Part shown: positions 1 through 64,000 of the stretch, in pieces | Position numbering within the stretch: the stretch's first letter is position 1 | Layout: every line of letters begins with the position of its first letter | Origin: Arenibacter sp. P308M17 | Lineage (GTDB): Bacteria > Bacteroidota > Bacteroidia > Flavobacteriales > Flavobacteriaceae | Direction: 5' to 3' | Assembly (NCBI RefSeq): GCF_003426735.1 | Contig: NZ_QVON01000001.1 | Location: 124,001 to 188,000 of the forward strand | DNA length: 64,000 nucleotides | Notes under the pieces: model-generated | Databases searched by the model: none | What the model was told of the DNA's origin: nothing | What the model saw: only the letters and a program-made list of their open reading frames with translations | Program-made: the position numbers and the translations under genes

Positions 1-695
1 TTGGATTTCATGGTCCCATCTTAAGGGAAATAGGTGCTTTGGGTTTTGTTACCTTATCCAGGCAGGCCGTAATTAGCCTGATCTATTTATTGATGAACAA
101 CATCCTCTTTGGTCTGGGAGGAGAGGCAATGATTGCCGTCTATGCCATTATAGGTAGGATGCTCATGTTTGCCCTGTTCCCTGTTTTTGGGGTTACACAG
201 GGATTTCTGCCCATTGCAGGATTTAATTATGGAGCAAAAAAATACCAAAGGGTACGGGAGTCGATCAATACCGCCATCCTATACGCTGCCGGCCTGGCAT
301 TTGTGGTGTTTGTAGGGCTCATGATATTCCCTGCTGAGATTGCCGCCCTGTTTTTGAGCAACCGGCCGGATATGTCGGCCTCCGAACTGGCTATGAATTC
401 CTATGTTTTGGAACACACCCCCTCGGCCATGCGATGGGTCTTTGCGGCGACCCCCATTATAGCCATTCAGTTGATCGGGGCGGCTTATTTTCAGGCCATA
501 GGGAAGGCCGTACCGGCATTATTATTGACCTTAAGCCGGCAGGGCTTCTTTTTTATACCGATCATTTTAATTTTACCCAATTACTTGGGAGAGCTGGGCG
601 TTTGGATCTCCTTCCCCATTGCCGATGTCCTGGCCACCCTTGTTACCGGTTATTTTTTGAGGAAAGAGGTGAGGAAAGAGTTGGTTCCGGAATAA
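1..695 (+). CDS. MATE family efflux transporter, C-terminal part
   Basis: The reading frame is open from the left edge, so the start lies outside the window; about 231 residues are visible. MATE proteins export drugs or organic cations across the inner membrane, driven by Na+ or H+. The fragment has alternating hydrophobic helices and the characteristic stretch VTQGFLPIAGFNYGAKK, seen in NorM/MepA-type MATE proteins at the start of the second six-helix bundle. The end is short and charged (FLRKEVRKELVPE). The internal TTG at 39 is not the real start because the frame runs through it. The next gene lies 145 bases downstream on the same strand. Family call is firm; substrate cannot be told. Confidence 0.88.
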   Translation, partial: GFHGPILREIGALGFVTLSRQAVISLIYLLMNNILFGLGGEAMIAVYAIIGRMLMFALFPVFGVTQGFLPIAGFNYGAKKYQRVRESINTAILYAAGLAFVVFVGLMIFPAEIAALFLSNRPDMSASELAMNSYVLEHTPSAMRWVFAATPIIAIQLIGAAYFQAIGKAVPALLLTLSRQGFFFIPIILILPNYLGELGVWISFPIADVLATLVTGYFLRKEVRKELVPE

Positions 696-840
696 AGTTA
701 TGAACATTACCGAAAAATCCAGCGCTGGTACGCGTGTCGCGCCCGTACCCTGTTAGACCATACCCGTTCTATAGTAAGATGAGCTTTATATTAGTTTTTC
801 AGAAATCCGTCCATTATCTTTACGGAACAAGAGACATGGC

Positions 841-1392
841 ATGAGCGACTATTATAATTATATAAAATCCTTGCACCTCATTTTTGTGGTAACCTGGTTT
901 GCGGGATTGTTCTATATACCCCGCTTGTTCATATATCATATAGAAGCGGATAAAAAACCTTCGCCGGAAAGGGAAATCCTTACCAATCAACTAAAGTTGA
1001 TGGCCAAGAGATTGTGGTTTATCATTACATGGCCATCCGCGGTCTTGGCCACCTTCTTTGCGGTATGGTTGTTGGTTTTGTATCCTGCCTGGCTGCAACA
1101 GCCGTGGATGCATATAAAACTTGTCTTTGTACTGTTACTGATAGCCTACCATCTAAAAAATCACCGGATCTTTAAGCAGTTGCAGCGCGATGAGGTAAAT
1201 TATACCTCCAAATTTATGCGGGTATGGAACGAAGGGGCTACCTTGATTTTGTTTGCAGTGGTTTTCTTGGTGATTTTGAAAGGTACCTTCAATTGGATTT
1301 TTGGGGTTGTCGGTATTATTGTCCTAGGAGTACTTTTAATGCTTGGTATCCGGCTTTACAAGCGGATCCGCGAAAAAAATCCGGAAGCCTAA
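841..1392 (+). CDS. hemJ: HemJ-like protoporphyrinogen IX oxidase (CopD/UPF0093 family)
   Basis: Integral membrane protein of 183 residues with about five hydrophobic helices. The N-terminus KSLHLIFVVTWFAGLFYIPR is the family signature, including the conserved His12 taken as a haem ligand in studied HemJ proteins, and a conserved Lys follows the fourth helix (FLVILKGTFNW). HemJ converts protoporphyrinogen IX to protoporphyrin IX in haem synthesis in bacteria that lack HemG/HemY. The length is somewhat above the usual 140-180 because of an additional C-terminal helix and basic tail. The ATG at 841 is preceded by a weak -7-like TATCTTTA at 815-822. Such proteins are often annotated as CopD family; the HemJ role is inferred from the family. 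Confidence 0.75.
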   Translation: MSDYYNYIKSLHLIFVVTWFAGLFYIPRLFIYHIEADKKPSPEREILTNQLKLMAKRLWFIITWPSAVLATFFAVWLLVLYPAWLQQPWMHIKLVFVLLLIAYHLKNHRIFKQLQRDEVNYTSKFMRVWNEGATLILFAVVFLVILKGTFNWIFGVVGIIVLGVLLMLGIRLYKRIREKNPEA

Positions 1393-1466
1393 GCGCTTCT
1401 TGCCCTTAAATCGGTATCTGTTTTGGCCTGATAATTGTTACCTTTAAGATTTAAAATAGATTTCAA

Positions 1467-2933
1467 TTGTTCAGAATCTTTTCCTTACGTTCCCGGATTT
1501 TTATCTCCATGATTTTTTGGGTGGTGATTGCGTTTGTTCTAATTGCATCCGTAACTATATACCAATACAGTGAGCAAAATAGGGATTACCATTCGGAACG
1601 TATGGAACGAAAGGAGGAGCAGGTCAAACAGAGCATAGATTTAGTGCTTCAAAAGACCACCTATCCCGTAACAACAGAAAATCTCGGCCATATTTTTAGG
1701 GATGAAATCTATGAGATTGCCTTGGTACAGAATATTAACTTTAATATTTATGATCTTCAGGGCCAGTTAATTAAGAGTTCCAGACCCAAGTTTGAAGTAG
1801 ACTCTATTTCCACATGTTTGGATGCGGAAGTGTTGAATAAATTGGCCGTTGCCCCCACAAATAGGTACGTGGAAAAGAAATCGGCATCTGGCTATAGTTA
1901 TCAGGCGTCCTATTCCTACATAAACGACAAAAGGTTTAAACATGTGGGGATTTTAAACCTTCCCTATTTTGAGGATAATTCTTTTAATGACAAGGAATTA
2001 AGGGAAATACTGTTGAGGCTTACTGGAGCCTATTTACTTTTGATGCTCTTGGCTATTGGACTTGCCTATTTTATTTCCAAATATATCACCAGGTCCTTAC
2101 AGACCATTTCGGACAGATTAAACAAGACCGACCTCACCAAGAGGAACGAAAAGATTATTGTGGAGAACCCTAGCGAGGAAATTGGGAAGTTGATTACCTC
2201 CTATAACGCAATGATAGACGAGCTGGAGATAAGTGCGGCCAAACTGGCCAAAGGGGAAAGGGAACAGGCATGGCGCGAAATGGCAAAACAGGTGGCCCAT
2301 GAAATTAAAAATCCGCTTACCCCTATGCGTCTAAGCGTGCAGAGTTTTGAACGAAAGTTCGACCCCGATGATCCGGATATTGCAAAAAAAGTTTCGGAGT
2401 TTTCAAAAACACTGATTCAGCAGATTGATACCATGAGCAGTATAGCTTCTGCATTTTCCAACTTTGCCAATATGCCCGCCCAGCAGAACGAGACCTTAAA
2501 TGTGGTGGAGATCGTAAAAATGGCGGTGGATATTTTTGATGAAAACTATATTCATTTTTCTTCCGATGAAGAGGAAATAATAGCCAAATTGGATCGTACA
2601 CAATTAATTAGAGTAGTTACCAACCTGGTTAAAAATGCTACCCAGGCGATTGTTAATGTCGATACTCCCCATATTTTGGTAACCGTCTCCAGAGAGGGGG
2701 ATTTTGTGAAAATGACCGTGAAAGACAATGGTATGGGAATCTCCATGGAGTCCAAGGAAAGGGTGTTCGAACCTAAATTTACCACCAAGACAAGTGGTAT
2801 GGGCCTTGGTCTTGGGATGGTCAAAAATATTGTGGAAACTTATAAAGGAAGCATCAGTTTTGTTTCCGAACCGGCTAAGGGAACCGTTTTTACAGTGCGG
2901 TTTCCCATCGCAAAAGTAGGTACACATAGATAA
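1467..2933 (+). CDS. NtrY-like membrane sensor histidine kinase
   Basis: Protein of 488 residues: membrane helix at about 12-33, a periplasmic domain to about 185, a second helix to about 205, a HAMP linker, a HisKA domain with phospho-acceptor His278 in AKQVAHEIKNPLTPMRL, and an HATPase domain with N box (NLVKNATQAI), G1 (DNGMGI) and G2 (GMGLGLGM). The H box with NPLTPMRL is typical of the NtrY/AtoS group. No response regulator is adjacent, so it is an orphan kinase and its partner is unknown. The frame opens after a stop at 1452, so TTG at 1467 is the first usable start; ATG at 1509 would cut into the first membrane helix. The next gene, a crotonase, follows 66 bases later. Confidence 0.85.
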   Translation: MFRIFSLRSRIFISMIFWVVIAFVLIASVTIYQYSEQNRDYHSERMERKEEQVKQSIDLVLQKTTYPVTTENLGHIFRDEIYEIALVQNINFNIYDLQGQLIKSSRPKFEVDSISTCLDAEVLNKLAVAPTNRYVEKKSASGYSYQASYSYINDKRFKHVGILNLPYFEDNSFNDKELREILLRLTGAYLLLMLLAIGLAYFISKYITRSLQTISDRLNKTDLTKRNEKIIVENPSEEIGKLITSYNAMIDELEISAAKLAKGEREQAWREMAKQVAHEIKNPLTPMRLSVQSFERKFDPDDPDIAKKVSEFSKTLIQQIDTMSSIASAFSNFANMPAQQNETLNVVEIVKMAVDIFDENYIHFSSDEEEIIAKLDRTQLIRVVTNLVKNATQAIVNVDTPHILVTVSREGDFVKMTVKDNGMGISMESKERVFEPKFTTKTSGMGLGLGMVKNIVETYKGSISFVSEPAKGTVFTVRFPIAKVGTHR

Positions 2934-2999
2934 ATCCATATAGGCAAGAAAGCAAATAGGCAATGTTTAGACAATATGAAATGAAAATTAATTTGAGCT

Positions 3000-3782
3000 A
3001 TGAAATTTGAAAACGTACTTATTACTACAGACAGGGAGGTGGCCATTATCACCATAAATAGGCCTACCAAATTAAATGCACTTAATAAGGCCACTATTGA
3101 AGAACTGCACCATGCATTTAAAGATTTGGAGAAGGATAAAAATGTAAAGGTGATTATTTTAACGGGAAGTGGCGAGAAGGCGTTTGTGGCAGGGGCCGAT
3201 ATTTCCGAGTTTGCCCATTTCTCGGAGAAGGAAGGGGGAAAACTGGCCTCAAAAGGACAAAAGAAATTGTTCGATTTTGTAGAGAACCTATCCACGCCGG
3301 TCATAGCCGCTGTAAACGGATTCGCCTTGGGAGGTGGCCTAGAATTGGCTATGGCCTGTCATTTCAGGGTGGCCAGCCATAATGCCAGAATGGGACTTCC
3401 CGAAGTTTCCCTAGGCGTTATACCAGGTTATGGGGGAACACAGCGCCTACCACAACTTATTGGGAGGGGCAGGGCCATGGAAATGATCTTAACAGGGGGC
3501 ATGATCGATGCTGCCAAAGCCCTTGGGTTCGGCTTGGTCAACTATGTGGTAGAGCAGGAACATCTTATGGACCTATGTATGAAATTTGCAGGTAAGATAT
3601 CGAATAATTCTCCTGTGGCCATTAGTTATGCAATAAAAGCGATAAATGCTGGTTTTAACAATAGTATTAACGGGTATAAGGTAGAAATAGAGGCTTTTGG
3701 CAGTTGTTTTGGTACTTCGGATTTTAAGGAGGGAACCACTGCTTTCAGGGAAAAAAGAAAGGCCAATTTTCCGGGTGCTTAA
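3000..3782 (+). CDS. Enoyl-CoA hydratase/isomerase family (crotonase) protein
   Basis: Cytoplasmic protein of 260 residues, the usual length for a single-domain crotonase. It has the oxyanion-hole segments AFVAGADISE (about 61-70) and NGFALGGGLELA, and both acid residues used for hydration, Glu115 (GGGLE) and Glu135 (GLPEV), spaced 20 apart as in the classical enoyl-CoA hydratase pair. It therefore should hydrate trans-2-enoyl-CoA to 3-hydroxyacyl-CoA, in fatty-acid or amino-acid breakdown. ATG at 3000 is the first good start. The following gene starts 23 bases downstream, so they may be cotranscribed, but no other beta-oxidation gene is nearby. Precise substrate (short-chain, crotonyl, phenylacetate route) cannot be assigned. 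Confidence 0.88.
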   Translation: MKFENVLITTDREVAIITINRPTKLNALNKATIEELHHAFKDLEKDKNVKVIILTGSGEKAFVAGADISEFAHFSEKEGGKLASKGQKKLFDFVENLSTPVIAAVNGFALGGGLELAMACHFRVASHNARMGLPEVSLGVIPGYGGTQRLPQLIGRGRAMEMILTGGMIDAAKALGFGLVNYVVEQEHLMDLCMKFAGKISNNSPVAISYAIKAINAGFNNSINGYKVEIEAFGSCFGTSDFKEGTTAFREKRKANFPGA

Positions 3783-3805
3783 AAACAACCCTTAAATTAT
3801 TTGTT

Positions 3806-5377
3806 ATGGATGTTGGGAAAAAATTGATGTTGCCATGTTTCCTTTTATGCTTTTTTTTTCTGTCTCGGGCACAACAGTTGCCCGTTGAATATAGTTTTGG
3901 AGAAAAATATAACGATAGGTATAAATATTCCAACCTTCTAGAAATTTTAAATGATGGAATGGGAGGTTCCATATTGGTGCGTTCCTATTATACCGGTATC
4001 ATCCTGAAGCCGAAAGGATATTTTATTGAACATTATAACAAAGAACTGCAGCTGATAGGGGAACACAATTACAAGCTAAAGGGCCCCGATTTTGTAAATG
4101 CATTTGTTAGGAACGGACAACTTAATATTTTGTTCCTGAACTACGATCTTCGCAAGGGTGCCTATGATTACGTGGTACATAGCAGTCCAATGGACAATTT
4201 TAATTTTACGGAAGAGACCATTCTTTCCATACCCTCCCAACAGGTAAACCAGCCTTTGGACCACAATTACTACAAGAGGAATTTTTCATCAGGGTTTTCT
4301 ACTACAACTTTTTTCAATGAGGACAAATCCGCTTTTGCCATCAGTACCCACTATAAGAAAGGGAAAGATGAGAAACATTTTGTTTATCTATTTAACAGTA
4401 GCCTGAACAAACTCATGGAGTATGATTTTTCTGCGGAAATAGAGGAAAAGAACTATGCCTTTGAAAATATGGTTACTTCAAAAGATTTAAACCAGGTATA
4501 CCTGGTTGGTAAAGCCTATTATAAAAAGAAGCGCTTCGCGGCCACGGAACGCAGATTTCAATACGAATTGTTAAAGGTGGCCAAGGACGGTGCCCTTACA
4601 CAGACTTTTGACGACCCCGGTAAATTTTCAGAGGCCCTAAAGCCCATCATCCTAAATGATAAATTGATCTGTATTGGTTTTTATGCGGACAGAAAGGACA
4701 ATAGGTATAATGGGTTGGCCTATTTTGAACTGGATAGGAACTCCCTGGATGTCAAGGCAAAGAAATACAATGCGTTTTCCCAACAGTTTATGGAGGATAA
4801 GTTTGGTAGGGAAGAGGATACGGAAATTAAAAATTTAATTTTTAAGAACGTAAGCGTTACAAAGGATAATTCCATTCTTTTTAATGCAGAGGAGTACTTC
4901 GTTACTTCCAGTGTACAGCAGGATCCAACCGGTTCCAGGGTGCAGATCGAAAGGTTTCATTACAATGATATTGTCAGCGCCAAATTAAATCCGGAAGGAG
5001 AGATCATATGGGCAAGAAATATCAACAAGTCGGAGGTGACCCAGGGAGACGGGGCATATGCCTCATACAGTTCTTGTGCCAGTGGCGACAATACGTATTA
5101 TTTGATCAGCACGGCAGCGGAAAACCCACAATTGTTAAGTGGGGAAAGGCTGATTTTTAAACAGGGCCTTAGCCGCAACAGAAATGTGTTTATGATCCAA
5201 TTGGACAGGGAGGGAAAGATAAGTTATGAAAAGGTAATAGATGATCATGAAGCGCGACTCCCCTTAATGGTTTCCATGCCATTAATAGATAAGGAAAACA
5301 GCAATATGCTGTTTTATGCCAAAAGGGGATCCAAAAAGCAATTGGTAAGAGTGGATATTAATGGCTCCAATAACTAA
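3806..5377 (+). CDS. Secreted protein of unknown function, 523 residues
   Basis: I do not recognise this protein. It starts MDVGKKLMLPCFLLCFFFLS and continues RAQQLPVEY, a signal peptide with a likely cut after RAQ, so it should be exported. There is no lipobox Cys near the cut and no later membrane helix. The rest is rich in aromatic residues and beta-strand-like patches with repeated motifs of the type 'DRKDNRYNGLAYFELD' and 'KLNPEGEIIWARNI', suggesting a beta-propeller-like fold, as in many Bacteroidota exported proteins; this is an inference from pattern only. No C-terminal sorting domain is evident. It lies 23 bases after the crotonase gene. A repeat-bearing element begins 21 bases past its stop. 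Confidence 0.7.
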   Translation: MDVGKKLMLPCFLLCFFFLSRAQQLPVEYSFGEKYNDRYKYSNLLEILNDGMGGSILVRSYYTGIILKPKGYFIEHYNKELQLIGEHNYKLKGPDFVNAFVRNGQLNILFLNYDLRKGAYDYVVHSSPMDNFNFTEETILSIPSQQVNQPLDHNYYKRNFSSGFSTTTFFNEDKSAFAISTHYKKGKDEKHFVYLFNSSLNKLMEYDFSAEIEEKNYAFENMVTSKDLNQVYLVGKAYYKKKRFAATERRFQYELLKVAKDGALTQTFDDPGKFSEALKPIILNDKLICIGFYADRKDNRYNGLAYFELDRNSLDVKAKKYNAFSQQFMEDKFGREEDTEIKNLIFKNVSVTKDNSILFNAEEYFVTSSVQQDPTGSRVQIERFHYNDIVSAKLNPEGEIIWARNINKSEVTQGDGAYASYSSCASGDNTYYLISTAAENPQLLSGERLIFKQGLSRNRNVFMIQLDREGKISYEKVIDDHEARLPLMVSMPLIDKENSNMLFYAKRGSKKQLVRVDINGSNN

Positions 5378-5398
5378 ACCAATATGCAATAAATTTTT

Positions 5399-5619
5399 AG
5401 TACATGACAAAATTCCATATCGCAAGATTTTCCTCAATTTTGACCCCAACCCAAAAGCCCGCCTGTCCGCCCGTTCCGGTACGGACGGGAACGAAGTAGT
5501 CGGGCAGGGGAGAAATCAAGGAAAATCAGGCTCCCCTGCCTACCGGACAGGCAGGCTTTAGGGTTTGGGGTAAAGCGGATTTTCCGATGAACCTTGTTAA
5601 GACGATTTTGTCATGTACT
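5399..5619. mobile_element. MITE-like inverted-repeat element, copy 1
   Basis: A 221-base element bounded by perfect 15-base terminal inverted repeats, AGTACATGACAAAAT (5399-5413) and its complement (5605-5619). The inside is also roughly palindromic: AAGCC-GCCTGTCCG near 5455-5468 pairs with CGGACAGGC-GGCTT near 5544-5558, so the whole unit could fold into one long hairpin. It carries no credible gene. Its right end resembles, on the opposite strand, the left end of the element at 6954-7266 beyond the terminal repeat itself (ATCGTCTTAA-AAGGTT). Non-autonomous transposable element is an inference; no clear target duplication was found. Confidence 0.6.
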
Positions 5620-5669
5620 TAGCAATGAAATAAAATTATATATCTGCGGGCAAGGACCGGATGATAAGT

Positions 5670-5762
5670 AGGCAGTAAGTGGTAAGCCCTAAGCAATTGG
5701 CAATAAGCACAATGGCAAAAATTGCCTACTGAAAACTGTTTACTGAACACTGCCCACTGCCT
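5670..5762. repeat. Imperfect inverted repeat with ACTG-rich arms
   Basis: AGGCAGTAAGTGG at the left faces CACTGCCCACTGCCT at the right, and the middle carries short repeated ACTG/AACTGTT and AAGC/CAAT units. It fills much of the gap between the 221-base element and the radical SAM gene. Low-complexity repeats of this kind are common between genes in this group. No gene is seen in it. Confidence 0.5.
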
Positions 5763-5854
5763 CGTGCCTTTACTCAAAGATAGGTCTGTTATTTAACAAA
5801 TGTAAATGATAAAATATTGGAAATAATCCATAATTTTGGATTAAATCCTATATT

Positions 5855-6928
5855 TTGAAAGAACAAGAATATATTAAGGGCCGCGGTGCCCAAAAAAATA
5901 CGAACAATAGATTTTCCGAATTTTCGAACGAATTAAGGGACGATTTCCTTGAATTCTGTCGCGTGGAAGGGGAAATATCGGATCGCAACAAGACACAATA
6001 TCTTCCCATTTTCCCAAAGACCATTGTAAATAAGGTGGATAGTCCCGATGTGGGTATGGGTTATTCCATGAATCCTTATCAGGGTTGCGAGCACGGATGT
6101 ATTTATTGCTATGCTAGAAATTCCCATGAATATTGGGGCTATAGTGCCGGACTCGATTTTGAACGCAAAATTTTGGTTAAAAAGGATGCCCCTGTCCTAT
6201 TGGAAGCCAAATTGAAAAGTAAGAGTTGGAAGGCCGCTACCATTGTCCTATCCGGGAATACGGACTGTTACCAGCCTGCGGAACATCAATTTGGGATTAC
6301 TAGGGCATGCTTGGAAGTATTTCTAAGGTATCGTCATCCTGTAGGGATAATTACCAAAAATGCACTGATAATAAGGGATCTGGATATCCTGACCCAATTG
6401 GCTCGGGAAAATTTGATAGGGGTGAATATATCCGTAACCACTTTGTGCGAAGACACCCGGCGCATCCTGGAACCTAGGACGGCCACCATTAAAAAACGAT
6501 TGGAGACCATTCGGCAATTGTCCGAGAGCAATATTCCGGTAAATGCCATGTTGGCCCCTATAATACCGGGGATAAACAGTCATGAAATACTTAATTTGGC
6601 CAACGCCGTATCCCAGGCCGGAGCGCTTTCCTTTGGGTTTACCGTGGTTAGGCTTAATGGTGCCATAGGCCAAATATTTGAGGATTGGATAAGAAAGACC
6701 CTGCCCGACAGGGCCAATAAAGTATTGCAGCAGATAAAGGACTGCCATGGGGGCTCCCTAAACGACAGTCGCTTTGGGACCCGTAGCAGAGGTGAGGGCA
6801 AAATAGCCCAACAAATTAAGGATGTGGCCCATTTGGCGCGACAAAAGTATTTCAAGGACAAAGTCTTTCCAAAACTCAATACGGAGCTGTACGAAACCTA
6901 TAAGGGAGGGCAGTTGAAGTTATTTTAA
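5855..6928 (+). CDS. PA0069-family radical SAM protein (SplB-like)
   Basis: Protein of 357 residues with the iron-sulfur motif CEHGCIYC (Cys78, Cys82, Cys85) that binds the 4Fe-4S cluster cleaving S-adenosylmethionine. The N-terminal IKGRGAQ and the SMNPYQGCEHGC and GNTDCYQPAE stretches are typical of the PA0069/SplB-like radical SAM group, whose reaction is not established for most members. The frame opens after a stop at 5831-5833, and the only usable start before the conserved N-terminus is TTG at 5855, which lies inside a TATATTTTG string. The gene stands alone on its strand and is bracketed by two oppositely oriented inverted-repeat elements, 235 bases upstream and 25 bases downstream. 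Family call is firm, reaction unknown. Confidence 0.87.
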   Translation: MKEQEYIKGRGAQKNTNNRFSEFSNELRDDFLEFCRVEGEISDRNKTQYLPIFPKTIVNKVDSPDVGMGYSMNPYQGCEHGCIYCYARNSHEYWGYSAGLDFERKILVKKDAPVLLEAKLKSKSWKAATIVLSGNTDCYQPAEHQFGITRACLEVFLRYRHPVGIITKNALIIRDLDILTQLARENLIGVNISVTTLCEDTRRILEPRTATIKKRLETIRQLSESNIPVNAMLAPIIPGINSHEILNLANAVSQAGALSFGFTVVRLNGAIGQIFEDWIRKTLPDRANKVLQQIKDCHGGSLNDSRFGTRSRGEGKIAQQIKDVAHLARQKYFKDKVFPKLNTELYETYKGGQLKLF

Positions 6929-6953
6929 CACCAGGTTTTAATAATCTTGGTTT

Positions 6954-7266
6954 AGTACATGAGAAAAATCGTCTTAATAAGGTTGCTTTAGTCCCGATAG
7001 CGGAAGGAGGAATGAGGTTAGTGCCTTTGGATATAGCATAAAGTTATATGGGGAAACAGAATCTCCCCATCCAACAAGTTGGCCACCCCTCTTTGGTAAA
7101 GAGGGGAGCTGAAAAAATGCTCCTCCCTTTTTCAAAGGGAGGTGTCCCGCCAAGGGGGGACGGAGGGATCAGGGAAAAAGTTTACAAAAAATCCCTTTCC
7201 GATAGTCCCTATCGGGAGGGGCAAGAATTGAGCAGAATTTTAGGGAATTAAATTTTGTCATGTACT
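6954..7266. mobile_element. MITE-like inverted-repeat element, copy 2, opposite orientation
   Basis: A 313-base element with ends AGTACATGAGAAAAAT (6954-6969) and ATTTTGTCATGTACT (7252-7266), the same termini as the element at 5399-5619. Its left end matches the right end of copy 1 read on the other strand over about 30 bases, so the two copies face opposite ways around the radical SAM gene. The inside holds hairpins of a G/C-rich repeat class: CCCCTCTTTGGTAAAGAGGGG near 7087-7107, CTCCCTTT/AAAGGGAG near 7124-7142, and CCCGATAG facing CTATCGGG. No gene is supported inside. Confidence 0.6.
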
Positions 7267-7365
7267 ATGTAATCTTGGAGGGATTATTAAAAATAAGTTT
7301 GGGAATAGGCAAATATCCCCTAAGCAGGCGATTTAAATTATATCAAAAGGTATTTGTTTTGAATA

Positions 7366-8022
7366 TCAAGCATTCCCGTTCCATTCCTTATAGAACTGTT
7401 TTAAGTATTCCAGCATAAATTGGTGCCTTTTTTTAGCTAGTTCCTTGCCGGTTTCCGTATTCATTTTGTCTTTTAGGAGCAGTAATTTTTCATAAAAATG
7501 GTTTATGGTGGGTGCCTTTGATGCTTTGTACTCCTCCTTGGTCATTTGTAGGTTGGGGGCAATTTCCGGGTTATAAAGTTCCCTATTCCTAAACCCGCCG
7601 TAGTTGAAGGCACGTGCAATTCCAAGGGCACCAATGGCATCCAAGCGATCGGCATCCTGTACCACCTGCAGTTCTTTGGAAGTAAATAGTTTCTTTGTAC
7701 CCAAACTGGATTTATAGGAGATATTTTCAATAATTTTTACCACATGTTCCACAATTTTTTTCTTTACCCCTAAGGAAGTCAAAAATTCGGATGCCATTTT
7801 AGGCCCCACGGTTTCGTCCCCATTATTAAACTTTGCATCCGCTATATCGTGCAGCAAAGCCCCAAGGCTAACGACCAGTACATCTACCTTTTCATCTTTT
7901 GCAATAAGAAGGGTATTCTTAAAGACGCGTTGTATATGGAACCAATCGTGTCCTCCTTCGGCTCCCTTCAACGTTTCTTTAACAAAAGCAATAGTTTCTT
8001 CAACGATTTGGGTATTGGTCAT
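7366..8022 (-). CDS. HD-domain phosphohydrolase
   Basis: Cytoplasmic protein of 218 residues of the HD superfamily. Metal-binding residues are visible as His25 and His29 (GGHDWFH) and the HD pair 58-59 in LLHDIAD, with a later Asp in VVQDADRLDAIGA. This pattern matches the YedJ/YpgQ-like group of small HD hydrolases, which act on nucleotides or other phosphoesters; the substrate is unknown. The start codon at 8022 overlaps the end of the upstream acyltransferase gene by four bases, so the two are very likely translated from one message. No hairpin terminator was found after its stop. Confidence 0.85.
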   Translation of the reverse strand: MTNTQIVEETIAFVKETLKGAEGGHDWFHIQRVFKNTLLIAKDEKVDVLVVSLGALLHDIADAKFNNGDETVGPKMASEFLTSLGVKKKIVEHVVKIIENISYKSSLGTKKLFTSKELQVVQDADRLDAIGALGIARAFNYGGFRNRELYNPEIAPNLQMTKEEYKASKAPTINHFYEKLLLLKDKMNTETGKELAKKRHQFMLEYLKQFYKEWNGNA

Positions 8023-8756
8023 GCAGATTTAATTAAGGCCTTGGTAATTGTTTTTTCAATGTTTCCTATAAGTTCTTCCACCTCTCCCGTGTTTTCCCAT
8101 GGCCTGTGCACTTCAAAGCTAATGTGATTACCAAGTCCGTAGGGAAATTTGCCATATTTCAGCATCTTCCAGGAATTATGGATACTAATGGGGATGATTA
8201 TGGCCGAAGGGGCCTTTTTTAATAGGATCTTTAGGCCGGTAGTGTGGAATTTTTTGGGATGTCCGGTCTTACTTCTGGTGCCTTCGGGAAAAATTACCGC
8301 GGAACGATTGTGTTTTTCAATATAGCTGCCCAGTTTTGCAATTTGCGCCAGGGACTGTCTACTATCCTTTCTATTTATGAGTACAGACCCCCCATGCCTT
8401 AGGTTATAGGAAACACTCGGTATTCCTTTGCCCAATTCCATTTTACTTACAAATTTGGGATGATGTTTTCGCATATACCAAATAATAGGGGGAATATCGT
8501 GCATACTCTGATGGTTGAGCACAATAATGGCAGGCCTATCAGTTGGTATATTTTGTGGATTGTTAAAGGAATAACGTGTGCCAAGTACATGGGTGCAGCG
8601 CAACAGGCAGAGGTTCAGCAGGGCAACACTTTTTCTGTGTGCATTATAGCCGAACCAATTGAAGCAGATCCATTGAACTGGATGGAACAGCAGCAATGTG
8701 GACCCAAACAATATGAGGTAAAGGGCAGACAAGGGAAATGCCAATACTTTTTGCAT
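8019..8756 (-). CDS. plsC: 1-acyl-sn-glycerol-3-phosphate acyltransferase
   Basis: Protein of 245 residues with the acyltransferase motif HX4D (His82-Asp87 in NHQSMHD), the FPEGTR substrate-binding motif (156-161), and an N-terminal hydrophobic segment for membrane anchoring. PlsC adds the second acyl chain to lysophosphatidate, giving phosphatidate for phospholipid synthesis at the inner membrane. It is the first gene of a pair with the HD hydrolase, overlapping it by four bases. The bacilliredoxin gene upstream on the same strand ends in its own terminator-like hairpin, so this pair probably has a separate promoter in the 81-base gap. Other members of the family acylate lysophospholipids or ornithine lipids, which cannot be excluded. 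Confidence 0.86.
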   Translation of the reverse strand: MQKVLAFPLSALYLILFGSTLLLFHPVQWICFNWFGYNAHRKSVALLNLCLLRCTHVLGTRYSFNNPQNIPTDRPAIIVLNHQSMHDIPPIIWYMRKHHPKFVSKMELGKGIPSVSYNLRHGGSVLINRKDSRQSLAQIAKLGSYIEKHNRSAVIFPEGTRSKTGHPKKFHTTGLKILLKKAPSAIIIPISIHNSWKMLKYGKFPYGLGNHISFEVHRPWENTGEVEELIGNIEKTITKALIKSA

Positions 8757-8761
8757 ACTAC

Positions 8762-8795
8762 AAAAATAAAAAACCGCCCTTTTACAAAGCGGTTT
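8762..8795 (-). terminator. Rho-independent terminator of the bacilliredoxin gene
   Basis: On the minus strand AAACCGC and GCGGTTT (arms at 8789-8795 and 8771-8777) form a stem followed by TTTATTTTTG. It lies about 40 bases after the bacilliredoxin stop codon and ahead of plsC. Confidence 0.7.
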
Positions 8796-8837
8796 CGGTC
8801 AAGAATATTTATGGAATATTAATGGGGAAATGCCGCA

Positions 8838-9248
8838 TTAACAAAATTCATTGTAAGCCTCCATTAAATTCTCCGCAATCACCTCTGCAGGCCTACCTTC
8901 TATATGGTGACGCTCTATCATATGCACCAGTTCCCCGTCCTTGAACAAGGCCATGCTTGGCGAAGATGGCGGAAAAGGAACCATGGCGTTCCTAGCGGCA
9001 TTAACGGCCTCGGTGTCCACCCCGGCAAAAACGGTTACCAAATGGTTTGGTTTTTTTGCATTCTGAAGACTCATTTTTGCTGCGGGTCTTGCATTGGCAG
9101 CAGCGCAACCACAAACGGAATTGACCACTACCAAAGTAGTCCCTTCTTTTTCAAGGGCACTTGCAACCGCATCGGCCGTATATAGTTCTTCAAAACCGGC
9201 AATTGCCAAATCTTGTCTCATAGGTTTTATTAATTCTGCAGGATACAT
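8838..9248 (-). CDS. brxA: Bacilliredoxin (BrxA/BrxB, YphP/YqiW family)
   Basis: Small cytoplasmic thioredoxin-fold protein of 136 residues. The start MYPAELIKPMR, the CGC active site (Cys46-Gly47-Cys48) in NSVCGCAAANARP, and the region MVPFPPSSPSMALFKDGE are diagnostic of the BrxA/BrxB family. In Firmicutes these enzymes remove bacillithiol from mixed disulfides on proteins; in Bacteroidota, which can make bacillithiol-like thiols, the same role is plausible but inferred. It is transcribed alone, with a -7 box (TATCTTTG on its strand) 36 bases upstream and a hairpin terminator downstream. brxA and brxB cannot be told apart here. Confidence 0.92.
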   Translation of the reverse strand: MYPAELIKPMRQDLAIAGFEELYTADAVASALEKEGTTLVVVNSVCGCAAANARPAAKMSLQNAKKPNHLVTVFAGVDTEAVNAARNAMVPFPPSSPSMALFKDGELVHMIERHHIEGRPAEVIAENLMEAYNEFC

Positions 9249-9283
9249 ACGTATATTTTTTATTTGATTAAAGATAAAGTTTT

Positions 9284-9310
9284 CAAAGATAACAATTTAA
9301 AATATCCCAA
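9284..9310 (-). promoter_or_regulatory. Promoter of the bacilliredoxin gene
   Basis: On the minus strand TTG (9308-9310) and TATCTTTG (9284-9291) are separated by 16 bases. The -7 element fits TAnnTTTG, the Bacteroidota housekeeping consensus, exactly; the spacing is slightly short. Confidence 0.5.
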
Positions 9311-9384
9311 CTATATACCTTAACTTTTCATTAGACCTTCTATTGTACCTTAAAATTATATCTTTGCCAAAATTTAAAACAAAT

Positions 9385-10122
9385 ATGATTAAATGGTTTG
9401 CCGCAATATTGGGGTATTATGTCTTTAGGTTCCCTGGGGCTATACTGGGATTTGTTATTGGTAGCTTTTTCGATAATTTGAAAAGCTCTGGGAGTGGTGG
9501 GGGACGTTCTGTTTTTAGGGATATTGCCCAGCAAAATGTATCTCCTGCCGATTTTGAGATCAATTTGCTTTCCCTATGTTCCATTGTCATTAAGGCCGAT
9601 GGGTCCGTTACCCAGACCGAGATGGATTATGTAAGGCGATATTTTGTAAGTACTTATGGCAAGGACAAGGCCAATGCTATTTTCAGGACCTTTAATGAGG
9701 TTGTTAAAAAAAGGGAAGTCTCTGCCGAGCGTATATGCAACTATCTAAACCAACGTACCAGATATGAGGTAAGGCTTCAACTATTGCATTTTTTGTTCGG
9801 GATAGCCCAGGCGGATGGTACCTTGCGTCCGGCAGAAATCGATAAGATTTCAGAAATAGCAGGATATTTCAGGGTAAGCCAGATCGATTTTGAAAGTATT
9901 AAGGCCATGTTCGTCAAATCTGCCGATAATGCTTACAAAATATTGGAAATTGAAAAATCGGTGACCAATGAGGAAGTTAAAAAGGCCTATAGGACTATGG
10001 CCAAAAAGTATCATCCGGATAGGGTAAATACTGAAAACGAAGCTATTAAGAGAGGGGCCGAAGAAAAGTTTAAAGAGGTTCAAAAGGCCTATGAGATCAT
10101 TCAACAGGAAAGAGGTCTTTAG
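9385..10122 (+). CDS. TerB-like/DnaJ-domain co-chaperone (DjlA-like)
   Basis: Protein of 245 residues from the ATG at 9385; an upstream TTG at 9343 would add 14 residues lying across the likely promoter (TATCTTTG at 9359-9366), so I reject it. It begins with a hydrophobic anchor (IKWFAAILGYYVFRFPGAILGFVIG), continues with a TerB-like helical domain at about 45-165 (SIVIKADGSVTQTEMDYVRR, GIAQADGTLRPAEIDKI) and ends in a J domain with the HPD motif at about 210-212. DjlA-type proteins sit at the inner membrane and stimulate DnaK. The next gene starts 36 bases downstream on the same strand. Confidence 0.83.
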   Translation: MIKWFAAILGYYVFRFPGAILGFVIGSFFDNLKSSGSGGGRSVFRDIAQQNVSPADFEINLLSLCSIVIKADGSVTQTEMDYVRRYFVSTYGKDKANAIFRTFNEVVKKREVSAERICNYLNQRTRYEVRLQLLHFLFGIAQADGTLRPAEIDKISEIAGYFRVSQIDFESIKAMFVKSADNAYKILEIEKSVTNEEVKKAYRTMAKKYHPDRVNTENEAIKRGAEEKFKEVQKAYEIIQQERGL

Positions 10123-10158
10123 GACACCAATAAATTAATCTAAATTTTATTCTGGACA

Positions 10159-10743
10159 ATGGAAAATTTTTGGTTTTATATTCAGATGGGATTGGAACAT
10201 GTTTTGGATTTGGAAGCCTATGACCATATTTTGTTCCTGGCAGCCCTGTCCGTTCCGTTTACCTTTTCGAACTGGAAAAAAATTGTGCTACTGGCTACTA
10301 TTTTTACAATTGCGCATTGCGCCTCCCTGGCACTCTCGGTCTTTGGGATATTGGTCGTTGATGTTGGGTTGATCGAGTTTTTGATACCCATAACTATTTT
10401 TTTTACTGCCGTACACAACATCATCCAATCCACTAAACCTGCGGAGCATAGGAATATGGTCCTATATAGTGTAGCCACCGGATTTTTTGGCCTTGTTCAT
10501 GGTTTCGGGTTTTCCAATTACTTTAAGATGTTGATGGCTGGGGAAGTTGAAAAGATATCCCCTTTATTGGGATTTGCCACAGGAATAGAATTTTCCCAAA
10601 TATTGATCCTTCTAGCAGTATTGTGTCTTAATTATATGGCTAGGGCCTTATTAGCGGTAAAACAACCCTTATTTGCCCAAGTAATGTCGATTATTATTCT
10701 CTTCATTACAATACCAATGTTGATTGCAACGTTTCCCTGGTAG
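10159..10743 (+). CDS. HupE/UreJ family membrane protein
   Basis: Membrane protein of 194 residues with about six helices. Motifs HVLDLEAYDHILFLAAL, TIFTIAHCASLAL and VHGFGFS carry the conserved His and acidic residues of the HupE/UreJ_2 family. Founding members are linked to nickel for hydrogenase or urease, but no hydrogenase, urease or nickel gene is present here, so a metal-transport role is only a family inference. It lies 36 bases after the DnaJ-domain gene and may share its message. Confidence 0.78.
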   Translation: MENFWFYIQMGLEHVLDLEAYDHILFLAALSVPFTFSNWKKIVLLATIFTIAHCASLALSVFGILVVDVGLIEFLIPITIFFTAVHNIIQSTKPAEHRNMVLYSVATGFFGLVHGFGFSNYFKMLMAGEVEKISPLLGFATGIEFSQILILLAVLCLNYMARALLAVKQPLFAQVMSIIILFITIPMLIATFPW

Positions 10744-10856
10744 GGTTTGGCTACATTGTAACTTTTTAGGGGGGGATGGGTTATAGGGAGTTATATTCTT
10801 GATAAGGAAAAGTTTTTTATTCCCCATTCCCTAATATTTTCAACAAAAAGTTCACT

Positions 10857-10864
10857 TACCTTTG
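10857..10864 (+). promoter_or_regulatory. -7 box upstream of the dCMP deaminase gene
   Basis: TACCTTTG fits TAnnTTTG exactly and lies 57 bases before the ATG at 10922. No convincing TTG -33 element is at the expected distance. Confidence 0.45.
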
Positions 10865-10921
10865 TAAAGGTGATCCAATGGGGCCTAGAACATTTTATAA
10901 GGGGAATAGGGATCCGAATTA

Positions 10922-11371
10922 ATGGGAAAATTACGGATGAAGGAACGTAAACAGGAAAAGTACGATAAGGCATATCTACGAATGGCCAGTGAATGGGGCA
11001 AACTGTCTTTTTGCAAGCGCAAGCAGGTAGGGGCAATAATTGTAAAGGATAGGATGATTATCTCGGATGGTTACAATGGGACTCCAACAGGCTTTGAGAA
11101 TATTTGTGAGGATGAAGATGGATATACCAAATGGTATGTACTTCATGCCGAAGCCAATGCCATATCCAAGGTGGCCTCCTCCACCCAATCCTGTGAGGGT
11201 GCCACCTTGTATATAACACTATCCCCTTGCAAGGAATGTAGTAAATTAATACATCAGTCTGGCATAAAACGTGTAGTATATCAGACAGCTTATAAGGATA
11301 ACTCCGGCTTGCAATTTCTTGAAAAAGCTGGAGTACAGCTCGTTCACCTGCCCATTATTGTAAATGGGTAA
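10922..11371 (+). CDS. dCMP deaminase family protein (ComEB-like)
   Basis: Cytoplasmic zinc enzyme of 149 residues. The zinc site is complete: His75 and catalytic Glu77 in LHAEANA, and Cys103/Cys106 in SPCKEC. The segment DGYNGTPTGFENICEDEDG is typical of deoxycytidylate deaminases, which turn dCMP into dUMP for thymidylate synthesis. It is followed 18 bases later by the S41 protease gene, an arrangement suggesting one message. Other members of this fold act on riboflavin intermediates or on tRNA, but the extra loop before HAE favours dCMP. Confidence 0.87.
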   Translation: MGKLRMKERKQEKYDKAYLRMASEWGKLSFCKRKQVGAIIVKDRMIISDGYNGTPTGFENICEDEDGYTKWYVLHAEANAISKVASSTQSCEGATLYITLSPCKECSKLIHQSGIKRVVYQTAYKDNSGLQFLEKAGVQLVHLPIIVNG

Positions 11372-11389
11372 ACTGCATTTTGAATCATT

Positions 11390-13015
11390 ATGAAGAGAAA
11401 TAATTCTTATATATGGCCCACAATAATTGCCCTGGCTTTGGCCGTGGGTATATTTGTGGGCGGAAAATTGAATTTTAATGATTCTCCAGAGAGGCTGTTC
11501 ACTACCAATTCAAAAAAGGACAAACTAAATAGATTAATAGATTATATAGACTACGAATATGTAGATGATATAAATACGGATAGTATTGTAGATGTTACCG
11601 TAAACAATATTTTGGAAAAATTGGACCCACATTCGGTGTATATCCCCAAACAGGAAATGGATAAGGTCTCGGAAAACATGAAGGGGGATTTTGTGGGGAT
11701 AGGGGTTAGTTTTCATATGTATAAAGATACCTTATCAGTAATCAGGACCATTGAGGGGGGGCCAAGCGACCGGAAAGGACTTCAGTCCGGAGATAAAATT
11801 CTTATGGCTGACGGGGATACCCTATTTGGCCAAAATATTGGAAATGATGTTATTGTAAATAAACTAAAAGGGGAAAAAGGATCTCCGGTAAAATTACAGG
11901 TGTACAGAAAGGATGACAATAGGACCTTTAGCGTAAATATTAAACGGGATGTGGTTCCCATAAAAAGTGTTGACGCCTACTTTATGCTTACCAAGGATAT
12001 GGGCTATATCAAGGTAAATCGTTTTGCCGAATCAACCTATAAGGAATTTAAGGCGGCATTAAGGAAATTGGAGGCCCAAGGGGCAAAGAAATTGACCTTG
12101 GACCTAAGGGACAACCCTGGTGGATATCTGGGGATTGCCGAACAAATGGCGGATGAATTTCTGGCAGATGGGAAATTGATTTTGTTTACCAAAAACAAAA
12201 GGGGAAAGATAGATAAGGTCTTTGCCACCAAAAAAGGGGATTTTGAGGATAAACCCGTGTATGTATTGATCAATGAGCGCTCGGCCTCGGCCAGCGAGAT
12301 CATAGCAGGTTCCCTACAGGATAATGATATAGGTACCATAGTAGGACGACGGTCCTTTGGCAAGGGTTTGGTACAGCGTGAAATGGATCTGGGGGATGGT
12401 TCTGCCGTGCGTTTGACCGTATCCCGATATTACACCCCTACGGGACGTTCCATTCAGAAATCCTACGATAAGGGGAACAAGGACTATTATCAGAAATTTA
12501 CCGATCGTTATCATAACGGGGAACTAATTTCCGTTGACAGTATTAAAGTGGCCGATTCACTAAAGTTTAAAACCCCCAATGGCAAAGTGGTCTATGGGGG
12601 AGGGGGTATTATCCCGGATGTTTTTGTTCCCATTGGCTCCAATGAATCGGAATATTTGGAGAGCATGGAAAGTATGGGCTTTTTGTCCTATTTCGTGTTT
12701 GAGCATTTGGATGGCAACAGGGCCCAATATAAAGGCTATACCAAGGAAGAATTTATCAATACCTTTAGGGTGGATGATATTCTTTTCGAGGCATTTATAG
12801 ATTATTGTCTGGCGAATACCATTAAACTGGACTTCTATGCTTTCGAGGAAAGGATAAAACTATATATTAAGGCAACCTTGGCAGAACAGTTGTTCGATCC
12901 CAATGTCTATGCCAAAATAAAAAGTGGGGGGGACGATATGTTAAAGAAAGTGCTGGAACTGGATACACCTACCATCAAACAACAGGCGGCAGATAAAATC
13001 GAAGCTACTAACTAG
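11390..13015 (+). CDS. S41-family C-terminal processing peptidase
   Basis: Protein of 541 residues with an N-terminal signal anchor (YIWPTIIALALAVGIFVGG), a PDZ domain (about 95-185, with GIGVSF and GLQSGDKIL), and the S41 catalytic core containing DLRDNPGGYLG, the nucleophile Ser300 in NERSASASEI and the general base Lys325 in SFGKGLVQ, 25 residues apart as in Tsp/CtpB. A helical C-terminal extension of about 130 residues follows. Such proteases cut envelope proteins near their C-termini. The gene starts 18 bases after the dCMP deaminase gene. Particular substrates cannot be inferred. Confidence 0.92.
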   Translation: MKRNNSYIWPTIIALALAVGIFVGGKLNFNDSPERLFTTNSKKDKLNRLIDYIDYEYVDDINTDSIVDVTVNNILEKLDPHSVYIPKQEMDKVSENMKGDFVGIGVSFHMYKDTLSVIRTIEGGPSDRKGLQSGDKILMADGDTLFGQNIGNDVIVNKLKGEKGSPVKLQVYRKDDNRTFSVNIKRDVVPIKSVDAYFMLTKDMGYIKVNRFAESTYKEFKAALRKLEAQGAKKLTLDLRDNPGGYLGIAEQMADEFLADGKLILFTKNKRGKIDKVFATKKGDFEDKPVYVLINERSASASEIIAGSLQDNDIGTIVGRRSFGKGLVQREMDLGDGSAVRLTVSRYYTPTGRSIQKSYDKGNKDYYQKFTDRYHNGELISVDSIKVADSLKFKTPNGKVVYGGGGIIPDVFVPIGSNESEYLESMESMGFLSYFVFEHLDGNRAQYKGYTKEEFINTFRVDDILFEAFIDYCLANTIKLDFYAFEERIKLYIKATLAEQLFDPNVYAKIKSGGDDMLKKVLELDTPTIKQQAADKIEATN

Positions 13016-13042
13016 TAGAATGGACAGGAAACTGGGCCCCGA

Positions 13043-13246
13043 TCAATCCTGTTCAATTTTTTTCTGGATTTTTTTGGAAGTACTGTAAATCAGTAAAAGG
13101 GCTATGGCACAAAGGGCGGCCATTATTCCTATCAACGCAATTATACTGTTTCCCTGAAAAGGGGCCTTAAAATCCACCAGGGTTACATTATAGGCTATTA
13201 AACCCAACCCAAGTACTATGAGTATTACGATTACAATTTTGTTCAT
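13043..13246 (-). CDS. Small membrane protein, unknown function
   Basis: 67 residues with two predicted membrane helices (IVIVILIVLGLGLIAYNV and IIALIGIMAALCAIALLLIY) and a basic C-terminus. I do not recognise a family. It ends 28 bases from the end of the S41 protease gene on the other strand and starts 12 bases after the marC stop, so it is probably cotranscribed with marC. The codon pattern and close spacing support a real gene. Confidence 0.6.
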   Translation of the reverse strand: MNKIVIVILIVLGLGLIAYNVTLVDFKAPFQGNSIIALIGIMAALCAIALLLIYSTSKKIQKKIEQD

Positions 13247-13258
13247 TGTTCGGCTAGT

Positions 13259-13837
13259 TTAAAATAACTGGTTGATATTCGAGGTAAAAAGCTTTACGGC
13301 GATGGCCAAAAGAATAACACCAAATATTTTTCGGATTACATTGAGTCCGTTTTTACCCAAAATACGCTCTATACGTCTGGAGGACTTTAGGACCAAGTAT
13401 ACAAAAATAACATTTATTATAATGGCAACTATAATATTCTCTACGTGGTATTCGGCCCTTAATGAAAGTAAGGTGGTTACCGTACCCGCCCCGGCAATTA
13501 AGGGGAAGGCAATGGGTACTATGGAGGCGCTTTCGGGCTGATCATCCCTATATAGGGTGATTCCCAAAATCATTTCTATGGCCAAAAAGAAGATTATAAA
13601 AGACCCGGCAACGGCAAAAGAGTTGACATCAATGCCTATTAAGTTTAGGATCTCCTCCCCAACAAACAAAAAGGCCACCATGATACAAGCGGAAACAATG
13701 GACGCTTTACCGGATTGGATATGCCCTACCTTGTTCCTTAAGGATATGATGATCGGAATACTCCCTATGATATCTATTACTGCAAAAAGTACCATACTGG
13801 CAGTAACTATTTCCCGAAAATTAAAATGGAATTCCAT
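13259..13837 (-). CDS. MarC family membrane protein
   Basis: Integral membrane protein of 192 residues with six helices and the MarC/UPF0056 pattern: MVLFAVIDIIGSIPI near the N-terminus, FIIFFLAIEMILGI, and VPIAFPLIAGAGTVTTLLSL. Members were once linked to multiple antibiotic resistance, but the molecular function remains unknown. The gene is divergent from the DUF3109 gene, with a TAnnTTTG box on its strand at 13900-13907, and is followed 12 bases later by the small membrane protein. Confidence 0.87.
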   Translation of the reverse strand: MEFHFNFREIVTASMVLFAVIDIIGSIPIIISLRNKVGHIQSGKASIVSACIMVAFLFVGEEILNLIGIDVNSFAVAGSFIIFFLAIEMILGITLYRDDQPESASIVPIAFPLIAGAGTVTTLLSLRAEYHVENIIVAIIINVIFVYLVLKSSRRIERILGKNGLNVIRKIFGVILLAIAVKLFTSNINQLF

Positions 13838-13899
13838 AATTAAAAAATATACCCCTGGTTTCTAACTGAATGGTTTCACATTTCTGTACCAAGATGCGG

Positions 13900-13907
13900 C
13901 AAATTTA
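13900..13907 (-). promoter_or_regulatory. -7 box upstream of marC-like gene
   Basis: TAAATTTG on the minus strand matches TAnnTTTG, 63 bases before the start codon. No clear -33 element. Confidence 0.4.
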
Positions 13908-13962
13908 CGTTTAATTAGGGGCATTTGGATTTATTTAAAAGAAAATATATCCCTTAAAGAAT

Positions 13963-13970
13963 TATATTTG
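13963..13970 (+). promoter_or_regulatory. -7 box upstream of the DUF3109 gene
   Basis: TATATTTG matches TAnnTTTG exactly, 17 bases before the ATG at 13988. This implies a very short leader. No clear -33 element. Confidence 0.5.
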
Positions 13971-13987
13971 TTGCCTAATAGAGCGGT

Positions 13988-14560
13988 ATGTTCCAACTTG
14001 GAAAAACAATAGTATCGGAGGAAATTATAGAGAACGATTTCGTCTGTAATTTAAATGCCTGTAAAGGCGCGTGTTGTGTAGATGGGGAAGCCGGAGCGCC
14101 CTTGGAGGATAGGGAAACGGAGATTTTGGTAGATATCTATAGTAGGGTAAAACCCTTTTTAAGGCCTGAAGGCATTGCTGAAATAGAAAAACAAGGGGCC
14201 TTTATTCGCGGGGAGGATGGTGAGTGGGAAACACCCCTGGTAAATGGAAGTGAATGTGCCTATGTAATTTTTGATGACAAAGGTATTACAAAATGCGGGC
14301 TGGAGGAGGCTTATAATCAAGGCGCCACTAAATGGAAAAAGCCAGTTTCCTGTCATTTATACCCCATTCGTGTACGTGAGTATTCGGAACTTACCGCAGT
14401 GAACTATCATAAATGGGAAATTTGCGACCCCGCATGTTCTTTGGGCCAGGAACTTAAGGTGCCAATTTATAAATTTGTAAAGGAAGCCTTGATTCGCAAG
14501 TTTGGAAAGAAATGGTATTCCGAATTGGAACAGATTGCCTTGGAGCATACTAGTAGGTAG
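13988..14560 (+). CDS. DUF3109 family cysteine-cluster protein
   Basis: Cytoplasmic protein of 190 residues with a Cys cluster near the start (Cys20, Cys25, Cys29, Cys30 in FVCNLNACKGACC) and further Cys in KCGLEEA, SCHLYPIR and EICDPAC. This spacing is that of the DUF3109 family, related to the YkgJ zinc- or iron-cluster proteins; the biochemical role is not known. The gene has its own -7 box 17 bases upstream. Its last 11 bases overlap the end of the convergent TPR histidine kinase gene, so no terminator fits between them. Confidence 0.88.
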   Translation: MFQLGKTIVSEEIIENDFVCNLNACKGACCVDGEAGAPLEDRETEILVDIYSRVKPFLRPEGIAEIEKQGAFIRGEDGEWETPLVNGSECAYVIFDDKGITKCGLEEAYNQGATKWKKPVSCHLYPIRVREYSELTAVNYHKWEICDPACSLGQELKVPIYKFVKEALIRKFGKKWYSELEQIALEHTSR

Positions 14561-16529
14561 GTAGGTGCAGGACCACTTTGGTACCCAAAGCCACATTATT
14601 GGAATCATACAAATCTATTATTTCCACCTGAAAGGAATTTTCGTAGTCTTTGGAGAAATTGGCCAGCCTTTCCTTGGTAATATCGATGCCAATGGACTTT
14701 CGCTTCAAAATTTTACTTTCCTTTATTCTTTCCGAGGCTTCCCGCCCTACCCCGTTATCGGTGATGCTTATTAGAATAAATTTTTCATTTTCCCTGCTTA
14801 CGTGCAATTGGATTTTCTTTTCCCCCTCTTTTGAGGATAGTCCGTGCCAGAGCGCATTTTCCAGAAAAGGTTGTAGGATCAACGATGGGATCTTAACGGT
14901 ATGCTCATCAATGGATTCGTCTACCCGTATTGAAAAATTTATCTCGTGTGAAAACCTAATATTTTCAATATTCATGTAAAGTTCAATGGTCTCCAATTCA
15001 TCGGCCAAGGAAATTTCCTTTAAAGAGGAGGCTTCTAGAATTTTGCGGACCAATTTGGAAAATTTATTAAGGTAGTGTACCGCATTCTTCTTTTCATTAT
15101 TAATAATATATAGTTTGATCGAATTTAGGGAATTGAACAAAAAATGGGGGTTCATCTGGCTGCGCAACATACTTTGCTCCAACGTTAGGATCTGTTTTTC
15201 ATTTTTTAGTTCTTTTTGCCTATATAGTATGTATAGGATAAAAGTTAAAAGGGCCATCCCCAATGCGCCAATGATCAGAGTATTCGTTTTCTTGCGAAGC
15301 CGCAGGTTCATGAATTCGTTTTCCCTGGCCAGGGCGTCTATCTGACTGGTTTTTTTTTCGGTTTCGTATTTGATGATCAAATCGTTGATATAACGGCGGT
15401 TGACCTCACTATTGATTTCTTCGTTAAATTTCTCTGCCATTTGGTAGTATTCCAAGGCATTTTTGTATTCCCCCTTATAGGTATGTAATTTTGATAAGTA
15501 ATTATAGGCATTGGCAATATAACTTGGTAAATGGTGTTTTTTGGACATTTCCAGTCCGGTCACCAGGTATTTTTCGGATTCCGTATATTGTTTCAACTCC
15601 ATTAATGCCCATCCAAGGTTAATGTTTATGGCAGCTATGATGGTCATATCGCCCATGGTCTCAGCAGCCATCAGGTTGGGCTCAAGGATATCCAATGCCT
15701 GTTTTAATTTGTTTTGCTTAATATAGATCTGGGCAATACTATTTTTACATATAACCCTGCCCTTATCGCTATCAATTTCGTTATTGTAGTCCAAGGAGGT
15801 TTTGTAGTAGTGTAGTGCCTCTTCCAATTCGCCCTTATATTCCAGACATTCCCCAATATTTTGATAGTTTATGGCCAGGCCCAACTTATTGCCCAGCTCT
15901 TTTTCCAATGCCATCGATTTTTTAAATTGGGCAATGGCAATATCGTATTGTTTCAGGATGGAATACAGGTTCCCTATGCTGTTCAGGGAAACATTTATAC
16001 TTCGTTTTAGTCCGTCCGAAGGATTCTCTTCGGACTCCGCCAATTCCAAGGCCTCCTGGTTGTAATCCAAGGCTATTTTAATGGCATCGCTTCTTCTATA
16101 GACCACGCCCAACATATTTAAACTGTATACCCGGAATTCCAGGTTGTTGGCGTCCACGGCGGCTTGCAATGCCTTTTTATGGAGTACAATGGCCTTGGAA
16201 TAATTGGAAATATCCCTGTATTTTCTTCCAAGCTGGTTTAAGGCGTAGGATTCCCCCACGAAATATTTTTTCCTGGCAGATTCAATGTCAAAAAAGCGCA
16301 TGTAAGTAGTGTCACTTCTTTTTGGCTTCAATACGGAATCCAATTCTTGATAGGTTATCGGGGTGGCCTTTATAAGGCTATCCGCTATCCTTTTAAATTC
16401 TTCGGAAACTTCCTGGGCATTGGTCCTGGAAATTGAAAGGGTGGTAAAAACTAAAAAAAAAAAGAAGCTGCCTATTTTAAAGAATGGAAGTCGAGCAAAG
16501 ATAGAAAGAATGAAGGAGGGAAAATGCAT
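14550..16529 (-). CDS. TPR-containing LytS/YehU-type sensor histidine kinase
   Basis: 659 residues. A signal peptide/anchor (SFFFFLVFTTLSI) leads into roughly seven tetratricopeptide repeats (about 75-380), a coiled linker, one membrane helix (TLIIGALGMALLTFILYILY), then a His_kinase domain with phospho-acceptor His462 in SQMNPHFLFNSLNS and an ATPase domain with PSLILQPFLENALWHG and DNGVGREA. It senses an unknown extracytoplasmic signal through the TPR region. It follows its LytTR response regulator by nine bases; the pair is a two-component system. Such TPR kinases are common in Bacteroidota. The target genes are unknown. Confidence 0.92.
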   Translation of the reverse strand: MHFPSFILSIFARLPFFKIGSFFFFLVFTTLSISRTNAQEVSEEFKRIADSLIKATPITYQELDSVLKPKRSDTTYMRFFDIESARKKYFVGESYALNQLGRKYRDISNYSKAIVLHKKALQAAVDANNLEFRVYSLNMLGVVYRRSDAIKIALDYNQEALELAESEENPSDGLKRSINVSLNSIGNLYSILKQYDIAIAQFKKSMALEKELGNKLGLAINYQNIGECLEYKGELEEALHYYKTSLDYNNEIDSDKGRVICKNSIAQIYIKQNKLKQALDILEPNLMAAETMGDMTIIAAININLGWALMELKQYTESEKYLVTGLEMSKKHHLPSYIANAYNYLSKLHTYKGEYKNALEYYQMAEKFNEEINSEVNRRYINDLIIKYETEKKTSQIDALARENEFMNLRLRKKTNTLIIGALGMALLTFILYILYRQKELKNEKQILTLEQSMLRSQMNPHFLFNSLNSIKLYIINNEKKNAVHYLNKFSKLVRKILEASSLKEISLADELETIELYMNIENIRFSHEINFSIRVDESIDEHTVKIPSLILQPFLENALWHGLSSKEGEKKIQLHVSRENEKFILISITDNGVGREASERIKESKILKRKSIGIDITKERLANFSKDYENSFQVEIIDLYDSNNVALGTKVVLHLPTY

Positions 16530-16538
16530 AGGGTTAGA

Positions 16539-17273
16539 TTATATTAAATCTAGAAAGTCCGACTTTTTCTGTCTTGAAACAGGTATTTTATGGTTGGATT
16601 GTAAAATGACATACCCATCTGTTTTAAGGAATTCCTTTATTTTATTTAGGTTGATGATAAAGGAATTGTGAATTCTAAAAAAGGTATCCTTGGGCAGTAT
16701 CTGGTTTACTTCCTTTAATTTTTTGGTAAGTAAAATTTTTTGTCCGTCACTTAAAAATAAGGTACTGTAATTGCCGTCGGATTCTGCAAAAAGAATTTCA
16801 TCGCTTTGTAGGAACAACAATTTTCCGTCCGTATTTATGGTAATCTTTTTTTGAAGGGAATCGGAATTGAACTTCAACAAAATTTTCTCTAGTTTTTCGG
16901 CGGTATAATTTTTGCTGTTGAACTTCTTTATTTTGGCAATAGTAGCATTTAAATCGTCCGTATCTATTGGCTTTAGAAGATAATCTATGGCCTCGTTCTT
17001 TAGGGCTTTTATGGCGTATTGGTTATAGGCAGTGGTAATGACGACCGGAAATTCCTTGTTCTGTAATTTCTGAATAAATTGAAATCCGTCCATAGTGGGC
17101 ATTTCTATGTCCAGGAACAAACAATCCGGAGGGTATTGTTCCAAATATTTTAAAGCCTCAAAAGGATCTGTGAAGGAGGCGACCACTTTAATTTCATCGC
17201 TAAAGTTGGTCAGCTCCCAGGAAAGGCTCTGCAGGGCTTTAATTTCGTCGTCTACTAAAACTGCTTCTAACAT
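16539..17273 (-). CDS. LytTR-family response regulator
   Basis: 244 residues: receiver domain at about 3-115 with the acidic pocket (Asp8, Asp9), phospho-acceptor Asp55 in LFLDIEMPTMDGF and Lys in YLLKPID, followed by a LytTR DNA-binding domain (about 145-240) with FAESDGNYSTLFLSDG and RIHNSFIINLNKI. It is the partner of the TPR sensor kinase nine bases downstream. The minus-strand sequence TAATTTTG (17291-17298), 18 bases before the start, is a likely -7 box. Confidence 0.92.
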   Translation of the reverse strand: MLEAVLVDDEIKALQSLSWELTNFSDEIKVVASFTDPFEALKYLEQYPPDCLFLDIEMPTMDGFQFIQKLQNKEFPVVITTAYNQYAIKALKNEAIDYLLKPIDTDDLNATIAKIKKFNSKNYTAEKLEKILLKFNSDSLQKKITINTDGKLLFLQSDEILFAESDGNYSTLFLSDGQKILLTKKLKEVNQILPKDTFFRIHNSFIINLNKIKEFLKTDGYVILQSNHKIPVSRQKKSDFLDLI

Positions 17274-17390
17274 AGTTCAGGAAAGATAGTCAAAATTAGA
17301 AATATTGTTCGTTATGGGTTTCATATTTTGTGTCAATGGAATTGAATTGAGTATAGTTGGCGGATATTGGATTAAGATTGACCTCCCCCC

Positions 17391-17523
17391 AGCCCCCTCC
17401 CAAGGAGGGGGAGCTAGATGGGCCCCAAAATTCAATAAGCAAGTTCATATTGACGTGACTAAAGCTCCTTCCCTTGGCAAGGGAAGGTGGCTTCTCCGAC
17501 CCAAGGAGGAGAAGACGGAAGGG
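17391..17523. repeat. G/C-rich intergenic hairpin repeat
   Basis: Two hairpins lie side by side: CCCCCTCCC-AA-GGAGGGGG at about 17393-17412 and CTTCCCTTGGCAAGGGAAG at about 17468-17486, followed by CTTCTCC...GGAGAAG. The same style of unit (C-run hairpin, AGCT, second hairpin, GACGGAAGGGAT) is found inside the element at 6954-7266. This is an interspersed non-coding repeat typical of Bacteroidota intergenic DNA. It lies between the LytTR regulator promoter and the end of the nuclease-family gene. Confidence 0.6.
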
Positions 17524-17620
17524 ATTGAAACCAATGGCAAGCTAGTGCCTACCTAAGGTTCTTTGAGAGGTTTAGGGGTGAGATTCCCCTTTGCCTACTC
17601 GACTTGCTGCTTTTCAATTG

Positions 17621-18331
17621 TCAAAGTTCAAATTTCACTGTCAAGGGTTTGTGGTCGCTATGCTTTATCCAACTTTCATAATTACCAATTTCCACATATT
17701 CCATTTTGTCAATTAGGTCATTTGAAGCAAAGCAAAAATCAATATGATATGGTCTTTCTAATTTTTTATGCATAAATAAAGTCGGTGCAGTTTCTTCTCC
17801 TTGTTCTTCATTATTAAAAGTATGGTAAGTGCTCCTAATATTTTTGTTTTTCAAAAAGTCAACAAGGTTTGAATGATTATAAACCCTATTCGGTTTGTCC
17901 CAAATTGAACTGCTGTTAAAATCTCCGATAAGAATAATATTATCGTTGTCCAATAGTTCGTTGTAAAAATGTACAGCATTCCAAACTTGCTCTGTATAAC
18001 AGTCGTGTTTTTCAGGCTTCTGTGCCCAAATTGCAAAGATTGTAAAGTTGATTTTGTGGTTGCTCACTGACAGTGGTAATACATATCTAAAATCAGGATT
18101 ATGAATACTCAAAAGTTCAATTTTAAAATCTGAATATGAAAAAACGCCAATTCCCTTGTTTAGGTTCTTCCCATACCAAAATAAGTCAGAGGGTTTGGTG
18201 ACTTCATTTTTGAAAATCAATTTATCGGGGCTTTCACATTCAGGAACAATTAGAATATCAAGCTGTTCCGTCAGAATAAATTCCGCTTTTTTACGGAAAG
18301 CCATATTGCAATTCCAAGTGATTATTTTCAT
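17621..18331 (-). CDS. Endonuclease/exonuclease/phosphatase family protein
   Basis: 236 residues with the full metal-dependent EEP active-site pattern: TWNCNMAFRKK at the N-terminus, catalytic Glu31 in LIVPECES, the GDFNSS motif near 137-142 and SDHKPL near 228-233. It may cut DNA (exonuclease III type) or a phosphoester; the substrate is open. By eye it is clearly richer in A and T than its neighbours and uses codons such as AAT, TTA and AAA more freely. It stands alone between repeat-bearing intergenic regions, which suggests recent acquisition. No signal peptide is seen. Confidence 0.82.
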   Translation of the reverse strand: MKIITWNCNMAFRKKAEFILTEQLDILIVPECESPDKLIFKNEVTKPSDLFWYGKNLNKGIGVFSYSDFKIELLSIHNPDFRYVLPLSVSNHKINFTIFAIWAQKPEKHDCYTEQVWNAVHFYNELLDNDNIILIGDFNSSSIWDKPNRVYNHSNLVDFLKNKNIRSTYHTFNNEEQGEETAPTLFMHKKLERPYHIDFCFASNDLIDKMEYVEIGNYESWIKHSDHKPLTVKFEL

Positions 18332-18686
18332 TCAGTCTTTGTTGTTGTGTCGTCCACAGTTATAGCCAACACACGAATACAATAACTCGTACCCAATATA
18401 CCTGTTTTATGTATGGTTCATCAGCACCTTGTAGCGTACTTTACATTCTGTTGATCATTAAAAATTTTCGCGGGTGTGCAACGGGGGAGTACTACAACCA
18501 AAAGTTGGTCATTGACCTTCTAAGTTAGGAAATATTGGCTTTCGGGATCGGGGATTCGTTAAAATCCCAAAATCATCGGTGAAAGACGCGATATACAAGG
18601 TTCAAGGCATCAGGTTCAAGGTTCAAAGTCTGTTGTGATAGGGATAAGAAGTATAATGATTTACGGAATCGGATCCCCCCAGAATT

Positions 18687-18698
18687 TGACATATGTCA
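18687..18698. promoter_or_regulatory. Palindromic operator-like site TGACATATGTCA
   Basis: A perfect 12-base palindrome set in T-rich flanks (TTTGACATATGTCATTT). Its half-sites TGAC/GTCA recall binding sites of CRP/FNR-type regulators, but this is inference. It lies 140 bases upstream of a possible small reading frame and about 950 bases upstream of nrdB. Confidence 0.35.
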
Positions 18699-18837
18699 TT
18701 TATACAGGAATTTTTACCATTTACACATTTGGGGGGCATGGGCGCTTGCATTTCATATACATTTGATTCAACGGTTACCTAATGATATAGGGGGATGATG
18801 TTTAACCTAATAGCGTGTAGTGCCAAAACCCAAGGTG

Positions 18838-19005
18838 ATGAATAAATGTATAGCTTTTTTTATTGTTTTAGTTGTAGTCCTTACCATAGCTGTTGTTACG
18901 GACAATAAGGCAGTAACTTCCCAAGAAAACAATTTGGTGGAACACCAGGGGGATGCCAATAGGTCCTTAGTGGATAATAAGACCGTGACAGGCAGGAGGT
19001 ATTGA
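18838..19005 (+). CDS. Possible small exported or membrane protein
   Basis: 55 residues from the ATG at 18838, with an N-terminal hydrophobic stretch (MNKCIAFFIVLVVVLTIAVV) and a polar tail. An AAGGTG string just before the ATG could serve as a ribosome site. The fit to a signal peptide or single helix is the only support. It has no recognised family, so it could be chance. Confidence 0.3.
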   Translation: MNKCIAFFIVLVVVLTIAVVTDNKAVTSQENNLVEHQGDANRSLVDNKTVTGRRY

Positions 19006-19633
19006 GGGGGTAGTATTGTTCCTCTGTCAGGAATCTATACGTAGTATTTAATAATCAAGTGTATTCAATGACCATAACTATAAATAAGTAAAAATAACTA
19101 CCAAAAAAAGTGCGGTCCTTTAGGATTTTTTATGCCAGCATGTTATTGTTGCAAAATTTTCCGAAGGATGTTGATGTAAATTTGAAAAACGCAATCAACT
19201 TGTAGGTTTTGGAATTCAGACAATCTTTAGGTTTCGGGGGAACTACCTAAAGTCATGGTTCCGATTCCAGTAATTCACAAACTCATTGCATCTGTAGGAT
19301 CGCACCCTTTGGTAGTTGTTTTTTATCTTGATAGGGCTTTTGTAGTAAAGAAATTTCATAAACCAAAGAGTATGTTTTTTATATACTTTTTGGTTTATTT
19401 TTTTGGGATAAAATTTCCAGGGAAGCCGTTCGTATTTTTTTCCTTTTGCTTTGTTCCATAAAGGTAATGAACATCACTTGCGAAGCAACATTTCAACATT
19501 TTGTGTTAAAAACTTTGTGGTTAATAATGCGTATTGGGCTTTAGTTATTGGGGGTATTTTGCAATCTTTGTTATCTCCTATCGAGGGCAAATTTTCGCCT
19601 AAGTTTAAGAAACCCTATAAATCTAAAAAAGAT

Positions 19634-20623
19634 ATGTCAGCAGCTATAGAGCCGATTCTGAAAGAAAACCTTAACCGATTTGTTATTTTTCCTATTAAGC
19701 ACCATGATTTGTGGGATTGGTACAAAAAATGTGAGGCCAGTTTTTGGACTGCTGAGGAGATAGACCTGCATACCGATCTCAATGACTGGAACAACAAGTT
19801 GAACAGTGATGAACGTTATTTCATAAAGCATATCCTGGCATTTTTTGCTGCTTCGGATGGTATTGTAAATGAGAATTTAGCGGAAAATTTCGTAAGTGAG
19901 GTTCAATATGCCGAGGCAAAGTTCTTCTACGGTTTTCAAATTATGATGGAAAATATCCATTCCGAAACCTATTCCCTTTTAATAGATACCTACGTAAAGG
20001 ATGAAAAGGAAAAGGATCTGCTTTTTAATGCCATAGAGAATTTTCCGGCAATAAAGAAAAAGGCGGATTGGGCTTTAAAGTGGATAGAGTCCCCAAGTTT
20101 TGCAGAGCGTCTTATCGCCTTTGCCGCAGTTGAGGGTATTTTCTTTTCCGGGGCATTTTGCTCCATATTTTGGCTTAAGAAAAGAGGGCTGATGCCGGGG
20201 CTTACCTTTTCCAATGAGCTGATATCCAGGGATGAGGGGATGCACTGTGATTATGCGGTACACCTTCACAACAACCATCTTATAAACAAGGTTCCCAAAG
20301 CCCGGATTACCGAAATTTTGGTTGATGCCTTGAATATTGAAAGGGAATTCATCACGGAATCCCTACCCGCTAGTTTAATAGGAATGAACTCCAAGTTGAT
20401 GACACAGTACCTAGAGTTTGTAACGGACCGTTTGTTGGTGGAGTTGGAATGCGATAAAGTATATAACTCTACCAACCCTTTCGATTTTATGGACATGATT
20501 TCCTTACAGGGCAAAACCAATTTCTTTGAAAAAAGAGTGGCCGAATATCAGAAGGCCGGGGTTTCCAACAATAAGGATAAGGACGGTGATTCCCAAAAAA
20601 TCAGCTTCGACGCCGATTTTTAG
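19634..20623 (+). CDS. nrdB: Class Ia ribonucleotide reductase, beta subunit
   Basis: 329 residues from the ATG at 19634. The frame is open further upstream to 19451, but those 61 residues are not like any NrdB and 329 fits the family. Iron ligands Asp75 (AASDGIVNE), Glu106 and His109 (MENIH) are in place, and Tyr113 ([10 protein letters not shown]) corresponds to the radical-bearing tyrosine, so this is a tyrosyl-radical Ia enzyme. NrdB supplies the radical with which NrdA reduces ribonucleoside diphosphates to deoxy forms. The order is nrdB then nrdA, 133 bases apart, with a terminator-like hairpin between. A long spacer precedes the gene. Confidence 0.95.
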
Positions 20624-20640
20624 AATATAATAGTGTTTTA

Positions 20641-20672
20641 AAAAATCCCCTTTGGGTTATAAGGGGATTTTT
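20641..20672 (+). terminator. Terminator-like hairpin between nrdB and nrdA
   Basis: AAAAATCCCC (20641-20650) pairs perfectly with GGGGATTTTT (20663-20672) over a 12-base loop, ending in a T-run. It begins 17 bases past the nrdB stop. It would stop or reduce transcription into nrdA, or act as a message-stability element. Confidence 0.75.
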
Positions 20673-20686
20673 ATGCGACGAATACG

Positions 20687-20709
20687 ATATGTTAATGTTT
20701 TTAACATAT
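20687..20709. promoter_or_regulatory. Inverted repeat upstream of nrdA
   Basis: ATATGTTAA (20687-20695) and TTAACATAT (20701-20709) form a perfect 9-base inverted repeat with a five-base spacer, 48 bases before the nrdA ATG. It is a candidate operator or a short RNA hairpin; the regulator is unknown. Confidence 0.45.
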
Positions 20710-20756
20710 TGCCCCATAACCAAAACTTATGTATCATTTAAAAAAATTGTAGCGAC

Positions 20757-23228
20757 ATGTATGTAGTAAAAAGAGACGGAAGAAAAGAGCTGATGATGTT
20801 CGACAAGATCACGGCCAGAGTAAGAAAATTGTGTTACGGACTTAACGACCTGGTAGACCCGCTAAAGGTGGCTATGCGGGTAATTGAAGGATTGTATGAT
20901 GGGGTAACTACTTCGGAGCTGGACAATCTAGCTGCCGAGATTGCGGCTACAATGACCACCTCCCATCCTGATTATGCGAAATTGGCTGCCCGTATTTCTG
21001 TTTCCAACCTACATAAGAACACCAAGAAATCCTTTTCGGAAACGATGAAGGACCTTTATGAATATGTAAATCCCAGAACGGGCAAAAAGGCCCCTTTGTT
21101 ATCCGATGAGGTTTACGAGGTTATTGCGGGGAATGCCGATAGGCTGGATTCTACCATAATTTATAACCGGGATTTTGGCTACGATTATTTCGGATTTAAG
21201 ACTTTGGAACGCTCCTATCTGTTGAAACTGAACGGGAAGATTGTCGAAAGGCCACAGCATATGCTTATGAGGGTATCTATCGGGATTCACCTGAACGATC
21301 TGGATTCGGCCTTGGAGACCTATGAGCTGATGTCCAAAAAGTACTTTACCCATGCTACACCTACCTTGTTCAATTCCGGGACCCCAAAGCCCCAAATGTC
21401 CTCCTGCTTCCTTTTGGCAATGAAGGACGATAGTATTGACGGGATTTATGATACGCTGAAACAAACGGCAAAAATTTCCCAATCCGCCGGGGGAATTGGT
21501 CTTTCTATACACAATGTACGGGCTACAGGTTCTTATATTGCCGGTACCAACGGGACTTCCAATGGTATTGTACCCATGCTGCAGGTTTTTAACGATACCG
21601 CACGCTACGTAGACCAGGGCGGTGGAAAGCGTAAGGGCAGTTTTGCGATCTATGTGGAACCATGGCATGCGGATATATATGATTTCTTGGATCTAAAGAA
21701 AAATCACGGAAAGGAAGAGATGAGGGCCAGAGACCTTTTCTATGCCATGTGGATTCCGGATCTGTTCATGAAAAGAGTGGAGGCCAATGAAAATTGGACC
21801 CTAATGTGTCCCAATGAATGCCCCGGGCTCTTTAACCATCACAGTGAGGAATTTGAGCAGTTGTATATCAAATATGAAGCGGAAGGCAAAGGGCGAAAAA
21901 CCGTCAAGGCCCGTGAGCTTTGGGAGAAGATTCTGGAATCCCAGATAGAGACGGGAACCCCTTATATGCTGTACAAGGATGCCGCCAATAGGAAGAGCAA
22001 CCAACAGAATTTGGGTACTATTCGTTCGTCCAACCTTTGTACGGAAATATTGGAGTATACCTCCCCTGATGAGGTGGCCGTATGTAATTTGGCTTCCATT
22101 GCCCTTCCCATGTTCGTCAAGAACGGGGAGTTTGATCATAAGGAGTTGTTTCGGGTCACAAAACGGGTTACCAAAAATTTAAACAGGGTAATAGATAGAA
22201 ATTATTATCCTATCCCGGAGGCCGAGAATTCCAATATGAGACATAGACCGATCGGTTTGGGTGTCCAAGGTTTGGCGGATGCCTTTATTATGTTGAGATT
22301 GCCCTTTACCAGCGATGCTGCCAAGGAATTGAACCAAGAGATTTTTGAAACCTTATATTTTGCAGCGGTTACCGCTTCCATGGAAATGGCAAAAGAGGAA
22401 GGCGTTTACTCTTCCTATGAAGGTTCGCCCATATCCAAAGGAGAGTTCCAGCACAATTTGTGGGGCATTAAGGATGAAGAGTTGTCCGGTAGATGGGATT
22501 GGGCAAAATTGCGCAAAGAAGTAAAAAAGAGCGGGGTTCGCAATTCCTTATTGGTAGCACCAATGCCTACGGCCTCCACCTCGCAAATATTGGGTAACAA
22601 TGAGTGCTTTGAACCCTACACCTCCAACATTTACACCCGTAGGGTTTTGTCCGGGGAGTTCATCGTGGTGAACAAGCACTTGTTGGAAGATTTGGTGAGC
22701 CTTGGACTATGGAACGAAAATATGAAACAGGAATTGATGCGAGCCAATGGCTCCGTTCAGCATATTGAAAATATCCCTGCAGATATTAAAGAGTTGTACA
22801 AAACGGTTTGGGAATTGAGTATGAAAGATATTATCGATATGTCCAGACAACGTGGGTATTTCATAGACCAAAGTCAGTCCCTAAATCTGTTTATGGAAAA
22901 CGCAAATTATTCAAAATTGACCTCAATGCATTTCTATGCCTGGAAGAGCGGACTTAAAACGGGAATGTATTACCTAAGGACCAAAGCGGCGGCAGATGCC
23001 ATTAAATTTACTTTGGACAACAGCAAGAAGCAGGAAGTGCCCGAGATTGCAGAACTAGAAACTACTGTGGTGGCCCCTACGGTTGCTAAGACCATTAAGG
23101 TGGAGGCTACTTCCACCAATCCCTTGGAAGTGGACGTCCAGCCTATGACAGCCGCTGAGATGAAGGAATTGATCGCCAAGGCAAAGGAGGGTCAGGCAGA
23201 TGACGATTGTTTAATGTGCGGCTCCTAA
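20757..23228 (+). CDS. nrdA: Class Ia ribonucleotide reductase, alpha subunit
   Basis: 823 residues. An N-terminal ATP-cone (about 1-90, [18 protein letters not shown]) gives allosteric control by ATP/dATP. The barrel carries the redox Cys in PQMSSCFLL, the N-x-C-x-E active-site motif in [11 protein letters not shown] and the second redox Cys in [11 protein letters not shown]. The protein ends in CLMCGS, the mobile pair that passes electrons from thioredoxin or glutaredoxin. A low-complexity linker rich in Ala/Val/Thr lies before this tail. It works with NrdB just upstream and is followed by a strong terminator. Confidence 0.96.
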
Positions 23229-23249
23229 TGGAACTATAGGACATAGTTG

Positions 23250-23299
23250 ATAAACAAAAATCCCCGAAGAATAACTCTTCGGGGATTTTTTTGTTTATA
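23250..23299 (+). terminator. Strong terminator after nrdA
   Basis: AATCCCCGAAGA and TCTTCGGGGATT form a long stem extended by A-rich and T-rich flanks (AAACAAA / TTTGTTT). It begins about 20 bases past the nrdA stop and can work in both directions. Confidence 0.88.
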
Positions 23300-23315
23300 T
23301 CAAAAGGGGGGGTTG

Positions 23316-23439
23316 GTAAATGACAAAAATAGTTTTTCGTCATCGCGAGGTACGAAGCGATCTACCGCCTATTGGGTAGATTGCTTCACTTTGTTCGCAA
23401 TGACGCATTTTTATGCTCTAATCGGTTTTTGTCATTTAC
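23316..23439. mobile_element. Small element with terminal inverted repeats and nested hairpin repeat
   Basis: Outer arms GTAAATGACAAAAA (23316-23329) and TTTTTGTCATTTAC (23426-23439) are a perfect 14-base inverted repeat. Inside is a second inverted repeat: CGTCATCGCGAGGTACGAAG (from 23338) faces CTTTGTTCGCAATGACG (to 23405), joined by GATCTACC...GGTAGATTG. The outer arms resemble the AGTACATGACAAAAT ends of the two elements near the radical SAM gene. There is no coding content. Relationship to the other elements is inferred from the ends only. Confidence 0.55.
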
Positions 23440-23741
23440 TGTTCAAAAGGGTAACAACTATAGATCGGGATACTTCCTATCTATTGAATATATAGGGTTT
23501 TAGAACAAACGCACAAAGGAATCCAATACAATAGATGGCCAGTACCGTGATGTAATTATCCATTTTGCACCCAATTAAATTAGCTTATAATTTAATATAC
23601 GGGGGTAAATAATAAATGGATTATAGTGACCTTAAAAACAAGGGTATAGCCTACTATACCATTTTCATTTTTTAAAATGATGTTGATATATTATCCGCCC
23701 TAGGAGAAATAATATAAGGTATATCGCTATGGTGTAAAAAT

Positions 23742-23787
23742 AAAGTTCCATCTTGTTCCTTTGACGTTGGAACAGGATGGAAACTTT
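23742..23787 (-). terminator. Long hairpin, likely terminator of the GMC/isomerase operon
   Basis: An 18-base arm at 23742-23759 pairs with a 19-base arm at 23769-23787, with one bulge and one G-U pair and a loop of about nine bases. On the minus strand it is followed by ATTTTTA. It sits about 50 bases past the stop of the minus-strand isomerase gene at 23839. Confidence 0.65.
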
Positions 23788-23838
23788 CTAAATGCTACGT
23801 TAAATGAATGGCCTAAAGGCCTTAACAAGTAATTTGGG

Positions 23839-24756
23839 CTACAAAAAATTATCTTCTGATTTATAGGCGTTTATTACTGCCATTTCTCCTTCCTTGTCCG
23901 GTCTGGAATTGCCGTGTTCCATGCCCAAAACACCATTAAATCCTTTACTGTGGATATATTTGAATACATTTTTGTAATTAATTTCTCCCGTAGTAGGCTC
24001 TTTTCTGCCCGGATTGTCCCCTATTTGGATATAGTCGATCTCATCCCAGGTAAGTTCCATATTGTGTATCAGATGACCTTCCGTTTTCTGCATATGGTAG
24101 ATGTCGAACAATATTTTGCAGGACGGACTGCCCACACCTTTGCAGATCATATAGGTCTGATCGGAATTCTGCAGATACAGGTCGGGAGAGTCGGACAAAG
24201 GTTCAAGCACCATTACCAAACCGTGGGGTTCCAATATCCCCGCACCTCTTTTTAAGGCCTCTATAACATTGCCGTCCTGAATACCGATAGGCAGGTTCCT
24301 TTCAAATCCACCGGGCACAACGGTCATCCATTTGGCATTGACTCGCTTGGCCACTTCTACCGCTCTTCTACATCCGTCCAAAAAGATATCGATATACTCC
24401 TGTTTACCTGCAGCCAAGGTATTGGCCATGTTGCCCCCCTTGTCTATTACAAAAACGCCCATGGTCATATTTCGTTTTGCCAAGGCTTCCCCTATTTTGG
24501 TTTGGGTGGCCACATCCCTGCCCATCATACCGTTATCTTCCAATGCCGTAAACCCTTGGTCGGCCATAAAGTTTATTTGGTCAATGAGGTCATTGCCGGC
24601 ATGCTTCTCGAACATTCCAAAATGCGGGGCATACTTTAGGTTGAACTTATGCTTCATGTCCATATTATTAATGTTGGTTCCATAAGCTAAGGAACCTCCT
24701 AAAGTTACGGCACTGCTGGTTAGGGCGGTTTTTTGAATAAAATCTCTTCTTCTCAT
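23839..24756 (-). CDS. Tat-exported hydroxypyruvate isomerase-like TIM-barrel protein
   Basis: 305 residues of the AP-endonuclease-2/xylose-isomerase-like TIM-barrel group, closest to hydroxypyruvate isomerase. The twin-arginine start MRRRDFIQKTALTSSAVTLG is a Tat signal, so the enzyme acts folded in the periplasm. Likely metal ligands are in VLEPLSD, LFDIYHMQ, IQIGDNPGR and LGMEHGNS. It is the last gene of a minus-strand operon after the GMC dehydrogenase and its small subunit. In this context it may isomerise or open a 3-keto-sugar rather than hydroxypyruvate; that is inference. A long hairpin terminator follows. Confidence 0.82.
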   Translation of the reverse strand: MRRRDFIQKTALTSSAVTLGGSLAYGTNINNMDMKHKFNLKYAPHFGMFEKHAGNDLIDQINFMADQGFTALEDNGMMGRDVATQTKIGEALAKRNMTMGVFVIDKGGNMANTLAAGKQEYIDIFLDGCRRAVEVAKRVNAKWMTVVPGGFERNLPIGIQDGNVIEALKRGAGILEPHGLVMVLEPLSDSPDLYLQNSDQTYMICKGVGSPSCKILFDIYHMQKTEGHLIHNMELTWDEIDYIQIGDNPGRKEPTTGEINYKNVFKYIHSKGFNGVLGMEHGNSRPDKEGEMAVINAYKSEDNFL

Positions 24757-24793
24757 TTTTTTTGATAGGGTTGGAAATTAATATAACAATGCC

Positions 24794-24831
24794 AAAAGAA
24801 CCGAACGGCCATTGGCTGTTCCGGTCCTTTT
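24794..24831 (-). terminator. Imperfect hairpin between operon genes
   Basis: AAAAGAACCGAACGGCC faces GGCTGTTCCGGTCCTTTT with a short loop and a few mismatches. It lies in the 106-base gap between the small subunit and the isomerase genes. It could be a partial terminator or a processing or stability structure. Confidence 0.45.
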
Positions 24832-24862
24832 AGCTTTTTTCAATTTTTTAGATCATAATTAT

Positions 24863-25510
24863 TTATAACGACCACGCTTTTCCCCCGCTCAGTTCCTGAA
24901 GGTCACCACAGGCGATAAATTCGCCCGGTACAGGTAAATACGGCAATACATTTTCCCCTACAAACTCGGATGACTTATAGCCCAAGATGACCAAGCCCCT
25001 CAAATTATTGGCAAAGGCAAATCTTGATATATCATCTTCCAAGGAGGCCGTTTGGCCATTTTTGACCGCTTCGGTATAGGTGTTTATGACCTTAAAGTTT
25101 TTGGCCTGGTCCGCTTTGGAAATTTTGAGGGCATTGGCCAGTACCGGTTCCAAATCTTCGGGGGTTAGGTCGGCAATTTCCTTCTTGCCGCTATCCTGAA
25201 GGGCCTTATCCATAAATTTTCCCATGGTCATCTTTAATAGGTCCTGTTGTTCCTTTTCCATTACCTGATCGGCAAAACGGTCAATAAAGATATGTACCTG
25301 TACTTCGGAAGCGGAAGGCGTATCCGTCTTGGGCATTATAATATCTACCAAATGGGTCAGCACGGATCCTTCGGCGGATGTTAAAAAATCCGGGGTCCAT
25401 AAAACGGCAGCATCTTTTTTACAGCTCTGTACGATGCTGATCAAGGTGGGGGTTGCCACAGTATAGCCCAGTGCCAGCCCCATATTTTTTAGCGCTTTTC
25501 TTCTATCCAT
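24863..25510 (-). CDS. Gluconate 2-dehydrogenase subunit 3 family protein
   Basis: 215 residues, with an N-terminal Tat-type signal (MDRRKALKNMGLALGYTVAT) ending at a possible lipobox Cys (SIVQSC), then a helical domain with DFLTSAEGSVLTHLVDIIMPKTDTPSA, typical of the gluconate_2-dh3 family. These small subunits pair with a GMC flavoprotein and carry it across the membrane through Tat. The start codon shares one base with the stop region of the GMC gene (25510), so the two are coupled. It supports a periplasmic sugar dehydrogenase complex; its electron acceptor is not encoded next to it. Confidence 0.88.
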   Translation of the reverse strand: MDRRKALKNMGLALGYTVATPTLISIVQSCKKDAAVLWTPDFLTSAEGSVLTHLVDIIMPKTDTPSASEVQVHIFIDRFADQVMEKEQQDLLKMTMGKFMDKALQDSGKKEIADLTPEDLEPVLANALKISKADQAKNFKVINTYTEAVKNGQTASLEDDISRFAFANNLRGLVILGYKSSEFVGENVLPYLPVPGEFIACGDLQELSGGKAWSL

Positions 25511-27222
25511 TATATATTGCCTTTTTTAAGTTCTTTAACCGCATGATCGGCGGCCCTGGCGGTGAAGGCCATGTAGGTCAGTGATGGGTTAACACAACTG
25601 GCCGAGGTCATAAACGACCCATCGGTAACATATACATTGGGTACATCGTGGATTTGATTGTTACCGTTCAGGACCGATGTTTTTCTGTTGCGTCCCATTC
25701 TGGCGGTACCCATTTCATGGATGCCCAGACCTAGACCGGTAGGGCCATCATGTCCTTTAACATCACGCAACCCGGCCTTTTCCAACATTTCCACTGCGGA
25801 TTCCTGCATATCCTTGCGCATGTTGAACTCGTTTTCCTGTAAATCGGCATCAAAGGTTACCGTTGGTAATCCCCAGTTATCCAATTTGTCGTAATCCAAG
25901 GTCATTCTGTTATCTTCATAAGGGAGTACTTCGCCAAAACCACCAATACCCATTCTCCAACCTCCAGGTTTCAAAATACTATCCTTAAAGTCTTTGCCGT
26001 AAGAGAGCTCCGCAACCGTTTCTTCCCAATTGCCCCTACTGGCCCCCCCTTGATAGCCGAAACCACGTTTGTAATCTTTTCTATCCGAAGCACCCCCTAG
26101 GTTCCTGAATCTGGGAATATATATTCCATTGGGTCTTCGTCCTTTGTAATACTTGTCCTCGAAACCATCAAATTTACCGGAAGCCCCTACCCCCAGATGG
26201 TGGTCCATAATATTGCGTCCCAATTGATCCGAGTCGTTGCCCATACCATTGGGGAAACGATCGGATTTGGATTGCATTAAAATAGAGGTAGACGCTATGG
26301 CCGAGGCACATAGGAAAATGACCTTTGCCTTAAATTCATGTGTTTCCTTGGTTAGCCGGTCTATTACCTTTACCCCTGTGGCCTTTTTGGTATCGGGATC
26401 GTACATTACTTCATGGACAATGGAGTCTGTACGCAGGGTCATATTTCCTGTTGCTTCCGCAGCGGGGAGGGTAGAGGACAAACTACTAAAATAGCCTCCA
26501 AAAGGGCATCCCCTGATACATCTATTTCGATATTGACATTTGGTACGACCGTCAAAATTTTTGGTCCCGGTAATATGGGCAACCCTACCTATGGTAACGG
26601 CCCGGTCGTCAAAACCTTCTGTTACTTTATTTTTAAAATGTTCCTCCACACAATTCATTTCCATGGCCGGCAGAAAATCACTATCGGGCAACTGGGGCAG
26701 GTTAAGGGCCTCCCCACTTACCCCTATATAGTTTTCCACCTTTGAATACCACGGGGCAATATCTTTATAGCGCACAGGCCAATCCACGGCAATCCCATCC
26801 TTTAGGTTGGCGGTAAAATCGATATCGCTCCAACGGTAACTTTGACGTCCCCATTGTAGGGAACGCCCTCCCAAGTGGTACCCTCTCATCCAATCAAATC
26901 GTCTTATTTCATTATATGGATGTTCCAAATCATTTACGAACCACATTTTACTTGCTGCATTTGTGGTATATCCCGTTCTGTTCTGTTTGGGCTGTTTTTC
27001 AATATCTTCCCTTGTAGGTTCGCCGGCATTCGGAAAATCCCAAGGGTCCAGATTGGCCGTCTCGTAGTCTTCGATGTGTTTCACCATCCTTCCACGTTCC
27101 AGTACCAGGGTTTTGAGTCCTTTTTCACATAATTCTTTGGCGGCCCATCCTCCGCTAATGCCAGTACCCACGACAATGGCATCATATGAATCCTGCATTT
27201 CAGACGTATTGAACTTGCTCAT
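25510..27222 (-). CDS. GMC family FAD-dependent sugar dehydrogenase
   Basis: 570 residues. The FAD-binding glycine motif is VVGTGISGGWAAKEL (from about residue 17), followed by VLERG; the C-terminal GMC_oxred_C part has HEMGTARMG and TDGSFMTSASCVNPSLTYMA. It has no signal peptide of its own, consistent with export with the Tat-borne subunit 3. The closest functional class is the gluconate/sorbitol/glucoside-3-dehydrogenase group, which oxidises a sugar hydroxyl and passes electrons to a cytochrome or quinone. With two DUF1080 proteins in the same locus, glycoside C3 oxidation is the favoured role. A Cys-rich loop (CQYRNRCIRGCPFGG) is present. It is the first gene of its operon. Confidence 0.88.
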   Translation of the reverse strand: MSKFNTSEMQDSYDAIVVGTGISGGWAAKELCEKGLKTLVLERGRMVKHIEDYETANLDPWDFPNAGEPTREDIEKQPKQNRTGYTTNAASKMWFVNDLEHPYNEIRRFDWMRGYHLGGRSLQWGRQSYRWSDIDFTANLKDGIAVDWPVRYKDIAPWYSKVENYIGVSGEALNLPQLPDSDFLPAMEMNCVEEHFKNKVTEGFDDRAVTIGRVAHITGTKNFDGRTKCQYRNRCIRGCPFGGYFSSLSSTLPAAEATGNMTLRTDSIVHEVMYDPDTKKATGVKVIDRLTKETHEFKAKVIFLCASAIASTSILMQSKSDRFPNGMGNDSDQLGRNIMDHHLGVGASGKFDGFEDKYYKGRRPNGIYIPRFRNLGGASDRKDYKRGFGYQGGASRGNWEETVAELSYGKDFKDSILKPGGWRMGIGGFGEVLPYEDNRMTLDYDKLDNWGLPTVTFDADLQENEFNMRKDMQESAVEMLEKAGLRDVKGHDGPTGLGLGIHEMGTARMGRNRKTSVLNGNNQIHDVPNVYVTDGSFMTSASCVNPSLTYMAFTARAADHAVKELKKGNI

Positions 27223-27294
27223 TTATAAAATTGTTTATTTAATAAATTTATTAAATATAAAATTAATTTTTTACATTTAAACCCTATATTTATT

Positions 27295-27324
27295 AATACT
27301 ATGGCACTATAACGTTATAGTATT
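27295..27324. promoter_or_regulatory. Palindromic operator in the divergent promoter region
   Basis: ACTATAACGTTATAGT (27306-27321) is a perfect 16-base palindrome centred on AACGTT, overlapped by a second inverted pair AATACTAT (27295-27302) and ATAGTATT (27317-27324). A central CG within a symmetric A/T-rich site is typical of LacI-type repressors; this is an inference. It lies between the GMC operon and the divergent isomerase operon, so one regulator could control both. Confidence 0.55.
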
Positions 27325-27358
27325 TGTTAATTCTTGGATTTAATCTCAAAACTTGAAA

Positions 27359-28348
27359 ATGAAGCAAAAAAATTTAAAAACAAAAGGGATCAATGTAGTT
27401 TTGGCAGCCATGTTAATGGGTGTACTGTCTTGTAAGGAAGCTCCCAAGGAGCAGCCCAAAGATGTGGAGACTTCGGAAGTATCCATGAAGGCCGAAGAGC
27501 CTTTTTTTAAATTGTCATTGGCCCAGTGGTCTATGCATAGAATGGTACGCGAAGATGGCGTGGATCCCTATACCTTTGCGGAGAAGGCCAAGAATTGGGG
27601 TTTTACAGGCCTGGAGTATGTGAGCGCCCTGTACTATAAGGAATTGGAGGCCGCTAATTTTTCCGAGGAAGCTATGGCCGCCTTTGTGGAAAAGTGTAAT
27701 GCGGAAAGTAAAAAGCATGGGATGCAAAATGTCCTGATCATGATAGACGGTCAAGGAGATCTTGCTACGGCCGACGCAAATAAAAGAAAGGAAGCTGTTG
27801 AAAATCACTATAAATGGGTAGATGCGGCTGCCGCCATGGGCTGCCATGCCATTAGGGTAAACCTGTCCGGGAGCAAGGTTCCAGAGGAATGGGTGGCCAG
27901 TTCTGTGGACGGTCTAACCCAGTTGGCTACCTATGCCAAGGGGAAAAACATTGAAGTTTTGGTAGAGAACCACGGGGGGCTATCGTCCAACGCCGTTAAA
28001 TTGGCCGAGGTCATGACCAAGGTAGGTATGGATAATTGTGGCACCCTTCCCGATTTTGGTAACTTTTGTATAGAAAGAACCAAGGACGGATGTGCCGAGG
28101 AATATGACATTTACAAAGGTATTGCCGAATTAATGCCGCACGCCTTGGCCGTTAGTGCCAAGTCCTATGATTTTGATGCCGAGGGCAATGAAACCAAATT
28201 GGACTACCCCAGAATTCTTAAAATAGTCAAAGATGCCGGTTATACAGGCTTTATAGGCGTGGAATACGAAGGCAGCGTTCTAAGTGAGGAGGAAGGAATT
28301 ATCGCTACCAGGGATCTATTGATAAAGGCCGGCAAGGAACTTAATTAG
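27359..28348 (+). CDS. Lipoprotein TIM-barrel sugar phosphate isomerase/epimerase family protein
   Basis: 329 residues from the ATG at 27359 (a TTG two codons earlier is less likely). A lipoprotein signal ends in the lipobox MGVLSC, so the protein is anchored in the envelope by an acylated Cys. A xylose-isomerase-like TIM barrel follows, with LAQWSMHRM, VLVENHGGLSS, LPDFGNFC and GFIGVEYEGS carrying probable metal ligands. It is the first gene of a plus-strand operon divergent from the GMC operon. An envelope isomerase, lyase or epimerase acting on an oxidised sugar is inferred from context. Confidence 0.83.
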   Translation: MKQKNLKTKGINVVLAAMLMGVLSCKEAPKEQPKDVETSEVSMKAEEPFFKLSLAQWSMHRMVREDGVDPYTFAEKAKNWGFTGLEYVSALYYKELEAANFSEEAMAAFVEKCNAESKKHGMQNVLIMIDGQGDLATADANKRKEAVENHYKWVDAAAAMGCHAIRVNLSGSKVPEEWVASSVDGLTQLATYAKGKNIEVLVENHGGLSSNAVKLAEVMTKVGMDNCGTLPDFGNFCIERTKDGCAEEYDIYKGIAELMPHALAVSAKSYDFDAEGNETKLDYPRILKIVKDAGYTGFIGVEYEGSVLSEEEGIIATRDLLIKAGKELN

Positions 28349-28359
28349 TATTGGAATGT

Positions 28360-28803
28360 ATGAAGGCTTTTTTCAATCAGCTGTTCGATTATAACTTTTA
28401 CTGCAATAAGAAATTGATTGAAGAGTGCCAAAAGTTGGAAAATGTTCCGGAAAGGACTTCGGAACTCTTCAGTCATATATTAAATGCCCACCATATTTGG
28501 AATGCCAGAATTCTCGGTAAAAATGTGGAATTCGGGGTATTTCAATTGCATTCCTTAAAAGATTGGGGAGATCTGCATTATGAAAATCAAAGAAGTTCCT
28601 TTGAAATTGTCACCAATGTGGATAGTTTTGAAAAGCGGGTGGATTATGAGAATACCCAGGGGAGGTTGTTTACCAATACCATCCAGGATATGTTATTTCA
28701 TATCATAAACCATTCCACCCATCACAGGGCCCAGATTTCTGTCGATTTTAGAAACAACTCTATAGAACCCTTGGTCTTTGATTATTCAACTTATAAGCGA
28801 TAA
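28360..28803 (+). CDS. DinB-like superfamily protein
   Basis: 147 residues from the ATG at 28360; an upstream TTG at 28351 would add three residues. The four-helix DinB fold is marked by His residues at LNAHHIWNARILG and INHSTHHRAQI, which form the usual His3 metal site. DinB-like proteins include thiol-dependent transferases and hydrolases. It lies 11 bases after the lipoprotein isomerase gene and 16 before the MFS gene, so it belongs to the operon, but its task there is unknown. Confidence 0.8.
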   Translation: MKAFFNQLFDYNFYCNKKLIEECQKLENVPERTSELFSHILNAHHIWNARILGKNVEFGVFQLHSLKDWGDLHYENQRSSFEIVTNVDSFEKRVDYENTQGRLFTNTIQDMLFHIINHSTHHRAQISVDFRNNSIEPLVFDYSTYKR

Positions 28804-28819
28804 AAACACCTGTTAACAA

Positions 28820-30049
28820 GTGAATGTAAAGACCAAAGTTCAATTATCGTTAATGATGTTCCTCGAATTTTTTATTTGGGGAGGGTGGTTTGTAACGCTC
28901 GGCACTTTTTTGGGACAGAACCTTCAGGCCACCGGAGCCGAATCGGCAATGGCCTATTCAACCCAATCCTGGGGAGCCATAATTGCTCCCTTTATTATAG
29001 GTTTAATAGCGGACAGATACTTTAATGCAGAGCGGATTTTGGGGGTATTGCACCTCTTGGGTGCTGTAATGATGTATCAGATGTATATGGCGGTGGACTT
29101 TGCCGGTTTTTACCCCTATGTATTGGGGTACATGGTGCTTTATATGCCAACCTTGGCCTTGGTGAATTCAATTTCCTTTGGCCAAATGAAAAATCCTGCC
29201 AAGGAATTTTCATTTGTGAGGGTGTTTGGTACTATAGGTTGGATAGTGGCCGGACTAATAATTAGTTTTGTTTTTCTATGGGATTCCGAAACCTCCAGGG
29301 AACAGGGCCTTTTGAAGAATACGTTTTTAATGGTGGCAATTGCATCCGCTGCTTTGGGGATTTTTAGTTTTACCTTGCCCAAAACACCTCCAAAGGTAAA
29401 AACGGATGAAAAGGTATCCATATCGGGAATATTGGGATTGGATGCCCTAAAACTGCTAAAGGATAGGAATTTTTTTATTTTCTTTCTCTCGTCCATTCTA
29501 ATTTGTATTCCCTTGGCCTTTTATTACCAAAATGCAAATCCATTTTTGTCGGAGATCGGAATGGAAAATCCCACGGGGAAAATGACCATTGGGCAAGGTT
29601 CGGAAGTTTTATTTATGTTGTTGTTGCCTTATTTCTTCAAGAAATTTGGATTTAAAAATACCCTGATTGCCGGAATGCTGGCATGGACCATAAGGTACCT
29701 TCTGTTTGCTTACGGAAATGCCGGGGATTTGGCCTTTATGCTTTTATTGGGCATTGCCCTTCACGGTATTTGCTATGATTTTTTCTTTGTTTCCGGACAG
29801 ATCTATACGGATTCGAAGGCAGGTGATCAATTTAAAAGTGCGGCACAGGGATTGATAACCCTGGCCACCTATGGTGTTGGCATGTTGATCGGTTTTTGGG
29901 TGGCAGGAAAAATTACGGATAGTTATATAATAAGCGATGGCGTTCACAGCTGGACGGATATTTGGACATTTCCCGCTATTTTTGCCCTAGGGGCGATGGT
30001 GCTGTTCGCCATATTTTTTAAGAACGAGGAAGTAGCATATAAAGAATAA
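28820..30049 (+). CDS. NHS-family MFS permease (nucleoside:H+ symporter type)
   Basis: 409 residues with twelve hydrophobic segments. The start is GTG (VNVKTKVQLSLMMFLEFFIWGGWFV), and ALVNSISFGQMKNPAKEFSFVRVFGTIGWIVAG is a signature of the Nuc_H_symport (NupG/XapB) family. In Bacteroidota this subfamily is often found with Gfo/Idh/MocA and TIM-barrel sugar genes, so the cargo may be a modified sugar or glycoside rather than a nucleoside. It follows DinB by 16 bases and precedes the oxidoreductase by 16, in the same operon. Confidence 0.85.
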   Translation: MNVKTKVQLSLMMFLEFFIWGGWFVTLGTFLGQNLQATGAESAMAYSTQSWGAIIAPFIIGLIADRYFNAERILGVLHLLGAVMMYQMYMAVDFAGFYPYVLGYMVLYMPTLALVNSISFGQMKNPAKEFSFVRVFGTIGWIVAGLIISFVFLWDSETSREQGLLKNTFLMVAIASAALGIFSFTLPKTPPKVKTDEKVSISGILGLDALKLLKDRNFFIFFLSSILICIPLAFYYQNANPFLSEIGMENPTGKMTIGQGSEVLFMLLLPYFFKKFGFKNTLIAGMLAWTIRYLLFAYGNAGDLAFMLLLGIALHGICYDFFFVSGQIYTDSKAGDQFKSAAQGLITLATYGVGMLIGFWVAGKITDSYIISDGVHSWTDIWTFPAIFALGAMVLFAIFFKNEEVAYKE

Positions 30050-30065
30050 TTTAGGAATATATATT

Positions 30066-31202
30066 ATGAGCAAGAAAATTAGATTAGGAATTTTAGGGGG
30101 TGGAGGAGACTCCCTTATAGGGGTGCTGCACCGGGTAGCATCACAGATTAATGATAATTACGAAATTGTGGGAGCGGTCTTCAACCCGGATTTTGAGGCA
30201 AATGTTGCTTTTGCCAAGGAAATAGATGTACCCACCAATAGGATCTATAAGGATTTTGATACCTTGGTGGAAGAGGAGTTGAAATTGCCAAAAGAGGAAC
30301 GTATCCAGGTGTGTTCGGTACTTACCCCTAACTTCCTGCATTTTCCCATGGCCAAAAAATTGTTGGAAAATGGGTTTCACGTAATTTGTGAAAAGCCCAT
30401 GACCACCACTTATGAGGAGGCCAAAATACTGCAGGCCACTTTGGACAAGGCCAAGACCGTATTTGCCGTTACCCATACCTACACAGGGTATCCCATGGTT
30501 AGGCAAATGAGGGAAATGATAAAGGCCGGCGCTATCGGGAAAATACATAAGGTGGACGCACAATATTATCAAGGGTGGATCAATTCCATTATCCACGACA
30601 AGGCCAAGCGTTCAACAGTTTGGAGATTGGACCCCAAAAAGGCCGGGATCAGTTCCTGTATGGGAGATATAGGGGTTCATGCCTTTAATATGATAGAATA
30701 TACCACTGGATTGACCGTAAAATCCATTTTGGCAGATTTCAATTATTTGTACGAGGACAACCAAATGGATGTAGACGGTACGGTATTGATCCGTATGGGC
30801 AGTCATGTAAAAGGGGTTATCCGTTCCAGTCAGGTGGCTACCGGGGAGGAAAACGGACTATCGATCGCCATATATGGGGAGAAAGGTGGACTAAGATGGG
30901 AGCAGGAAAATCCCAACTATCTTTATGTACTAAGTGATGACAAGCCGCTTCAGGTGTACAAGCCGGGCCATGCCTATAATTCCAAATTGTCCCTGGACGG
31001 AACCAAATTGCCCGCAGGACATCCCGAAGGTATTTTTGATTCTATGGCCAATATTTATTTGGGCGTAGCAAGGGCCATTCGCGGGGAAAAATATAACGAT
31101 GGCGAATTCCCTACCATGTTGGACGGGGTACGCGGGCTCGATTTTATTGAGAGTTCCGTTGAGTCCAATAAAAAAGGAAACGTTTGGGTAAATTTGAGAT
31201 AA
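30066..31202 (+). CDS. Gfo/Idh/MocA family NAD(P)-dependent oxidoreductase
   Basis: 378 residues, cytoplasmic. The Rossmann part begins RLGILGGGGDSLIG and carries the family motif CEKPM (Glu109-Lys110-Pro111), followed by a substrate domain with GAIGKIHKVDAQYYQGW and CMGDIGVHAFNMIEY, whose Asp and His are the usual catalytic pair. Members oxidise or reduce sugar hydroxyls with bound NAD(H). In this operon it may oxidise or re-reduce C3 of an imported sugar. A perfect palindromic terminator follows 21 bases after the stop, closing the operon. Confidence 0.9.
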   Translation: MSKKIRLGILGGGGDSLIGVLHRVASQINDNYEIVGAVFNPDFEANVAFAKEIDVPTNRIYKDFDTLVEEELKLPKEERIQVCSVLTPNFLHFPMAKKLLENGFHVICEKPMTTTYEEAKILQATLDKAKTVFAVTHTYTGYPMVRQMREMIKAGAIGKIHKVDAQYYQGWINSIIHDKAKRSTVWRLDPKKAGISSCMGDIGVHAFNMIEYTTGLTVKSILADFNYLYEDNQMDVDGTVLIRMGSHVKGVIRSSQVATGEENGLSIAIYGEKGGLRWEQENPNYLYVLSDDKPLQVYKPGHAYNSKLSLDGTKLPAGHPEGIFDSMANIYLGVARAIRGEKYNDGEFPTMLDGVRGLDFIESSVESNKKGNVWVNLR

Positions 31203-31223
31203 AACAGAATTTAGTCGATGTAA

Positions 31224-31249
31224 AAAGGGCCGCAATTGCGGCCCTTTTC
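31224..31249. terminator. Bidirectional terminator, perfect palindrome
   Basis: A perfect 26-base palindrome with arms AAAAGGGCCGCAA and TTGCGGCCCTTTT. It lies between the ends of the convergent oxidoreductase and ASCH genes and can serve both. Confidence 0.88.
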
Positions 31250-31272
31250 TATGGAGTTTGTTTAAGTTGTTA

Positions 31273-31734
31273 TTATCCGTAGACCTTTTCAAACCCTACA
31301 CAGACCACGATCATACTATCGCGGGGAACACGGTTAAAAGGGGCCAGTTCACGGGAGAAATAGTCCCAATGGAATTTTTTCCAATGTTCCAAACTTTTAT
31401 CCCCTAGGCCGTCCAGTTGGGCGTATTCTTTGGTAATACTAAAAAATGGCTTCAGTTTTACGGCGGTTGTCCTAACAATACATTTGGCCTTGCCGCTCCA
31501 ATCCGTAAGCACAATAAAGGCTCCGATTTTGGGGAGTGGCTCTTTTCTATGTTGTAGGCCCAAAAGGGAAAAGCTGGTCGCTTTCTTAAGGTTTTTGATG
31601 ATCAGATCCACCCCTAGGTCCGCATCCCTTTCATTGTCGCCAAAATGCATCACTTTAGGCGCATCTTCAAAAGCAAATTCTAGGTGGGCGTCCAAAAAAT
31701 CACCCCACATATTTCTGGCTGAGCTATTTTCCAT
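31273..31734 (-). CDS. ASCH domain protein
   Basis: 153 residues, cytoplasmic. The order MWGDFLDAH, FGDNERDADLGVDLIIKNLKKAT, EPLPKIGAFIVLTDWSGKAKCIVRTT and DKSLEHWKKFHWDYF matches the ASCH (PUA-like) domain of the YqfB group. ASCH domains bind RNA, and some members hydrolyse N4-acetylcytidine; which applies is unknown. Its ATG overlaps the stop of the upstream small gene as TAATG, so the two are coupled. Confidence 0.8.
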   Translation of the reverse strand: MENSSARNMWGDFLDAHLEFAFEDAPKVMHFGDNERDADLGVDLIIKNLKKATSFSLLGLQHRKEPLPKIGAFIVLTDWSGKAKCIVRTTAVKLKPFFSITKEYAQLDGLGDKSLEHWKKFHWDYFSRELAPFNRVPRDSMIVVCVGFEKVYG

Positions 31735-32030
31735 TAAGAAAGTTTACCTGAATTAATTTGTTGGGCAGTGAATATATCCGCCCCTATCCTATTGTGGACA
31801 CTGCTTAATGAAACGTTGGCGTATTGGGTTAATTGTACGGCAGCTCCTATATTTTTACCGATAAAGGATGATGCCCCCAATGGTTTCCCCGTTATTGCGC
31901 AGCTATCTGTTCCAATTCTATAATGCCCTAAGGCAAATGGGGCCATAAACAGTCCGTATTTTAATCCAGGAACTATTCCTGGGATTGGTAACCGGGCCAT
32001 GATGCTGCCAAAAATTGATGGTTGATTCAT
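31734..32030 (-). CDS. Small protein of unknown function coupled to ASCH
   Basis: 98 residues from the ATG at 32030; I do not recognise a family. The N-terminal half is rich in Pro, Gly and hydrophobic residues (ARLPIPGIVPGLKYGLFMAPFALG), the rest polar with Ser, Gly and Asn. There is no signal peptide and no clear membrane helix. Its stop overlaps the ASCH start codon (TAATG), which argues for a real, translationally coupled gene. It faces the divergent sugar operon across an inverted-repeat region. Confidence 0.55.
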   Translation of the reverse strand: MNQPSIFGSIMARLPIPGIVPGLKYGLFMAPFALGHYRIGTDSCAITGKPLGASSFIGKNIGAAVQLTQYANVSLSSVHNRIGADIFTAQQINSGKLS

Positions 32031-32073
32031 GGTTTATTATTCTGATAATTCTTTTGTTATTCCTATATTTATC

Positions 32074-32153
32074 ACTTGGCTATAAAAATAACAACATCTA
32101 ATTTATAGCCTAAATATAGGATTTAATTATTAATATTATTACTATAGCCAAGT
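32074..32153. promoter_or_regulatory. Inverted-repeat operator array in a divergent promoter region
   Basis: ACTTGGCTATA (32074-32084) and TATAGCCAAGT (32143-32153) are perfect 11-base inverted repeats 58 bases apart. A third TATAGCC copy lies between them at 32104-32110. The array is upstream of the isomerase/DUF1080 operon and the divergent small gene, and suggests binding of a dimeric regulator or DNA looping. The regulator is not known. Confidence 0.45.
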
Positions 32154-32266
32154 TTGTCCAAAAAATGATATTTCAATCGTTCCAAATGGCCAATTACATT
32201 CTGGGATTATTTAATTTAGCTTTAGTTCAATACCGTACACAATTATATAACAATAAATAGAAATAC

Positions 32267-33319
32267 ATGAAAACAATTAAGGGGCCAGCCGTTTTTCTGG
32301 CACAGTTTGTCGATGAAAAAGCACCATTCAATTCTCTGGACGGAATATGCAAATGGGCATCCGATCTGGGATATAAGGGAATACAGATACCCACTTGGGT
32401 CGATTTTCTGATCGACTTGGATAAGGCTGCCGAGAGTCAGACATACTGTGATGAGTTAAAGGGAAAGATAAATTCCTATGGTTTGGAAATAACCGAACTT
32501 TCCACACATTTACAGGGGCAATTGGTGGCGGTAAACCCGGCATATGATTTAATGTTCGATAATTTTGCACCGGACAAGGTAAAGAATAATCCAAAGGCAA
32601 GAACCGAATGGGCCGTAGATGTAGTTAAAAAAGGGGCCACTGCCAGTCGCAGGCTGGGACTTAAGGCACACGCCACTTTCTCTGGCTCCCTACTTTGGCA
32701 CACTGCCCACCCTTGGCCACAAAGGCCTGCGGGATTGGTGGAAATGGGCTTCGAGGAGCTGGCAAAGAGATGGTTGCCCATCCTTAATCATTTTGATAAG
32801 GAAGGGGTGGACGTATGCTACGAAATCCATCCGGGAGAGGACCTTCATGATGGGGATACCTTTGAGCGTTTCCTGGCCGCTACCGGGAACCATAAACGGG
32901 TGAATATTTTGTACGATCCAAGTCATTTTGTACTTCAGCAATTGGATTATATTGCCTATATAGACCATTATCACGAATTCATAAAGTCTTTTCACGTTAA
33001 GGATTCCGAATTCAATCCAACGGGGAAAAAGGGGGCCTTTGGAGGCTTTAATGATTGGGGCGACCGTGCCGGTAGGTACCGTTCCCTTGGTGATGGACAG
33101 ATAGATTTCAAATCCATCTTCTCCAAATTGACCCAATACGGCTGTGATGTTTGGGCGGTTATGGAATGGGAATGCTGTATTAAGAGTCCGGAACAGGGTG
33201 CCAGGGAAGGGGCCAAGTTTATTCAGGACCATATTATAGAAGCCACCGAAAAGACCTTCGACGATTTTGCCGGGGCGGCCATAGATAAAACAGTATTAAA
33301 GAAAATATTAGGACTATAA
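32267..33319 (+). CDS. Cytoplasmic TIM-barrel sugar phosphate isomerase/epimerase family protein
   Basis: 350 residues with no signal peptide. A xylose-isomerase-like TIM barrel has probable metal ligands in CYEIHPGEDLHDG, ILYDPSHFV, SFHVKDSEF and AVMEWECC. Close relatives occur beside Gfo/Idh/MocA oxidoreductases in sugar loci; some homologues of this fold act as epimerases or as lyases on 3-keto-glycosides. It heads an operon with two DUF1080 lipoproteins; the next gene starts 16 bases on. Precise reaction not established. Confidence 0.85.
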   Translation: MKTIKGPAVFLAQFVDEKAPFNSLDGICKWASDLGYKGIQIPTWVDFLIDLDKAAESQTYCDELKGKINSYGLEITELSTHLQGQLVAVNPAYDLMFDNFAPDKVKNNPKARTEWAVDVVKKGATASRRLGLKAHATFSGSLLWHTAHPWPQRPAGLVEMGFEELAKRWLPILNHFDKEGVDVCYEIHPGEDLHDGDTFERFLAATGNHKRVNILYDPSHFVLQQLDYIAYIDHYHEFIKSFHVKDSEFNPTGKKGAFGGFNDWGDRAGRYRSLGDGQIDFKSIFSKLTQYGCDVWAVMEWECCIKSPEQGAREGAKFIQDHIIEATEKTFDDFAGAAIDKTVLKKILGL

Positions 33320-33335
33320 AATCAATTAAAGAGAA

Positions 33336-34112
33336 ATGAAAAAATTAATTTTTAGTGCCCTTATAGCTGTCATGGTTATGGGATGTAAAGAGAAGACAGA
33401 TAAAAAAGACATGGACGTGGATTCGGATCCCAATCCAATGGCAAATTCGGATGAAATGGCTCCAGAGGTAATTGAAGAAGGCGAATGGCAGGTGTTATTT
33501 GACGGCACCAATTTCGATGCCTGGAAAAGGTATTTGGAAGATGGTGTTGGGGATGCATGGAAAATAGAGGATGGGGCCATGGTATACTATCCGCCCAAAG
33601 AGCGCAAGAAAGGGGAGAAATATAATTTAGTGACCAAAGAGGACTTTACCAATTTTGTATTGTCTATAGACTGGAAAATTTCGGAAGGCGGCAATAGCGG
33701 TATTTTTTGGGGCGTTAAAGAGGTGGAAAGCCTGCCCGAGGCCTATCATTCCGGACCTGAAATCCAGGTTTTGGACAATGATAAACACCCTGACGCAAAA
33801 AATGGACCAGTAAGACAGGCTGGGGCCTTGTACGATATGGTGGGTCCCAGTGAGGACGTTACCAAACCTGTGGGGGAATGGAATACCTGCGTAATTACCG
33901 TAGACCACAACACCAACAAGGGAAATGTGGTGCTGAACGGTACGGAAGTAGCTTCTTTCCCGGTTCATGGAGAGGAATGGGACGCCATGGTCTCCAAGTC
34001 CAAATTTAAGGGATCGGAACATTTTGGAAAATATAGGACGGGAAAAATAGGCCTGCAAGATCATGGGAATATTGTGTCCTTTAAAAACATCAAGATAAAA
34101 AAGTTGGATTAA
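33336..34112 (+). CDS. DUF1080 lipoprotein, 3-keto-disaccharide hydrolase family
   Basis: 258 residues. The lipoprotein signal ends in the lipobox VMGC at about residue 17, with an acidic linker after it. The DUF1080 (PF06439) concanavalin-like domain shows WQVLFDGTNFDAWK, FVLSIDWKISEGGNSGIFWG, GPEIQVLDNDKHPD and IGLQDHGNIVSFKNIKIK. Characterised relatives hydrolyse 3-keto-glycosides made by C3 dehydrogenases. It is followed 17 bases later by a paralogue. Envelope location fits periplasmic oxidation by the GMC enzyme. Confidence 0.9.
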   Translation: MKKLIFSALIAVMVMGCKEKTDKKDMDVDSDPNPMANSDEMAPEVIEEGEWQVLFDGTNFDAWKRYLEDGVGDAWKIEDGAMVYYPPKERKKGEKYNLVTKEDFTNFVLSIDWKISEGGNSGIFWGVKEVESLPEAYHSGPEIQVLDNDKHPDAKNGPVRQAGALYDMVGPSEDVTKPVGEWNTCVITVDHNTNKGNVVLNGTEVASFPVHGEEWDAMVSKSKFKGSEHFGKYRTGKIGLQDHGNIVSFKNIKIKKLD

Positions 34113-34129
34113 ACTACATATAGGGGGTT

Positions 34130-34960
34130 ATGGGAATGAAATATATTTATATACCGTTGGTCTTGCTATTGATAGTAGCCTGTAAGGAAAAAGTGAAGGT
34201 AGACCCTTTGGAGCCAAGGGACACCACCCAAATAGGAGAGGAAATAATAGTCCACGAAGAGTATGCGGGACCTGAGCCTACCACTCCCGAAGGGACTGAA
34301 TTTTATAAACCCGTACCCCCTGTGGTCAATCCCAATGACCCTGTAAAAAAGGCTCCCAGTGATGCCATTGTTCTTTTTAATGGGGATAATTTGGACAATT
34401 GGATATCCTCCAAGGACAGCACGGCGGCAAAATGGATGGTGAACAAGGATGGCAGTATGACGGTCAGCAATAAAACCGGTGATATACAGACCGTGCAGAA
34501 TTTTGGTAGTATACAATTGCATTTGGAATGGAAATCTCCCGAAGAAGTTCAGGGAGAAAACCAAAGTAGGGGCAATAGCGGGGTATTTCTAAATGGGCTG
34601 TACGAGGTCCAGATACTGGACAACAATAACAACGACACCTATGTTAACGGACAAGTGGCTTCCATATACAAGCAACATGTACCGCTTGCCAAGGCATCCG
34701 TGCCCACTGGGGAATGGAATACCTATGACATTATTTATCACGCTCCGGAGTTCAATGATGAAGGGGGCAAGATTAAATCCGGGACCATTACCGTTTTGCA
34801 TAATGGGGTACTGGTGCAGGATCATGTTGAAATAAAGGGAACCACCCCCTATATAGGCTGGCCCAAAAACCCTGCACACGGGAAAGGCCCTTTAAAGCTC
34901 CAGGATCACGGGGACAATAGTAGGGTAAGTTACAGGAATATTTGGGTAAGGGAACTTTAA
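34130..34960 (+). CDS. DUF1080 lipoprotein, second paralogue
   Basis: 276 residues. The lipobox is LLIVAC after a short hydrophobic start; ATG at 34130 or 34136 are both possible. A longer Pro/Glu-rich linker leads into the DUF1080 domain: AIVLFNGDNLDNWISSK, LHLEWKSPEEV, SRGNSGVFLNGLYEVQILD and LKLQDHGDNSRVSYRNIWV. It shares fold motifs but not close sequence with the upstream copy, so the two likely differ in substrate or linkage. It is the last gene of the operon; yicC has its own promoter just downstream. Confidence 0.9.
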   Translation: MGMKYIYIPLVLLLIVACKEKVKVDPLEPRDTTQIGEEIIVHEEYAGPEPTTPEGTEFYKPVPPVVNPNDPVKKAPSDAIVLFNGDNLDNWISSKDSTAAKWMVNKDGSMTVSNKTGDIQTVQNFGSIQLHLEWKSPEEVQGENQSRGNSGVFLNGLYEVQILDNNNNDTYVNGQVASIYKQHVPLAKASVPTGEWNTYDIIYHAPEFNDEGGKIKSGTITVLHNGVLVQDHVEIKGTTPYIGWPKNPAHGKGPLKLQDHGDNSRVSYRNIWVREL

Positions 34961-34961
34961 G

Positions 34962-34988
34962 TTGAAAACCCACTTTTATTTACCTTTG
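34962..34988 (+). promoter_or_regulatory. Promoter of the yicC-gmk-nadD operon
   Basis: TACCTTTG (34981-34988) fits TAnnTTTG exactly, with TTG at 34962-34964, 16 bases away. It lies 20 bases before the yicC ATG and directly after the DUF1080 stop codon. Confidence 0.55.
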
Positions 34989-35008
34989 ACAAATTCTAAA
35001 AACAATTT

Positions 35009-35866
35009 ATGATCCAATCTATGACAGGGTTTGGGAAGCATGTAATACAGCTTCCTTCGAAAAAAATTACCATTGAAATTAAATCGCTGAACAGCAAAAG
35101 CCTCGATTTAAATGCCAGAATACCTTCTGCCTACAGGGAAAAGGAATTGGAATTGCGCAGGACCATTGCAGGCTCCTTGGTAAGGGGCAAGGTAGATTTT
35201 GGATTATACATTGAAAATACAGGTGCAGAATGCGCTTCGGAGGTCAACGAAATAGTGGTGAGGCAATATATGAAACAGTTGGGACATATTGTTTCCGGAA
35301 ATGAAATGGGGCTGTTGGAAATTGCCATGCGCATGCCGGACACCATGAAAACGGAACGGGAGGATATTGATGAGGAAGAATATAACATCATAAAGGAATC
35401 TTTGGAGGAAGCCTTAAAGGAAATAAATATTTTTAGGGATGAGGAGGGAAAGGTTTTGGAAGCCGATTTTGAGGCCAGAATAAGCGTTTTGAAGAGTTTG
35501 TTGGAACAAGTGGCACAAATGGACCCCGATAGGCTTTTAAAGATAAGGGAACGTCTGGAAAAGGCCGTGGCGGACCTAAAGGCCGATCTTGACACCAACC
35601 GTTTTGAACAGGAGCTTATCTATTATTTGGAGAAATATGATATTACGGAAGAAAAGGTCCGCTTGCTGAATCATTTGGATTATTTTTCGGCCACCCTTAA
35701 GTCGGACGACTCCAACGGTAAGAAGCTGGGCTTCATTAGTCAGGAAATAGGAAGGGAAATCAATACAATTGGTTCCAAGGCAAATTTTGCCCCTATGCAA
35801 CAGTTGGTGGTGCAGATGAAGGATGAATTGGAAAAGATCAAGGAACAAATGCTCAACGTTTTATAA
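35009..35866 (+). CDS. yicC: YicC/YloC family endoribonuclease
   Basis: 285 residues, the usual length. MIQSMTGFGK at the N-terminus, SLNSKSLDLNARIP, and the C-terminal GKKLGFISQEIGREINTIGSKAN are family signatures. YicC-type proteins are metal-dependent endoribonucleases involved in small-RNA turnover. The last base of its stop is the first base of the gmk start (TAATG), and yicC-gmk linkage is conserved widely. Confidence 0.93.
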   Translation: MIQSMTGFGKHVIQLPSKKITIEIKSLNSKSLDLNARIPSAYREKELELRRTIAGSLVRGKVDFGLYIENTGAECASEVNEIVVRQYMKQLGHIVSGNEMGLLEIAMRMPDTMKTEREDIDEEEYNIIKESLEEALKEINIFRDEEGKVLEADFEARISVLKSLLEQVAQMDPDRLLKIRERLEKAVADLKADLDTNRFEQELIYYLEKYDITEEKVRLLNHLDYFSATLKSDDSNGKKLGFISQEIGREINTIGSKANFAPMQQLVVQMKDELEKIKEQMLNVL

Positions 35867-36456
35867 TGAGAGGAGGAAAGCTAATTATATTTTCTGCCCC
35901 TTCCGGCAGTGGAAAAACTACCATCGTCAAACATTTATTAAATCAGCCGGAGCTTAATCTGGCTTTTTCCATTTCTGCGACTTCCAGGCCCAGACGGGGC
36001 AAGGAAAAGCACGGGGAACATTATTATTTTATGACCCTGTCCGAATTTAAGAGGCATATTAAGGACGATGATTTTTTGGAATGGGAAGAGGTGTATAGGG
36101 ACAATTTTTACGGCACCTTGAAAAAAGAGGTAGACCGGTTATGGGCAGAGGGCAAGAACGTAATTTTTGATATAGATGTAGTCGGGGGCCTGCGTATAAA
36201 GAAGAAGTTTCCCGATCAGACCCTTGCCGTCTTTGTGAAGCCACCCAGTGTTGATGAACTTAAAATTAGGTTGAAGAAGCGCAGTACGGAATCTGATGAT
36301 AAAATAAATATGCGGATCGCCAAAGCTTCTGTAGAGTTGGCCACTGCCCCACAGTTCGACGCGGTCATTAAAAATTATGATTTGCAGACCGCCTTGGACG
36401 AGGCACATAAATTGGTGGCGGAGTATATAGGTGTTGAAATTAAGGGTAAAAAATAG
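35866..36456 (+). CDS. gmk: Guanylate kinase
   Basis: 196 residues, a usual length. The P-loop is SAPSGSGKTT (about 10-19), followed by the GMP-binding ATSRPRRGKEKHGEHYYFM and the lid region. It converts GMP to GDP using ATP. Coupled to yicC by a TAATG overlap; nadD follows 82 bases later. Confidence 0.96.
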   Translation: MRGGKLIIFSAPSGSGKTTIVKHLLNQPELNLAFSISATSRPRRGKEKHGEHYYFMTLSEFKRHIKDDDFLEWEEVYRDNFYGTLKKEVDRLWAEGKNVIFDIDVVGGLRIKKKFPDQTLAVFVKPPSVDELKIRLKKRSTESDDKINMRIAKASVELATAPQFDAVIKNYDLQTALDEAHKLVAEYIGVEIKGKK

Positions 36457-36538
36457 CAAAGTAGGACCTGCTCTGGATTGGTCCGTCCCTTTATATCCGA
36501 AGTAGTTTATTGAAAAATGATACTGAATCAAGTCTCGT

Positions 36539-37126
36539 ATGAAAAAAAAAATTGGACTATATTTTGGCACCTTCAATCCGATCCATATAGGGCATATGGT
36601 GATTGCCAATCATATGGTAGAGTTTTCCGATCTGGACGAGGTCTGGTTTGTGGTTACTCCACAAAGTCCGTTTAAAACCAAAAAAAGCCTGCTGGACAAT
36701 CATCATCGTTATCAGTTGGTAACAGAAGCTACCTTGGATTACCCCAAATTGAAACCGAGCAAAATAGAGTTTGATCTGCCCCAGCCCAATTATACCGTAA
36801 ATACCCTTGCCCATTTACTGGAAAAATATGGGGACAAACACAATTTCAGTTTGATAATGGGGGAGGATAATTTAAAGGGACTGCATAAATGGAAGAATTT
36901 TGAGGTAATTCTTGAAAACCATTACATTTATGTCTATCCAAGGATTTCCGAAGGTGAAGTGGAGCATCGTTTTAGGGATCACGAAAAGATTCAACACGTG
37001 GCAGCCCCGATCATGGAAATTTCCTCTACTTTTATTAGGAAACAACATAAATTAGGTAAAAATGTGAGACCTCTGCTTCCGGAAAGGGTCTGGAAATATA
37101 TGGATGAAATGAATTTTTATAGATAA
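36539..37126 (+). CDS. nadD: Nicotinate-nucleotide adenylyltransferase
   Basis: 195 residues. The nucleotidyltransferase motif GTFNPIHIGH (10-19) binds ATP, and the C-terminal ISSTFIR motif is present. The enzyme joins nicotinate mononucleotide and ATP to deamido-NAD in NAD synthesis. It is the third gene of the yicC-gmk-nadD group, a common flavobacterial order. Confidence 0.94.
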   Translation: MKKKIGLYFGTFNPIHIGHMVIANHMVEFSDLDEVWFVVTPQSPFKTKKSLLDNHHRYQLVTEATLDYPKLKPSKIEFDLPQPNYTVNTLAHLLEKYGDKHNFSLIMGEDNLKGLHKWKNFEVILENHYIYVYPRISEGEVEHRFRDHEKIQHVAAPIMEISSTFIRKQHKLGKNVRPLLPERVWKYMDEMNFYR

Positions 37127-37332
37127 TCCAGAGTCGATCCGGCTTACAACTACATCCCTTTTGGAATTTTCAAGAAAACCATAGACCCACCTTTAGGGTA
37201 AAGCCAATCCATGGTGCCATAATATTTACCATATCCCAATCCAGGAATTAACTTAGGTCAAAACTCTTTTAGTATGATCAAAGAATACCATTAAACTGTA
37301 TTTACGCGGACTTGAAATTGTTATACACCCCT

Positions 37333-39603
37333 CTATTGCAATTCAAGTTTGGCAGGTATTACCGTACTATCGTGCTCGTTGTAATAGAGTTCCAAAAGGT
37401 TCATGGTGGCATTAATAAAATCCTTTGTCTCCAAAAGAAAGGTAAAGTACAAAGTAGTATTTTTTGGACTGGATTCTTCGGTACGTGTCCTAGCGATCTG
37501 TTTTTCTATTTTTTGGGAAACCATATCCAGAAGTTCCTGCTTGCTGGCAAAAATTACGCCAATACGTTCAAAAGATCGAGTTTCAAAGGTGGTCTTTGTT
37601 GCACTCAACAATTTCTGTAATTCAAGCTCTATTTCCTTTAATTCTTTGATTTGGTTGTATTTCAGCTTTTTATGGTTGTTGTGAATGTGTTTATGGCTTA
37701 TCTTGTTCAGGTATTCCAAGGATTGGGCCATATCCTGTAAATACCCTAATATGTTGATATAAAGATTACTGGCTCCAACACTGGCCTCGTCCAAATTTTT
37801 GATAAAATAAAATATATGATCTCTTAATTCATCAATTTCCTCAGAAAGTTTAACAACTTGTTTCTTGTTCTTTTTAAGAAGCTCCAAATCCTGTTTGGCA
37901 AGTCCGTCGATAATGTGGGTATAAATTTTGTTACTTCTTTTAGCCACATTGGAAATATTGTCCGCACTTTCTTCTATCACCCCTTGTATGGAGCTGCTTT
38001 CGGCCTTTCTTAAACTGTCCTCGGCCCTTATTTCCTTGGATTTTTTATTATGTGAAATATAGTTCCTTACAAGCAAAAGGACGGCCAATAACAACAGAAC
38101 GGCCACCATAGAGGGGACGTGTATATTGATAAGGCTAACAATTACAGCGGCAGAAACAAAGGCGATAATGGCGGTAAAGAACCAACCTCCGATAACATTC
38201 AATACCCCTGCAACACGGTATACGGCACTTTCCGCTCCCCATGCCCTATCTGCCAAAGAGGAACCCATTGCCACCATAAAGGTAACATATGTGGTGGATA
38301 ATGGCAATTTGTAGGAGGTAGCCAAGGATATTAGCACCCCGGCCACCATTAAGTTCACGGAAGCCCTTACCATATCAAAGGCCGGCATTTCAAAAGTCTT
38401 ATCCTTGGAAAGGGGGATAACGGGCTTTTTAAATTTGACGTCTATTTTGTCCTGTAAGGTTTTAGGGATAAGGGCAGTGGTAACCGTAGATAGCATCATG
38501 GCCGATCTTACGATGCCCCTGGATAGAAAATTGGGCTGAAAGCGTTCCTTGGATTCCCCTTCCCTGGATAGGTTTATTTCTGTTTGGGTTACATAACGTG
38601 CCTTTTTGGAAAACCATAGGGTAAGAACCATTACCATCCCGGCTACAAAGAGCAAGATGGTGGGAGTAGGAACCTTGTCTGCCAGCACGGTCATGCTAAA
38701 TTCGGTTGCGGGAATCCCGGAAGCTTGCCATGCCTCAAAGGACTGCCAAGCGGCGATGGGGACTCCGATAAAGTTGACAAGGTCGTTCCCGGCGAAGGCC
38801 AGGGCCAGGGCAAACGTACCCACTATAATAATCAGTTTGTAAACATCATATTTAAAAACTATCGAAACAATATAGGAAAGTAACGTCCAAAGTACGAGGC
38901 TTCCAATGATAATGGTGTTGGTATTGTTTTTTATATAATCTAAGACATCATCGCTCACAAAAGTGGCCCCTTTTAATCCCTTGATAAGGATGAAATAGGT
39001 GATTGCCGTAAGGGCAATACCCCCAAAAATGGCCCCGAGTATTTTCGCCTTTTTTTGAAACTCGAAAGAAAGTAGAATCCGGGAGAGATATTGGACAAAG
39101 GCCCCGACAGAAAAGGCAATGACAACGGACAGCAAGATGCCCATAATAATTTCAGTGGCTTTGGAAGTGTTTATGTAATCATAAATATCCATGTAATTGC
39201 CGCCTTCTCCGGCAATTTTAATAAAGGACATGGCTACGGAAGCACCCAAAAGTTCAAAAACAATGGATACCGTGGTGGAAGTGGGCATCCCAACTGTATT
39301 AAAAAAATCCAACAACAGGATATCGGTAATCATAACCGCCATGAATATGATCATGATTTCGCTGAACATGAATTCTCCAGGGTGAAAGATTCCCTTTCGG
39401 GCTACCTCCATCATACCACTGGAAAAAATGGCACCTATGGCAATACCCAAGCTGGCCACGATCATAATGGTCTTGAACGAAATGGCCTTGGATCCAATGG
39501 CGGAATTTAAAAAGTTAACTGCGTCATTACTAACCCCGACCACTAAATCTGCAATTGCCAGGAAGGCAAGGGCAATGATCATCAATAAATATAAATTGTC
39601 CAT
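37333..39603 (-). CDS. PiT-family inorganic phosphate transporter with PhoU-like tail
   Basis: 756 residues. The PHO4 (PiT) signature appears twice: VVGVSNDAVNFLNSAIGSKA near residue 22 and FAGNDLVNFIGVPIAAW near 270; further helices run to about 510. The last 240 residues are a soluble helical domain resembling PhoU/DUF47, so transporter and regulator-like partner are in one chain, common in Bacteroidota. It should import phosphate with protons or sodium. The phosphate-porin gene lies upstream on the same strand, with a direct-repeat motif in the 73-base gap. Confidence 0.9.
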   Translation of the reverse strand: MDNLYLLMIIALAFLAIADLVVGVSNDAVNFLNSAIGSKAISFKTIMIVASLGIAIGAIFSSGMMEVARKGIFHPGEFMFSEIMIIFMAVMITDILLLDFFNTVGMPTSTTVSIVFELLGASVAMSFIKIAGEGGNYMDIYDYINTSKATEIIMGILLSVVIAFSVGAFVQYLSRILLSFEFQKKAKILGAIFGGIALTAITYFILIKGLKGATFVSDDVLDYIKNNTNTIIIGSLVLWTLLSYIVSIVFKYDVYKLIIIVGTFALALAFAGNDLVNFIGVPIAAWQSFEAWQASGIPATEFSMTVLADKVPTPTILLFVAGMVMVLTLWFSKKARYVTQTEINLSREGESKERFQPNFLSRGIVRSAMMLSTVTTALIPKTLQDKIDVKFKKPVIPLSKDKTFEMPAFDMVRASVNLMVAGVLISLATSYKLPLSTTYVTFMVAMGSSLADRAWGAESAVYRVAGVLNVIGGWFFTAIIAFVSAAVIVSLINIHVPSMVAVLLLLAVLLLVRNYISHNKKSKEIRAEDSLRKAESSSIQGVIEESADNISNVAKRSNKIYTHIIDGLAKQDLELLKKNKKQVVKLSEEIDELRDHIFYFIKNLDEASVGASNLYINILGYLQDMAQSLEYLNKISHKHIHNNHKKLKYNQIKELKEIELELQKLLSATKTTFETRSFERIGVIFASKQELLDMVSQKIEKQIARTRTEESSPKNTTLYFTFLLETKDFINATMNLLELYYNEHDSTVIPAKLELQ

Positions 39604-39648
39604 TATCTTGTAGAAATAGTGTGCAAATATCTAAAGTCTCCATATTGG

Positions 39649-39668
39649 TAACGTTATCTTAACGTTAT
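39649..39668. promoter_or_regulatory. Pho-box-like direct repeat
   Basis: TAACGTTAT occurs at 39649-39657 and again at 39660-39668, an 11-base period. PhoB boxes are direct repeats with this period, and the site lies between a phosphate porin and a phosphate transporter. Regulation by a PhoB-type protein is inferred. Confidence 0.45.
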
Positions 39669-39676
39669 GTTTTTAG

Positions 39677-40882
39677 CTAAAAATGCACATCCAATTGTAG
39701 CCGGTACATTAATTCATCGGAGCCGTTAACAACGGATAGATAACTAAGGTCTGTCTGTACCTTCAATTTATGGCCTACAACATATTTGGAAAGCCCTAAG
39801 GTATATTGATCTTCCAGGTTTTCTCCGGTAATATTTTCATCCAGCGCTACATTGGTATATCTTCCGGAAATCTCCCAATTGTTATTAAAAAGATAACCGG
39901 TTAGCAGATTTAATCCATGCCCCACCTGAACGACTTCTCCGGTCAGGGAGCCGTCCATATTCCTGGCAAAGGGGTCTTCGGCATCCCTATGTGCGAATTC
40001 ACCCATGAAAGAAAATCCATTATATTTAAAGACCGCATCGAGGAACAAAGTGTTGATATTGGTTTGATGAAATCCGAAATCGGTTATCATATACGTTCCC
40101 TGATTGCTTCTTGTTTTTACGGCCTTGTGGTTAAAGTCGTAGGTGGCGGCCAACATTAGTTTTGGTGTTTTTTCCCTTTTTAAATCACTTCCGCTATATT
40201 CGGAATCGTTGATAAACTCTCCAAAAGGGAGTAGTTCCAATCGCCCCGTATACTGATGCCCACCAAGATTTCCGGTAGTAATATTCCTTCCTTCTCCCTG
40301 TGAAACGGCTATTTTTTCCCTTATTAGAAATTTGTTGTTTAAGAAAAAATGATGTCTGATCTGTATGCCAATATCGCGATCTATATTAAATTGTCTATTT
40401 AACATGGAGCGATCTACCAACTGCAAATCCCCAGAGGAAATTACCCGCTCCAAGTTGCCAGGGAGCTTGGTCTGTCCGGCCCAAAGCACAAAATTTTTGT
40501 AAAAGTTCCACATAATTACAGCATCATACATAAATCTGGGCGTGTTGTTGGTGTATGGGGAGGCTCCGGACATATCCCTGTTGGACAAGCCCAGTTCTAT
40601 CTTGTACTGGAGTTTGGGCGAATGGGCAAACCCGTCAAATTTCAATCTGGCGCGCCTGATCAGCGCATTAAAATCGGGGTCCGTATAATTGCCGTTGGTG
40701 TTTTCTGTCCAAGTGGTGTTACTTAATAGTTGCATCCTGATGGCAATTTTGGCACTCCAGCTACTGTCCTTGCCCATCAAATTAAAAAGGCCTTTGCCAA
40801 ATTCCGGGGCATTGGGTTCTTGTGAATAGGAGATAAAAAGTGAGCATAATGCAAGCCCTAGGGCCAAGCATCTTATTTTCAT
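39677..40882 (-). CDS. Phosphate-selective porin O/P family protein
   Basis: 401 residues with a signal peptide (MKIRCLALGLALCSLFISYS). Repeating amphipathic strands with alternating aromatic residues and the end LMYRLQLDVHF mark an outer-membrane beta-barrel of the Porin_O_P family. It should let phosphate or polyphosphate cross the outer membrane. Its partner is the PiT transporter gene 73 bases downstream. The leader carries unusual structure (see 40888-41013). Confidence 0.87.
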   Translation of the reverse strand: MKIRCLALGLALCSLFISYSQEPNAPEFGKGLFNLMGKDSSWSAKIAIRMQLLSNTTWTENTNGNYTDPDFNALIRRARLKFDGFAHSPKLQYKIELGLSNRDMSGASPYTNNTPRFMYDAVIMWNFYKNFVLWAGQTKLPGNLERVISSGDLQLVDRSMLNRQFNIDRDIGIQIRHHFFLNNKFLIREKIAVSQGEGRNITTGNLGGHQYTGRLELLPFGEFINDSEYSGSDLKREKTPKLMLAATYDFNHKAVKTRSNQGTYMITDFGFHQTNINTLFLDAVFKYNGFSFMGEFAHRDAEDPFARNMDGSLTGEVVQVGHGLNLLTGYLFNNNWEISGRYTNVALDENITGENLEDQYTLGLSKYVVGHKLKVQTDLSYLSVVNGSDELMYRLQLDVHF

Positions 40883-40887
40883 AATGT

Positions 40888-41013
40888 ATTAGTTTTTGTC
40901 GGGGTGCAAAATACCAACATAATTGCGAATGGGGAAATATTTTTTACAAAATGAAAAAGCTACCTTGAAAAAGGTAGCTTCAGATTTCATATTAATAGTC
41001 GACAAAAACTAAT
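40888..41013 (-). promoter_or_regulatory. Structured leader of the porin gene, possible attenuator
   Basis: ATTAGTTTTTGTCG (40888-40901) and CGACAAAAACTAAT (41000-41013) are a perfect 14-base inverted repeat. Between them AAGCTACCTT and AAGGTAGCTT (40957-40980) form a hairpin followed on the minus strand by TTTCATTTT, a terminator shape. A 33-codon reading frame on the minus strand (start at 40990, stop 40889-40891), rich in Phe and Lys, ends six bases before the porin ATG. Attenuation is a hypothesis. Confidence 0.4.
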
Positions 41014-41202
41014 TTATAAAATGAAACCAAAATAAAAATCGAAAGCTTTAAGCTAATTTCCACAATTGTAGAAAACTGGAGGTAAGCTTAAGTTTATCTT
41101 ATTGTTAAGTTGGAATGTCCTTACAATTTGGGGCTATGGGAAAAAGGATTTATTATGTGTTGATATGTTAAAAATGTATCTTGCGGCCATTAATATTAGA
41201 TT

Positions 41203-42546
41203 ATGAATTGGGAGCAACTTCTATCTTTAAAGCGTTTTGGGGACACCCATAAGCGATTAAGAAAGGAACAGGACGAAACCCGCTTGGGTTTTGAAGTGGA
41301 TTACGACAGGGTGATATTTTCAGCTGCCTTTAGGAGCTTGCAGGACAAGACCCAGGTGATACCCCTGTCCAAAACCGATTTTGTCCATACCCGCCTTACC
41401 CATAGTTTGGAGGTCTCCGTGGTAGGGAGAAGCCTTGGAAGGATCGCCGGGAAGAAAATTTTGGAAAAACACCCACATTTGGGTGTTGTGCACGGTTATA
41501 GTTTTAACGATTTTGGGGCCATCGTGGCTGCCGCGGCCCTAGCGCATGATATTGGGAACCCACCATTTGGGCATAGTGGGGAGAAGGCTATAGGGGAATA
41601 TTTTAAAACCGGGAGGGGCAAGCAATTTGAAGCGGTTTTGACGGCAAAGGAGTTTCAGGACATTATAGATTTCGAAGGCAATGCCAATGGATATAGATTA
41701 TTGACCGAATCCCGACAGGGTGTTGAGGGAGGATTGCGACTTAGTTATGCCACCTTGGGCGCTTTTATGAAGTACCCCAAGGAATCCTTGCCCAAGAGGC
41801 CTACCCAGCATATAGCCGACAAGAAATTTGGATTTTTTCAGCAGGATGTGGCTTCCTTTAGGGAAGTGGCCACCGAACTGGGACTGGACGCTAGGGGAGA
41901 GGGCGATCATATTGGTTATTGCAGACACCCGCTTGCCTTTCTGGTAGAGGCTGCGGATGATATTTGTTATACCATTATCGATTTTGAGGACGGAATCAAT
42001 TTAGGCCTTATTCCAGAAGATTACGCTTTGGAATATCTAATAAAGTTGGTCAAGGACCGTATCAATATAAAAAAGTACAATAATTTGATTTATATGGAAG
42101 ATCGTCTGAGCTATTTAAGGGCTTTGGCGATCAACACCTTGATTTCCGATGCCATTGCTGTTTTTATTGATAGCGAGGACACTATCCTTAAAGGGGAATT
42201 TTCGGTTTCCTTAATGGATAGGAGCAGGTTCAAGGCCCAGATCGAGGATATCATTACATTGAGTGTGCAGAAGGTCTACCGGTCCCATGAGGTATTGGAA
42301 AAGGAAATTGCGGGCTATAGGATTATTTCGGACATTTTGGATGTGTATACCACGGCATTGATCAGGAACAAGGAAGGGAACAGTTCCAATTATGACCGTC
42401 TAATAATTTCAACTTTGCCCGAAGCTTATAGGGAAACTAAAGGTACTATATACAACATACTTTTAAGCACCTGCTGTTATGTTGCCAGTTTATCCGATAG
42501 TGCTGCTGTACATATCCATAATAAGATTATGGGAAAACAGCTTTAA
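41203..42546 (+). CDS. dgt: Deoxyguanosinetriphosphate triphosphohydrolase
   Basis: 447 residues, cytoplasmic. HD-domain metal ligands: His67 in LTHSLEVSVVGR, His115-Asp116 in AHDIGNPPFGHSGE, and His and Asp in VEAADDICYTIIDFEDG. The RLTHSLEV start and PFGHSGE motif are typical of Dgt, which cleaves dGTP or other dNTPs to the nucleoside and triphosphate, lowering dNTP pools. The stop overlaps the convergent DUF3078 gene by four bases. Confidence 0.92.
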   Translation: MNWEQLLSLKRFGDTHKRLRKEQDETRLGFEVDYDRVIFSAAFRSLQDKTQVIPLSKTDFVHTRLTHSLEVSVVGRSLGRIAGKKILEKHPHLGVVHGYSFNDFGAIVAAAALAHDIGNPPFGHSGEKAIGEYFKTGRGKQFEAVLTAKEFQDIIDFEGNANGYRLLTESRQGVEGGLRLSYATLGAFMKYPKESLPKRPTQHIADKKFGFFQQDVASFREVATELGLDARGEGDHIGYCRHPLAFLVEAADDICYTIIDFEDGINLGLIPEDYALEYLIKLVKDRINIKKYNNLIYMEDRLSYLRALAINTLISDAIAVFIDSEDTILKGEFSVSLMDRSRFKAQIEDIITLSVQKVYRSHEVLEKEIAGYRIISDILDVYTTALIRNKEGNSSNYDRLIISTLPEAYRETKGTIYNILLSTCCYVASLSDSAAVHIHNKIMGKQL

Positions 42547-43670
42547 AAATCATATACAAGGCCAACGCCCAGTAATTGTTTAAATTGTACCTTACGTTTT
42601 CCTGGGGTAGTGACCGTACCATCCTCAGCTTTTACCTCATCGAAAATAATATCATGGTCATATAAAACATGGGTGCCAACGGAGGCCCTTATATATTTGT
42701 TTACGGTAAGATCCACATTTACTTCCCAGTCCACATCAATATTTCCGAAATTCTTTACATAATCCGAGTAAAGTTGTAACCTGTGATTTAGTTTGATATT
42801 TTCATATACCATGGTCTCCCAGGTATTAGACACCAAAAAACCAAATTCCAGATACACGTTTTCACCTTCCTCTATGATGTTGCCATCGGCATCCACGAGC
42901 GCTTTTTGTACTCCAAAGGCACCGCTGTTAGCCAGCGTTTGGTCTAGCACAAAGGTAGATTTGAAGGTAAGGGGAGCCAAACGGAGATCGAATTTCTTCC
43001 CCTCCGGGATAAAGGAGGTACCAGCACCCAAAAGGGCATATCCAGGGGCCATAAATCTGGAAATGGGTTTATCCCTATCGGGGTATTTGTACCCATTGGA
43101 GAACTGGGTCCTAAATTCGGCACTGGCGGAATAGTACCAATTGCTTATGGTGTCCCTTCTAAAAGCAAAAGTGGATGAAAACCGCAATGCATCGTCGGTT
43201 TTTCTTAATTTAAAGCCTTCTTGGGCATTTAGGCCATACCGAATATCCAAATTGTTGTTCAATTGAACATAACGAAATTTATAATTTCGTTCAAATTTGG
43301 CACTGGCCAGTCCCGAAATGGAGTTGTTGCCCCCGGCGTTCCAGTTTACAAAGGCCACTTCACTGAAATTAAACCCAAGTTTATTTACTTTTGTCCAGAA
43401 TGAGGGAATCCTAAAACGTCTGTATTTTTCTTCCAGAGGCTTGGTTCGCTTAAAGGAAACAACGGGATTGGTCAGGTCCGCACCACGTGGAATGTACTTT
43501 ATTTTGTCCTGTAGGGTCCGTATTACTATGGTATCTATACGCATGGAGTCTACACGCATAGAATCGACCTGAGTGGAATCCCGGGTCTGTGGAACAGGAA
43601 TGGTATCTTGCGAGAACAGAAAATTAAAGTTTAGGAAAAGAAGTACAATAATGAAGATTTTAACGTTCAT
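42543..43670 (-). CDS. DUF3078 domain protein, outer-membrane-like
   Basis: 375 residues with a signal peptide ending near FLFSQDTI. An N-terminal linker has repeated TQVDSMRVDSMRIDTIVIRT units, then a beta-rich domain with FSEVAFVNWNAGGNNSISGLASAKFERNY, the DUF3078 signature, and many aromatic-alternating strands to LLGVGLVYDF, suggesting an outer-membrane barrel. Function unknown. The gene starts inside the end of dxs (11-base overlap), so it is coupled to dxs, and it overlaps dgt at its other end. Confidence 0.85.
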   Translation of the reverse strand: MNVKIFIIVLLFLNFNFLFSQDTIPVPQTRDSTQVDSMRVDSMRIDTIVIRTLQDKIKYIPRGADLTNPVVSFKRTKPLEEKYRRFRIPSFWTKVNKLGFNFSEVAFVNWNAGGNNSISGLASAKFERNYKFRYVQLNNNLDIRYGLNAQEGFKLRKTDDALRFSSTFAFRRDTISNWYYSASAEFRTQFSNGYKYPDRDKPISRFMAPGYALLGAGTSFIPEGKKFDLRLAPLTFKSTFVLDQTLANSGAFGVQKALVDADGNIIEEGENVYLEFGFLVSNTWETMVYENIKLNHRLQLYSDYVKNFGNIDVDWEVNVDLTVNKYIRASVGTHVLYDHDIIFDEVKAEDGTVTTPGKRKVQFKQLLGVGLVYDF

Positions 43671-45450
43671 GCCAATCAGTATTCAAAAGGTTGTTAATAT
43701 AATTTTTTAAGGTAGATATATCTATTTTTGCCATTTTATGGAGCTCTTCAACGGTTCCTTGCTCTATAAAAACATCATCAATGCCAAAAATCCGTATAGG
43801 GACAAAACTATGAATCTCATTGGCATATTCCAAAATGGCACTTCCAAATCCCCCCATTTTGCAACCATCCTCAACGGTAATCACGTTCTCATAGGTGGAG
43901 AATATTTGCTGCAGCGCAATGGTATCCAAAGGTTTTACAAAACGCATATTGTAGTGGCCAATTTGGTTGCTGTTATGGAGGTTCGTTATTACATCAGCGA
44001 CCATATTCCCAATATGGCCGATTGAAAGCACAGCAATTTTCGTTCCTTTTTTTAGTTCCTGCGATTTTCCTATCGGAATTTTGCTAAATTTTTGTTTCCA
44101 ATCCAAGGTTACCCCCCTTCCCCTGGGATATCTAATGGCTATGGGTTGCCCTAATCCCAATTGTGCCGTGAACATGATATTCCTAAGTTCAATTTCATTT
44201 AATGGTGCAAAAATAATAAGATTTGGAATACACCGTAAATAGGCCATGTCATAAATTCCGTGATGGGTGGCACCGTCCTGCCCCACCAAACCAGCCCGAT
44301 CCAAACAAAAAATAACGGGAAGATGTTGTAGTGCCACATCATGTATGATCTGGTCATAGGCACGTTGTAAGAAAGTAGAATAGATATTGCAGAACGGGAC
44401 CAGGCCTTCTGCGGCCATTCCACCGGCCATGGTTACCGCATGTTGCTCTGCAATTCCCACATCGAACGCCCTTTCAGGGAGTTGTTCCATCATATATTTT
44501 AGGGAACTTCCAGTAGGCATGGCCGGAGTTATCCCCACAATATTTTCATTGTTTTTGGCCAGTTCCACTAGGGTGTGCCCAAATACATCCTGATATCTTG
44601 GAGGTTGCATTTCGGAAGTTTTGGGCCAAAGGTCGCCCGTTTCCTTATCAAATCGTCCAGGGGCGTGGTACACCACCTGGTTCTCCTCCGCTTTTTTGAG
44701 CCCTTTGCCCTTAGTGGTTATGATATGTAGCAATTTAGGCCCTTCTATATTCTTTAGTCTCTTTAATTCCTTGATCAAGCCCTCCAGATCGTGCCCATCC
44801 ATGGGGCCTGAATAATTAAAATTTAAACATTCAAATATGTTCTCGTCCTTGGCTATGCCTTTTTTAACATTGGTAAGGTATTTTTTCAATGCCCCTACAC
44901 TGGGGTCGATCCCTATAGCATTGTCATTTAGGACTATAAGAATGTTGGCGTTGGTGTCCCCTGCATGATTAAGTCCTTCAAAGGCCATGCCGCTGGCAAT
45001 GGAGGCATCACCTATGACCGCTATATGCTCCGTATTTTTTAACCCCTTTATTTGTGAGGCCAGGGCCATTCCAAGGATTGCTGAAATGGAGGTGGAACTA
45101 TGTCCGGTACCAAAATCGTCATATGGACTTTCCGATCGTTTTGGAAAGCCGCTTATTCCTCCCAATTGCCTATTGGTGTTAAATATATCCCTGCGTCCCG
45201 TTAATATTTTATGACCGTAGGCCTGATGTCCAACATCCCATATCAGTTTGTCCTTTGGGGTGTTAAATACATAGTGAAGTGCGATCGTTAGTTCCACTAC
45301 ACCCAGACTGGCCCCTAAATGTCCCTCTTTGGTAGCTACAATGTCTATGATAAACTCCCTCAATTCTTGGGCAAGTTGTAACAAATGAACTATTTCCAGG
45401 GTTCGAATATCCTTGGGGTCGTTAATATGTTGGAGAATTCCCTTGGGCAT
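43660..45450 (-). CDS. dxs: 1-deoxy-D-xylulose-5-phosphate synthase
   Basis: 596 residues, slightly shorter than the 620 of E. coli. The thiamine-diphosphate motif VIGDASIASGMAFEG (GDG-type), the catalytic Glu in GIAEQHAVTMAGG, and VGQDGATHHG are visible. The enzyme joins pyruvate and glyceraldehyde 3-phosphate, the first step of the MEP isoprenoid route that here would feed the prenyltransferase and lycopene cyclase in this window. A minus-strand TAATTTTG (45466-45473) fits the -7 box; the DUF3078 gene is downstream. Confidence 0.95.
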   Translation of the reverse strand: MPKGILQHINDPKDIRTLEIVHLLQLAQELREFIIDIVATKEGHLGASLGVVELTIALHYVFNTPKDKLIWDVGHQAYGHKILTGRRDIFNTNRQLGGISGFPKRSESPYDDFGTGHSSTSISAILGMALASQIKGLKNTEHIAVIGDASIASGMAFEGLNHAGDTNANILIVLNDNAIGIDPSVGALKKYLTNVKKGIAKDENIFECLNFNYSGPMDGHDLEGLIKELKRLKNIEGPKLLHIITTKGKGLKKAEENQVVYHAPGRFDKETGDLWPKTSEMQPPRYQDVFGHTLVELAKNNENIVGITPAMPTGSSLKYMMEQLPERAFDVGIAEQHAVTMAGGMAAEGLVPFCNIYSTFLQRAYDQIIHDVALQHLPVIFCLDRAGLVGQDGATHHGIYDMAYLRCIPNLIIFAPLNEIELRNIMFTAQLGLGQPIAIRYPRGRGVTLDWKQKFSKIPIGKSQELKKGTKIAVLSIGHIGNMVADVITNLHNSNQIGHYNMRFVKPLDTIALQQIFSTYENVITVEDGCKMGGFGSAILEYANEIHSFVPIRIFGIDDVFIEQGTVEELHKMAKIDISTLKNYINNLLNTDWHER

Positions 45451-45465
45451 ACTTTAAATGTTAGG

Positions 45466-45473
45466 CAAAATTA
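45466..45473 (-). promoter_or_regulatory. -7 box of dxs
   Basis: TAATTTTG on the minus strand fits TAnnTTTG and lies 16 bases before the dxs start codon, giving a very short leader. No clear -33 element. Confidence 0.45.
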
Positions 45474-45600
45474 ATGTATTTAAACATTGAATGGCATGAT
45501 TTTTAGTATTTGATTCACGGTTTTTTGGGATATTATAAACAAAAGGTATTTTTTTGACCCTTCATCAATATTGTTTACTATTGTGTCTTAATTGTTGGCT

Positions 45601-46050
45601 ATGATAACCCCTTTTGACGATACCTATTTTATGAAGAAAGCCTTGCAGGAAGCGGAAGCCGCTTTTGAAATAGGAGAGGTACCCGTGGGGGCCGTTATCG
45701 TTGTTGGGAATAGGATTATTGCCAAGGCACACAATTTGACCGAGCGCTTGAACGATGTAACCGCGCATGCCGAAATGCAGGCTATCACTGCAGCAGCCAA
45801 CTATCTGGGAGGGAAATATCTTCACCATTGTACCCTATATGTAACCCTGGAACCCTGCCAAATGTGCGCAGGAGCCCTGTACTGGAGCCAAATTTCCAAA
45901 ATTGTCTATGCTGCAAAGGACACGGATAGGGGCTTTGTGACTATGGGAACCAAAATACACCCAAAGACCGAATTGGTGAGCGGGGTCTTGGAAGAGGAGG
46001 CATCGGCAATTTTGAAACGCTTTTTTATTCAGAAACGCAATTTGAATTAG
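45601..46050 (+). CDS. tadA: tRNA-adenosine deaminase family nucleoside deaminase
   Basis: 149 residues from the ATG at 45601; a TTG at 45592 would add three residues. The zinc site is His56-Ala-Glu58 (TAHAEMQAI) and Cys86/Cys89 (EPCQMC). The sequence GEVPVGAVIV and VYAAKDTDRGFV fits TadA, which makes inosine at the wobble position of tRNA-Arg. A guanine deaminase of the same family cannot be wholly excluded. Confidence 0.85.
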   Translation: MITPFDDTYFMKKALQEAEAAFEIGEVPVGAVIVVGNRIIAKAHNLTERLNDVTAHAEMQAITAAANYLGGKYLHHCTLYVTLEPCQMCAGALYWSQISKIVYAAKDTDRGFVTMGTKIHPKTELVSGVLEEEASAILKRFFIQKRNLN

Positions 46051-46182
46051 GGCCTGTTAATTGCGCAACCCATCAACAGATATTGCATCTATTTATTGGT
46101 TCAACAATCTTGGATAATATGAAATATCCATTGGCAAAATTTTCAAACTCACCGAAAATAATTACTTGGATATTACACCCGG

Positions 46183-46268
46183 CTGTCCGCCCGTTCCGAA
46201 ACTGACGGGAATGAAGAGGTCGGGCAGGTCTGATCAATAAAAAACCTTGTCTGCCGAACAGGCAGGCA
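46183..46268. repeat. Interspersed CTGTCCGCCCGTTCCG repeat
   Basis: Begins with CTGTCCGCCCGTTCCG, identical to 5463-5478 inside the first inverted-repeat element, followed in both places by a similar GACGGGAA-GAAG-GTCGGGCAGG. The far end has CTGCCGAACAGGCAGGC, a partial inverted match. It lies ahead of the small lipoprotein gene. Related palindromes occur at about 49218-49232. Confidence 0.6.
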
Positions 46269-46282
46269 ATAAATATAAACAG

Positions 46283-46702
46283 ATGAAAGTTTATGCAATA
46301 ATACCGTTATTGGGGTTGATTTTTGCCTTAAACGGATGTTCCACGGACGGGACGGCTGAAAATAGTGATAAGCTTAATGGAACTTGGAGCCTGATCAATG
46401 TTAGTGGAGGATTCGCAGGGGTTGATGAAGACTTTGAAAAAGGGAGAATTATTTGGAAATTTGATGCTGGTGAAGGAACATTGGCGGTTTCCAACAATTA
46501 CGGGTCCAATGACAATTATTATGGTCTGCCAATAGGAACCTATACGTATTCCCTTTTGGAGGTGGAAGGCCAATATTATTTGCAGTTGAACGACAAGGAG
46601 GTAGGAGAGGTCGTTGTTGCCAGATCAAAATTTCTCCTTGACCAAAATAGTACTACTTCGGGAAGTGGAGCCGATGGTTTTTTATTGGTATTGGTTAGAT
46701 GA
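46283..46702 (+). CDS. Small lipoprotein, lipocalin-like
   Basis: 139 residues from the ATG at 46283; the frame extends further upstream into repeat DNA, which I leave out. The signal MKVYAIIPLLGLIFALNGC ends in a lipobox Cys. The remainder has LNGTWSLINVSGGFAG and strand patterns like the lipocalin-like DUFs of Bacteroidota. Function unknown. A bidirectional terminator follows. Confidence 0.65.
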   Translation: MKVYAIIPLLGLIFALNGCSTDGTAENSDKLNGTWSLINVSGGFAGVDEDFEKGRIIWKFDAGEGTLAVSNNYGSNDNYYGLPIGTYTYSLLEVEGQYYLQLNDKEVGEVVVARSKFLLDQNSTTSGSGADGFLLVLVR

Positions 46703-46736
46703 TCAGGGCAGGTAGTGATAGGTTGGTTAAAAACAA

Positions 46737-46761
46737 AACCCCTAGCGGTCATCAAGGGGTT
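46737..46761. terminator. Bidirectional terminator between the lipoprotein and cold-shock genes
   Basis: AACCCCT and AGGGGTT form the stem. Both strands follow with T-rich runs (TATAATTTTTTT on plus; TTGTTTTTAACC on minus). Confidence 0.65.
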
Positions 46762-46787
46762 ATAATTTTTTTCAAAATAAAATAGTA

Positions 46788-46982
46788 TTAGCCAATTACC
46801 TGCACTTTTGCAGCGACTATTCCCTTGCGTCCTTCTTCTTCCTGGTATTCTACTTTGTCTCCTTCGTTAAGTTCGGTTCCGTTTAATGCAGTGGCATGAA
46901 CAAAAATATCCTTACCAGTGTCATCGTTGGTAATGAAGCCGTATCCCTTGGATTCATTAAAAAATTTTACTGTTCCAGTCAT
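46788..46982 (-). CDS. cspA: Cold-shock domain protein
   Basis: 64 residues. The single-stranded nucleic-acid binding motifs KGYGFIT (RNP1) and DIFVHA (RNP2) are present. It should bind RNA and prevent secondary structure. Transcribed alone or from a promoter shared with the small membrane protein gene 74 bases upstream. Confidence 0.95.
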   Translation of the reverse strand: MTGTVKFFNESKGYGFITNDDTGKDIFVHATALNGTELNEGDKVEYQEEEGRKGIVAAKVQVIG

Positions 46983-47056
46983 TCCGATTAAATTAAAATA
47001 ATAAATGTTTAGATTACTAATTTATGTTTTTTTGGTCAATTTAAAAAATATCAAAA

Positions 47057-47317
47057 TTACTGCTTCCTGTCTGTCGTTTCCTTTTCCTTTCCCTGCATTT
47101 TCCTGATGTTTTCTTCAGTGAGCATATAATCCTTCATTTTCTTGCCCTTACTGACCTTGATAAGAAATAGCGGCATGGCTACCAGAAATATTCCGACCGT
47201 ACCAAAGCCAATGTACTTATTGGACAGGGCTATATTTTCTTCATTAATGCTAAAACCATAAATGATTGAGGCGAGGGAAGCCAGGAGTATTAAGAAAATA
47301 AGATATTTCATTCCCAA
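47057..47317 (-). CDS. Small membrane protein of unknown function
   Basis: 86 residues with two hydrophobic helices (KYLIFLILLASLASIIYGFS and GFGTVGIFLVAMPLFLI) and a charged C-terminus. I do not recognise a family. It begins nine bases after the ClC channel stop, so the two are likely cotranscribed. Confidence 0.6.
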   Translation of the reverse strand: MGMKYLIFLILLASLASIIYGFSINEENIALSNKYIGFGTVGIFLVAMPLFLIKVSKGKKMKDYMLTEENIRKMQGKEKETTDRKQ

Positions 47318-47326
47318 ATAAAGATG

Positions 47327-49120
47327 TTAAGAGGTTAAATTTATTAATTTTCTTCTATAAACGGTCAAAAGTTTGGATTTGGAAATGAAACCAATATATT
47401 TTTCATTCTTGATAACGGGTAGGTTCCAAGCGCCGCTATTTTGAAATTTCTCCATAATATCCGTCATTTTATCCTTGTCCAATTCAATAATATCAGGAGG
47501 GGTGTTCATAATGTCGGATGCCATGACTTCCTTGTACAATTTTTGATCGAACATTATGGGCCGTATGTCGTCCAATAAAATAATCCCCAAAAGGGTATTG
47601 TCCTCCTTGTCTATTACAGGGAAAATATTTCTATTGGATTTAACCACGGCCTGGTGTACAATATTCCCTAAGTTCATCTCAGGATATATTGGTACAAAAT
47701 TATCTTCTATAACCTTGTCTATATCCATTAAGGTTAAAACGGCGTGGTCCTTATCATGGGTAATCAACTCTCCCTTTCTGCCCAATTCCATGTTGTATAC
47801 AGAATGCGGGTGCACGTATTTGGTAATGGAAAATGAGATTGCCGCGGTAATCATTAACGGAATAAATAATTCATAGCCTCCTGTAACCTCGGCTATAAGG
47901 AATATTGCAGTTAGTGGGGCGTGGAGCACCCCGGCCATTAGACCGGCCATGCCGACCAAAGTAAAATTACTTTCGGAAATTTGGTTTGGAAAGATTCCTA
48001 TACCGTTAATTGCCTTGGCAATGCAATGGCCCATTATACTTCCCATAAATAGTGTTGGTGCAAAGATACCCCCAACCCCACCTGCACCAAAAGTCAGGGC
48101 ACAGGCAATAATTTTAAAAAATACCAGTCCGGCAAGTAGGCCTATTACCAACCAAACATTGGATAGGTCCAATTGAAAAATGTTGTTTTCCAATACATTT
48201 TCGGGCTTGCCTATGATGAGGTTGTTGATAACATCAAAACCCTCACCATATAAAGGAGGGACCAAATAAACCAATATTCCTATGGCAATTCCTCCATAGA
48301 GCAGCCTTTTAACTGGGGAATCAATTTTGTTGAATAGCTTTTGGATCCGCTCATATACTTCGGTAAAATATATGGAAGTCAGGCCCGAAAATAGCCCTAG
48401 GACCAGGTAAAAGGGAATGTCGGACATTATAAAGTCATCTTCTATTTTAAAGGGTAAAAGAATATCATTCCCAAAGAAAAAATAGGAGGTAATAATCCCT
48501 GAAAGGGAAGCTAAAAGTAAGGGCAGCATGGAGGCAATGGTAAGGTCCAGGCTAAACACCTCTATAGCAAAAATAATGGCCGCAACCGGGGCCTTGAATA
48601 TGGAAGACAATGCTCCCGCTGCCGCACATCCGATGAGTAAGTTCCTCGTGGTCTGGTTTACGTGAAACATTCGGGATATATTGGAGCTTATTGCGGCTCC
48701 CGTGGCTACGGTTGGGCCTTCCAATCCAACCGAACCTCCAAAACCTACAGTAATGGGTGCGGTAAGAATGGAGCCGAACATCTGATATTTCCTCATGATT
48801 CCCTTTTTTTTGGATATGGCGAAAAGGGTAGAGGGTATACCATGGCTCACTTTGTTTCGGATTACATATTTAATGATCAGATAAACAATGGTGAGTCCTA
48901 TTAAGGGAAATATGAAATAAAAGGCCTGGTGATAATACCTTACCAAATTGCCTTCCAATAAATGTTGAAAAAAATGGGTCAGATTTTTAAGGATAACCGC
49001 ACCGATGCCAGAAGTAAAACCTACCAAAATACTTAGCAGGTATGTAAACTGCCTTTGGGAAATATGTTTTGCGCGCCAAACCAAAAAGTTGGTAAGCCAA
49101 GATTTTTTTAGTGCCGTCAT
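47327..49120 (-). CDS. ClC-family chloride channel or transporter with CBS domains
   Basis: 597 residues with about ten helices and selectivity motifs SHGIPS, GLEGPTV and GGIFAPTLF, then two CBS domains (about 455-590) with VKSNRNIFPVIDKEDN and WNLPVIKNEKYIGF. The Glu in GLEGP is the gating residue. The first motif lacks the usual GSGIP Ser-Gly spacing. Its start codon lies five bases from a small inverted-repeat element. It could move Cl- or F- or act as an antiporter. Confidence 0.9.
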   Translation of the reverse strand: MTALKKSWLTNFLVWRAKHISQRQFTYLLSILVGFTSGIGAVILKNLTHFFQHLLEGNLVRYYHQAFYFIFPLIGLTIVYLIIKYVIRNKVSHGIPSTLFAISKKKGIMRKYQMFGSILTAPITVGFGGSVGLEGPTVATGAAISSNISRMFHVNQTTRNLLIGCAAAGALSSIFKAPVAAIIFAIEVFSLDLTIASMLPLLLASLSGIITSYFFFGNDILLPFKIEDDFIMSDIPFYLVLGLFSGLTSIYFTEVYERIQKLFNKIDSPVKRLLYGGIAIGILVYLVPPLYGEGFDVINNLIIGKPENVLENNIFQLDLSNVWLVIGLLAGLVFFKIIACALTFGAGGVGGIFAPTLFMGSIMGHCIAKAINGIGIFPNQISESNFTLVGMAGLMAGVLHAPLTAIFLIAEVTGGYELFIPLMITAAISFSITKYVHPHSVYNMELGRKGELITHDKDHAVLTLMDIDKVIEDNFVPIYPEMNLGNIVHQAVVKSNRNIFPVIDKEDNTLLGIILLDDIRPIMFDQKLYKEVMASDIMNTPPDIIELDKDKMTDIMEKFQNSGAWNLPVIKNEKYIGFISKSKLLTVYRRKLINLTS

Positions 49121-49125
49121 TATTA

Positions 49126-49330
49126 GGAGCTCATTTAAACGTTTTCAATTGGCTAAAACCCGCCTGACCATCGACGGGCAGGAATCGCTTTTTTTCACCC
49201 ACTTTTCACCTTTCCTGCCTGCCGGCAGGCAAGTTTTCTTCCGTAGCGATGCTATGCAACTCAAAAAAGCTTTCAACTGGGTAAAAAATGTCTAATTTTC
49301 GCTTCAATCCAAAAAGTTTAAATGAGTTCC
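49126..49330. mobile_element. MITE-like element with possible ATTA target duplication
   Basis: 205 bases with inverted ends GGAGCTCATTTAAACGTTTT (left) and, read inward from the right, GGAACTCATTTAAACTTTTT, matching at 18 of 20. ATTA sits directly outside each end (49122-49125 and 49331-49334), as a 4-base target duplication would. The inside carries GCCTGCCGGCAGGC near 49218. It abuts the ClC start codon. No gene inside. Confidence 0.6.
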
Positions 49331-49333
49331 ATT

Positions 49334-49370
49334 AAAAAAATCCTGCCGGTTACTGGACCGGCAGGATTTT
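49334..49370 (-). terminator. Terminator of aspS
   Basis: Minus strand: AAAATCCTGCCGGT and ACCGGCAGGATTTT form a perfect 14-base stem with a six-base loop, followed by a T-run. It lies 11 bases past the aspS stop. Confidence 0.88.
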
Positions 49371-49380
49371 AAAGATATGA

Positions 49381-51129
49381 TTATAAATCCAATTTCAGGT
49401 GAAGCTCCTTTAACTGTAGATCGTCAATCGGGGCGGGGGCATCGATCATGACATCGCGGCCGCTGTTATTTTTTGGAAAAGCAATAAAATCGCGAATGGT
49501 TTCCTGTCCACCCAAAATGGCCACTAACCTATCCAGGCCAAATGCCAGCCCACCATGGGGAGGCGCCCCATATTGAAAGGCATCCATTAAAAACCCAAAT
49601 TGTGCCTTGGCTTCCTCCGGGCTAAAGCCAAGATGTCTAAACATTGTGGCCTGTATTTGCTTGTCATGAATACGTATGGAACCCCCTCCAATTTCATTTC
49701 CATTTAATACGAGGTCATAGGCATTGGCCTTTACCGCTCCTGGATCTGTATCCAACAACTCCATTTGTCCAGGTTTGGGCGAGGTAAACGGATGGTGCAT
49801 GGCATGGTAATGTCCGGTTTCTTCGTCCAGTTCCAATAAAGGAAAATCTATTACCCACAGGGGGGCAAACTCATTATTTTTACGTAATCCAAGACGTTGT
49901 GCAATTTCCATTCTAAGTGCACTTAATTGCGTCCTGGTTTTGTTGGCGTTCCCGGATAGGACGCAGATGAGGTCGCCCGCCTTTGCTCCGGTGGCACCTG
50001 CCCATTTGGCAAGATCTTCCTGATCGTAAAATTTGTCTACCGAAGACTTGAAGGAGCCATCCTCATTACATCTGGCATAGACCATGCCTTTGGCCCCTAT
50101 TTGTGGTCTGCGCACCCAATCTACAAGGGCATCTATTTCCTTTCTGGTATAGGCCGCACCGCCAGGGATGGCAATACCTACTACCAATTCGGCCTCATTG
50201 AATATTCCAAAGTCCTTGTGCTGTGCAATGGCATTAAGTTCCCCGAATTCCATACCAAAACGGATATCCGGTTTGTCATTGCCATATTTTTTCATGGCCT
50301 CGTCATAGGTCATCCTTGGAAACTGGTCTATGGAGACCCCTTTTATTTCTTTTAACAAATGTCTAGTGAGTCCCTCAAAAACATTTAAAATATCTTCTTG
50401 TTCCACAAAGGCCATTTCGCAGTCTATTTGCGTAAATTCCGGTTGCCTGTCCGCTCTCAGGTCTTCATCCCTGAAGCATTTAACGATCTGGAAATATTTA
50501 TCCATTCCCCCTACCATCAATAACTGTTTAAATGTTTGGGGAGATTGTGGCAAGGCGTAAAACTGGCCTTCGTTCATTCTGCTGGGCACTACAAAATCTC
50601 TCGCACCCTCAGGGGTAGATTTTATTAAATAGGGCGTTTCAACCTCAATAAAACCGTGGTCTGAGAGATATTTTCTAACCTCTATGGCCACTTTATGTCT
50701 AAAAATGAGGTTGTTCTTAACGGGATTTCTACGAATGTCCAAATATCGATATTTCATTCTAATATCTTCGCCTCCGTCGGTCCGGTCTTCAATGGTGAAG
50801 GGGGGGACCAGGGATTTGTTGAGTATCTTGATCTCTGATACCAATACTTCCACATTTCCGGTAGGGATGTTTGGGTTTTTTGAAGCTCTTTCAATAACGG
50901 TTCCTTTCACCTGTACCACAAATTCGCGACCTAAGGATTTTGCAATTTCCATAATCTCTTTTGAGGAACGTTCCCCATCAAAAATGAGCTGGGTAATTCC
51001 ATATCGGTCGCGCAGATCGGCCCAAACCACAAAACCTTTGTCCCTTATAGTTTGTACCCATCCTGATAAGGTTACCTGGGTCTGTTGATGGGTTTCCCTT
51101 AATTCACCGCAATTATGACTTCTATACAT
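49381..51129 (-). CDS. aspS: Aspartyl-tRNA synthetase
   Basis: 582 residues. An N-terminal OB fold ([20 protein letters not shown]) binds the anticodon; class II motif 2 ([18 protein letters not shown]) and motif 3 ([15 protein letters not shown]) are clear. The GAD insertion of bacterial AspRS is present at about residues 290-415. It charges tRNA-Asp; whether also tRNA-Asn cannot be judged. A -7 box TACATTTG precedes it. Confidence 0.97.
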
Positions 51130-51152
51130 CTTTTATATCATCTAAGAAAAGG

Positions 51153-51160
51153 CAAATGTA
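51153..51160 (-). promoter_or_regulatory. -7 box of aspS
   Basis: TACATTTG on the minus strand fits TAnnTTTG, 24 bases before the start codon. No clear -33 element. Confidence 0.45.
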
Positions 51161-51241
51161 AGAAGTAATAGGGTAAGCTGAAAAAAATATCCTCAATTGG
51201 GAAAATATTGGTGTTGGCTGCAAGAATTTGTCCTATTTATG

Positions 51242-51286
51242 CCTCATGAGCCTGTCTATATCAGACCAAACAGGCTTTTTATGAGG
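51242..51286 (+). terminator. Two-part hairpin in the intergenic gap
   Basis: An inner stem AGCCTGT (51249-51255) with ACAGGCT (51270-51276), followed by TTTT, sits within an outer stem CCTCAT with ATGAGG. It stands alone about 200 bases upstream of the MORN-like protein gene. It could be a terminator for an unseen short RNA or part of a leader. Confidence 0.4.
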
Positions 51287-51488
51287 TGATTGACGATATA
51301 GTATCCCAAATCATCGATTAAAGATCTCACTCTCAGATAGAGGAATATTTTAAATTTTGTAAATAACTTAAAAACAGATATTTAGTGTTTCAATGTAAAT
51401 TTAATGTTAATTAAAGGTTTATTTTTCGTAAAATATATGTACCTTTATTTCGTTAGGAGATTATGGATGAACTTAAAATTCAAAATAA

Positions 51489-51839
51489 ATGAAAGCAATA
51501 ACATTAATTTTCACACTGCTATTTTCTGTTGTAAGCAATGCACAAGAAATAAAACCTGTTTTTCAACAAGATGGTGAAATGTTAAAGGCCACTTATTTTC
51601 ATGATAACGGAACGGTTTCCCAAGAGGGACATTTTTTAAAGGGAAAGCTTCATGGGGAATGGAAGATGTATAGTGAAGATGGTAAGAAAATTGCCATGGG
51701 GGAATATACCGAAGGAAAGAAAACAGGAAAATGGTTCTTTTGGGATGCCAAAAAATTAAAGGAAGTAGATTTTGTTGACAGTAAAATTGCCAATGTTACC
51801 GAATGGGACAATGCAGGTCAATTAGCGGTCAATAAATAA
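51489..51839 (+). CDS. Exported MORN-repeat-like protein
   Basis: 116 residues with a signal peptide (MKAITLIFTLLFSVVSNAQ, likely cut after NAQ). The repeats G-F-KGKLHGEWKMY and GEYTEGKKTGKWFFWD are the MORN_2/YwqK pattern. Such repeats are shared by many unrelated proteins and give no function. A strong hairpin terminator follows. Confidence 0.7.
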   Translation: MKAITLIFTLLFSVVSNAQEIKPVFQQDGEMLKATYFHDNGTVSQEGHFLKGKLHGEWKMYSEDGKKIAMGEYTEGKKTGKWFFWDAKKLKEVDFVDSKIANVTEWDNAGQLAVNK

Positions 51840-51860
51840 TTGAATATTTTTATAATGGGA

Positions 51861-51887
51861 AACCCGGCGATGTTCGTCGGGTTTTTT
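51861..51887 (+). terminator. Terminator of the MORN-like gene
   Basis: AACCCGGCGA and TCGTCGGGTT form a stem with one G-U pair, followed by TTTTTG. Confidence 0.78.
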
Positions 51888-52325
51888 GTTTTTAAATTTT
51901 GCTAGATAATCGAGATTTATACCTGTTCGTCCGTATCCAGGATCAATAACAATTGCTGTGTTTATGCAAATATTCTTATGAAAAAAAATAGCTTTATAAC
52001 GACACTGTTTTTTGGCGTTGTTTTCCGCAAGGGATCCCGGAGCGTATTTTGCCGTGTCCATGAAAGGTAAAAAGTGCCTTGGAACGGAGCTATTTTAGCG
52101 TGCCAAAAAAGGGTGGATCCAGCCTGTTTTTTACCTATTTGCATATACGGACTAACTATGGACTATCTATGGAGTATCTATGGAGTATCTATGGAGTTGA
52201 CCCGTCCTTTCATAAATGCGCTGCATTTGGGCGATGCAAAAAATGAACAGGATATGAATTTGGTATAGAAAATTCTATCTTTGACCAATTCACACACAAC
52301 TTTTGATACTGATCCGGCATAATAC
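51888..52325. other. Intergenic stretch without supported genes
   Basis: About 440 bases between the MORN-like gene terminator and the RND operon terminator. The only clear structure is the 11-base tandem repeat at 52149-52197. Short reading frames here look like chance. Confidence 0.5.
52149..52197. repeat. 11-base tandem repeat
   Basis: Four and a half units of GGA[C/G]TA[A/T]CTAT (units from 52149, 52160, 52171 and 52182, then GGAGT). The period is close to one DNA turn. The first two units begin GGAC and the last ones GGAG, which suggests duplication with point change. Confidence 0.75.
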
Positions 52326-52359
52326 AAAAAAGGAGGCGGTCTTTTTAGACCGCCTCCTC
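52326..52359 (-). terminator. Terminator of the RND efflux operon
   Basis: GGAGGCGGTCT and AGACCGCCTCC form a perfect 11-base stem; on the minus strand it is followed by TTTTTTGTATT. It lies about 25 bases past the RND stop. Confidence 0.88.
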
Positions 52360-52383
52360 CATATCAGTTGGGTTGCAAACAAC

Positions 52384-55300
52384 CTAAGAAGTTACCATTT
52401 CCTTAGTTTTTGCCTTACCGCTGCCCCTTAGGGCTATTTTAATCCTGTAGGTAATATTGAACAGTACAGGTACAATGATCAATGTTAGGAAGGTGGCCAC
52501 GATCAACCCAAAGATTACGGTCCAGGCCAAGGGCCCCCAGAATACAACGTTATCGCCCCCTATATAAATATTAGGATTAAAGGATGCAAAAAGGGAAAAG
52601 AAATCGATATTAAGGCCAATAGCCAAGGGTATAAGCCCAAGTACGGTGGTAATAGCGGTTAGAATTACAGGGCGTAATCTGGCTTTTCCTCCTTTAATAA
52701 TTACATCTGTAACGTCCGCTTTGGACAACAAATCTTTTTCATCAACATCCAATTTCACTTTTTTCCGGTCAATTAGAATTTGGATATAATCCAGGAGTAC
52801 CACGCCATTGTTTACCACGATACCTGCCAAAGAGATGATTCCCATCATGGACATCATGATGACAAAGGACCACCCGGTAAGCATTAACCCGCCAAAGACT
52901 CCGATAAAACTTAGGAATATGGCGATCATTATGATCAAGGGCTTGGAAATGCCCCCAAATTGAAATATCAGGATAAGCATGATCAGCCCCAAGCCGGAGA
53001 AAAAAGCACCCACAAGAAACATCATCTGCTTGTTTTGTTCCTCAATTTGGCCCGTGTAATCTATTTTTATGTCCTCGGGAAGGTTTTCAAAATTTTCCAT
53101 TTCTTCCTGAATTTCCGCAACAATGGCAGCTGCATCCGTAAATCCGGGTTTAAGGCCGGAGTATACGGTAACAACACGTTTTCCATCCCGATGTTTAATA
53201 GCGCTAAAGGCAGAGGTGTTCTTTTCAGTAGCTATGGCAGAGACCGGAATCTCTTTAATCTGCCCGTTAGCCGGATCTCGAAATACAATATTTTGGTTGA
53301 ATAGCGCGCTTCTATTATATCTTAAATCTTCACTAAACCTGATGTTGATATCAAAATCATCCCCATCTTCCTTGTACACTCCGGCTTTTTCCCCGAACAA
53401 AGAACGACGCAATTGATTCCCTACCTGCCCTGAGGAAACACCCAATCTACCTGCTTTTTCCCTGTCTACAACCACTTGCATGGAAGGCTTGCTCTTGTTT
53501 ACATCTATTTTTATCTCTTCAATACCCGCAATATTCTTGGTGTTGATAAAATTTCGAATGTCCTCGGCGGTATTAATGAGCTGGTCGTAGTCTCTTCCTG
53601 CCAGCTCAATATTAATGGGATAGCCTGCCGGGGGACCATTGGCTTCTTTTTCAACCGATATGGTAACACCAGGAAAGACCCCGCTTACGGCATTTTGTAC
53701 CTTGGCCCGAATATCCTCGGTATTAATTCCGTTCCTGTATTTGTATTCGCTAAAGTTCACCGTCAGCTTTCCACGGTGCGGCATTTCGGCAGAAGAACCT
53801 CCATCTGTTAAAGGATTCCCCGCACCTTCACCCACCTGGGAAACTGCGGAGGCAACCATAAAGTTCTGGCCATTTTTCATGTAAGCGGGGTCATTGACTA
53901 CCTCATATACCTTTTTCTCTACCTCTAAAGTAATGGCATTGGTTCTTTCTATATCCGTACCCTCAGGATATTCTATGTACACATAGATTTCGTTGGGTTT
54001 ATTATCCGGAAAAAATTCGATTTTTGTTCTTCCACTGCCTACAGACATGCCAAATAGCATGAAAACAATAATGAGCAGACCAAAAGTAACTCCTGTATAC
54101 CAATATACATTGCTGCCCCTTAGTGCATGCACCAGCCGTCTTTCATACCAATTTTCAAATCGGGACATGGTATTTCTCTGGAAATTAAGTGCCCATCTTT
54201 TAAGGAAATATTTATAGATCCAGAACATGGCAGCTGTGACGATCATCACCGTTCCCATACCTTTCATAGCCCCTCCAAAAAGCAGGATCAATAGACCGAA
54301 ACCACCGAGTACAATACTTAATCGGATGAGTTGTTTTAGCTTTAATTCCTTTTCCCCGACCTCCATAAAACTTGAAACCAGCATGGAGTTCATAAAAATC
54401 GCCACAAAGAGGGAGGATCCCAGCACCACAGAAAGCGTAATAGGAAAAAATTTCATAAACTGCCCAAAAATTCCGGGCCAAAGGCCTAAAGGAACAAAAG
54501 CGGCAACGGTTGTGGCGGTCGAGATAATAATAGGAACCGCAATTTCCCCAATTCCCTTTTTGGCAGCTTCTATGCGCGGCATCCCTTCATCCATAAGGCG
54601 GTATACATTCTCCACTACCACGATACCATTATCCACGAGCATTCCCAGACCCATTATCATCCCAAAAAGGATCATGGTGTTCAGGGTATATCCTAATAAG
54701 GACAGGATCATAAAGGACATAAACATGGACATAGGAATGGCAAACCCAACGAAAAGGGCATTTCGGAAGCCCAAAAAGAACATAAGCACCCCAACTACCA
54801 GAATAATCCCAAAAATAATGTTATTCACCAAATCGTCTACCTGATTCAGGGTTCTGCTGGAAGAGTCATTGGCAATGGAGATGTGCAGGTCACTTGGAAA
54901 GTACTCTGCCTGTTCCTGTTTTATAATCTCCCTGATCTGATCTGCTGCGGATATGGCATTACGGCCGGCCCGTTTTTTTACATCCAGCATCACCACATTT
55001 TCTCCAAATTCCCGTGCATAGGTGGTTTTGTCTTTTTCAGTAAAATGGACCTCCGCAATATCCTTTAAATAAACAGCGCCATTTTCGGATTTTACTACAA
55101 AATCATTCAATTGGCCGGGCTTTTCAATTTCTCCCAGAATACGTATGGTGCGCCGTTGACCGCTGGTTTTAAAATTTCCTGCGGACATGGTCATATTGCC
55201 ATTATTAATTGCCCCAAGAATGTCGTCAAAACTTACCTTGGCGGCCATCATTTTATAAACATCTACGGCTACCTCCACCTCTTTTTCCTGTGCCCCGCGA

Positions 55301-55872
55301 ATATCGGCCTTCTTAACTTCAGGGAGATCTTCAATAATATCCTGTAGGTGTTCGGCAAAATCCTTTAATTTTTCTACTGGATAATCCCCTGTAAAATTAA
55401 CATTCATGATGGGGACCTCTTCCGAAAAGTTCAGATCAAAGACATTGGGTTCTACTTTGGCACCGTTAAATGTGGGCCAATCCTCGCTTGCTTTTTCACT
55501 ATCAACTTCATCCTTTACCTTCTGTTTGGCAGCTTCTACCGTTATTTCTTCATCAAACTCGACCGTAATAATGGCATAATCTTCCTGGGAAGTGGAGATG
55601 ATCTCAACTACATTGCTAATGTTCTTTAGCTTATCTTCCAAAGGGTCGGTTATCAGCCTTTCAATATCTTCAGCGGTATTACCGGGGTAAGGCGTACTGA
55701 TATAAATTTTGGTTTCAATAATTTCAGGAAAATCTTCCCGGGGCATGGCCATATAGGAGTTGAAGCCAATCCATAGGAATAGACCTATCATCACATAGAT
55801 TACCGACGGGTTATCTATGGCCCAGGATGACAAACTAAATTCCTTATCTGCGTTTTTTTTGTGTTTGCTCAT
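52384..55872 (-). CDS. RND-family efflux permease (HAE-1 type)
   Basis: 1162 residues with twelve helices and two large periplasmic loops, longer than AcrB (1049). The fourth helix has GMLVDNGIVVVENVYRL: the first Asp of the AcrB DD pair is kept, but the second is Asn, a variant that may be usual in this subfamily. The first loop has STPYPGNTAEDIERLI, common in HAE-1 proteins. It pumps drugs or lipophilic compounds with its adaptor and TolC partner upstream in the operon; seven bases separate it from the adaptor. Confidence 0.92.
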   Translation of the reverse strand: MSKHKKNADKEFSLSSWAIDNPSVIYVMIGLFLWIGFNSYMAMPREDFPEIIETKIYISTPYPGNTAEDIERLITDPLEDKLKNISNVVEIISTSQEDYAIITVEFDEEITVEAAKQKVKDEVDSEKASEDWPTFNGAKVEPNVFDLNFSEEVPIMNVNFTGDYPVEKLKDFAEHLQDIIEDLPEVKKADIRGAQEKEVEVAVDVYKMMAAKVSFDDILGAINNGNMTMSAGNFKTSGQRRTIRILGEIEKPGQLNDFVVKSENGAVYLKDIAEVHFTEKDKTTYAREFGENVVMLDVKKRAGRNAISAADQIREIIKQEQAEYFPSDLHISIANDSSSRTLNQVDDLVNNIIFGIILVVGVLMFFLGFRNALFVGFAIPMSMFMSFMILSLLGYTLNTMILFGMIMGLGMLVDNGIVVVENVYRLMDEGMPRIEAAKKGIGEIAVPIIISTATTVAAFVPLGLWPGIFGQFMKFFPITLSVVLGSSLFVAIFMNSMLVSSFMEVGEKELKLKQLIRLSIVLGGFGLLILLFGGAMKGMGTVMIVTAAMFWIYKYFLKRWALNFQRNTMSRFENWYERRLVHALRGSNVYWYTGVTFGLLIIVFMLFGMSVGSGRTKIEFFPDNKPNEIYVYIEYPEGTDIERTNAITLEVEKKVYEVVNDPAYMKNGQNFMVASAVSQVGEGAGNPLTDGGSSAEMPHRGKLTVNFSEYKYRNGINTEDIRAKVQNAVSGVFPGVTISVEKEANGPPAGYPINIELAGRDYDQLINTAEDIRNFINTKNIAGIEEIKIDVNKSKPSMQVVVDREKAGRLGVSSGQVGNQLRRSLFGEKAGVYKEDGDDFDINIRFSEDLRYNRSALFNQNIVFRDPANGQIKEIPVSAIATEKNTSAFSAIKHRDGKRVVTVYSGLKPGFTDAAAIVAEIQEEMENFENLPEDIKIDYTGQIEEQNKQMMFLVGAFFSGLGLIMLILIFQFGGISKPLIIMIAIFLSFIGVFGGLMLTGWSFVIMMSMMGIISLAGIVVNNGVVLLDYIQILIDRKKVKLDVDEKDLLSKADVTDVIIKGGKARLRPVILTAITTVLGLIPLAIGLNIDFFSLFASFNPNIYIGGDNVVFWGPLAWTVIFGLIVATFLTLIIVPVLFNITYRIKIALRGSGKAKTKEMVTS

Positions 55873-55879
55873 GGATCGT

Positions 55880-57049
55880 TTAGTTTACAATTTTTACTTT
55901 TTGACCCTCCTTTACACTACGGGCTCCCTCTTTTATGATATGATTTCCATCTACTATACCGGATACAATTTCTACCATCCCGTTTTGTGTTTTTCCTGTG
56001 GTGACAATGACCCTTTTGGCAATGGCCACCCCTTCACTGTCCGGGTTTTCTGCGATATAGGTATATTGTTGTCCGTCAGAGTTCTCAGAGATGATACTTT
56101 GCGGTACCAAGATGGCTTTTTCATTGGTATAGTCGTTTAACCTAACCTTTGCGCTTAAGTTTGGTTTAATAAGTTCATTCTTGTTGGGAACGGCCACTTC
56201 TACACCAAAAGATCTATTTCCCGGCTTTATATAGTTACTGGTTTGGCGAATCTTTGAAATGACGGTATCCCCCAAAACAGGGAAATAGACCTGCGCTTCC
56301 TTCCCCACCGAAATACTGCCCAAATAGGTTTCTGGAACCTCTACATCAATATACATATCGGAAAGATTTACAATTCTGAAGATTTCAGATCCCGAGCCAG
56401 GAGCAACCACCGTTCCCTGATCTTTAATAACATCATCAATAATACCGCTAAAGGGAGCTCTGATGGAAGATTTTTCCAACTGGCTCTCTAACTGATTTAC
56501 TGTATTTTCCTGGGCTTCGTAATTCGCCTTTGCCTGTAAATATTGAATTTCAGAACCAATTTTTTGATCCCATAAGCGCTTTTGACGCTCAAAGGTGGTT
56601 TTTGCCAATTGGGCCTGTGTTTTTAACTGTTGTAGTTGACTGCTAAGTCCACCGTCATCTATAGTGGCCAAAAGTTGTCCTTTGCTGACCGCCTGGCCTT
56701 CTTTGACATATACCTTCACAAGGGTTCCCTGCATTTCAGGATAGATAAGAACGTTCTGTTTTGTCATTACATCACCTTGCAATTCCAAATAGTGAACAAA
56801 TGCTTCCTGTTCGGCGGTAATCGTGGTCACTAATGGTAAACGTTCATTTTTGTCCAAAATAGCTATGGTAGAATCCAGAAGCTTTATTTGGCTTTCCAAC
56901 TCTTTTTGTTTTTCGGAAAGTTCATTTTTTTTAGCCCTTATAGTGGTCAGATCGGCTTCCGCAATAATGCTGTCAATAGATTTATCTGCTCCGCCACCAC
57001 AAGAAGATAGGACAAGGGCCAGAAGGAGAATGGAGGTTAATTTTTTCAT
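55880..57049 (-). CDS. RND periplasmic adaptor (membrane fusion protein), lipoprotein
   Basis: 389 residues from the ATG at 57049, giving a lipoprotein signal MKKLTSILLLALVLSSC; the frame extends 24 residues upstream but those are not signal-like. A coiled hairpin (about 30-75 and 130-190), lipoyl-like halves (VYVKEGQAVSKGQLLATID and APFSGIIDDVIKDQG) and a beta-barrel follow. It links the RND permease to the outer-membrane channel. It lies between the TolC and RND genes. Confidence 0.9.
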   Translation of the reverse strand: MKKLTSILLLALVLSSCGGGADKSIDSIIAEADLTTIRAKKNELSEKQKELESQIKLLDSTIAILDKNERLPLVTTITAEQEAFVHYLELQGDVMTKQNVLIYPEMQGTLVKVYVKEGQAVSKGQLLATIDDGGLSSQLQQLKTQAQLAKTTFERQKRLWDQKIGSEIQYLQAKANYEAQENTVNQLESQLEKSSIRAPFSGIIDDVIKDQGTVVAPGSGSEIFRIVNLSDMYIDVEVPETYLGSISVGKEAQVYFPVLGDTVISKIRQTSNYIKPGNRSFGVEVAVPNKNELIKPNLSAKVRLNDYTNEKAILVPQSIISENSDGQQYTYIAENPDSEGVAIAKRVIVTTGKTQNGMVEIVSGIVDGNHIIKEGARSVKEGQKVKIVN

Positions 57050-57123
57050 TATGTTCGTATTTCGGGTTGATAATGTTGGGCTTAATGGTCTATTTGTAAC
57101 TATGTTTAGTTTGTTGGACATGG

Positions 57124-58494
57124 CTAATTTTCATTTAGTATGGTTTCAAGTTCCGTTTTTCTATTGATAACATCTACCATGGATTGCAGGTATTGCTGTT
57201 GTGCATCGTAGAGCTGTGTTTGTGCCTGTCTTAGTTCAAAGCTGCTGGCAAGACCTTCTGTATATTTAATTTGATTTTTATTTTCTATTCGTTCCGCAAG
57301 GGCAAGATTTTCCTGTGCGGTATTATATTCTTCTATGGAAAACAGATAATTGCTTTTTGCCGTTTTGTGTTGAAGGCGTATGTTCTGTTCTGTCTCCGAT
57401 AATTGTGTACGGGCCTTTTCAAGGGCAATTTTTGCCCTAGCGGTCTTGGCACTTCTTCCCAGGGAGCTAAATATAGGGATATGCAGGTCCAATCCCAGCA
57501 CGGAGGAATCAAACCAATCCGTATCATTACTTAGAAAATTGAATTTATCGCTGTAGGAAGTACTGCCGTAGTTTACGAATGCGTTCAGGGTAGGTAGCGC
57601 CAAGCTTTTTTGAAGTTTTAGCTCCAATTCCCGCTGCTGGGTCAAGTTGGTCCCTATTTTAAAATCGATATTGTTGTCCATTACCATATCTTCCTCCAAA
57701 AGGTCCAAGCTTATTTGTTTCTGGGCCAGATCGGATAGATTTTCCTTGAGTTGGGTAGGGGAATCCACATCCAGGCCCATTATTAGATTCAACATCTGTA
57801 AGGTGATCGACTTAAGACGTATTGCATTTTTTAGGTTATTCTCAACCGATGATAAAGTAATTTGTAATTGTTCTACACTCTCCTCATCCCCTAATCCGTT
57901 TTCGAAGAGTTTTTGTGTTTCAAAAAGATTTTTTTCCAAATTGATTTTGTTTTTTTCCAATATGGCTACACTTTCTTGGGATAATAGGACATTGCCATAG
58001 GATTCCACCACAGATTTTCGAATCTCCAATTCGGTCTTTTCCTTGTTGTTGTTGCTATAAGCTATAAATGTTTTGGCCGCTTGGATACCTACTAGATAGG
58101 ATCCGTCAAAAATCTGCTGCTTTAAGGTAGCTGTAGCACTTGCGGTCTGTGGTTGTCCAAAAACTATGGGGATAAAAGTACCTGGTTCTCCACCGGCCAA
58201 TTCTCCGGGTAAAAGGGAAACTGGCTGCTTCAATTGATTTTGATAGCTTACGGCACCGTCTATTTGGGGCAGTCCGGTAGCAATGGTTTCCCATTTTTGT
58301 TTTTGGGCGTCCAATAGGTCTCTGTCCGCATTAATGGCCCCATAATTATTTTCAAGGGCGTAATTAATGGCTTCCTCCAAGGTGAAACTATAGGTTTGTT
58401 CCTGGGCGTAGGACCAAGTAGTCGTAAATAGCATCAATAATGCTAAAAAACTGTTTCTCATAAAATTGGCTTTAAAGTTTTTAGATAAGGTCAT
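57124..58494 (-). CDS. TolC-family outer membrane efflux protein
   Basis: 456 residues from the ATG at 58494; an ATG at 58461 gives a cleaner signal peptide (MRNSFLALLMLFTTTWSYA) and may be the real start. Long helical repeats (about 75-230 and 280-440) are the OEP domain, with SLEEAINYALENN-type start (TLEEAINYALENN) and end SMVDVINRKTELETIL. It is the outer channel of the pump. It starts 11 bases after the TetR stop. Confidence 0.9.
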   Translation of the reverse strand: MTLSKNFKANFMRNSFLALLMLFTTTWSYAQEQTYSFTLEEAINYALENNYGAINADRDLLDAQKQKWETIATGLPQIDGAVSYQNQLKQPVSLLPGELAGGEPGTFIPIVFGQPQTASATATLKQQIFDGSYLVGIQAAKTFIAYSNNNKEKTELEIRKSVVESYGNVLLSQESVAILEKNKINLEKNLFETQKLFENGLGDEESVEQLQITLSSVENNLKNAIRLKSITLQMLNLIMGLDVDSPTQLKENLSDLAQKQISLDLLEEDMVMDNNIDFKIGTNLTQQRELELKLQKSLALPTLNAFVNYGSTSYSDKFNFLSNDTDWFDSSVLGLDLHIPIFSSLGRSAKTARAKIALEKARTQLSETEQNIRLQHKTAKSNYLFSIEEYNTAQENLALAERIENKNQIKYTEGLASSFELRQAQTQLYDAQQQYLQSMVDVINRKTELETILNEN

Positions 58495-58505
58495 TCAGCT
58501 GTTGT

Positions 58506-59111
58506 TTATTCATAAGTGGCATCAATAATATCATTTAGTATCTTTCTGCCTTTGGGTGTTACAATACCGCGCAAGTGATATTCAAGAAAATAGTCCTGTA
58601 AATCCTTGGGCGAGAAATTTCCCTCCGGAAAGAAGCGTTCGTCCTTGATACTGGCTACGCCGGAAATATAGATTCGGGATACAAATTCCACATTTAAATT
58701 TTCCCTGTAGATACCCAGTTCCAAACCTTTTTTAACATTATTGATCGTGCATTCCTGCATAAGTTCAAATTGCTTTTTCCTTAGGTTGGAAAAGATTTTG
58801 GGGTAGTATTTCTGCAATTGGTATTGGGGGGAAGATTTCTCATCTTTCAAATGTGAAATGACAAACTTTTTAATTTCGTACAATTCCTCAATAGGATTCT
58901 TGCCAGTTGTACAGATATAGTCTATTCCAGCATTAATTTGGTTAAAAAGACTAAACGTACATTCCTGTACCAATCTGGTCTTATTTTCAAAATGGGTGTA
59001 GATCGTTTTTTTTGATATCCCCATTTCGTTTGCCAAATCATCCATAGTAACACTTTTGAACCCAAGGTTCAAAAACATATCCGTCGCTTTTTCTAATATT
59101 TTTTCTTTCAT
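58506..59111 (-). CDS. TetR/AcrR-family repressor of the efflux operon
   Basis: 201 residues. The N-terminal helix-turn-helix (SVTMDDLANEMGISKKTIYTHF) is the TetR signature; the C-terminal ligand domain is variable. It heads the tetR-tolC-adaptor-RND operon and has a promoter overlapped by a 40-base inverted repeat immediately upstream, so self-repression released by a pump substrate is likely. Confidence 0.93.
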   Translation of the reverse strand: MKEKILEKATDMFLNLGFKSVTMDDLANEMGISKKTIYTHFENKTRLVQECTFSLFNQINAGIDYICTTGKNPIEELYEIKKFVISHLKDEKSSPQYQLQKYYPKIFSNLRKKQFELMQECTINNVKKGLELGIYRENLNVEFVSRIYISGVASIKDERFFPEGNFSPKDLQDYFLEYHLRGIVTPKGRKILNDIIDATYE

Positions 59112-59119
59112 ACAGGCTG

Positions 59120-59150
59120 CAAATATAACCTAGGAAACTTTAAAAACAAA
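59120..59150 (-). promoter_or_regulatory. Promoter of the TetR efflux operon
   Basis: On the minus strand TTTG (59147-59150) and TATATTTG (59120-59127) are 19 bases apart, an exact match to the Bacteroidota consensus. The -7 box ends only eight bases before the start codon, so the message would be nearly leaderless. Confidence 0.75.
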
Positions 59151-59166
59151 AAAAGTTTCCCAGGTT
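59127..59166. promoter_or_regulatory. TetR operator
   Basis: AACCTAGGAAACTTT (59127-59141) and AAAGTTTCCCAGGTT (59152-59166) form a 15-base inverted repeat with one mismatch and a 10-base spacer. It covers the -33 element and reaches the edge of the -7 box of the operon promoter, so binding would block transcription. Confidence 0.7.
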
Positions 59167-59214
59167 TTATGATTTCTTAACATGAAGGAGGATCTATCGG
59201 CCCGAAAGGTTCCA

Positions 59215-59245
59215 TTTGATGGTGCCATGTTTTAGTGTATTTTTG
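59215..59245 (+). promoter_or_regulatory. Promoter of the prenyltransferase gene
   Basis: TTTG (59215-59218) and TATTTTTG (59238-59245) are 19 bases apart and fit the consensus exactly, 16 bases before the ATG at 59262. Confidence 0.72.
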
Positions 59246-59261
59246 AAAGAAAATTTCCTTT

Positions 59262-60236
59262 ATGTATAAGCTCGAACAATACAGGTCGGATTTTATGGTC
59301 CATTTGGGAGCCAAAATAAAAATTAAGGAACCTGTTAATTTATATGAGCCCTTTACTTATATTTTAAACTTGGGCGGAAAACGTTTGCGACCTATTTTAA
59401 CCTTAATGACGGCCGATCTCTTCGGGGCAGCGCCTAAAAATGCCCTGGATGCCGCATTGGCGATAGAGGTGTTCCACAATTTCTCATTGGTTCATGATGA
59501 CATTATGGATGAGGCTCCTCTAAGGCGGGGAAAGATGACATTGCACAAAAAATGGAACCTGAACACCGGAATTTTGTCCGGAGATGCCATGTTGATCTAC
59601 AGTTATCAGCTTTTGGAAAGTTACCCTGCACCCATTTTTAAGGAATTGATGCAATTGTTCACTAAAACGGCATTAGAGGTTTGTGAGGGGCAGCAGTACG
59701 ATATGGATTTTGAGAAGAGGGAAGATGTAAGTATTCCGGAGTATTTGTTAATGGTTCGGAATAAAACCGCCGTTTTGGTAGCTTCGGCCATGAAAATGGG
59801 GGCTATAATTGCCAATAGGCCGGACGAAGAACAGAATTTAATCTATGATTTTGGAAAGGATCTTGGCATTGCCTTTCAGTTGCAGGACGATTATTTGGAT
59901 GCTTTTGGGGATCCCAAGAGTTTTGGCAAGCAGCTTGGGGGCGATATTATTGAAAACAAAAAGACCTATCTGTATTTGAAGGCCATGGAAATGGGAACCT
60001 TGGCCCAGGCACAGGCGTTGGAGCATTTATATTCCATTAAACCTATGGACCCAAAGGAGAAAATAAGCAGTGTTAAGGAGCTGTTTGAGGAAACCGGAGC
60101 GGTAGCCAGGACCATTGAAGAAATTAAATGGTATACCGATAATGCCTTTAAAACCTTGGAAATGCTGCAGCTAGAACCCGCAAAAAAAGCAGTATTAAGG
60201 CAGTTTGGTACTGCCTTAATGAATCGCGAGGTTTAG
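59262..60236 (+). CDS. Polyprenyl synthetase, GGPP-synthase-like
   Basis: 324 residues. The first Asp-rich motif is DDIMD (Asp79, Asp80, Asp83) and the second DDYLD; GGKRLRP binds IPP. Phe74 sits five residues before the first DDxxD, a bulky residue that in archaeal-type enzymes limits the chain to C20, so geranylgeranyl diphosphate is the likely product, feeding carotenoid synthesis (crtE-like). Farnesyl diphosphate cannot be excluded. It has its own promoter and lies divergent to the tetR operon. Confidence 0.85.
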   Translation: MYKLEQYRSDFMVHLGAKIKIKEPVNLYEPFTYILNLGGKRLRPILTLMTADLFGAAPKNALDAALAIEVFHNFSLVHDDIMDEAPLRRGKMTLHKKWNLNTGILSGDAMLIYSYQLLESYPAPIFKELMQLFTKTALEVCEGQQYDMDFEKREDVSIPEYLLMVRNKTAVLVASAMKMGAIIANRPDEEQNLIYDFGKDLGIAFQLQDDYLDAFGDPKSFGKQLGGDIIENKKTYLYLKAMEMGTLAQAQALEHLYSIKPMDPKEKISSVKELFEETGAVARTIEEIKWYTDNAFKTLEMLQLEPAKKAVLRQFGTALMNREV

Positions 60237-60279
60237 GTGTTATCAAGGTCATTTGGGACCTAAACAGTTGTTAGGAAGA

Positions 60280-63200
60280 TTATTCCTTTTTCATATTGGC
60301 CAAAAATTCGATTACGTCCCTTATTTCCCTTTTGGACATTATAGTGCCCATTGCGGGCATCCCTGAAGCCATATTTTGTCTTTTGTCTATTCTGGTCAGG
60401 GCTATTTCCATAGGTTCCGCATCCGAGGTTTTCAGAATTAGCTCATCCTCGGTTTCCTCTTCCAATATTCCTGTAACCGTTTGTCCGTCCTTCAAGGTAA
60501 CGGTAACCACTCCATATCCGGGAGACAAACGTGCACTGGGATTGATCAGGGCCTCCAGGAGCTGTTCCCTGCTCAATATGTTCCCTATATTGTCCAAGGC
60601 CGGACCCACTGCACCACCGGCACCGCCTACGGCATGGCATCTAACACACTGTCCGGCGGAATTGGTATTGAAATATTGATAGCCTTGCCTTCTGTCCCCT
60701 CCGTTTAGGGTTTCTGCATAGGCATCCAAACCATCTCCATGGGCTTTTAGACTACTTAATTGGCCAATGAGTTCTTCGGATTTCGTTGCCTCAACGGCTT
60801 CCGTTAAATCTAAAATAACACCATTGGAAAGTTTTTTACCAATCCCCTGTTTTATAAGGGAGATTAAAACGTCCCTACTTTTTTCCAGGGGCATTTCTCC
60901 AAGAACGCCCAACATCTTCTGTTGCTCCACAATGGAACCGCTTTTAAATATGGGTTCCACAATGGCGGGAAGCTTTTCTTTAGGCAGGTCCAGTTGGGTT
61001 ACCAAACCTACGGCCACGGTACGGACATCCCGATCCCTGTCCGCCATGCCTATCTTCATGGCTTCCTCTATTTTGGTGTAATTTAGATCCCCTAGTGCCG
61101 CTAGCATGGCAGAGCGTACTTCGGCTGAGGCATTTTGCTTCATAATCCGGGCCAGTTGGGCATTATATCCTTCTATCTTCAATGTGCTTATAGCTTTGGA
61201 TGCAGCCACCAAAATATCCGGATTTTTATCTTTTAGGAAATCGGGAATATATTTTTCGATCTTCTGTCTTACCATATGGGCATCCCTGTTGATCTCGCCC
61301 CTGTAGCGGCCATCTACCCTGTCCAATACGGATGGGGAGGCCCAAGTGCCAATGGCTGCCAAGGCTTCGCTCCTAAGAACGCTTGAAACGGATTCCCTTT
61401 TTGCAAAGTTGACTAGTAGGTCCAGTTCCCTCTCGCCACCAACCCTAAGGGCGGCATTTATGCTTCTTCTCAATAAAGGTTCGGATGTAAATTTTTCCTC
61501 TTTTAGCAAGGAGGCCAATGCGGGCAGCGCGGGTTCAATGGACCAATCGTCATTGATGGCCCTGGCCGCCTCGGTTACAATAAATTCATCCTTATCCTGT
61601 AAAAATAGGGCCAATTGTTCATTTTGTAGGCGTCTCAGTACCAGGACGGCGGCAATTCTCAGACTTCTGCTTTCGTGCTTAGCCAAGGCAACAATTGGTG
61701 CCACCTCCCCAATTCTGGCAAGGGCCAATACCCCGGCATGTCTTAAATATAGGTCTTCATCATTATTCGCTTCCAGCATGGTAAGCAAGGGTTGGACGGC
61801 GTTCTTATCCTTGATTCTTCCCAAGGCCTGGGCGGCAAAGAAACGGACCCTGGCATTGTTATGCCTAAGTAAGGGAATTAAATCCTTGGCCGCATCGCCA
61901 TATTTAACATCTCCCAAGGTTTTTGCCGCTTGCGACACTATTTCCGCATCGCGTTCCTTTAAGAGGTTCAATAAAGGTTCGGCCCTGTCCAATTTAAGTC
62001 TTGCCAATTGCCCAATGCCCCATATGCCATGTATCCGGGCCATTTGATTGCCTCCGGCTGCAATGGCCTTGTTAAAGGCATTAAAACCTTTGTTGTCCCT
62101 ATTTGCCAGTTCAAACTGGGCTTTTTGGCGTATTCGCATATCGGGATAGGAAAGGAGTTGGATCAATTGGTCTATACGTTGATCTGTGTAATCCAGGGTC
62201 ATGAGTCGCTCCGTTTCCTTTCTCTCCGCCTCTAGGTTATTCTTATTCGGGGCCACATCCAATTTCCAGACCCGGCCGTAATTTTTGGTATCCCAGCCGT
62301 TTATCCAATCGGCAATATACAATGCCCCGTCTGGGGCGAAACGGATGCCCGTAGGTAGAATTCCGCTCAGTATATCTTGTTCCTTATTTAATTCAAAAGA
62401 GGCGCCTTTTGGTTTTAGGTCGAAGCTCCATATGTGGGATCTACTTGGGTTGCCCACAAACTCCACCAGAAAAAATTTGTTACGCCATTCTTTTCCTAGG
62501 GCAGTTCCGGGATTGTATGCCATTCCGGTGGGACCATTATGAAAGTTCATCAGGGGAGGGATAATATAGGCAGCCTGCCCTTCCCAATGTGGCACATATA
62601 GTTTTTCGTCCATCCAAACATTATAGCCATTGTTTTTGGGGTCCGTATATTTGCCATATTGCCAGTTGGAGCGCCATCCTGCGTCGGAGCCTTCTACAAT
62701 ATATACCAGTCGTTCGCTCTCCCCACGGTGATCCCCATCATTATCTGCCGTAATAATATTACCGTATTCATCAAAGACAAATTCGTGGGTATTCCTGACC
62801 CCTGCTGCAAAAACTTCAAAATCACTTCCGTCCGGATTGGATCTGACTATAACACCTTGGTTGGGATATTTATGCTGTGTTCCGTCCGTGGTGGTAATAT
62901 TCGCCCCAATATCGCCAATACCCCAATAGATTCTACCGTCTGGGCCTTCAACAGCTCCGGACATTCCATGGCCCCCAAAACCGATATGCACCCCATAACC
63001 ATGGGAAATGGAGGTTTTATGGTTCATAATGCCATCCCCGTCCTCATCGGTAATTCTCCACATATCTGGGGCGATACCCACGAACATGTCATTTTTTCTG
63101 ACCAGTAAGGCTCCGGCCACGTCGGATGTTTCTTCATGAAAATTGTTCAGAATTCTTGTAGCAACATTGGCCATGCCATTGCCGTCCTGGTCTTCCAGTT

Positions 63201-63690
63201 TCCAAATTTCCTCCTTTTGAACCGCAAGGTCCCTCCAATCATGGATACTGTCCCTATTGAGGTCCTTTAGCCATTCGTTTTCCGAACTTTTTTCGGTTGC
63301 AAAGGTTTCGTGCAGGAAGTTCTTTCGGTCTGCCACGGATTGCAAGGCAATGGAAGGGGTCATCCAATGCCTAAATCCCCTGATATCAAATTCTGAATTT
63401 TTTTGGCGATTGGTCCTGGTCAGGTATATGTTGCCCTGGTCATCTACGGACATGGCCACCGGATCTGGAGCCAAAGAATCCGAAGCCCATAAGGACAGCG
63501 TTAGTCCATCGGCAACTTGTGCGGGAACACTTTCCCTAATTTCCTTAAATCTGGACCGGACAGTTGTCGTATCCTCTTTAATGACCAACAGAGGTTCCTG
63601 TGGTTGCTTCGGCTTTTTATCGCAGGACATGGTTAAAATGCCAAAAAGAGTAACTATGAGGGCAATTCTGAAGGAAAGGTTGTTTCGCAT
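60280..63690 (-). CDS. Large lipoprotein: sorbosone-dehydrogenase-like propeller, HEAT repeats and cytochrome c
   Basis: 1136 residues. A lipoprotein signal (LFGILTMSC) anchors it. Residues about 50-480 form a beta-propeller like the L-sorbosone/glucose-dehydrogenase group (PVC-type, DUF7133-like), about 510-970 are HEAT-like helical repeats (ARVRFFAAQALGRI), and the C-terminus has a haem-binding CVRCH motif and an axial-Met candidate in SGMPAMG. It may pass electrons from a periplasmic sugar oxidation. It is single-gene, on the minus strand. Confidence 0.85.
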   Translation of the reverse strand: MRNNLSFRIALIVTLFGILTMSCDKKPKQPQEPLLVIKEDTTTVRSRFKEIRESVPAQVADGLTLSLWASDSLAPDPVAMSVDDQGNIYLTRTNRQKNSEFDIRGFRHWMTPSIALQSVADRKNFLHETFATEKSSENEWLKDLNRDSIHDWRDLAVQKEEIWKLEDQDGNGMANVATRILNNFHEETSDVAGALLVRKNDMFVGIAPDMWRITDEDGDGIMNHKTSISHGYGVHIGFGGHGMSGAVEGPDGRIYWGIGDIGANITTTDGTQHKYPNQGVIVRSNPDGSDFEVFAAGVRNTHEFVFDEYGNIITADNDGDHRGESERLVYIVEGSDAGWRSNWQYGKYTDPKNNGYNVWMDEKLYVPHWEGQAAYIIPPLMNFHNGPTGMAYNPGTALGKEWRNKFFLVEFVGNPSRSHIWSFDLKPKGASFELNKEQDILSGILPTGIRFAPDGALYIADWINGWDTKNYGRVWKLDVAPNKNNLEAERKETERLMTLDYTDQRIDQLIQLLSYPDMRIRQKAQFELANRDNKGFNAFNKAIAAGGNQMARIHGIWGIGQLARLKLDRAEPLLNLLKERDAEIVSQAAKTLGDVKYGDAAKDLIPLLRHNNARVRFFAAQALGRIKDKNAVQPLLTMLEANNDEDLYLRHAGVLALARIGEVAPIVALAKHESRSLRIAAVLVLRRLQNEQLALFLQDKDEFIVTEAARAINDDWSIEPALPALASLLKEEKFTSEPLLRRSINAALRVGGERELDLLVNFAKRESVSSVLRSEALAAIGTWASPSVLDRVDGRYRGEINRDAHMVRQKIEKYIPDFLKDKNPDILVAASKAISTLKIEGYNAQLARIMKQNASAEVRSAMLAALGDLNYTKIEEAMKIGMADRDRDVRTVAVGLVTQLDLPKEKLPAIVEPIFKSGSIVEQQKMLGVLGEMPLEKSRDVLISLIKQGIGKKLSNGVILDLTEAVEATKSEELIGQLSSLKAHGDGLDAYAETLNGGDRRQGYQYFNTNSAGQCVRCHAVGGAGGAVGPALDNIGNILSREQLLEALINPSARLSPGYGVVTVTLKDGQTVTGILEEETEDELILKTSDAEPMEIALTRIDKRQNMASGMPAMGTIMSKREIRDVIEFLANMKKE

Positions 63691-63757
63691 GTGTTTACAT
63701 TGGTCTTAAAAGGCGCAAAATATACGTGTATATATCAGCATTATAAAATATTGCTTG

Positions 63758-64000
63758 TTAAATTAGAAATAGCCTACGTAAAAAGGCTCGGATAAATTCT
63801 TTTTTGGGGCAGGCCAAAATGATACTTAGGTCTTGCCATATGGTAGATTTTTCATCCAAAAAGGCAAAGATTTTTTGTGGACTGCGATTTTTGAACAATT
63901 GTCCAAAAATGAGTCGCCCTTTACTATTATCCCTAGAAAGAATGTCCAACAAAAGGAGGTCATAAAACCAAAAGCGGTCCTTTTTATGAAAGGTATTTAG
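63758..64000 (-). CDS. crtY: Lycopene beta-cyclase, C-terminal part
   Basis: The frame is open to the right edge; about 80 residues are visible, ending in RRLFLI. FHKKDRFWFYDLLLLDIL, then GRLIFGQLFKNRSPQKIFAFLD and the tail resemble the C-terminus of flavobacterial CrtY-type lycopene cyclases, which close the ends of lycopene to beta-carotene. The call rests on recalled family pattern. The start is beyond the window. Confidence 0.65.
   Translation of the reverse strand, partial: LNTFHKKDRFWFYDLLLLDILSRDNSKGRLIFGQLFKNRSPQKIFAFLDEKSTIWQDLSIILACPKKEFIRAFLRRLFLI

Follow-up and report, generated by a model that had tools for sequence, protein, structure and literature searches.

A conserved flavobacterial gene cluster as a candidate locus for non-hydrolytic glycoside utilisation in Arenibacter sp. 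P308M17

Gene content of the locus

The genes found at positions 23839-34960 of the window, meaning the whole stretch of 64,000 nucleotides that was analysed, are displayed below.

23839-24756, minus strand: Tat-signal AP_endonuc_2 TIM barrel with a hydroxypyruvate-isomerase-like fold (Pfam, 96.4 bits)
24863-25510, minus strand: Gluconate_2-dh3 small subunit (subunit 3) with RR motif and lipobox (PF13618, 94.1 bits)
25510-27222, minus strand: GMC flavo-dehydrogenase, candidate glycoside 3-dehydrogenase (PF05199, 76.5 bits; PF00732, 46.7 bits)
27353-28348, plus strand: lipoprotein AP_endonuc_2 TIM barrel, candidate exported 3-keto-glycoside lyase or epimerase (Pfam, 87.0 bits)
28351-28803, plus strand: DinB-family protein (PF05163, 48.2 bits)
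28820-30049, plus strand: Nuc_H_symport (NHS-type) permease, candidate keto-sugar importer (PF03825, 389.8 bits)
30066-31202, plus strand: Gfo/Idh/MocA oxidoreductase, candidate 3-keto-sugar reductase (Pfam)
31273-31734, minus strand: ASCH-domain protein, its gene converging on that for Gfo (PF04266, 61.3 bits)
32267-33319, plus strand: AP_endonuc_2 protein without evident signal peptide, homologue of 2-hydroxy-3-keto-glucal hydratase (8ro4, 542.5 bits)
33336-34112, plus strand: PF06439 (DUF1080) lipoprotein, candidate 3-keto-glycoside lyase or hydrolase (163.3 bits, cut-off 26.8)
34130-34960, plus strand: second PF06439 (DUF1080) lipoprotein, 4qhz subfamily (135.2 bits, cut-off 26.8)

The GMC dehydrogenase, subunit 3, three TIM barrels, permease, Gfo/Idh/MocA oxidoreductase and two DUF1080 proteins had been listed in the initial annotation. 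A profile scan verified the order and coordinates of all of these genes, and each family match, including those to PF06439, PF13618 and the GMC families for which a search had been recommended, lies above the Pfam cut-off. The DinB-family and ASCH-domain genes were absent from that list; the former is possibly, and the latter probably, a bystander. As had also been claimed, no SusC, SusD or glycoside hydrolase family was matched among the 25 complete window ORFs of more than 300 aa (shorter ORFs were scanned in part), and the SusC/SusD pair of a polysaccharide utilisation locus is absent from these 25. One of them, at 3806-5377, matches no Pfam family. The source flavobacterium is probably marine.

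The genes for subunit 3 and the GMC protein overlap by one base. Signal motifs were called by eye and by pattern matching; subunit 3 has both the RR motif and a lipobox-like site in 80/80 orthologues of a wider search (RR in 79/80 in a narrower one), and it likely carries the GMC subunit out of the cytoplasm. The GMC protein aligns along its length with the large subunit of fructose dehydrogenase, its His502, Asn545 and Cys229/235/239 are invariant in 81/81 orthologues, and it is 88-89% identical to proteins from two Zobellia genomes. At the level of families and the RR motif, a C3 flavo-dehydrogenase with a Tat-borne partner is present. LacABC-type systems include a GMC protein, LacA, and a cytochrome, LacB; here no cytochrome c subunit was seen alongside the dehydrogenase, and the sole window ORF of at least 80 aa bearing CXXCH lies at 60283-63705.

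Two of the three TIM barrels appear to be exported. The RR motif of the Tat TIM barrel is found in 48/48 orthologues, and its nearest fold is 3ngf (Z 28.7, rmsd 2.3, 245 aligned); as a hydroxypyruvate isomerase (TIGR03234) it reaches 112.5 bits, short of the 353.45 cut-off. Orthologues of the lipoprotein TIM barrel have a lipobox-like site in 74/76 cases and RR in 38/76. In the Foldseek list for its model (pLDDT 88.3), 4ovx is nearest, and ranks 2-10 are C-glycoside deglycosidases or 3-keto-C-glycoside lyases (DgpB/C, DfgA/B), with Z of 24.9-26.2, tied with sugar epimerases and exceeded by the isomerase 8z1i at 29.3.

Both DUF1080 proteins exceed the curated PF06439 cut-off, so that a lyase gene is present at family level. 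The first aligns with 8rr2 and 8tda at about 120 bits, has the PE.QVLDN, RQ...LYDM and QDHG motifs in common with 8rr2, and bears a lipobox-like site in 53/53 orthologues. The second matches 4qhz at 264.3 bits, with QDHG where 4qhz has QSHG, and the lipobox-like site is found in 40/47 orthologues. The permease, scored as the nucleoside permease TIGR00889, gains 369.9 bits against a cut-off of 446.1. No NHS permease family member is known to carry a compound like 2-hydroxy-3-keto-glucal. The best NCBIfam match of the Gfo protein is levoglucosan dehydrogenase (94.4 bits, cut-off 650); because this is a dehydrogenase, the Gfo protein may work in either direction.

The hydratase and the linkage of its neighbours

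The TIM barrel at 32267-33319 had been described as a cytoplasmic, isomerase-type protein. It is an AP_endonuc_2 protein that lacks an evident signal peptide and is probably cytoplasmic; the isomerase-type reading gives way to that of a hydratase homologue, as residues 1-350 align with residues 1-349 of the solved 2-hydroxy-3-keto-glucal hydratase 8ro4 (542.5 bits, E 4.6e-162). No other protein of the cluster is as well conserved: across all measured loci its median identity is 92%, whereas the two DUF1080 proteins reach 58% and 71%, and ribonucleotide reductase is less conserved than the hydratase in 29/32 loci. This suggests old, vertically inherited metabolism, and it may mean that the route handles a widespread and unvarying intermediate and not some niche polysaccharide.

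Within the family Flavobacteriaceae, the hydratase occurs in 71 of 149 genomes, of which 71/71 have a PF06439 match and 69/71 a GMC match. Among the 80 nearest related loci, the DinB-family gene is kept in 69 and the ASCH gene in 68, and the housekeeping genes nrdA, yicC, nrdB and gmk are kept in 49, 46, 45 and 31. The proposal that neighbour conservation across flavobacteria would reveal linkage is therefore confounded inside the family by nrdAB and yicC-gmk synteny, and the convincing linkage is that outside it. In the 37 hydratase loci outside Flavobacteriaceae, Gfo lies within 9.4 kb of the hydratase in 31, NHS in 23, DUF1080 in 17 and GMC in 16; at least one of the four is found in 34/37 and at least two in 25, compared to 0/16 control stretches with any of them. 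The housekeeping flanks, the DinB-family gene and the ASCH gene each occur in 0/37. With a floor of 100 bits the counts become Gfo 31, NHS 23, DUF1080 15 and GMC 15, with at least one in 33 and at least two in 25. The grouping of these genes exceeds chance.

The 3/37 distant loci with none of the four partners within 9.4 kb are L123, L133 and L139; L123 and L133 hold second hydratase copies, and the other copy in each genome adjoins an NHS gene. Three plasmid loci were inspected. L183, on a plasmid of Pseudoalteromonas sp. CF6-2, is the one with the full gene set, annotated as a run of Gfo, hydratase, MFS, DUF1080, GMC, subunit 3 and TIM barrel; the transporter, subunit 3 and TIM barrel are known there from annotation, as tblastn at 1e-5 gave no match to the window NHS, subunit 3 and TIM proteins. 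L181 has GMC, subunit 3, Gfo, TIM barrels and a GH3 enzyme without an annotated DUF1080, and L182 has of the set only Gfo, plus an ABC transporter.

A proposed route and its alternatives

Judging by the sequences, this flavobacterial cluster is likely to be a glycoside utilisation locus in which a sugar is freed by C3 oxidation, elimination, hydration and reduction. A non-hydrolytic glucoside pathway has reportedly been described by Kastner et al. in 2024. The observations comprise the genes present and their families, their linkage, the signal motifs and the close likeness of the hydratase to a solved enzyme; we infer each reaction in Arenibacter sp. P308M17, the step order, the compartments and the transporter cargo as follows. 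The GMC protein, carried out on Tat-borne subunit 3, would oxidise the glycoside at C3 in the periplasm or at an envelope membrane. One or both DUF1080 lipoproteins would then eliminate the aglycone to give 2-hydroxy-3-keto-glucal, perhaps helped by the lipoprotein TIM barrel for other anomers or aglycones. The NHS-type permease would import the keto-sugar, the hydratase would add water to yield 3-keto-glucose, and the Gfo/Idh/MocA enzyme would reduce this to glucose; hydration, like reduction, is probably cytoplasmic. The initial annotation had proposed C3 oxidation, cleavage and import. A linked, partly exported oxidation and cleavage locus is upheld, and simple 3-keto hydrolysis is replaced, in view of the full-length 8ro4 match, by the likely sequence of elimination, hydration and reduction. 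Counting against this explanation, GMC is absent within 9.4 kb in 21/37 distant loci, the cluster showed no gene for a cytochrome c that could take the GMC electrons, and the permease, Gfo and TIM barrels all fall below NCBIfam cut-offs. More tentatively, and with rather less than even confidence, the pathway may be an ancestral one, vertically inherited in marine Flavobacteriaceae, with its steps divided between the two sides of the inner membrane: DUF1080 and an exported TIM-barrel lyase cleave outside, the nucleoside-symporter-type permease takes up the reactive unsaturated 2-hydroxy-3-keto-glucal, and hydration and reduction follow inside.

An unlikely alternative, close to the scheme of the initial annotation, is that DUF1080 both eliminates and hydrates, for a net hydrolysis beyond the cytoplasm; the resulting 3-keto-sugar would be imported and reduced while the hydratase only rescues imported glycal. 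One variant of a Bacteroides lyase is described as hydration-deficient, which suggests that the wild type adds water to its own elimination product (PMC13273386), and DUF1080 might thus complete the cleavage extracellularly; elsewhere, too, DUF1080 is regarded as a 3'-ketolactose hydrolase (PMC9007349). However, the hydratase is conserved more than either DUF1080 protein (92% versus 58% and 71%), and 8/37 distant loci have hydratase, Gfo and NHS without DUF1080 within 9.4 kb, which makes the hydratase look like core rather than rescue. Rather improbable is a LacABC-type route that serves chiefly lactose or galactosides, or some other single sugar, and in which the TIM barrels would be 3-keto sugar epimerases. 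The composition resembles the Caulobacter cluster as far as that source describes it (PMC9007349), and both exported TIM barrels fit the fold of the 3-keto-D-glucoside 4-epimerase YcjR (Z 24.5 and 25.8, level with numerous further matches), but no cytochrome c subunit was seen in the cluster, and 8ro4 is by name the hydratase of a glucal.

A locus for the catabolism of inositol, hydroxypyruvate or nucleosides, with no relation to 3-keto-glycosides, is very unlikely: the NCBIfam matches that suggest it stay below cut-off (IolE 59.4/290, IolG 55.3/355, hydroxypyruvate isomerase 112.5/353.45 and nucleoside permease 369.9/446.1 bits) and are far outdone by the matches to the hydratase and DUF1080. 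It is scarcely credible that the genes do not cooperate and are kept merely as an old chromosome segment; nrdA, yicC, nrdB and gmk are indeed also kept in the nearest loci (49, 46, 45 and 31 of 80), yet outside the family these flanks vanish (0/37) while at least one catabolic partner persists in 34/37.

For the preferred route of oxidation, elimination, hydration and reduction, the locus supplies a single well-delimited and conserved gene set for testing the entire path that leads from a glycoside to glucose, along with the question of what takes the keto-sugar through the inner membrane and the reason why flavobacteria keep non-hydrolytic glycoside cutting. Its value comes from the abundance of DUF1080, matched at 27 places in the source genome and in 98/149 family genomes, and from the mostly putative glycosyl or sugar hydrolase labels of solved DUF1080 structures. 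Should a common glycoside of algae or a common osmolyte glycoside prove to be the substrate, the locus would add a marine carbon turnover route missed by counts of classical glycoside hydrolases.

Comparison with known systems

The locus is not an oddity, since similar clusters or enzymes are already published (PMC9007349, PMC10628242, PMC6950322). The Agrobacterium tumefaciens glycoside operon comprises GlycDH, AtOGE, AtHYD and Gfo, with a published route of oxidation, elimination, hydration and reduction (PMC10628242). Common to both are a C3 flavo-dehydrogenase, two TIM barrels (one the putative hydratase) and a Gfo reductase (PMC10628242). Unlike the operon as there described, the window locus probably cleaves by DUF1080 lipoproteins and has an NHS-type permease and two exported TIM barrels.

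The Caulobacter lacABC/DUF1080 cluster, for which the available text names relatives in Indibacter, Halomonas and Algoriphagus and a Pedobacter dehydrogenase, is of a type tied by fitness data to growth on lactose, salicin and raffinose (PMC9007349). A dehydrogenase, two DUF1080 proteins nearby, a transporter, two sugar epimerases, putative here, and a reductase are common to both (PMC9007349). In contrast to that cluster as described, no LacB-like cytochrome c was seen here, and the window hydratase is without a described counterpart in the portion of the account available (PMC9007349). Zobellia GMC proteins were grouped with proven FAD-dependent glycoside oxidoreductases (FAD-GO) at 53-58% identity and were already proposed as such, with no locus or pathway proposed alongside in the available text (PMC6950322). 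Like these candidates, the window GMC protein is flavobacterial; its counterpart would be one of up to five Zobellia proteins (PMC6950322).

Pseudoalteromonas L183 shares the annotated set, with 69% identity for the hydratase and 36% for DUF1080, and differs in its single DUF1080, a GMC protein only 31% identical, another gene order and a transporter annotated only as MFS. In Bacteroides thetaiotaomicron, a 3-keto pathway is encoded by BT2157-BT2159, where C3 oxidation is reportedly performed by Gfo-family enzymes (Nasseri et al. 2024); NCBIfam names BT_2158_fam and BT_2159_fam as 3-dehydrogenases. A PF06439 lyase or hydrolase and Gfo-type oxidoreductases are reportedly common to both, whereas C3 oxidation in the window locus is probably by GMC and subunit 3. 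The locus is real and well supported, and it most likely belongs to a pathway type already known from other bacteria.

Gene arrangement and the hydratase homologue

The coordinates and gene list that the initial annotation gave for 23839-34960 were found to be correct on recheck. From their spacing, we infer that three runs of genes are operons, arranged as follows.

Minus-strand putative operon
23839-24756, minus strand, Tat-signal TIM barrel
24863-25510, minus strand, PF13618 small subunit (subunit 3)
25510-27222, minus strand, GMC dehydrogenase, overlapping the small subunit gene by 1 base
Divergent putative operon, intergenic gaps of 2 to 16 bases
27353-28348, plus strand, lipoprotein TIM barrel
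28351-28803, plus strand, DinB
28820-30049, plus strand, NHS-type permease
30066-31202, plus strand, Gfo protein
Between the two plus-strand operons
31273-31734, minus strand, ASCH-domain gene, convergent
Second plus-strand putative operon, gaps of 16 and 17 bases
32267-33319, plus strand, hydratase homologue
33336-34112, plus strand, first DUF1080 (PF06439) lipoprotein
34130-34960, plus strand, second DUF1080 lipoprotein

The last of these operons ends 48 bases ahead of yicC-gmk-nadD, and a 15-pair hairpin followed by a T run is located downstream of nrdA (23256-23290). Terminator-like sites were commoner than in shuffled sequence (25 vs 17.4, sd 3.3), and promoter-like sites were not enriched (39 vs a mean of 34.6, sd 6.7). 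The window lacks tRNA genes, and no Rfam family reached the gathering threshold in it. A 98-aa ORF (31734-32030, minus strand) had no Pfam match and none at 1e-10 in 80 related loci (the best 80 of 587), and was therefore dropped as probably spurious. Elsewhere in the window, a 523-aa ORF (3806-5377, plus strand) has zero Pfam matches.

The protein encoded at 32267-33319, in which a signal peptide is not evident, can be aligned end to end with chain 8ro4, a 2-hydroxy-3-keto-glucal hydratase presumably from A. tumefaciens (542.5 bits, E 4.6e-162); the second-best solved structure reaches only 154 bits. Across the 32 loci with measurements for each of nrdA, hydratase, GMC, Gfo and NHS, the median identities relative to the window were hydratase 92%, nrdA 90%, Gfo 84%, GMC 80% and NHS 73%, and hydratase identity exceeded that of nrdA in 29. 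The medians for the DUF1080 proteins, available from 28 and 20 of these loci, were 58% and 70%. This pattern, which comes from a single simple identity measure and does not test for selection, may be read as an ancient core, inherited vertically, whose outer parts change faster; it would fit an intermediate that stays constant within the cell and glycosides that vary outside it.

Linkage within and outside the Flavobacteriaceae

Conservation of neighbours was one of the checks proposed by the initial annotation, and linkage is kept in flavobacteria and beyond. The family set consists of the best 80 of 587 GMC loci, hence close relatives, 19 of them shorter than the full stretch; tblastn matches covering less than 40% of the query were dropped. 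Subunit 3 was present in 80 of these loci, the lipoprotein TIM barrel in 76, Gfo in 70, DinB in 69, ASCH in 68, the hydratase in 62, NHS in 61, the DUF1080 genes in 54 and 55, and the Tat TIM barrel in 48. Since the housekeeping flanks are kept as well (nrdA 49, yicC 46, nrdB 45, gmk 31), linkage at this level is partly old synteny, and the search was therefore widened to 198 genomes across the phylum.

Hydratase homologues at E 1e-80 or better were found in 43 of the 198 genomes, at 45 places. The 44 places other than that of the window (7 in the same family and 37 in others, from 35 genomes) were fetched and searched with profiles from family loci (training sequences above 35% of the best score, 70% coverage); three of the 37 distant stretches, L136, L141 and L143, are incomplete. 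Among these 37, profile matches were obtained for Gfo in 31, NHS in 23, DUF1080 in 17 (two weak, 40 and 44 bits), GMC in 16 (weak in locus L144, 80 bits), subunit 3 in 13 (weak, 38-113 bits), the Tat TIM barrel in 13 (weaker still, 58-84 bits, by profile alone) and the lipoprotein TIM barrel in 1; none of the 37 gave a match for the housekeeping flanks, DinB or ASCH. The hydratase is accompanied by one or more of Gfo, NHS, GMC and DUF1080 in 34 of these loci, and by two or more in 25 (33 and 25 at a 100-bit floor); L123, L133 and L139 have none of the four nearby, and L144 joins them at that floor. The 16 distant GMC loci include Gfo in 15, and NHS, DUF1080 and subunit 3 in 13 each. Every profile gave 0/16 in control stretches taken from 16 of these genomes, which were placed at hand-picked round-number positions, not at random, and of which three are from the window's family. 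Based on the counts outside the family, the explanation that these are unrelated genes held together by old synteny was rejected.

In 149 family genomes, one per genus, the hydratase was found in 71 (E 1e-80), GMC in 77 (E 1e-100) and a PF06439 match (E 0.001) in 98, 92 of them above the cut-off; the PF06439 scan scored at most 20 candidates per genome, which makes each of its counts a minimum where a genome is rich. A PF06439 match accompanies the hydratase in all 71 of its genomes, and GMC does so in 69; 51 genomes lack both hydratase and PF06439, and 27 have PF06439 without hydratase. Because these genomes are related by descent, Fisher values overstate the evidence of co-occurrence.

The search also reached beyond Bacteroidota: plasmid records with a hydratase homologue at E 1e-60 number 310, of which 87 fall below 60% identity. 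Three of the 310 were inspected. One, from Pseudoalteromonas, has Gfo, hydratase, MFS transporter, DUF1080, GMC, subunit 3 and TIM barrel annotated in a row; NHS, subunit 3 and the TIM proteins of the window have no tblastn match there, so these three calls rest on annotation. A Croceicoccus plasmid carries Gfo, hydratase, subunit 3, GMC (47%), TIM barrels, other transporters and a GH3 enzyme, with no DUF1080 annotated, and on a Phyllobacterium plasmid the hydratase is joined by Gfo and an ABC transporter alone.

Protein evidence and the proposed route

The most likely scheme, as read from gene content, linkage and protein families only, is one in which a glycoside would be oxidised by GMC/subunit 3, the DUF1080 proteins, whether or not aided by the lipoprotein TIM barrel, would carry out elimination on the product, and import by the NHS-type permease would be followed by hydration and then reduction. 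A more novel reading would divide the route between the two sides of the inner membrane and have the permease transport an unsaturated keto-sugar.

For the oxidation step, the GMC protein can be aligned throughout with the large subunit of fructose dehydrogenase (about 131 bits). His502, Asn545 and Cys229, 235 and 239 are invariant in 81/81 sequences and line up with the His, Asn and Cys triad of that subunit; we take the first two to be the catalytic pair and the triad to hold an iron-sulphur cluster. Among the best 80 of 587 loci, the closest GMC proteins are from Arenibacter algicola (98%) and A. troitsensis (97%), which makes an Arenibacter host the most probable, and loci of two Zobellia genomes are 88-89% identical. 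According to PMC6950322, Zobellia GMC proteins, which may be the same as those at the 88-89% loci, group at 53-58% identity with FAD-dependent glycoside oxidoreductases of proven activity. In several relatives the cluster includes another GMC gene next to the hydratase, with about 67-68% identity to that of the window (113442-115130 and 125224-126933 on contig C16 of genome G001; similarly in genomes G011, G026, G120 and G129). The small subunit has RR and a lipobox-like site in 80/80 orthologues (best 80 of 587), with RR in 79/80 in a narrower search.

A cytochrome c gene was not seen at the window locus in a CXXCH scan of ORFs of 80 aa or more, so the electron acceptor has to come from a gene located elsewhere or belong to a different class. 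Next to the hydratase in 14 of 23 GMC loci from the phylum draw lies a CXXCH ORF of 121-208 aa between stops, a candidate electron acceptor absent from the window cluster (other families: L110, L111, L114, L116, L119, L122, L127, L130, L131, L138, L140 and L141; the window's family: L117 and L129). Motif search flagged CXXCH ORFs within 5 kb of GMC in 17 of the best 80 of 587 related loci, and any CXXCH ORF in 5/16 control stretches; the lack of a cytochrome is thus firm for the window alone, at the ORF size scanned. At 60280-63690 (minus strand), 25 kb from the locus, the window encodes a 1136-aa protein that combines a cytochrome c motif with DUF7133 and HEAT repeats.

The first DUF1080 protein scores about 120 bits against 8rr2 and 8tda, which we take to be BT2157, and carries the chief 8rr2 motifs, and the second groups with 4qhz (264 bits). 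The DUF1080 proteins are likely lyases here. In the main rival scheme they would bring about net hydrolysis outside the cytoplasm; a Bacteroides lyase that itself seems to have hydration activity (PMC13273386) allows for this. From +2 to +5 past the lipobox Cys, orthologues mostly carry a single acidic residue, which makes a surface-export signal neither clearly present nor clearly absent; orthologue signal counts exclude rows with an incomplete start (47/51 kept for the second DUF1080). The window's own genome has 27 PF06439 places, 26 above the cut-off, with three ORFs of two domains each, and only four PF13618 genes; most of its DUF1080 proteins therefore cannot adjoin a dehydrogenase of the GMC/subunit 3 type. 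The best NCBIfam match of Gfo, levoglucosan dehydrogenase, lies below its cut-off (94.4 bits against 650), and we infer its direction, as reductase or dehydrogenase, from the setting. Inositol, hydroxypyruvate or nucleoside catabolism was rejected because NCBIfam scores were below cut-offs.

As for the exported TIM barrels, among the best 80 of 587 loci RR is present in 48/48 orthologues of the Tat protein; the lipoprotein has a lipobox-like site in 74/76 and RR in 38/76, with no RR motif in the window copy, suggesting that its export route (Tat or Sec) differs among close relatives. AlphaFold2 models of the lipoprotein and Tat TIM barrels have mean pLDDT of 88.3 and 80.6. Nearest to the former is the uncharacterised 4ovx (Z 41.3, rmsd 1.3, 269 aligned). 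C-glycoside deglycosidases hold Foldseek ranks 2 to 10, and with Z of 24.9 to 26.2 they tie with epimerases and fall below an isomerase at 29.3; the AtOGE structure was not recognised among the fold matches listed. The Tat model is nearest 3ngf (Z 28.7, rmsd 2.3, 245 aligned) and then 1k77 (Z 27.9, rmsd 2.6, 249 aligned). Having a fold in common does not establish function.

Comparison with known systems

Among the matches listed, no title concerns the present flavobacterial cluster. The oxidation step is already proposed for flavobacteria in PMC6950322, through a glycoside oxidase activity suggested for Zobellia GMC proteins. In Caulobacter, LacABC is clustered with a pair of DUF1080 proteins, one transporter, two epimerases and a reductase; fitness data cover growth on lactose, salicin and raffinose, and clusters like it occur in Bacteroidetes (PMC9007349). 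An operon of A. tumefaciens encodes a C3 flavo-dehydrogenase, a beta-eliminase, a hydratase (on preliminary evidence there) and a Gfo reductase (PMC10628242). The window matches this operon in its functional set, the likely lyases being DUF1080 proteins.
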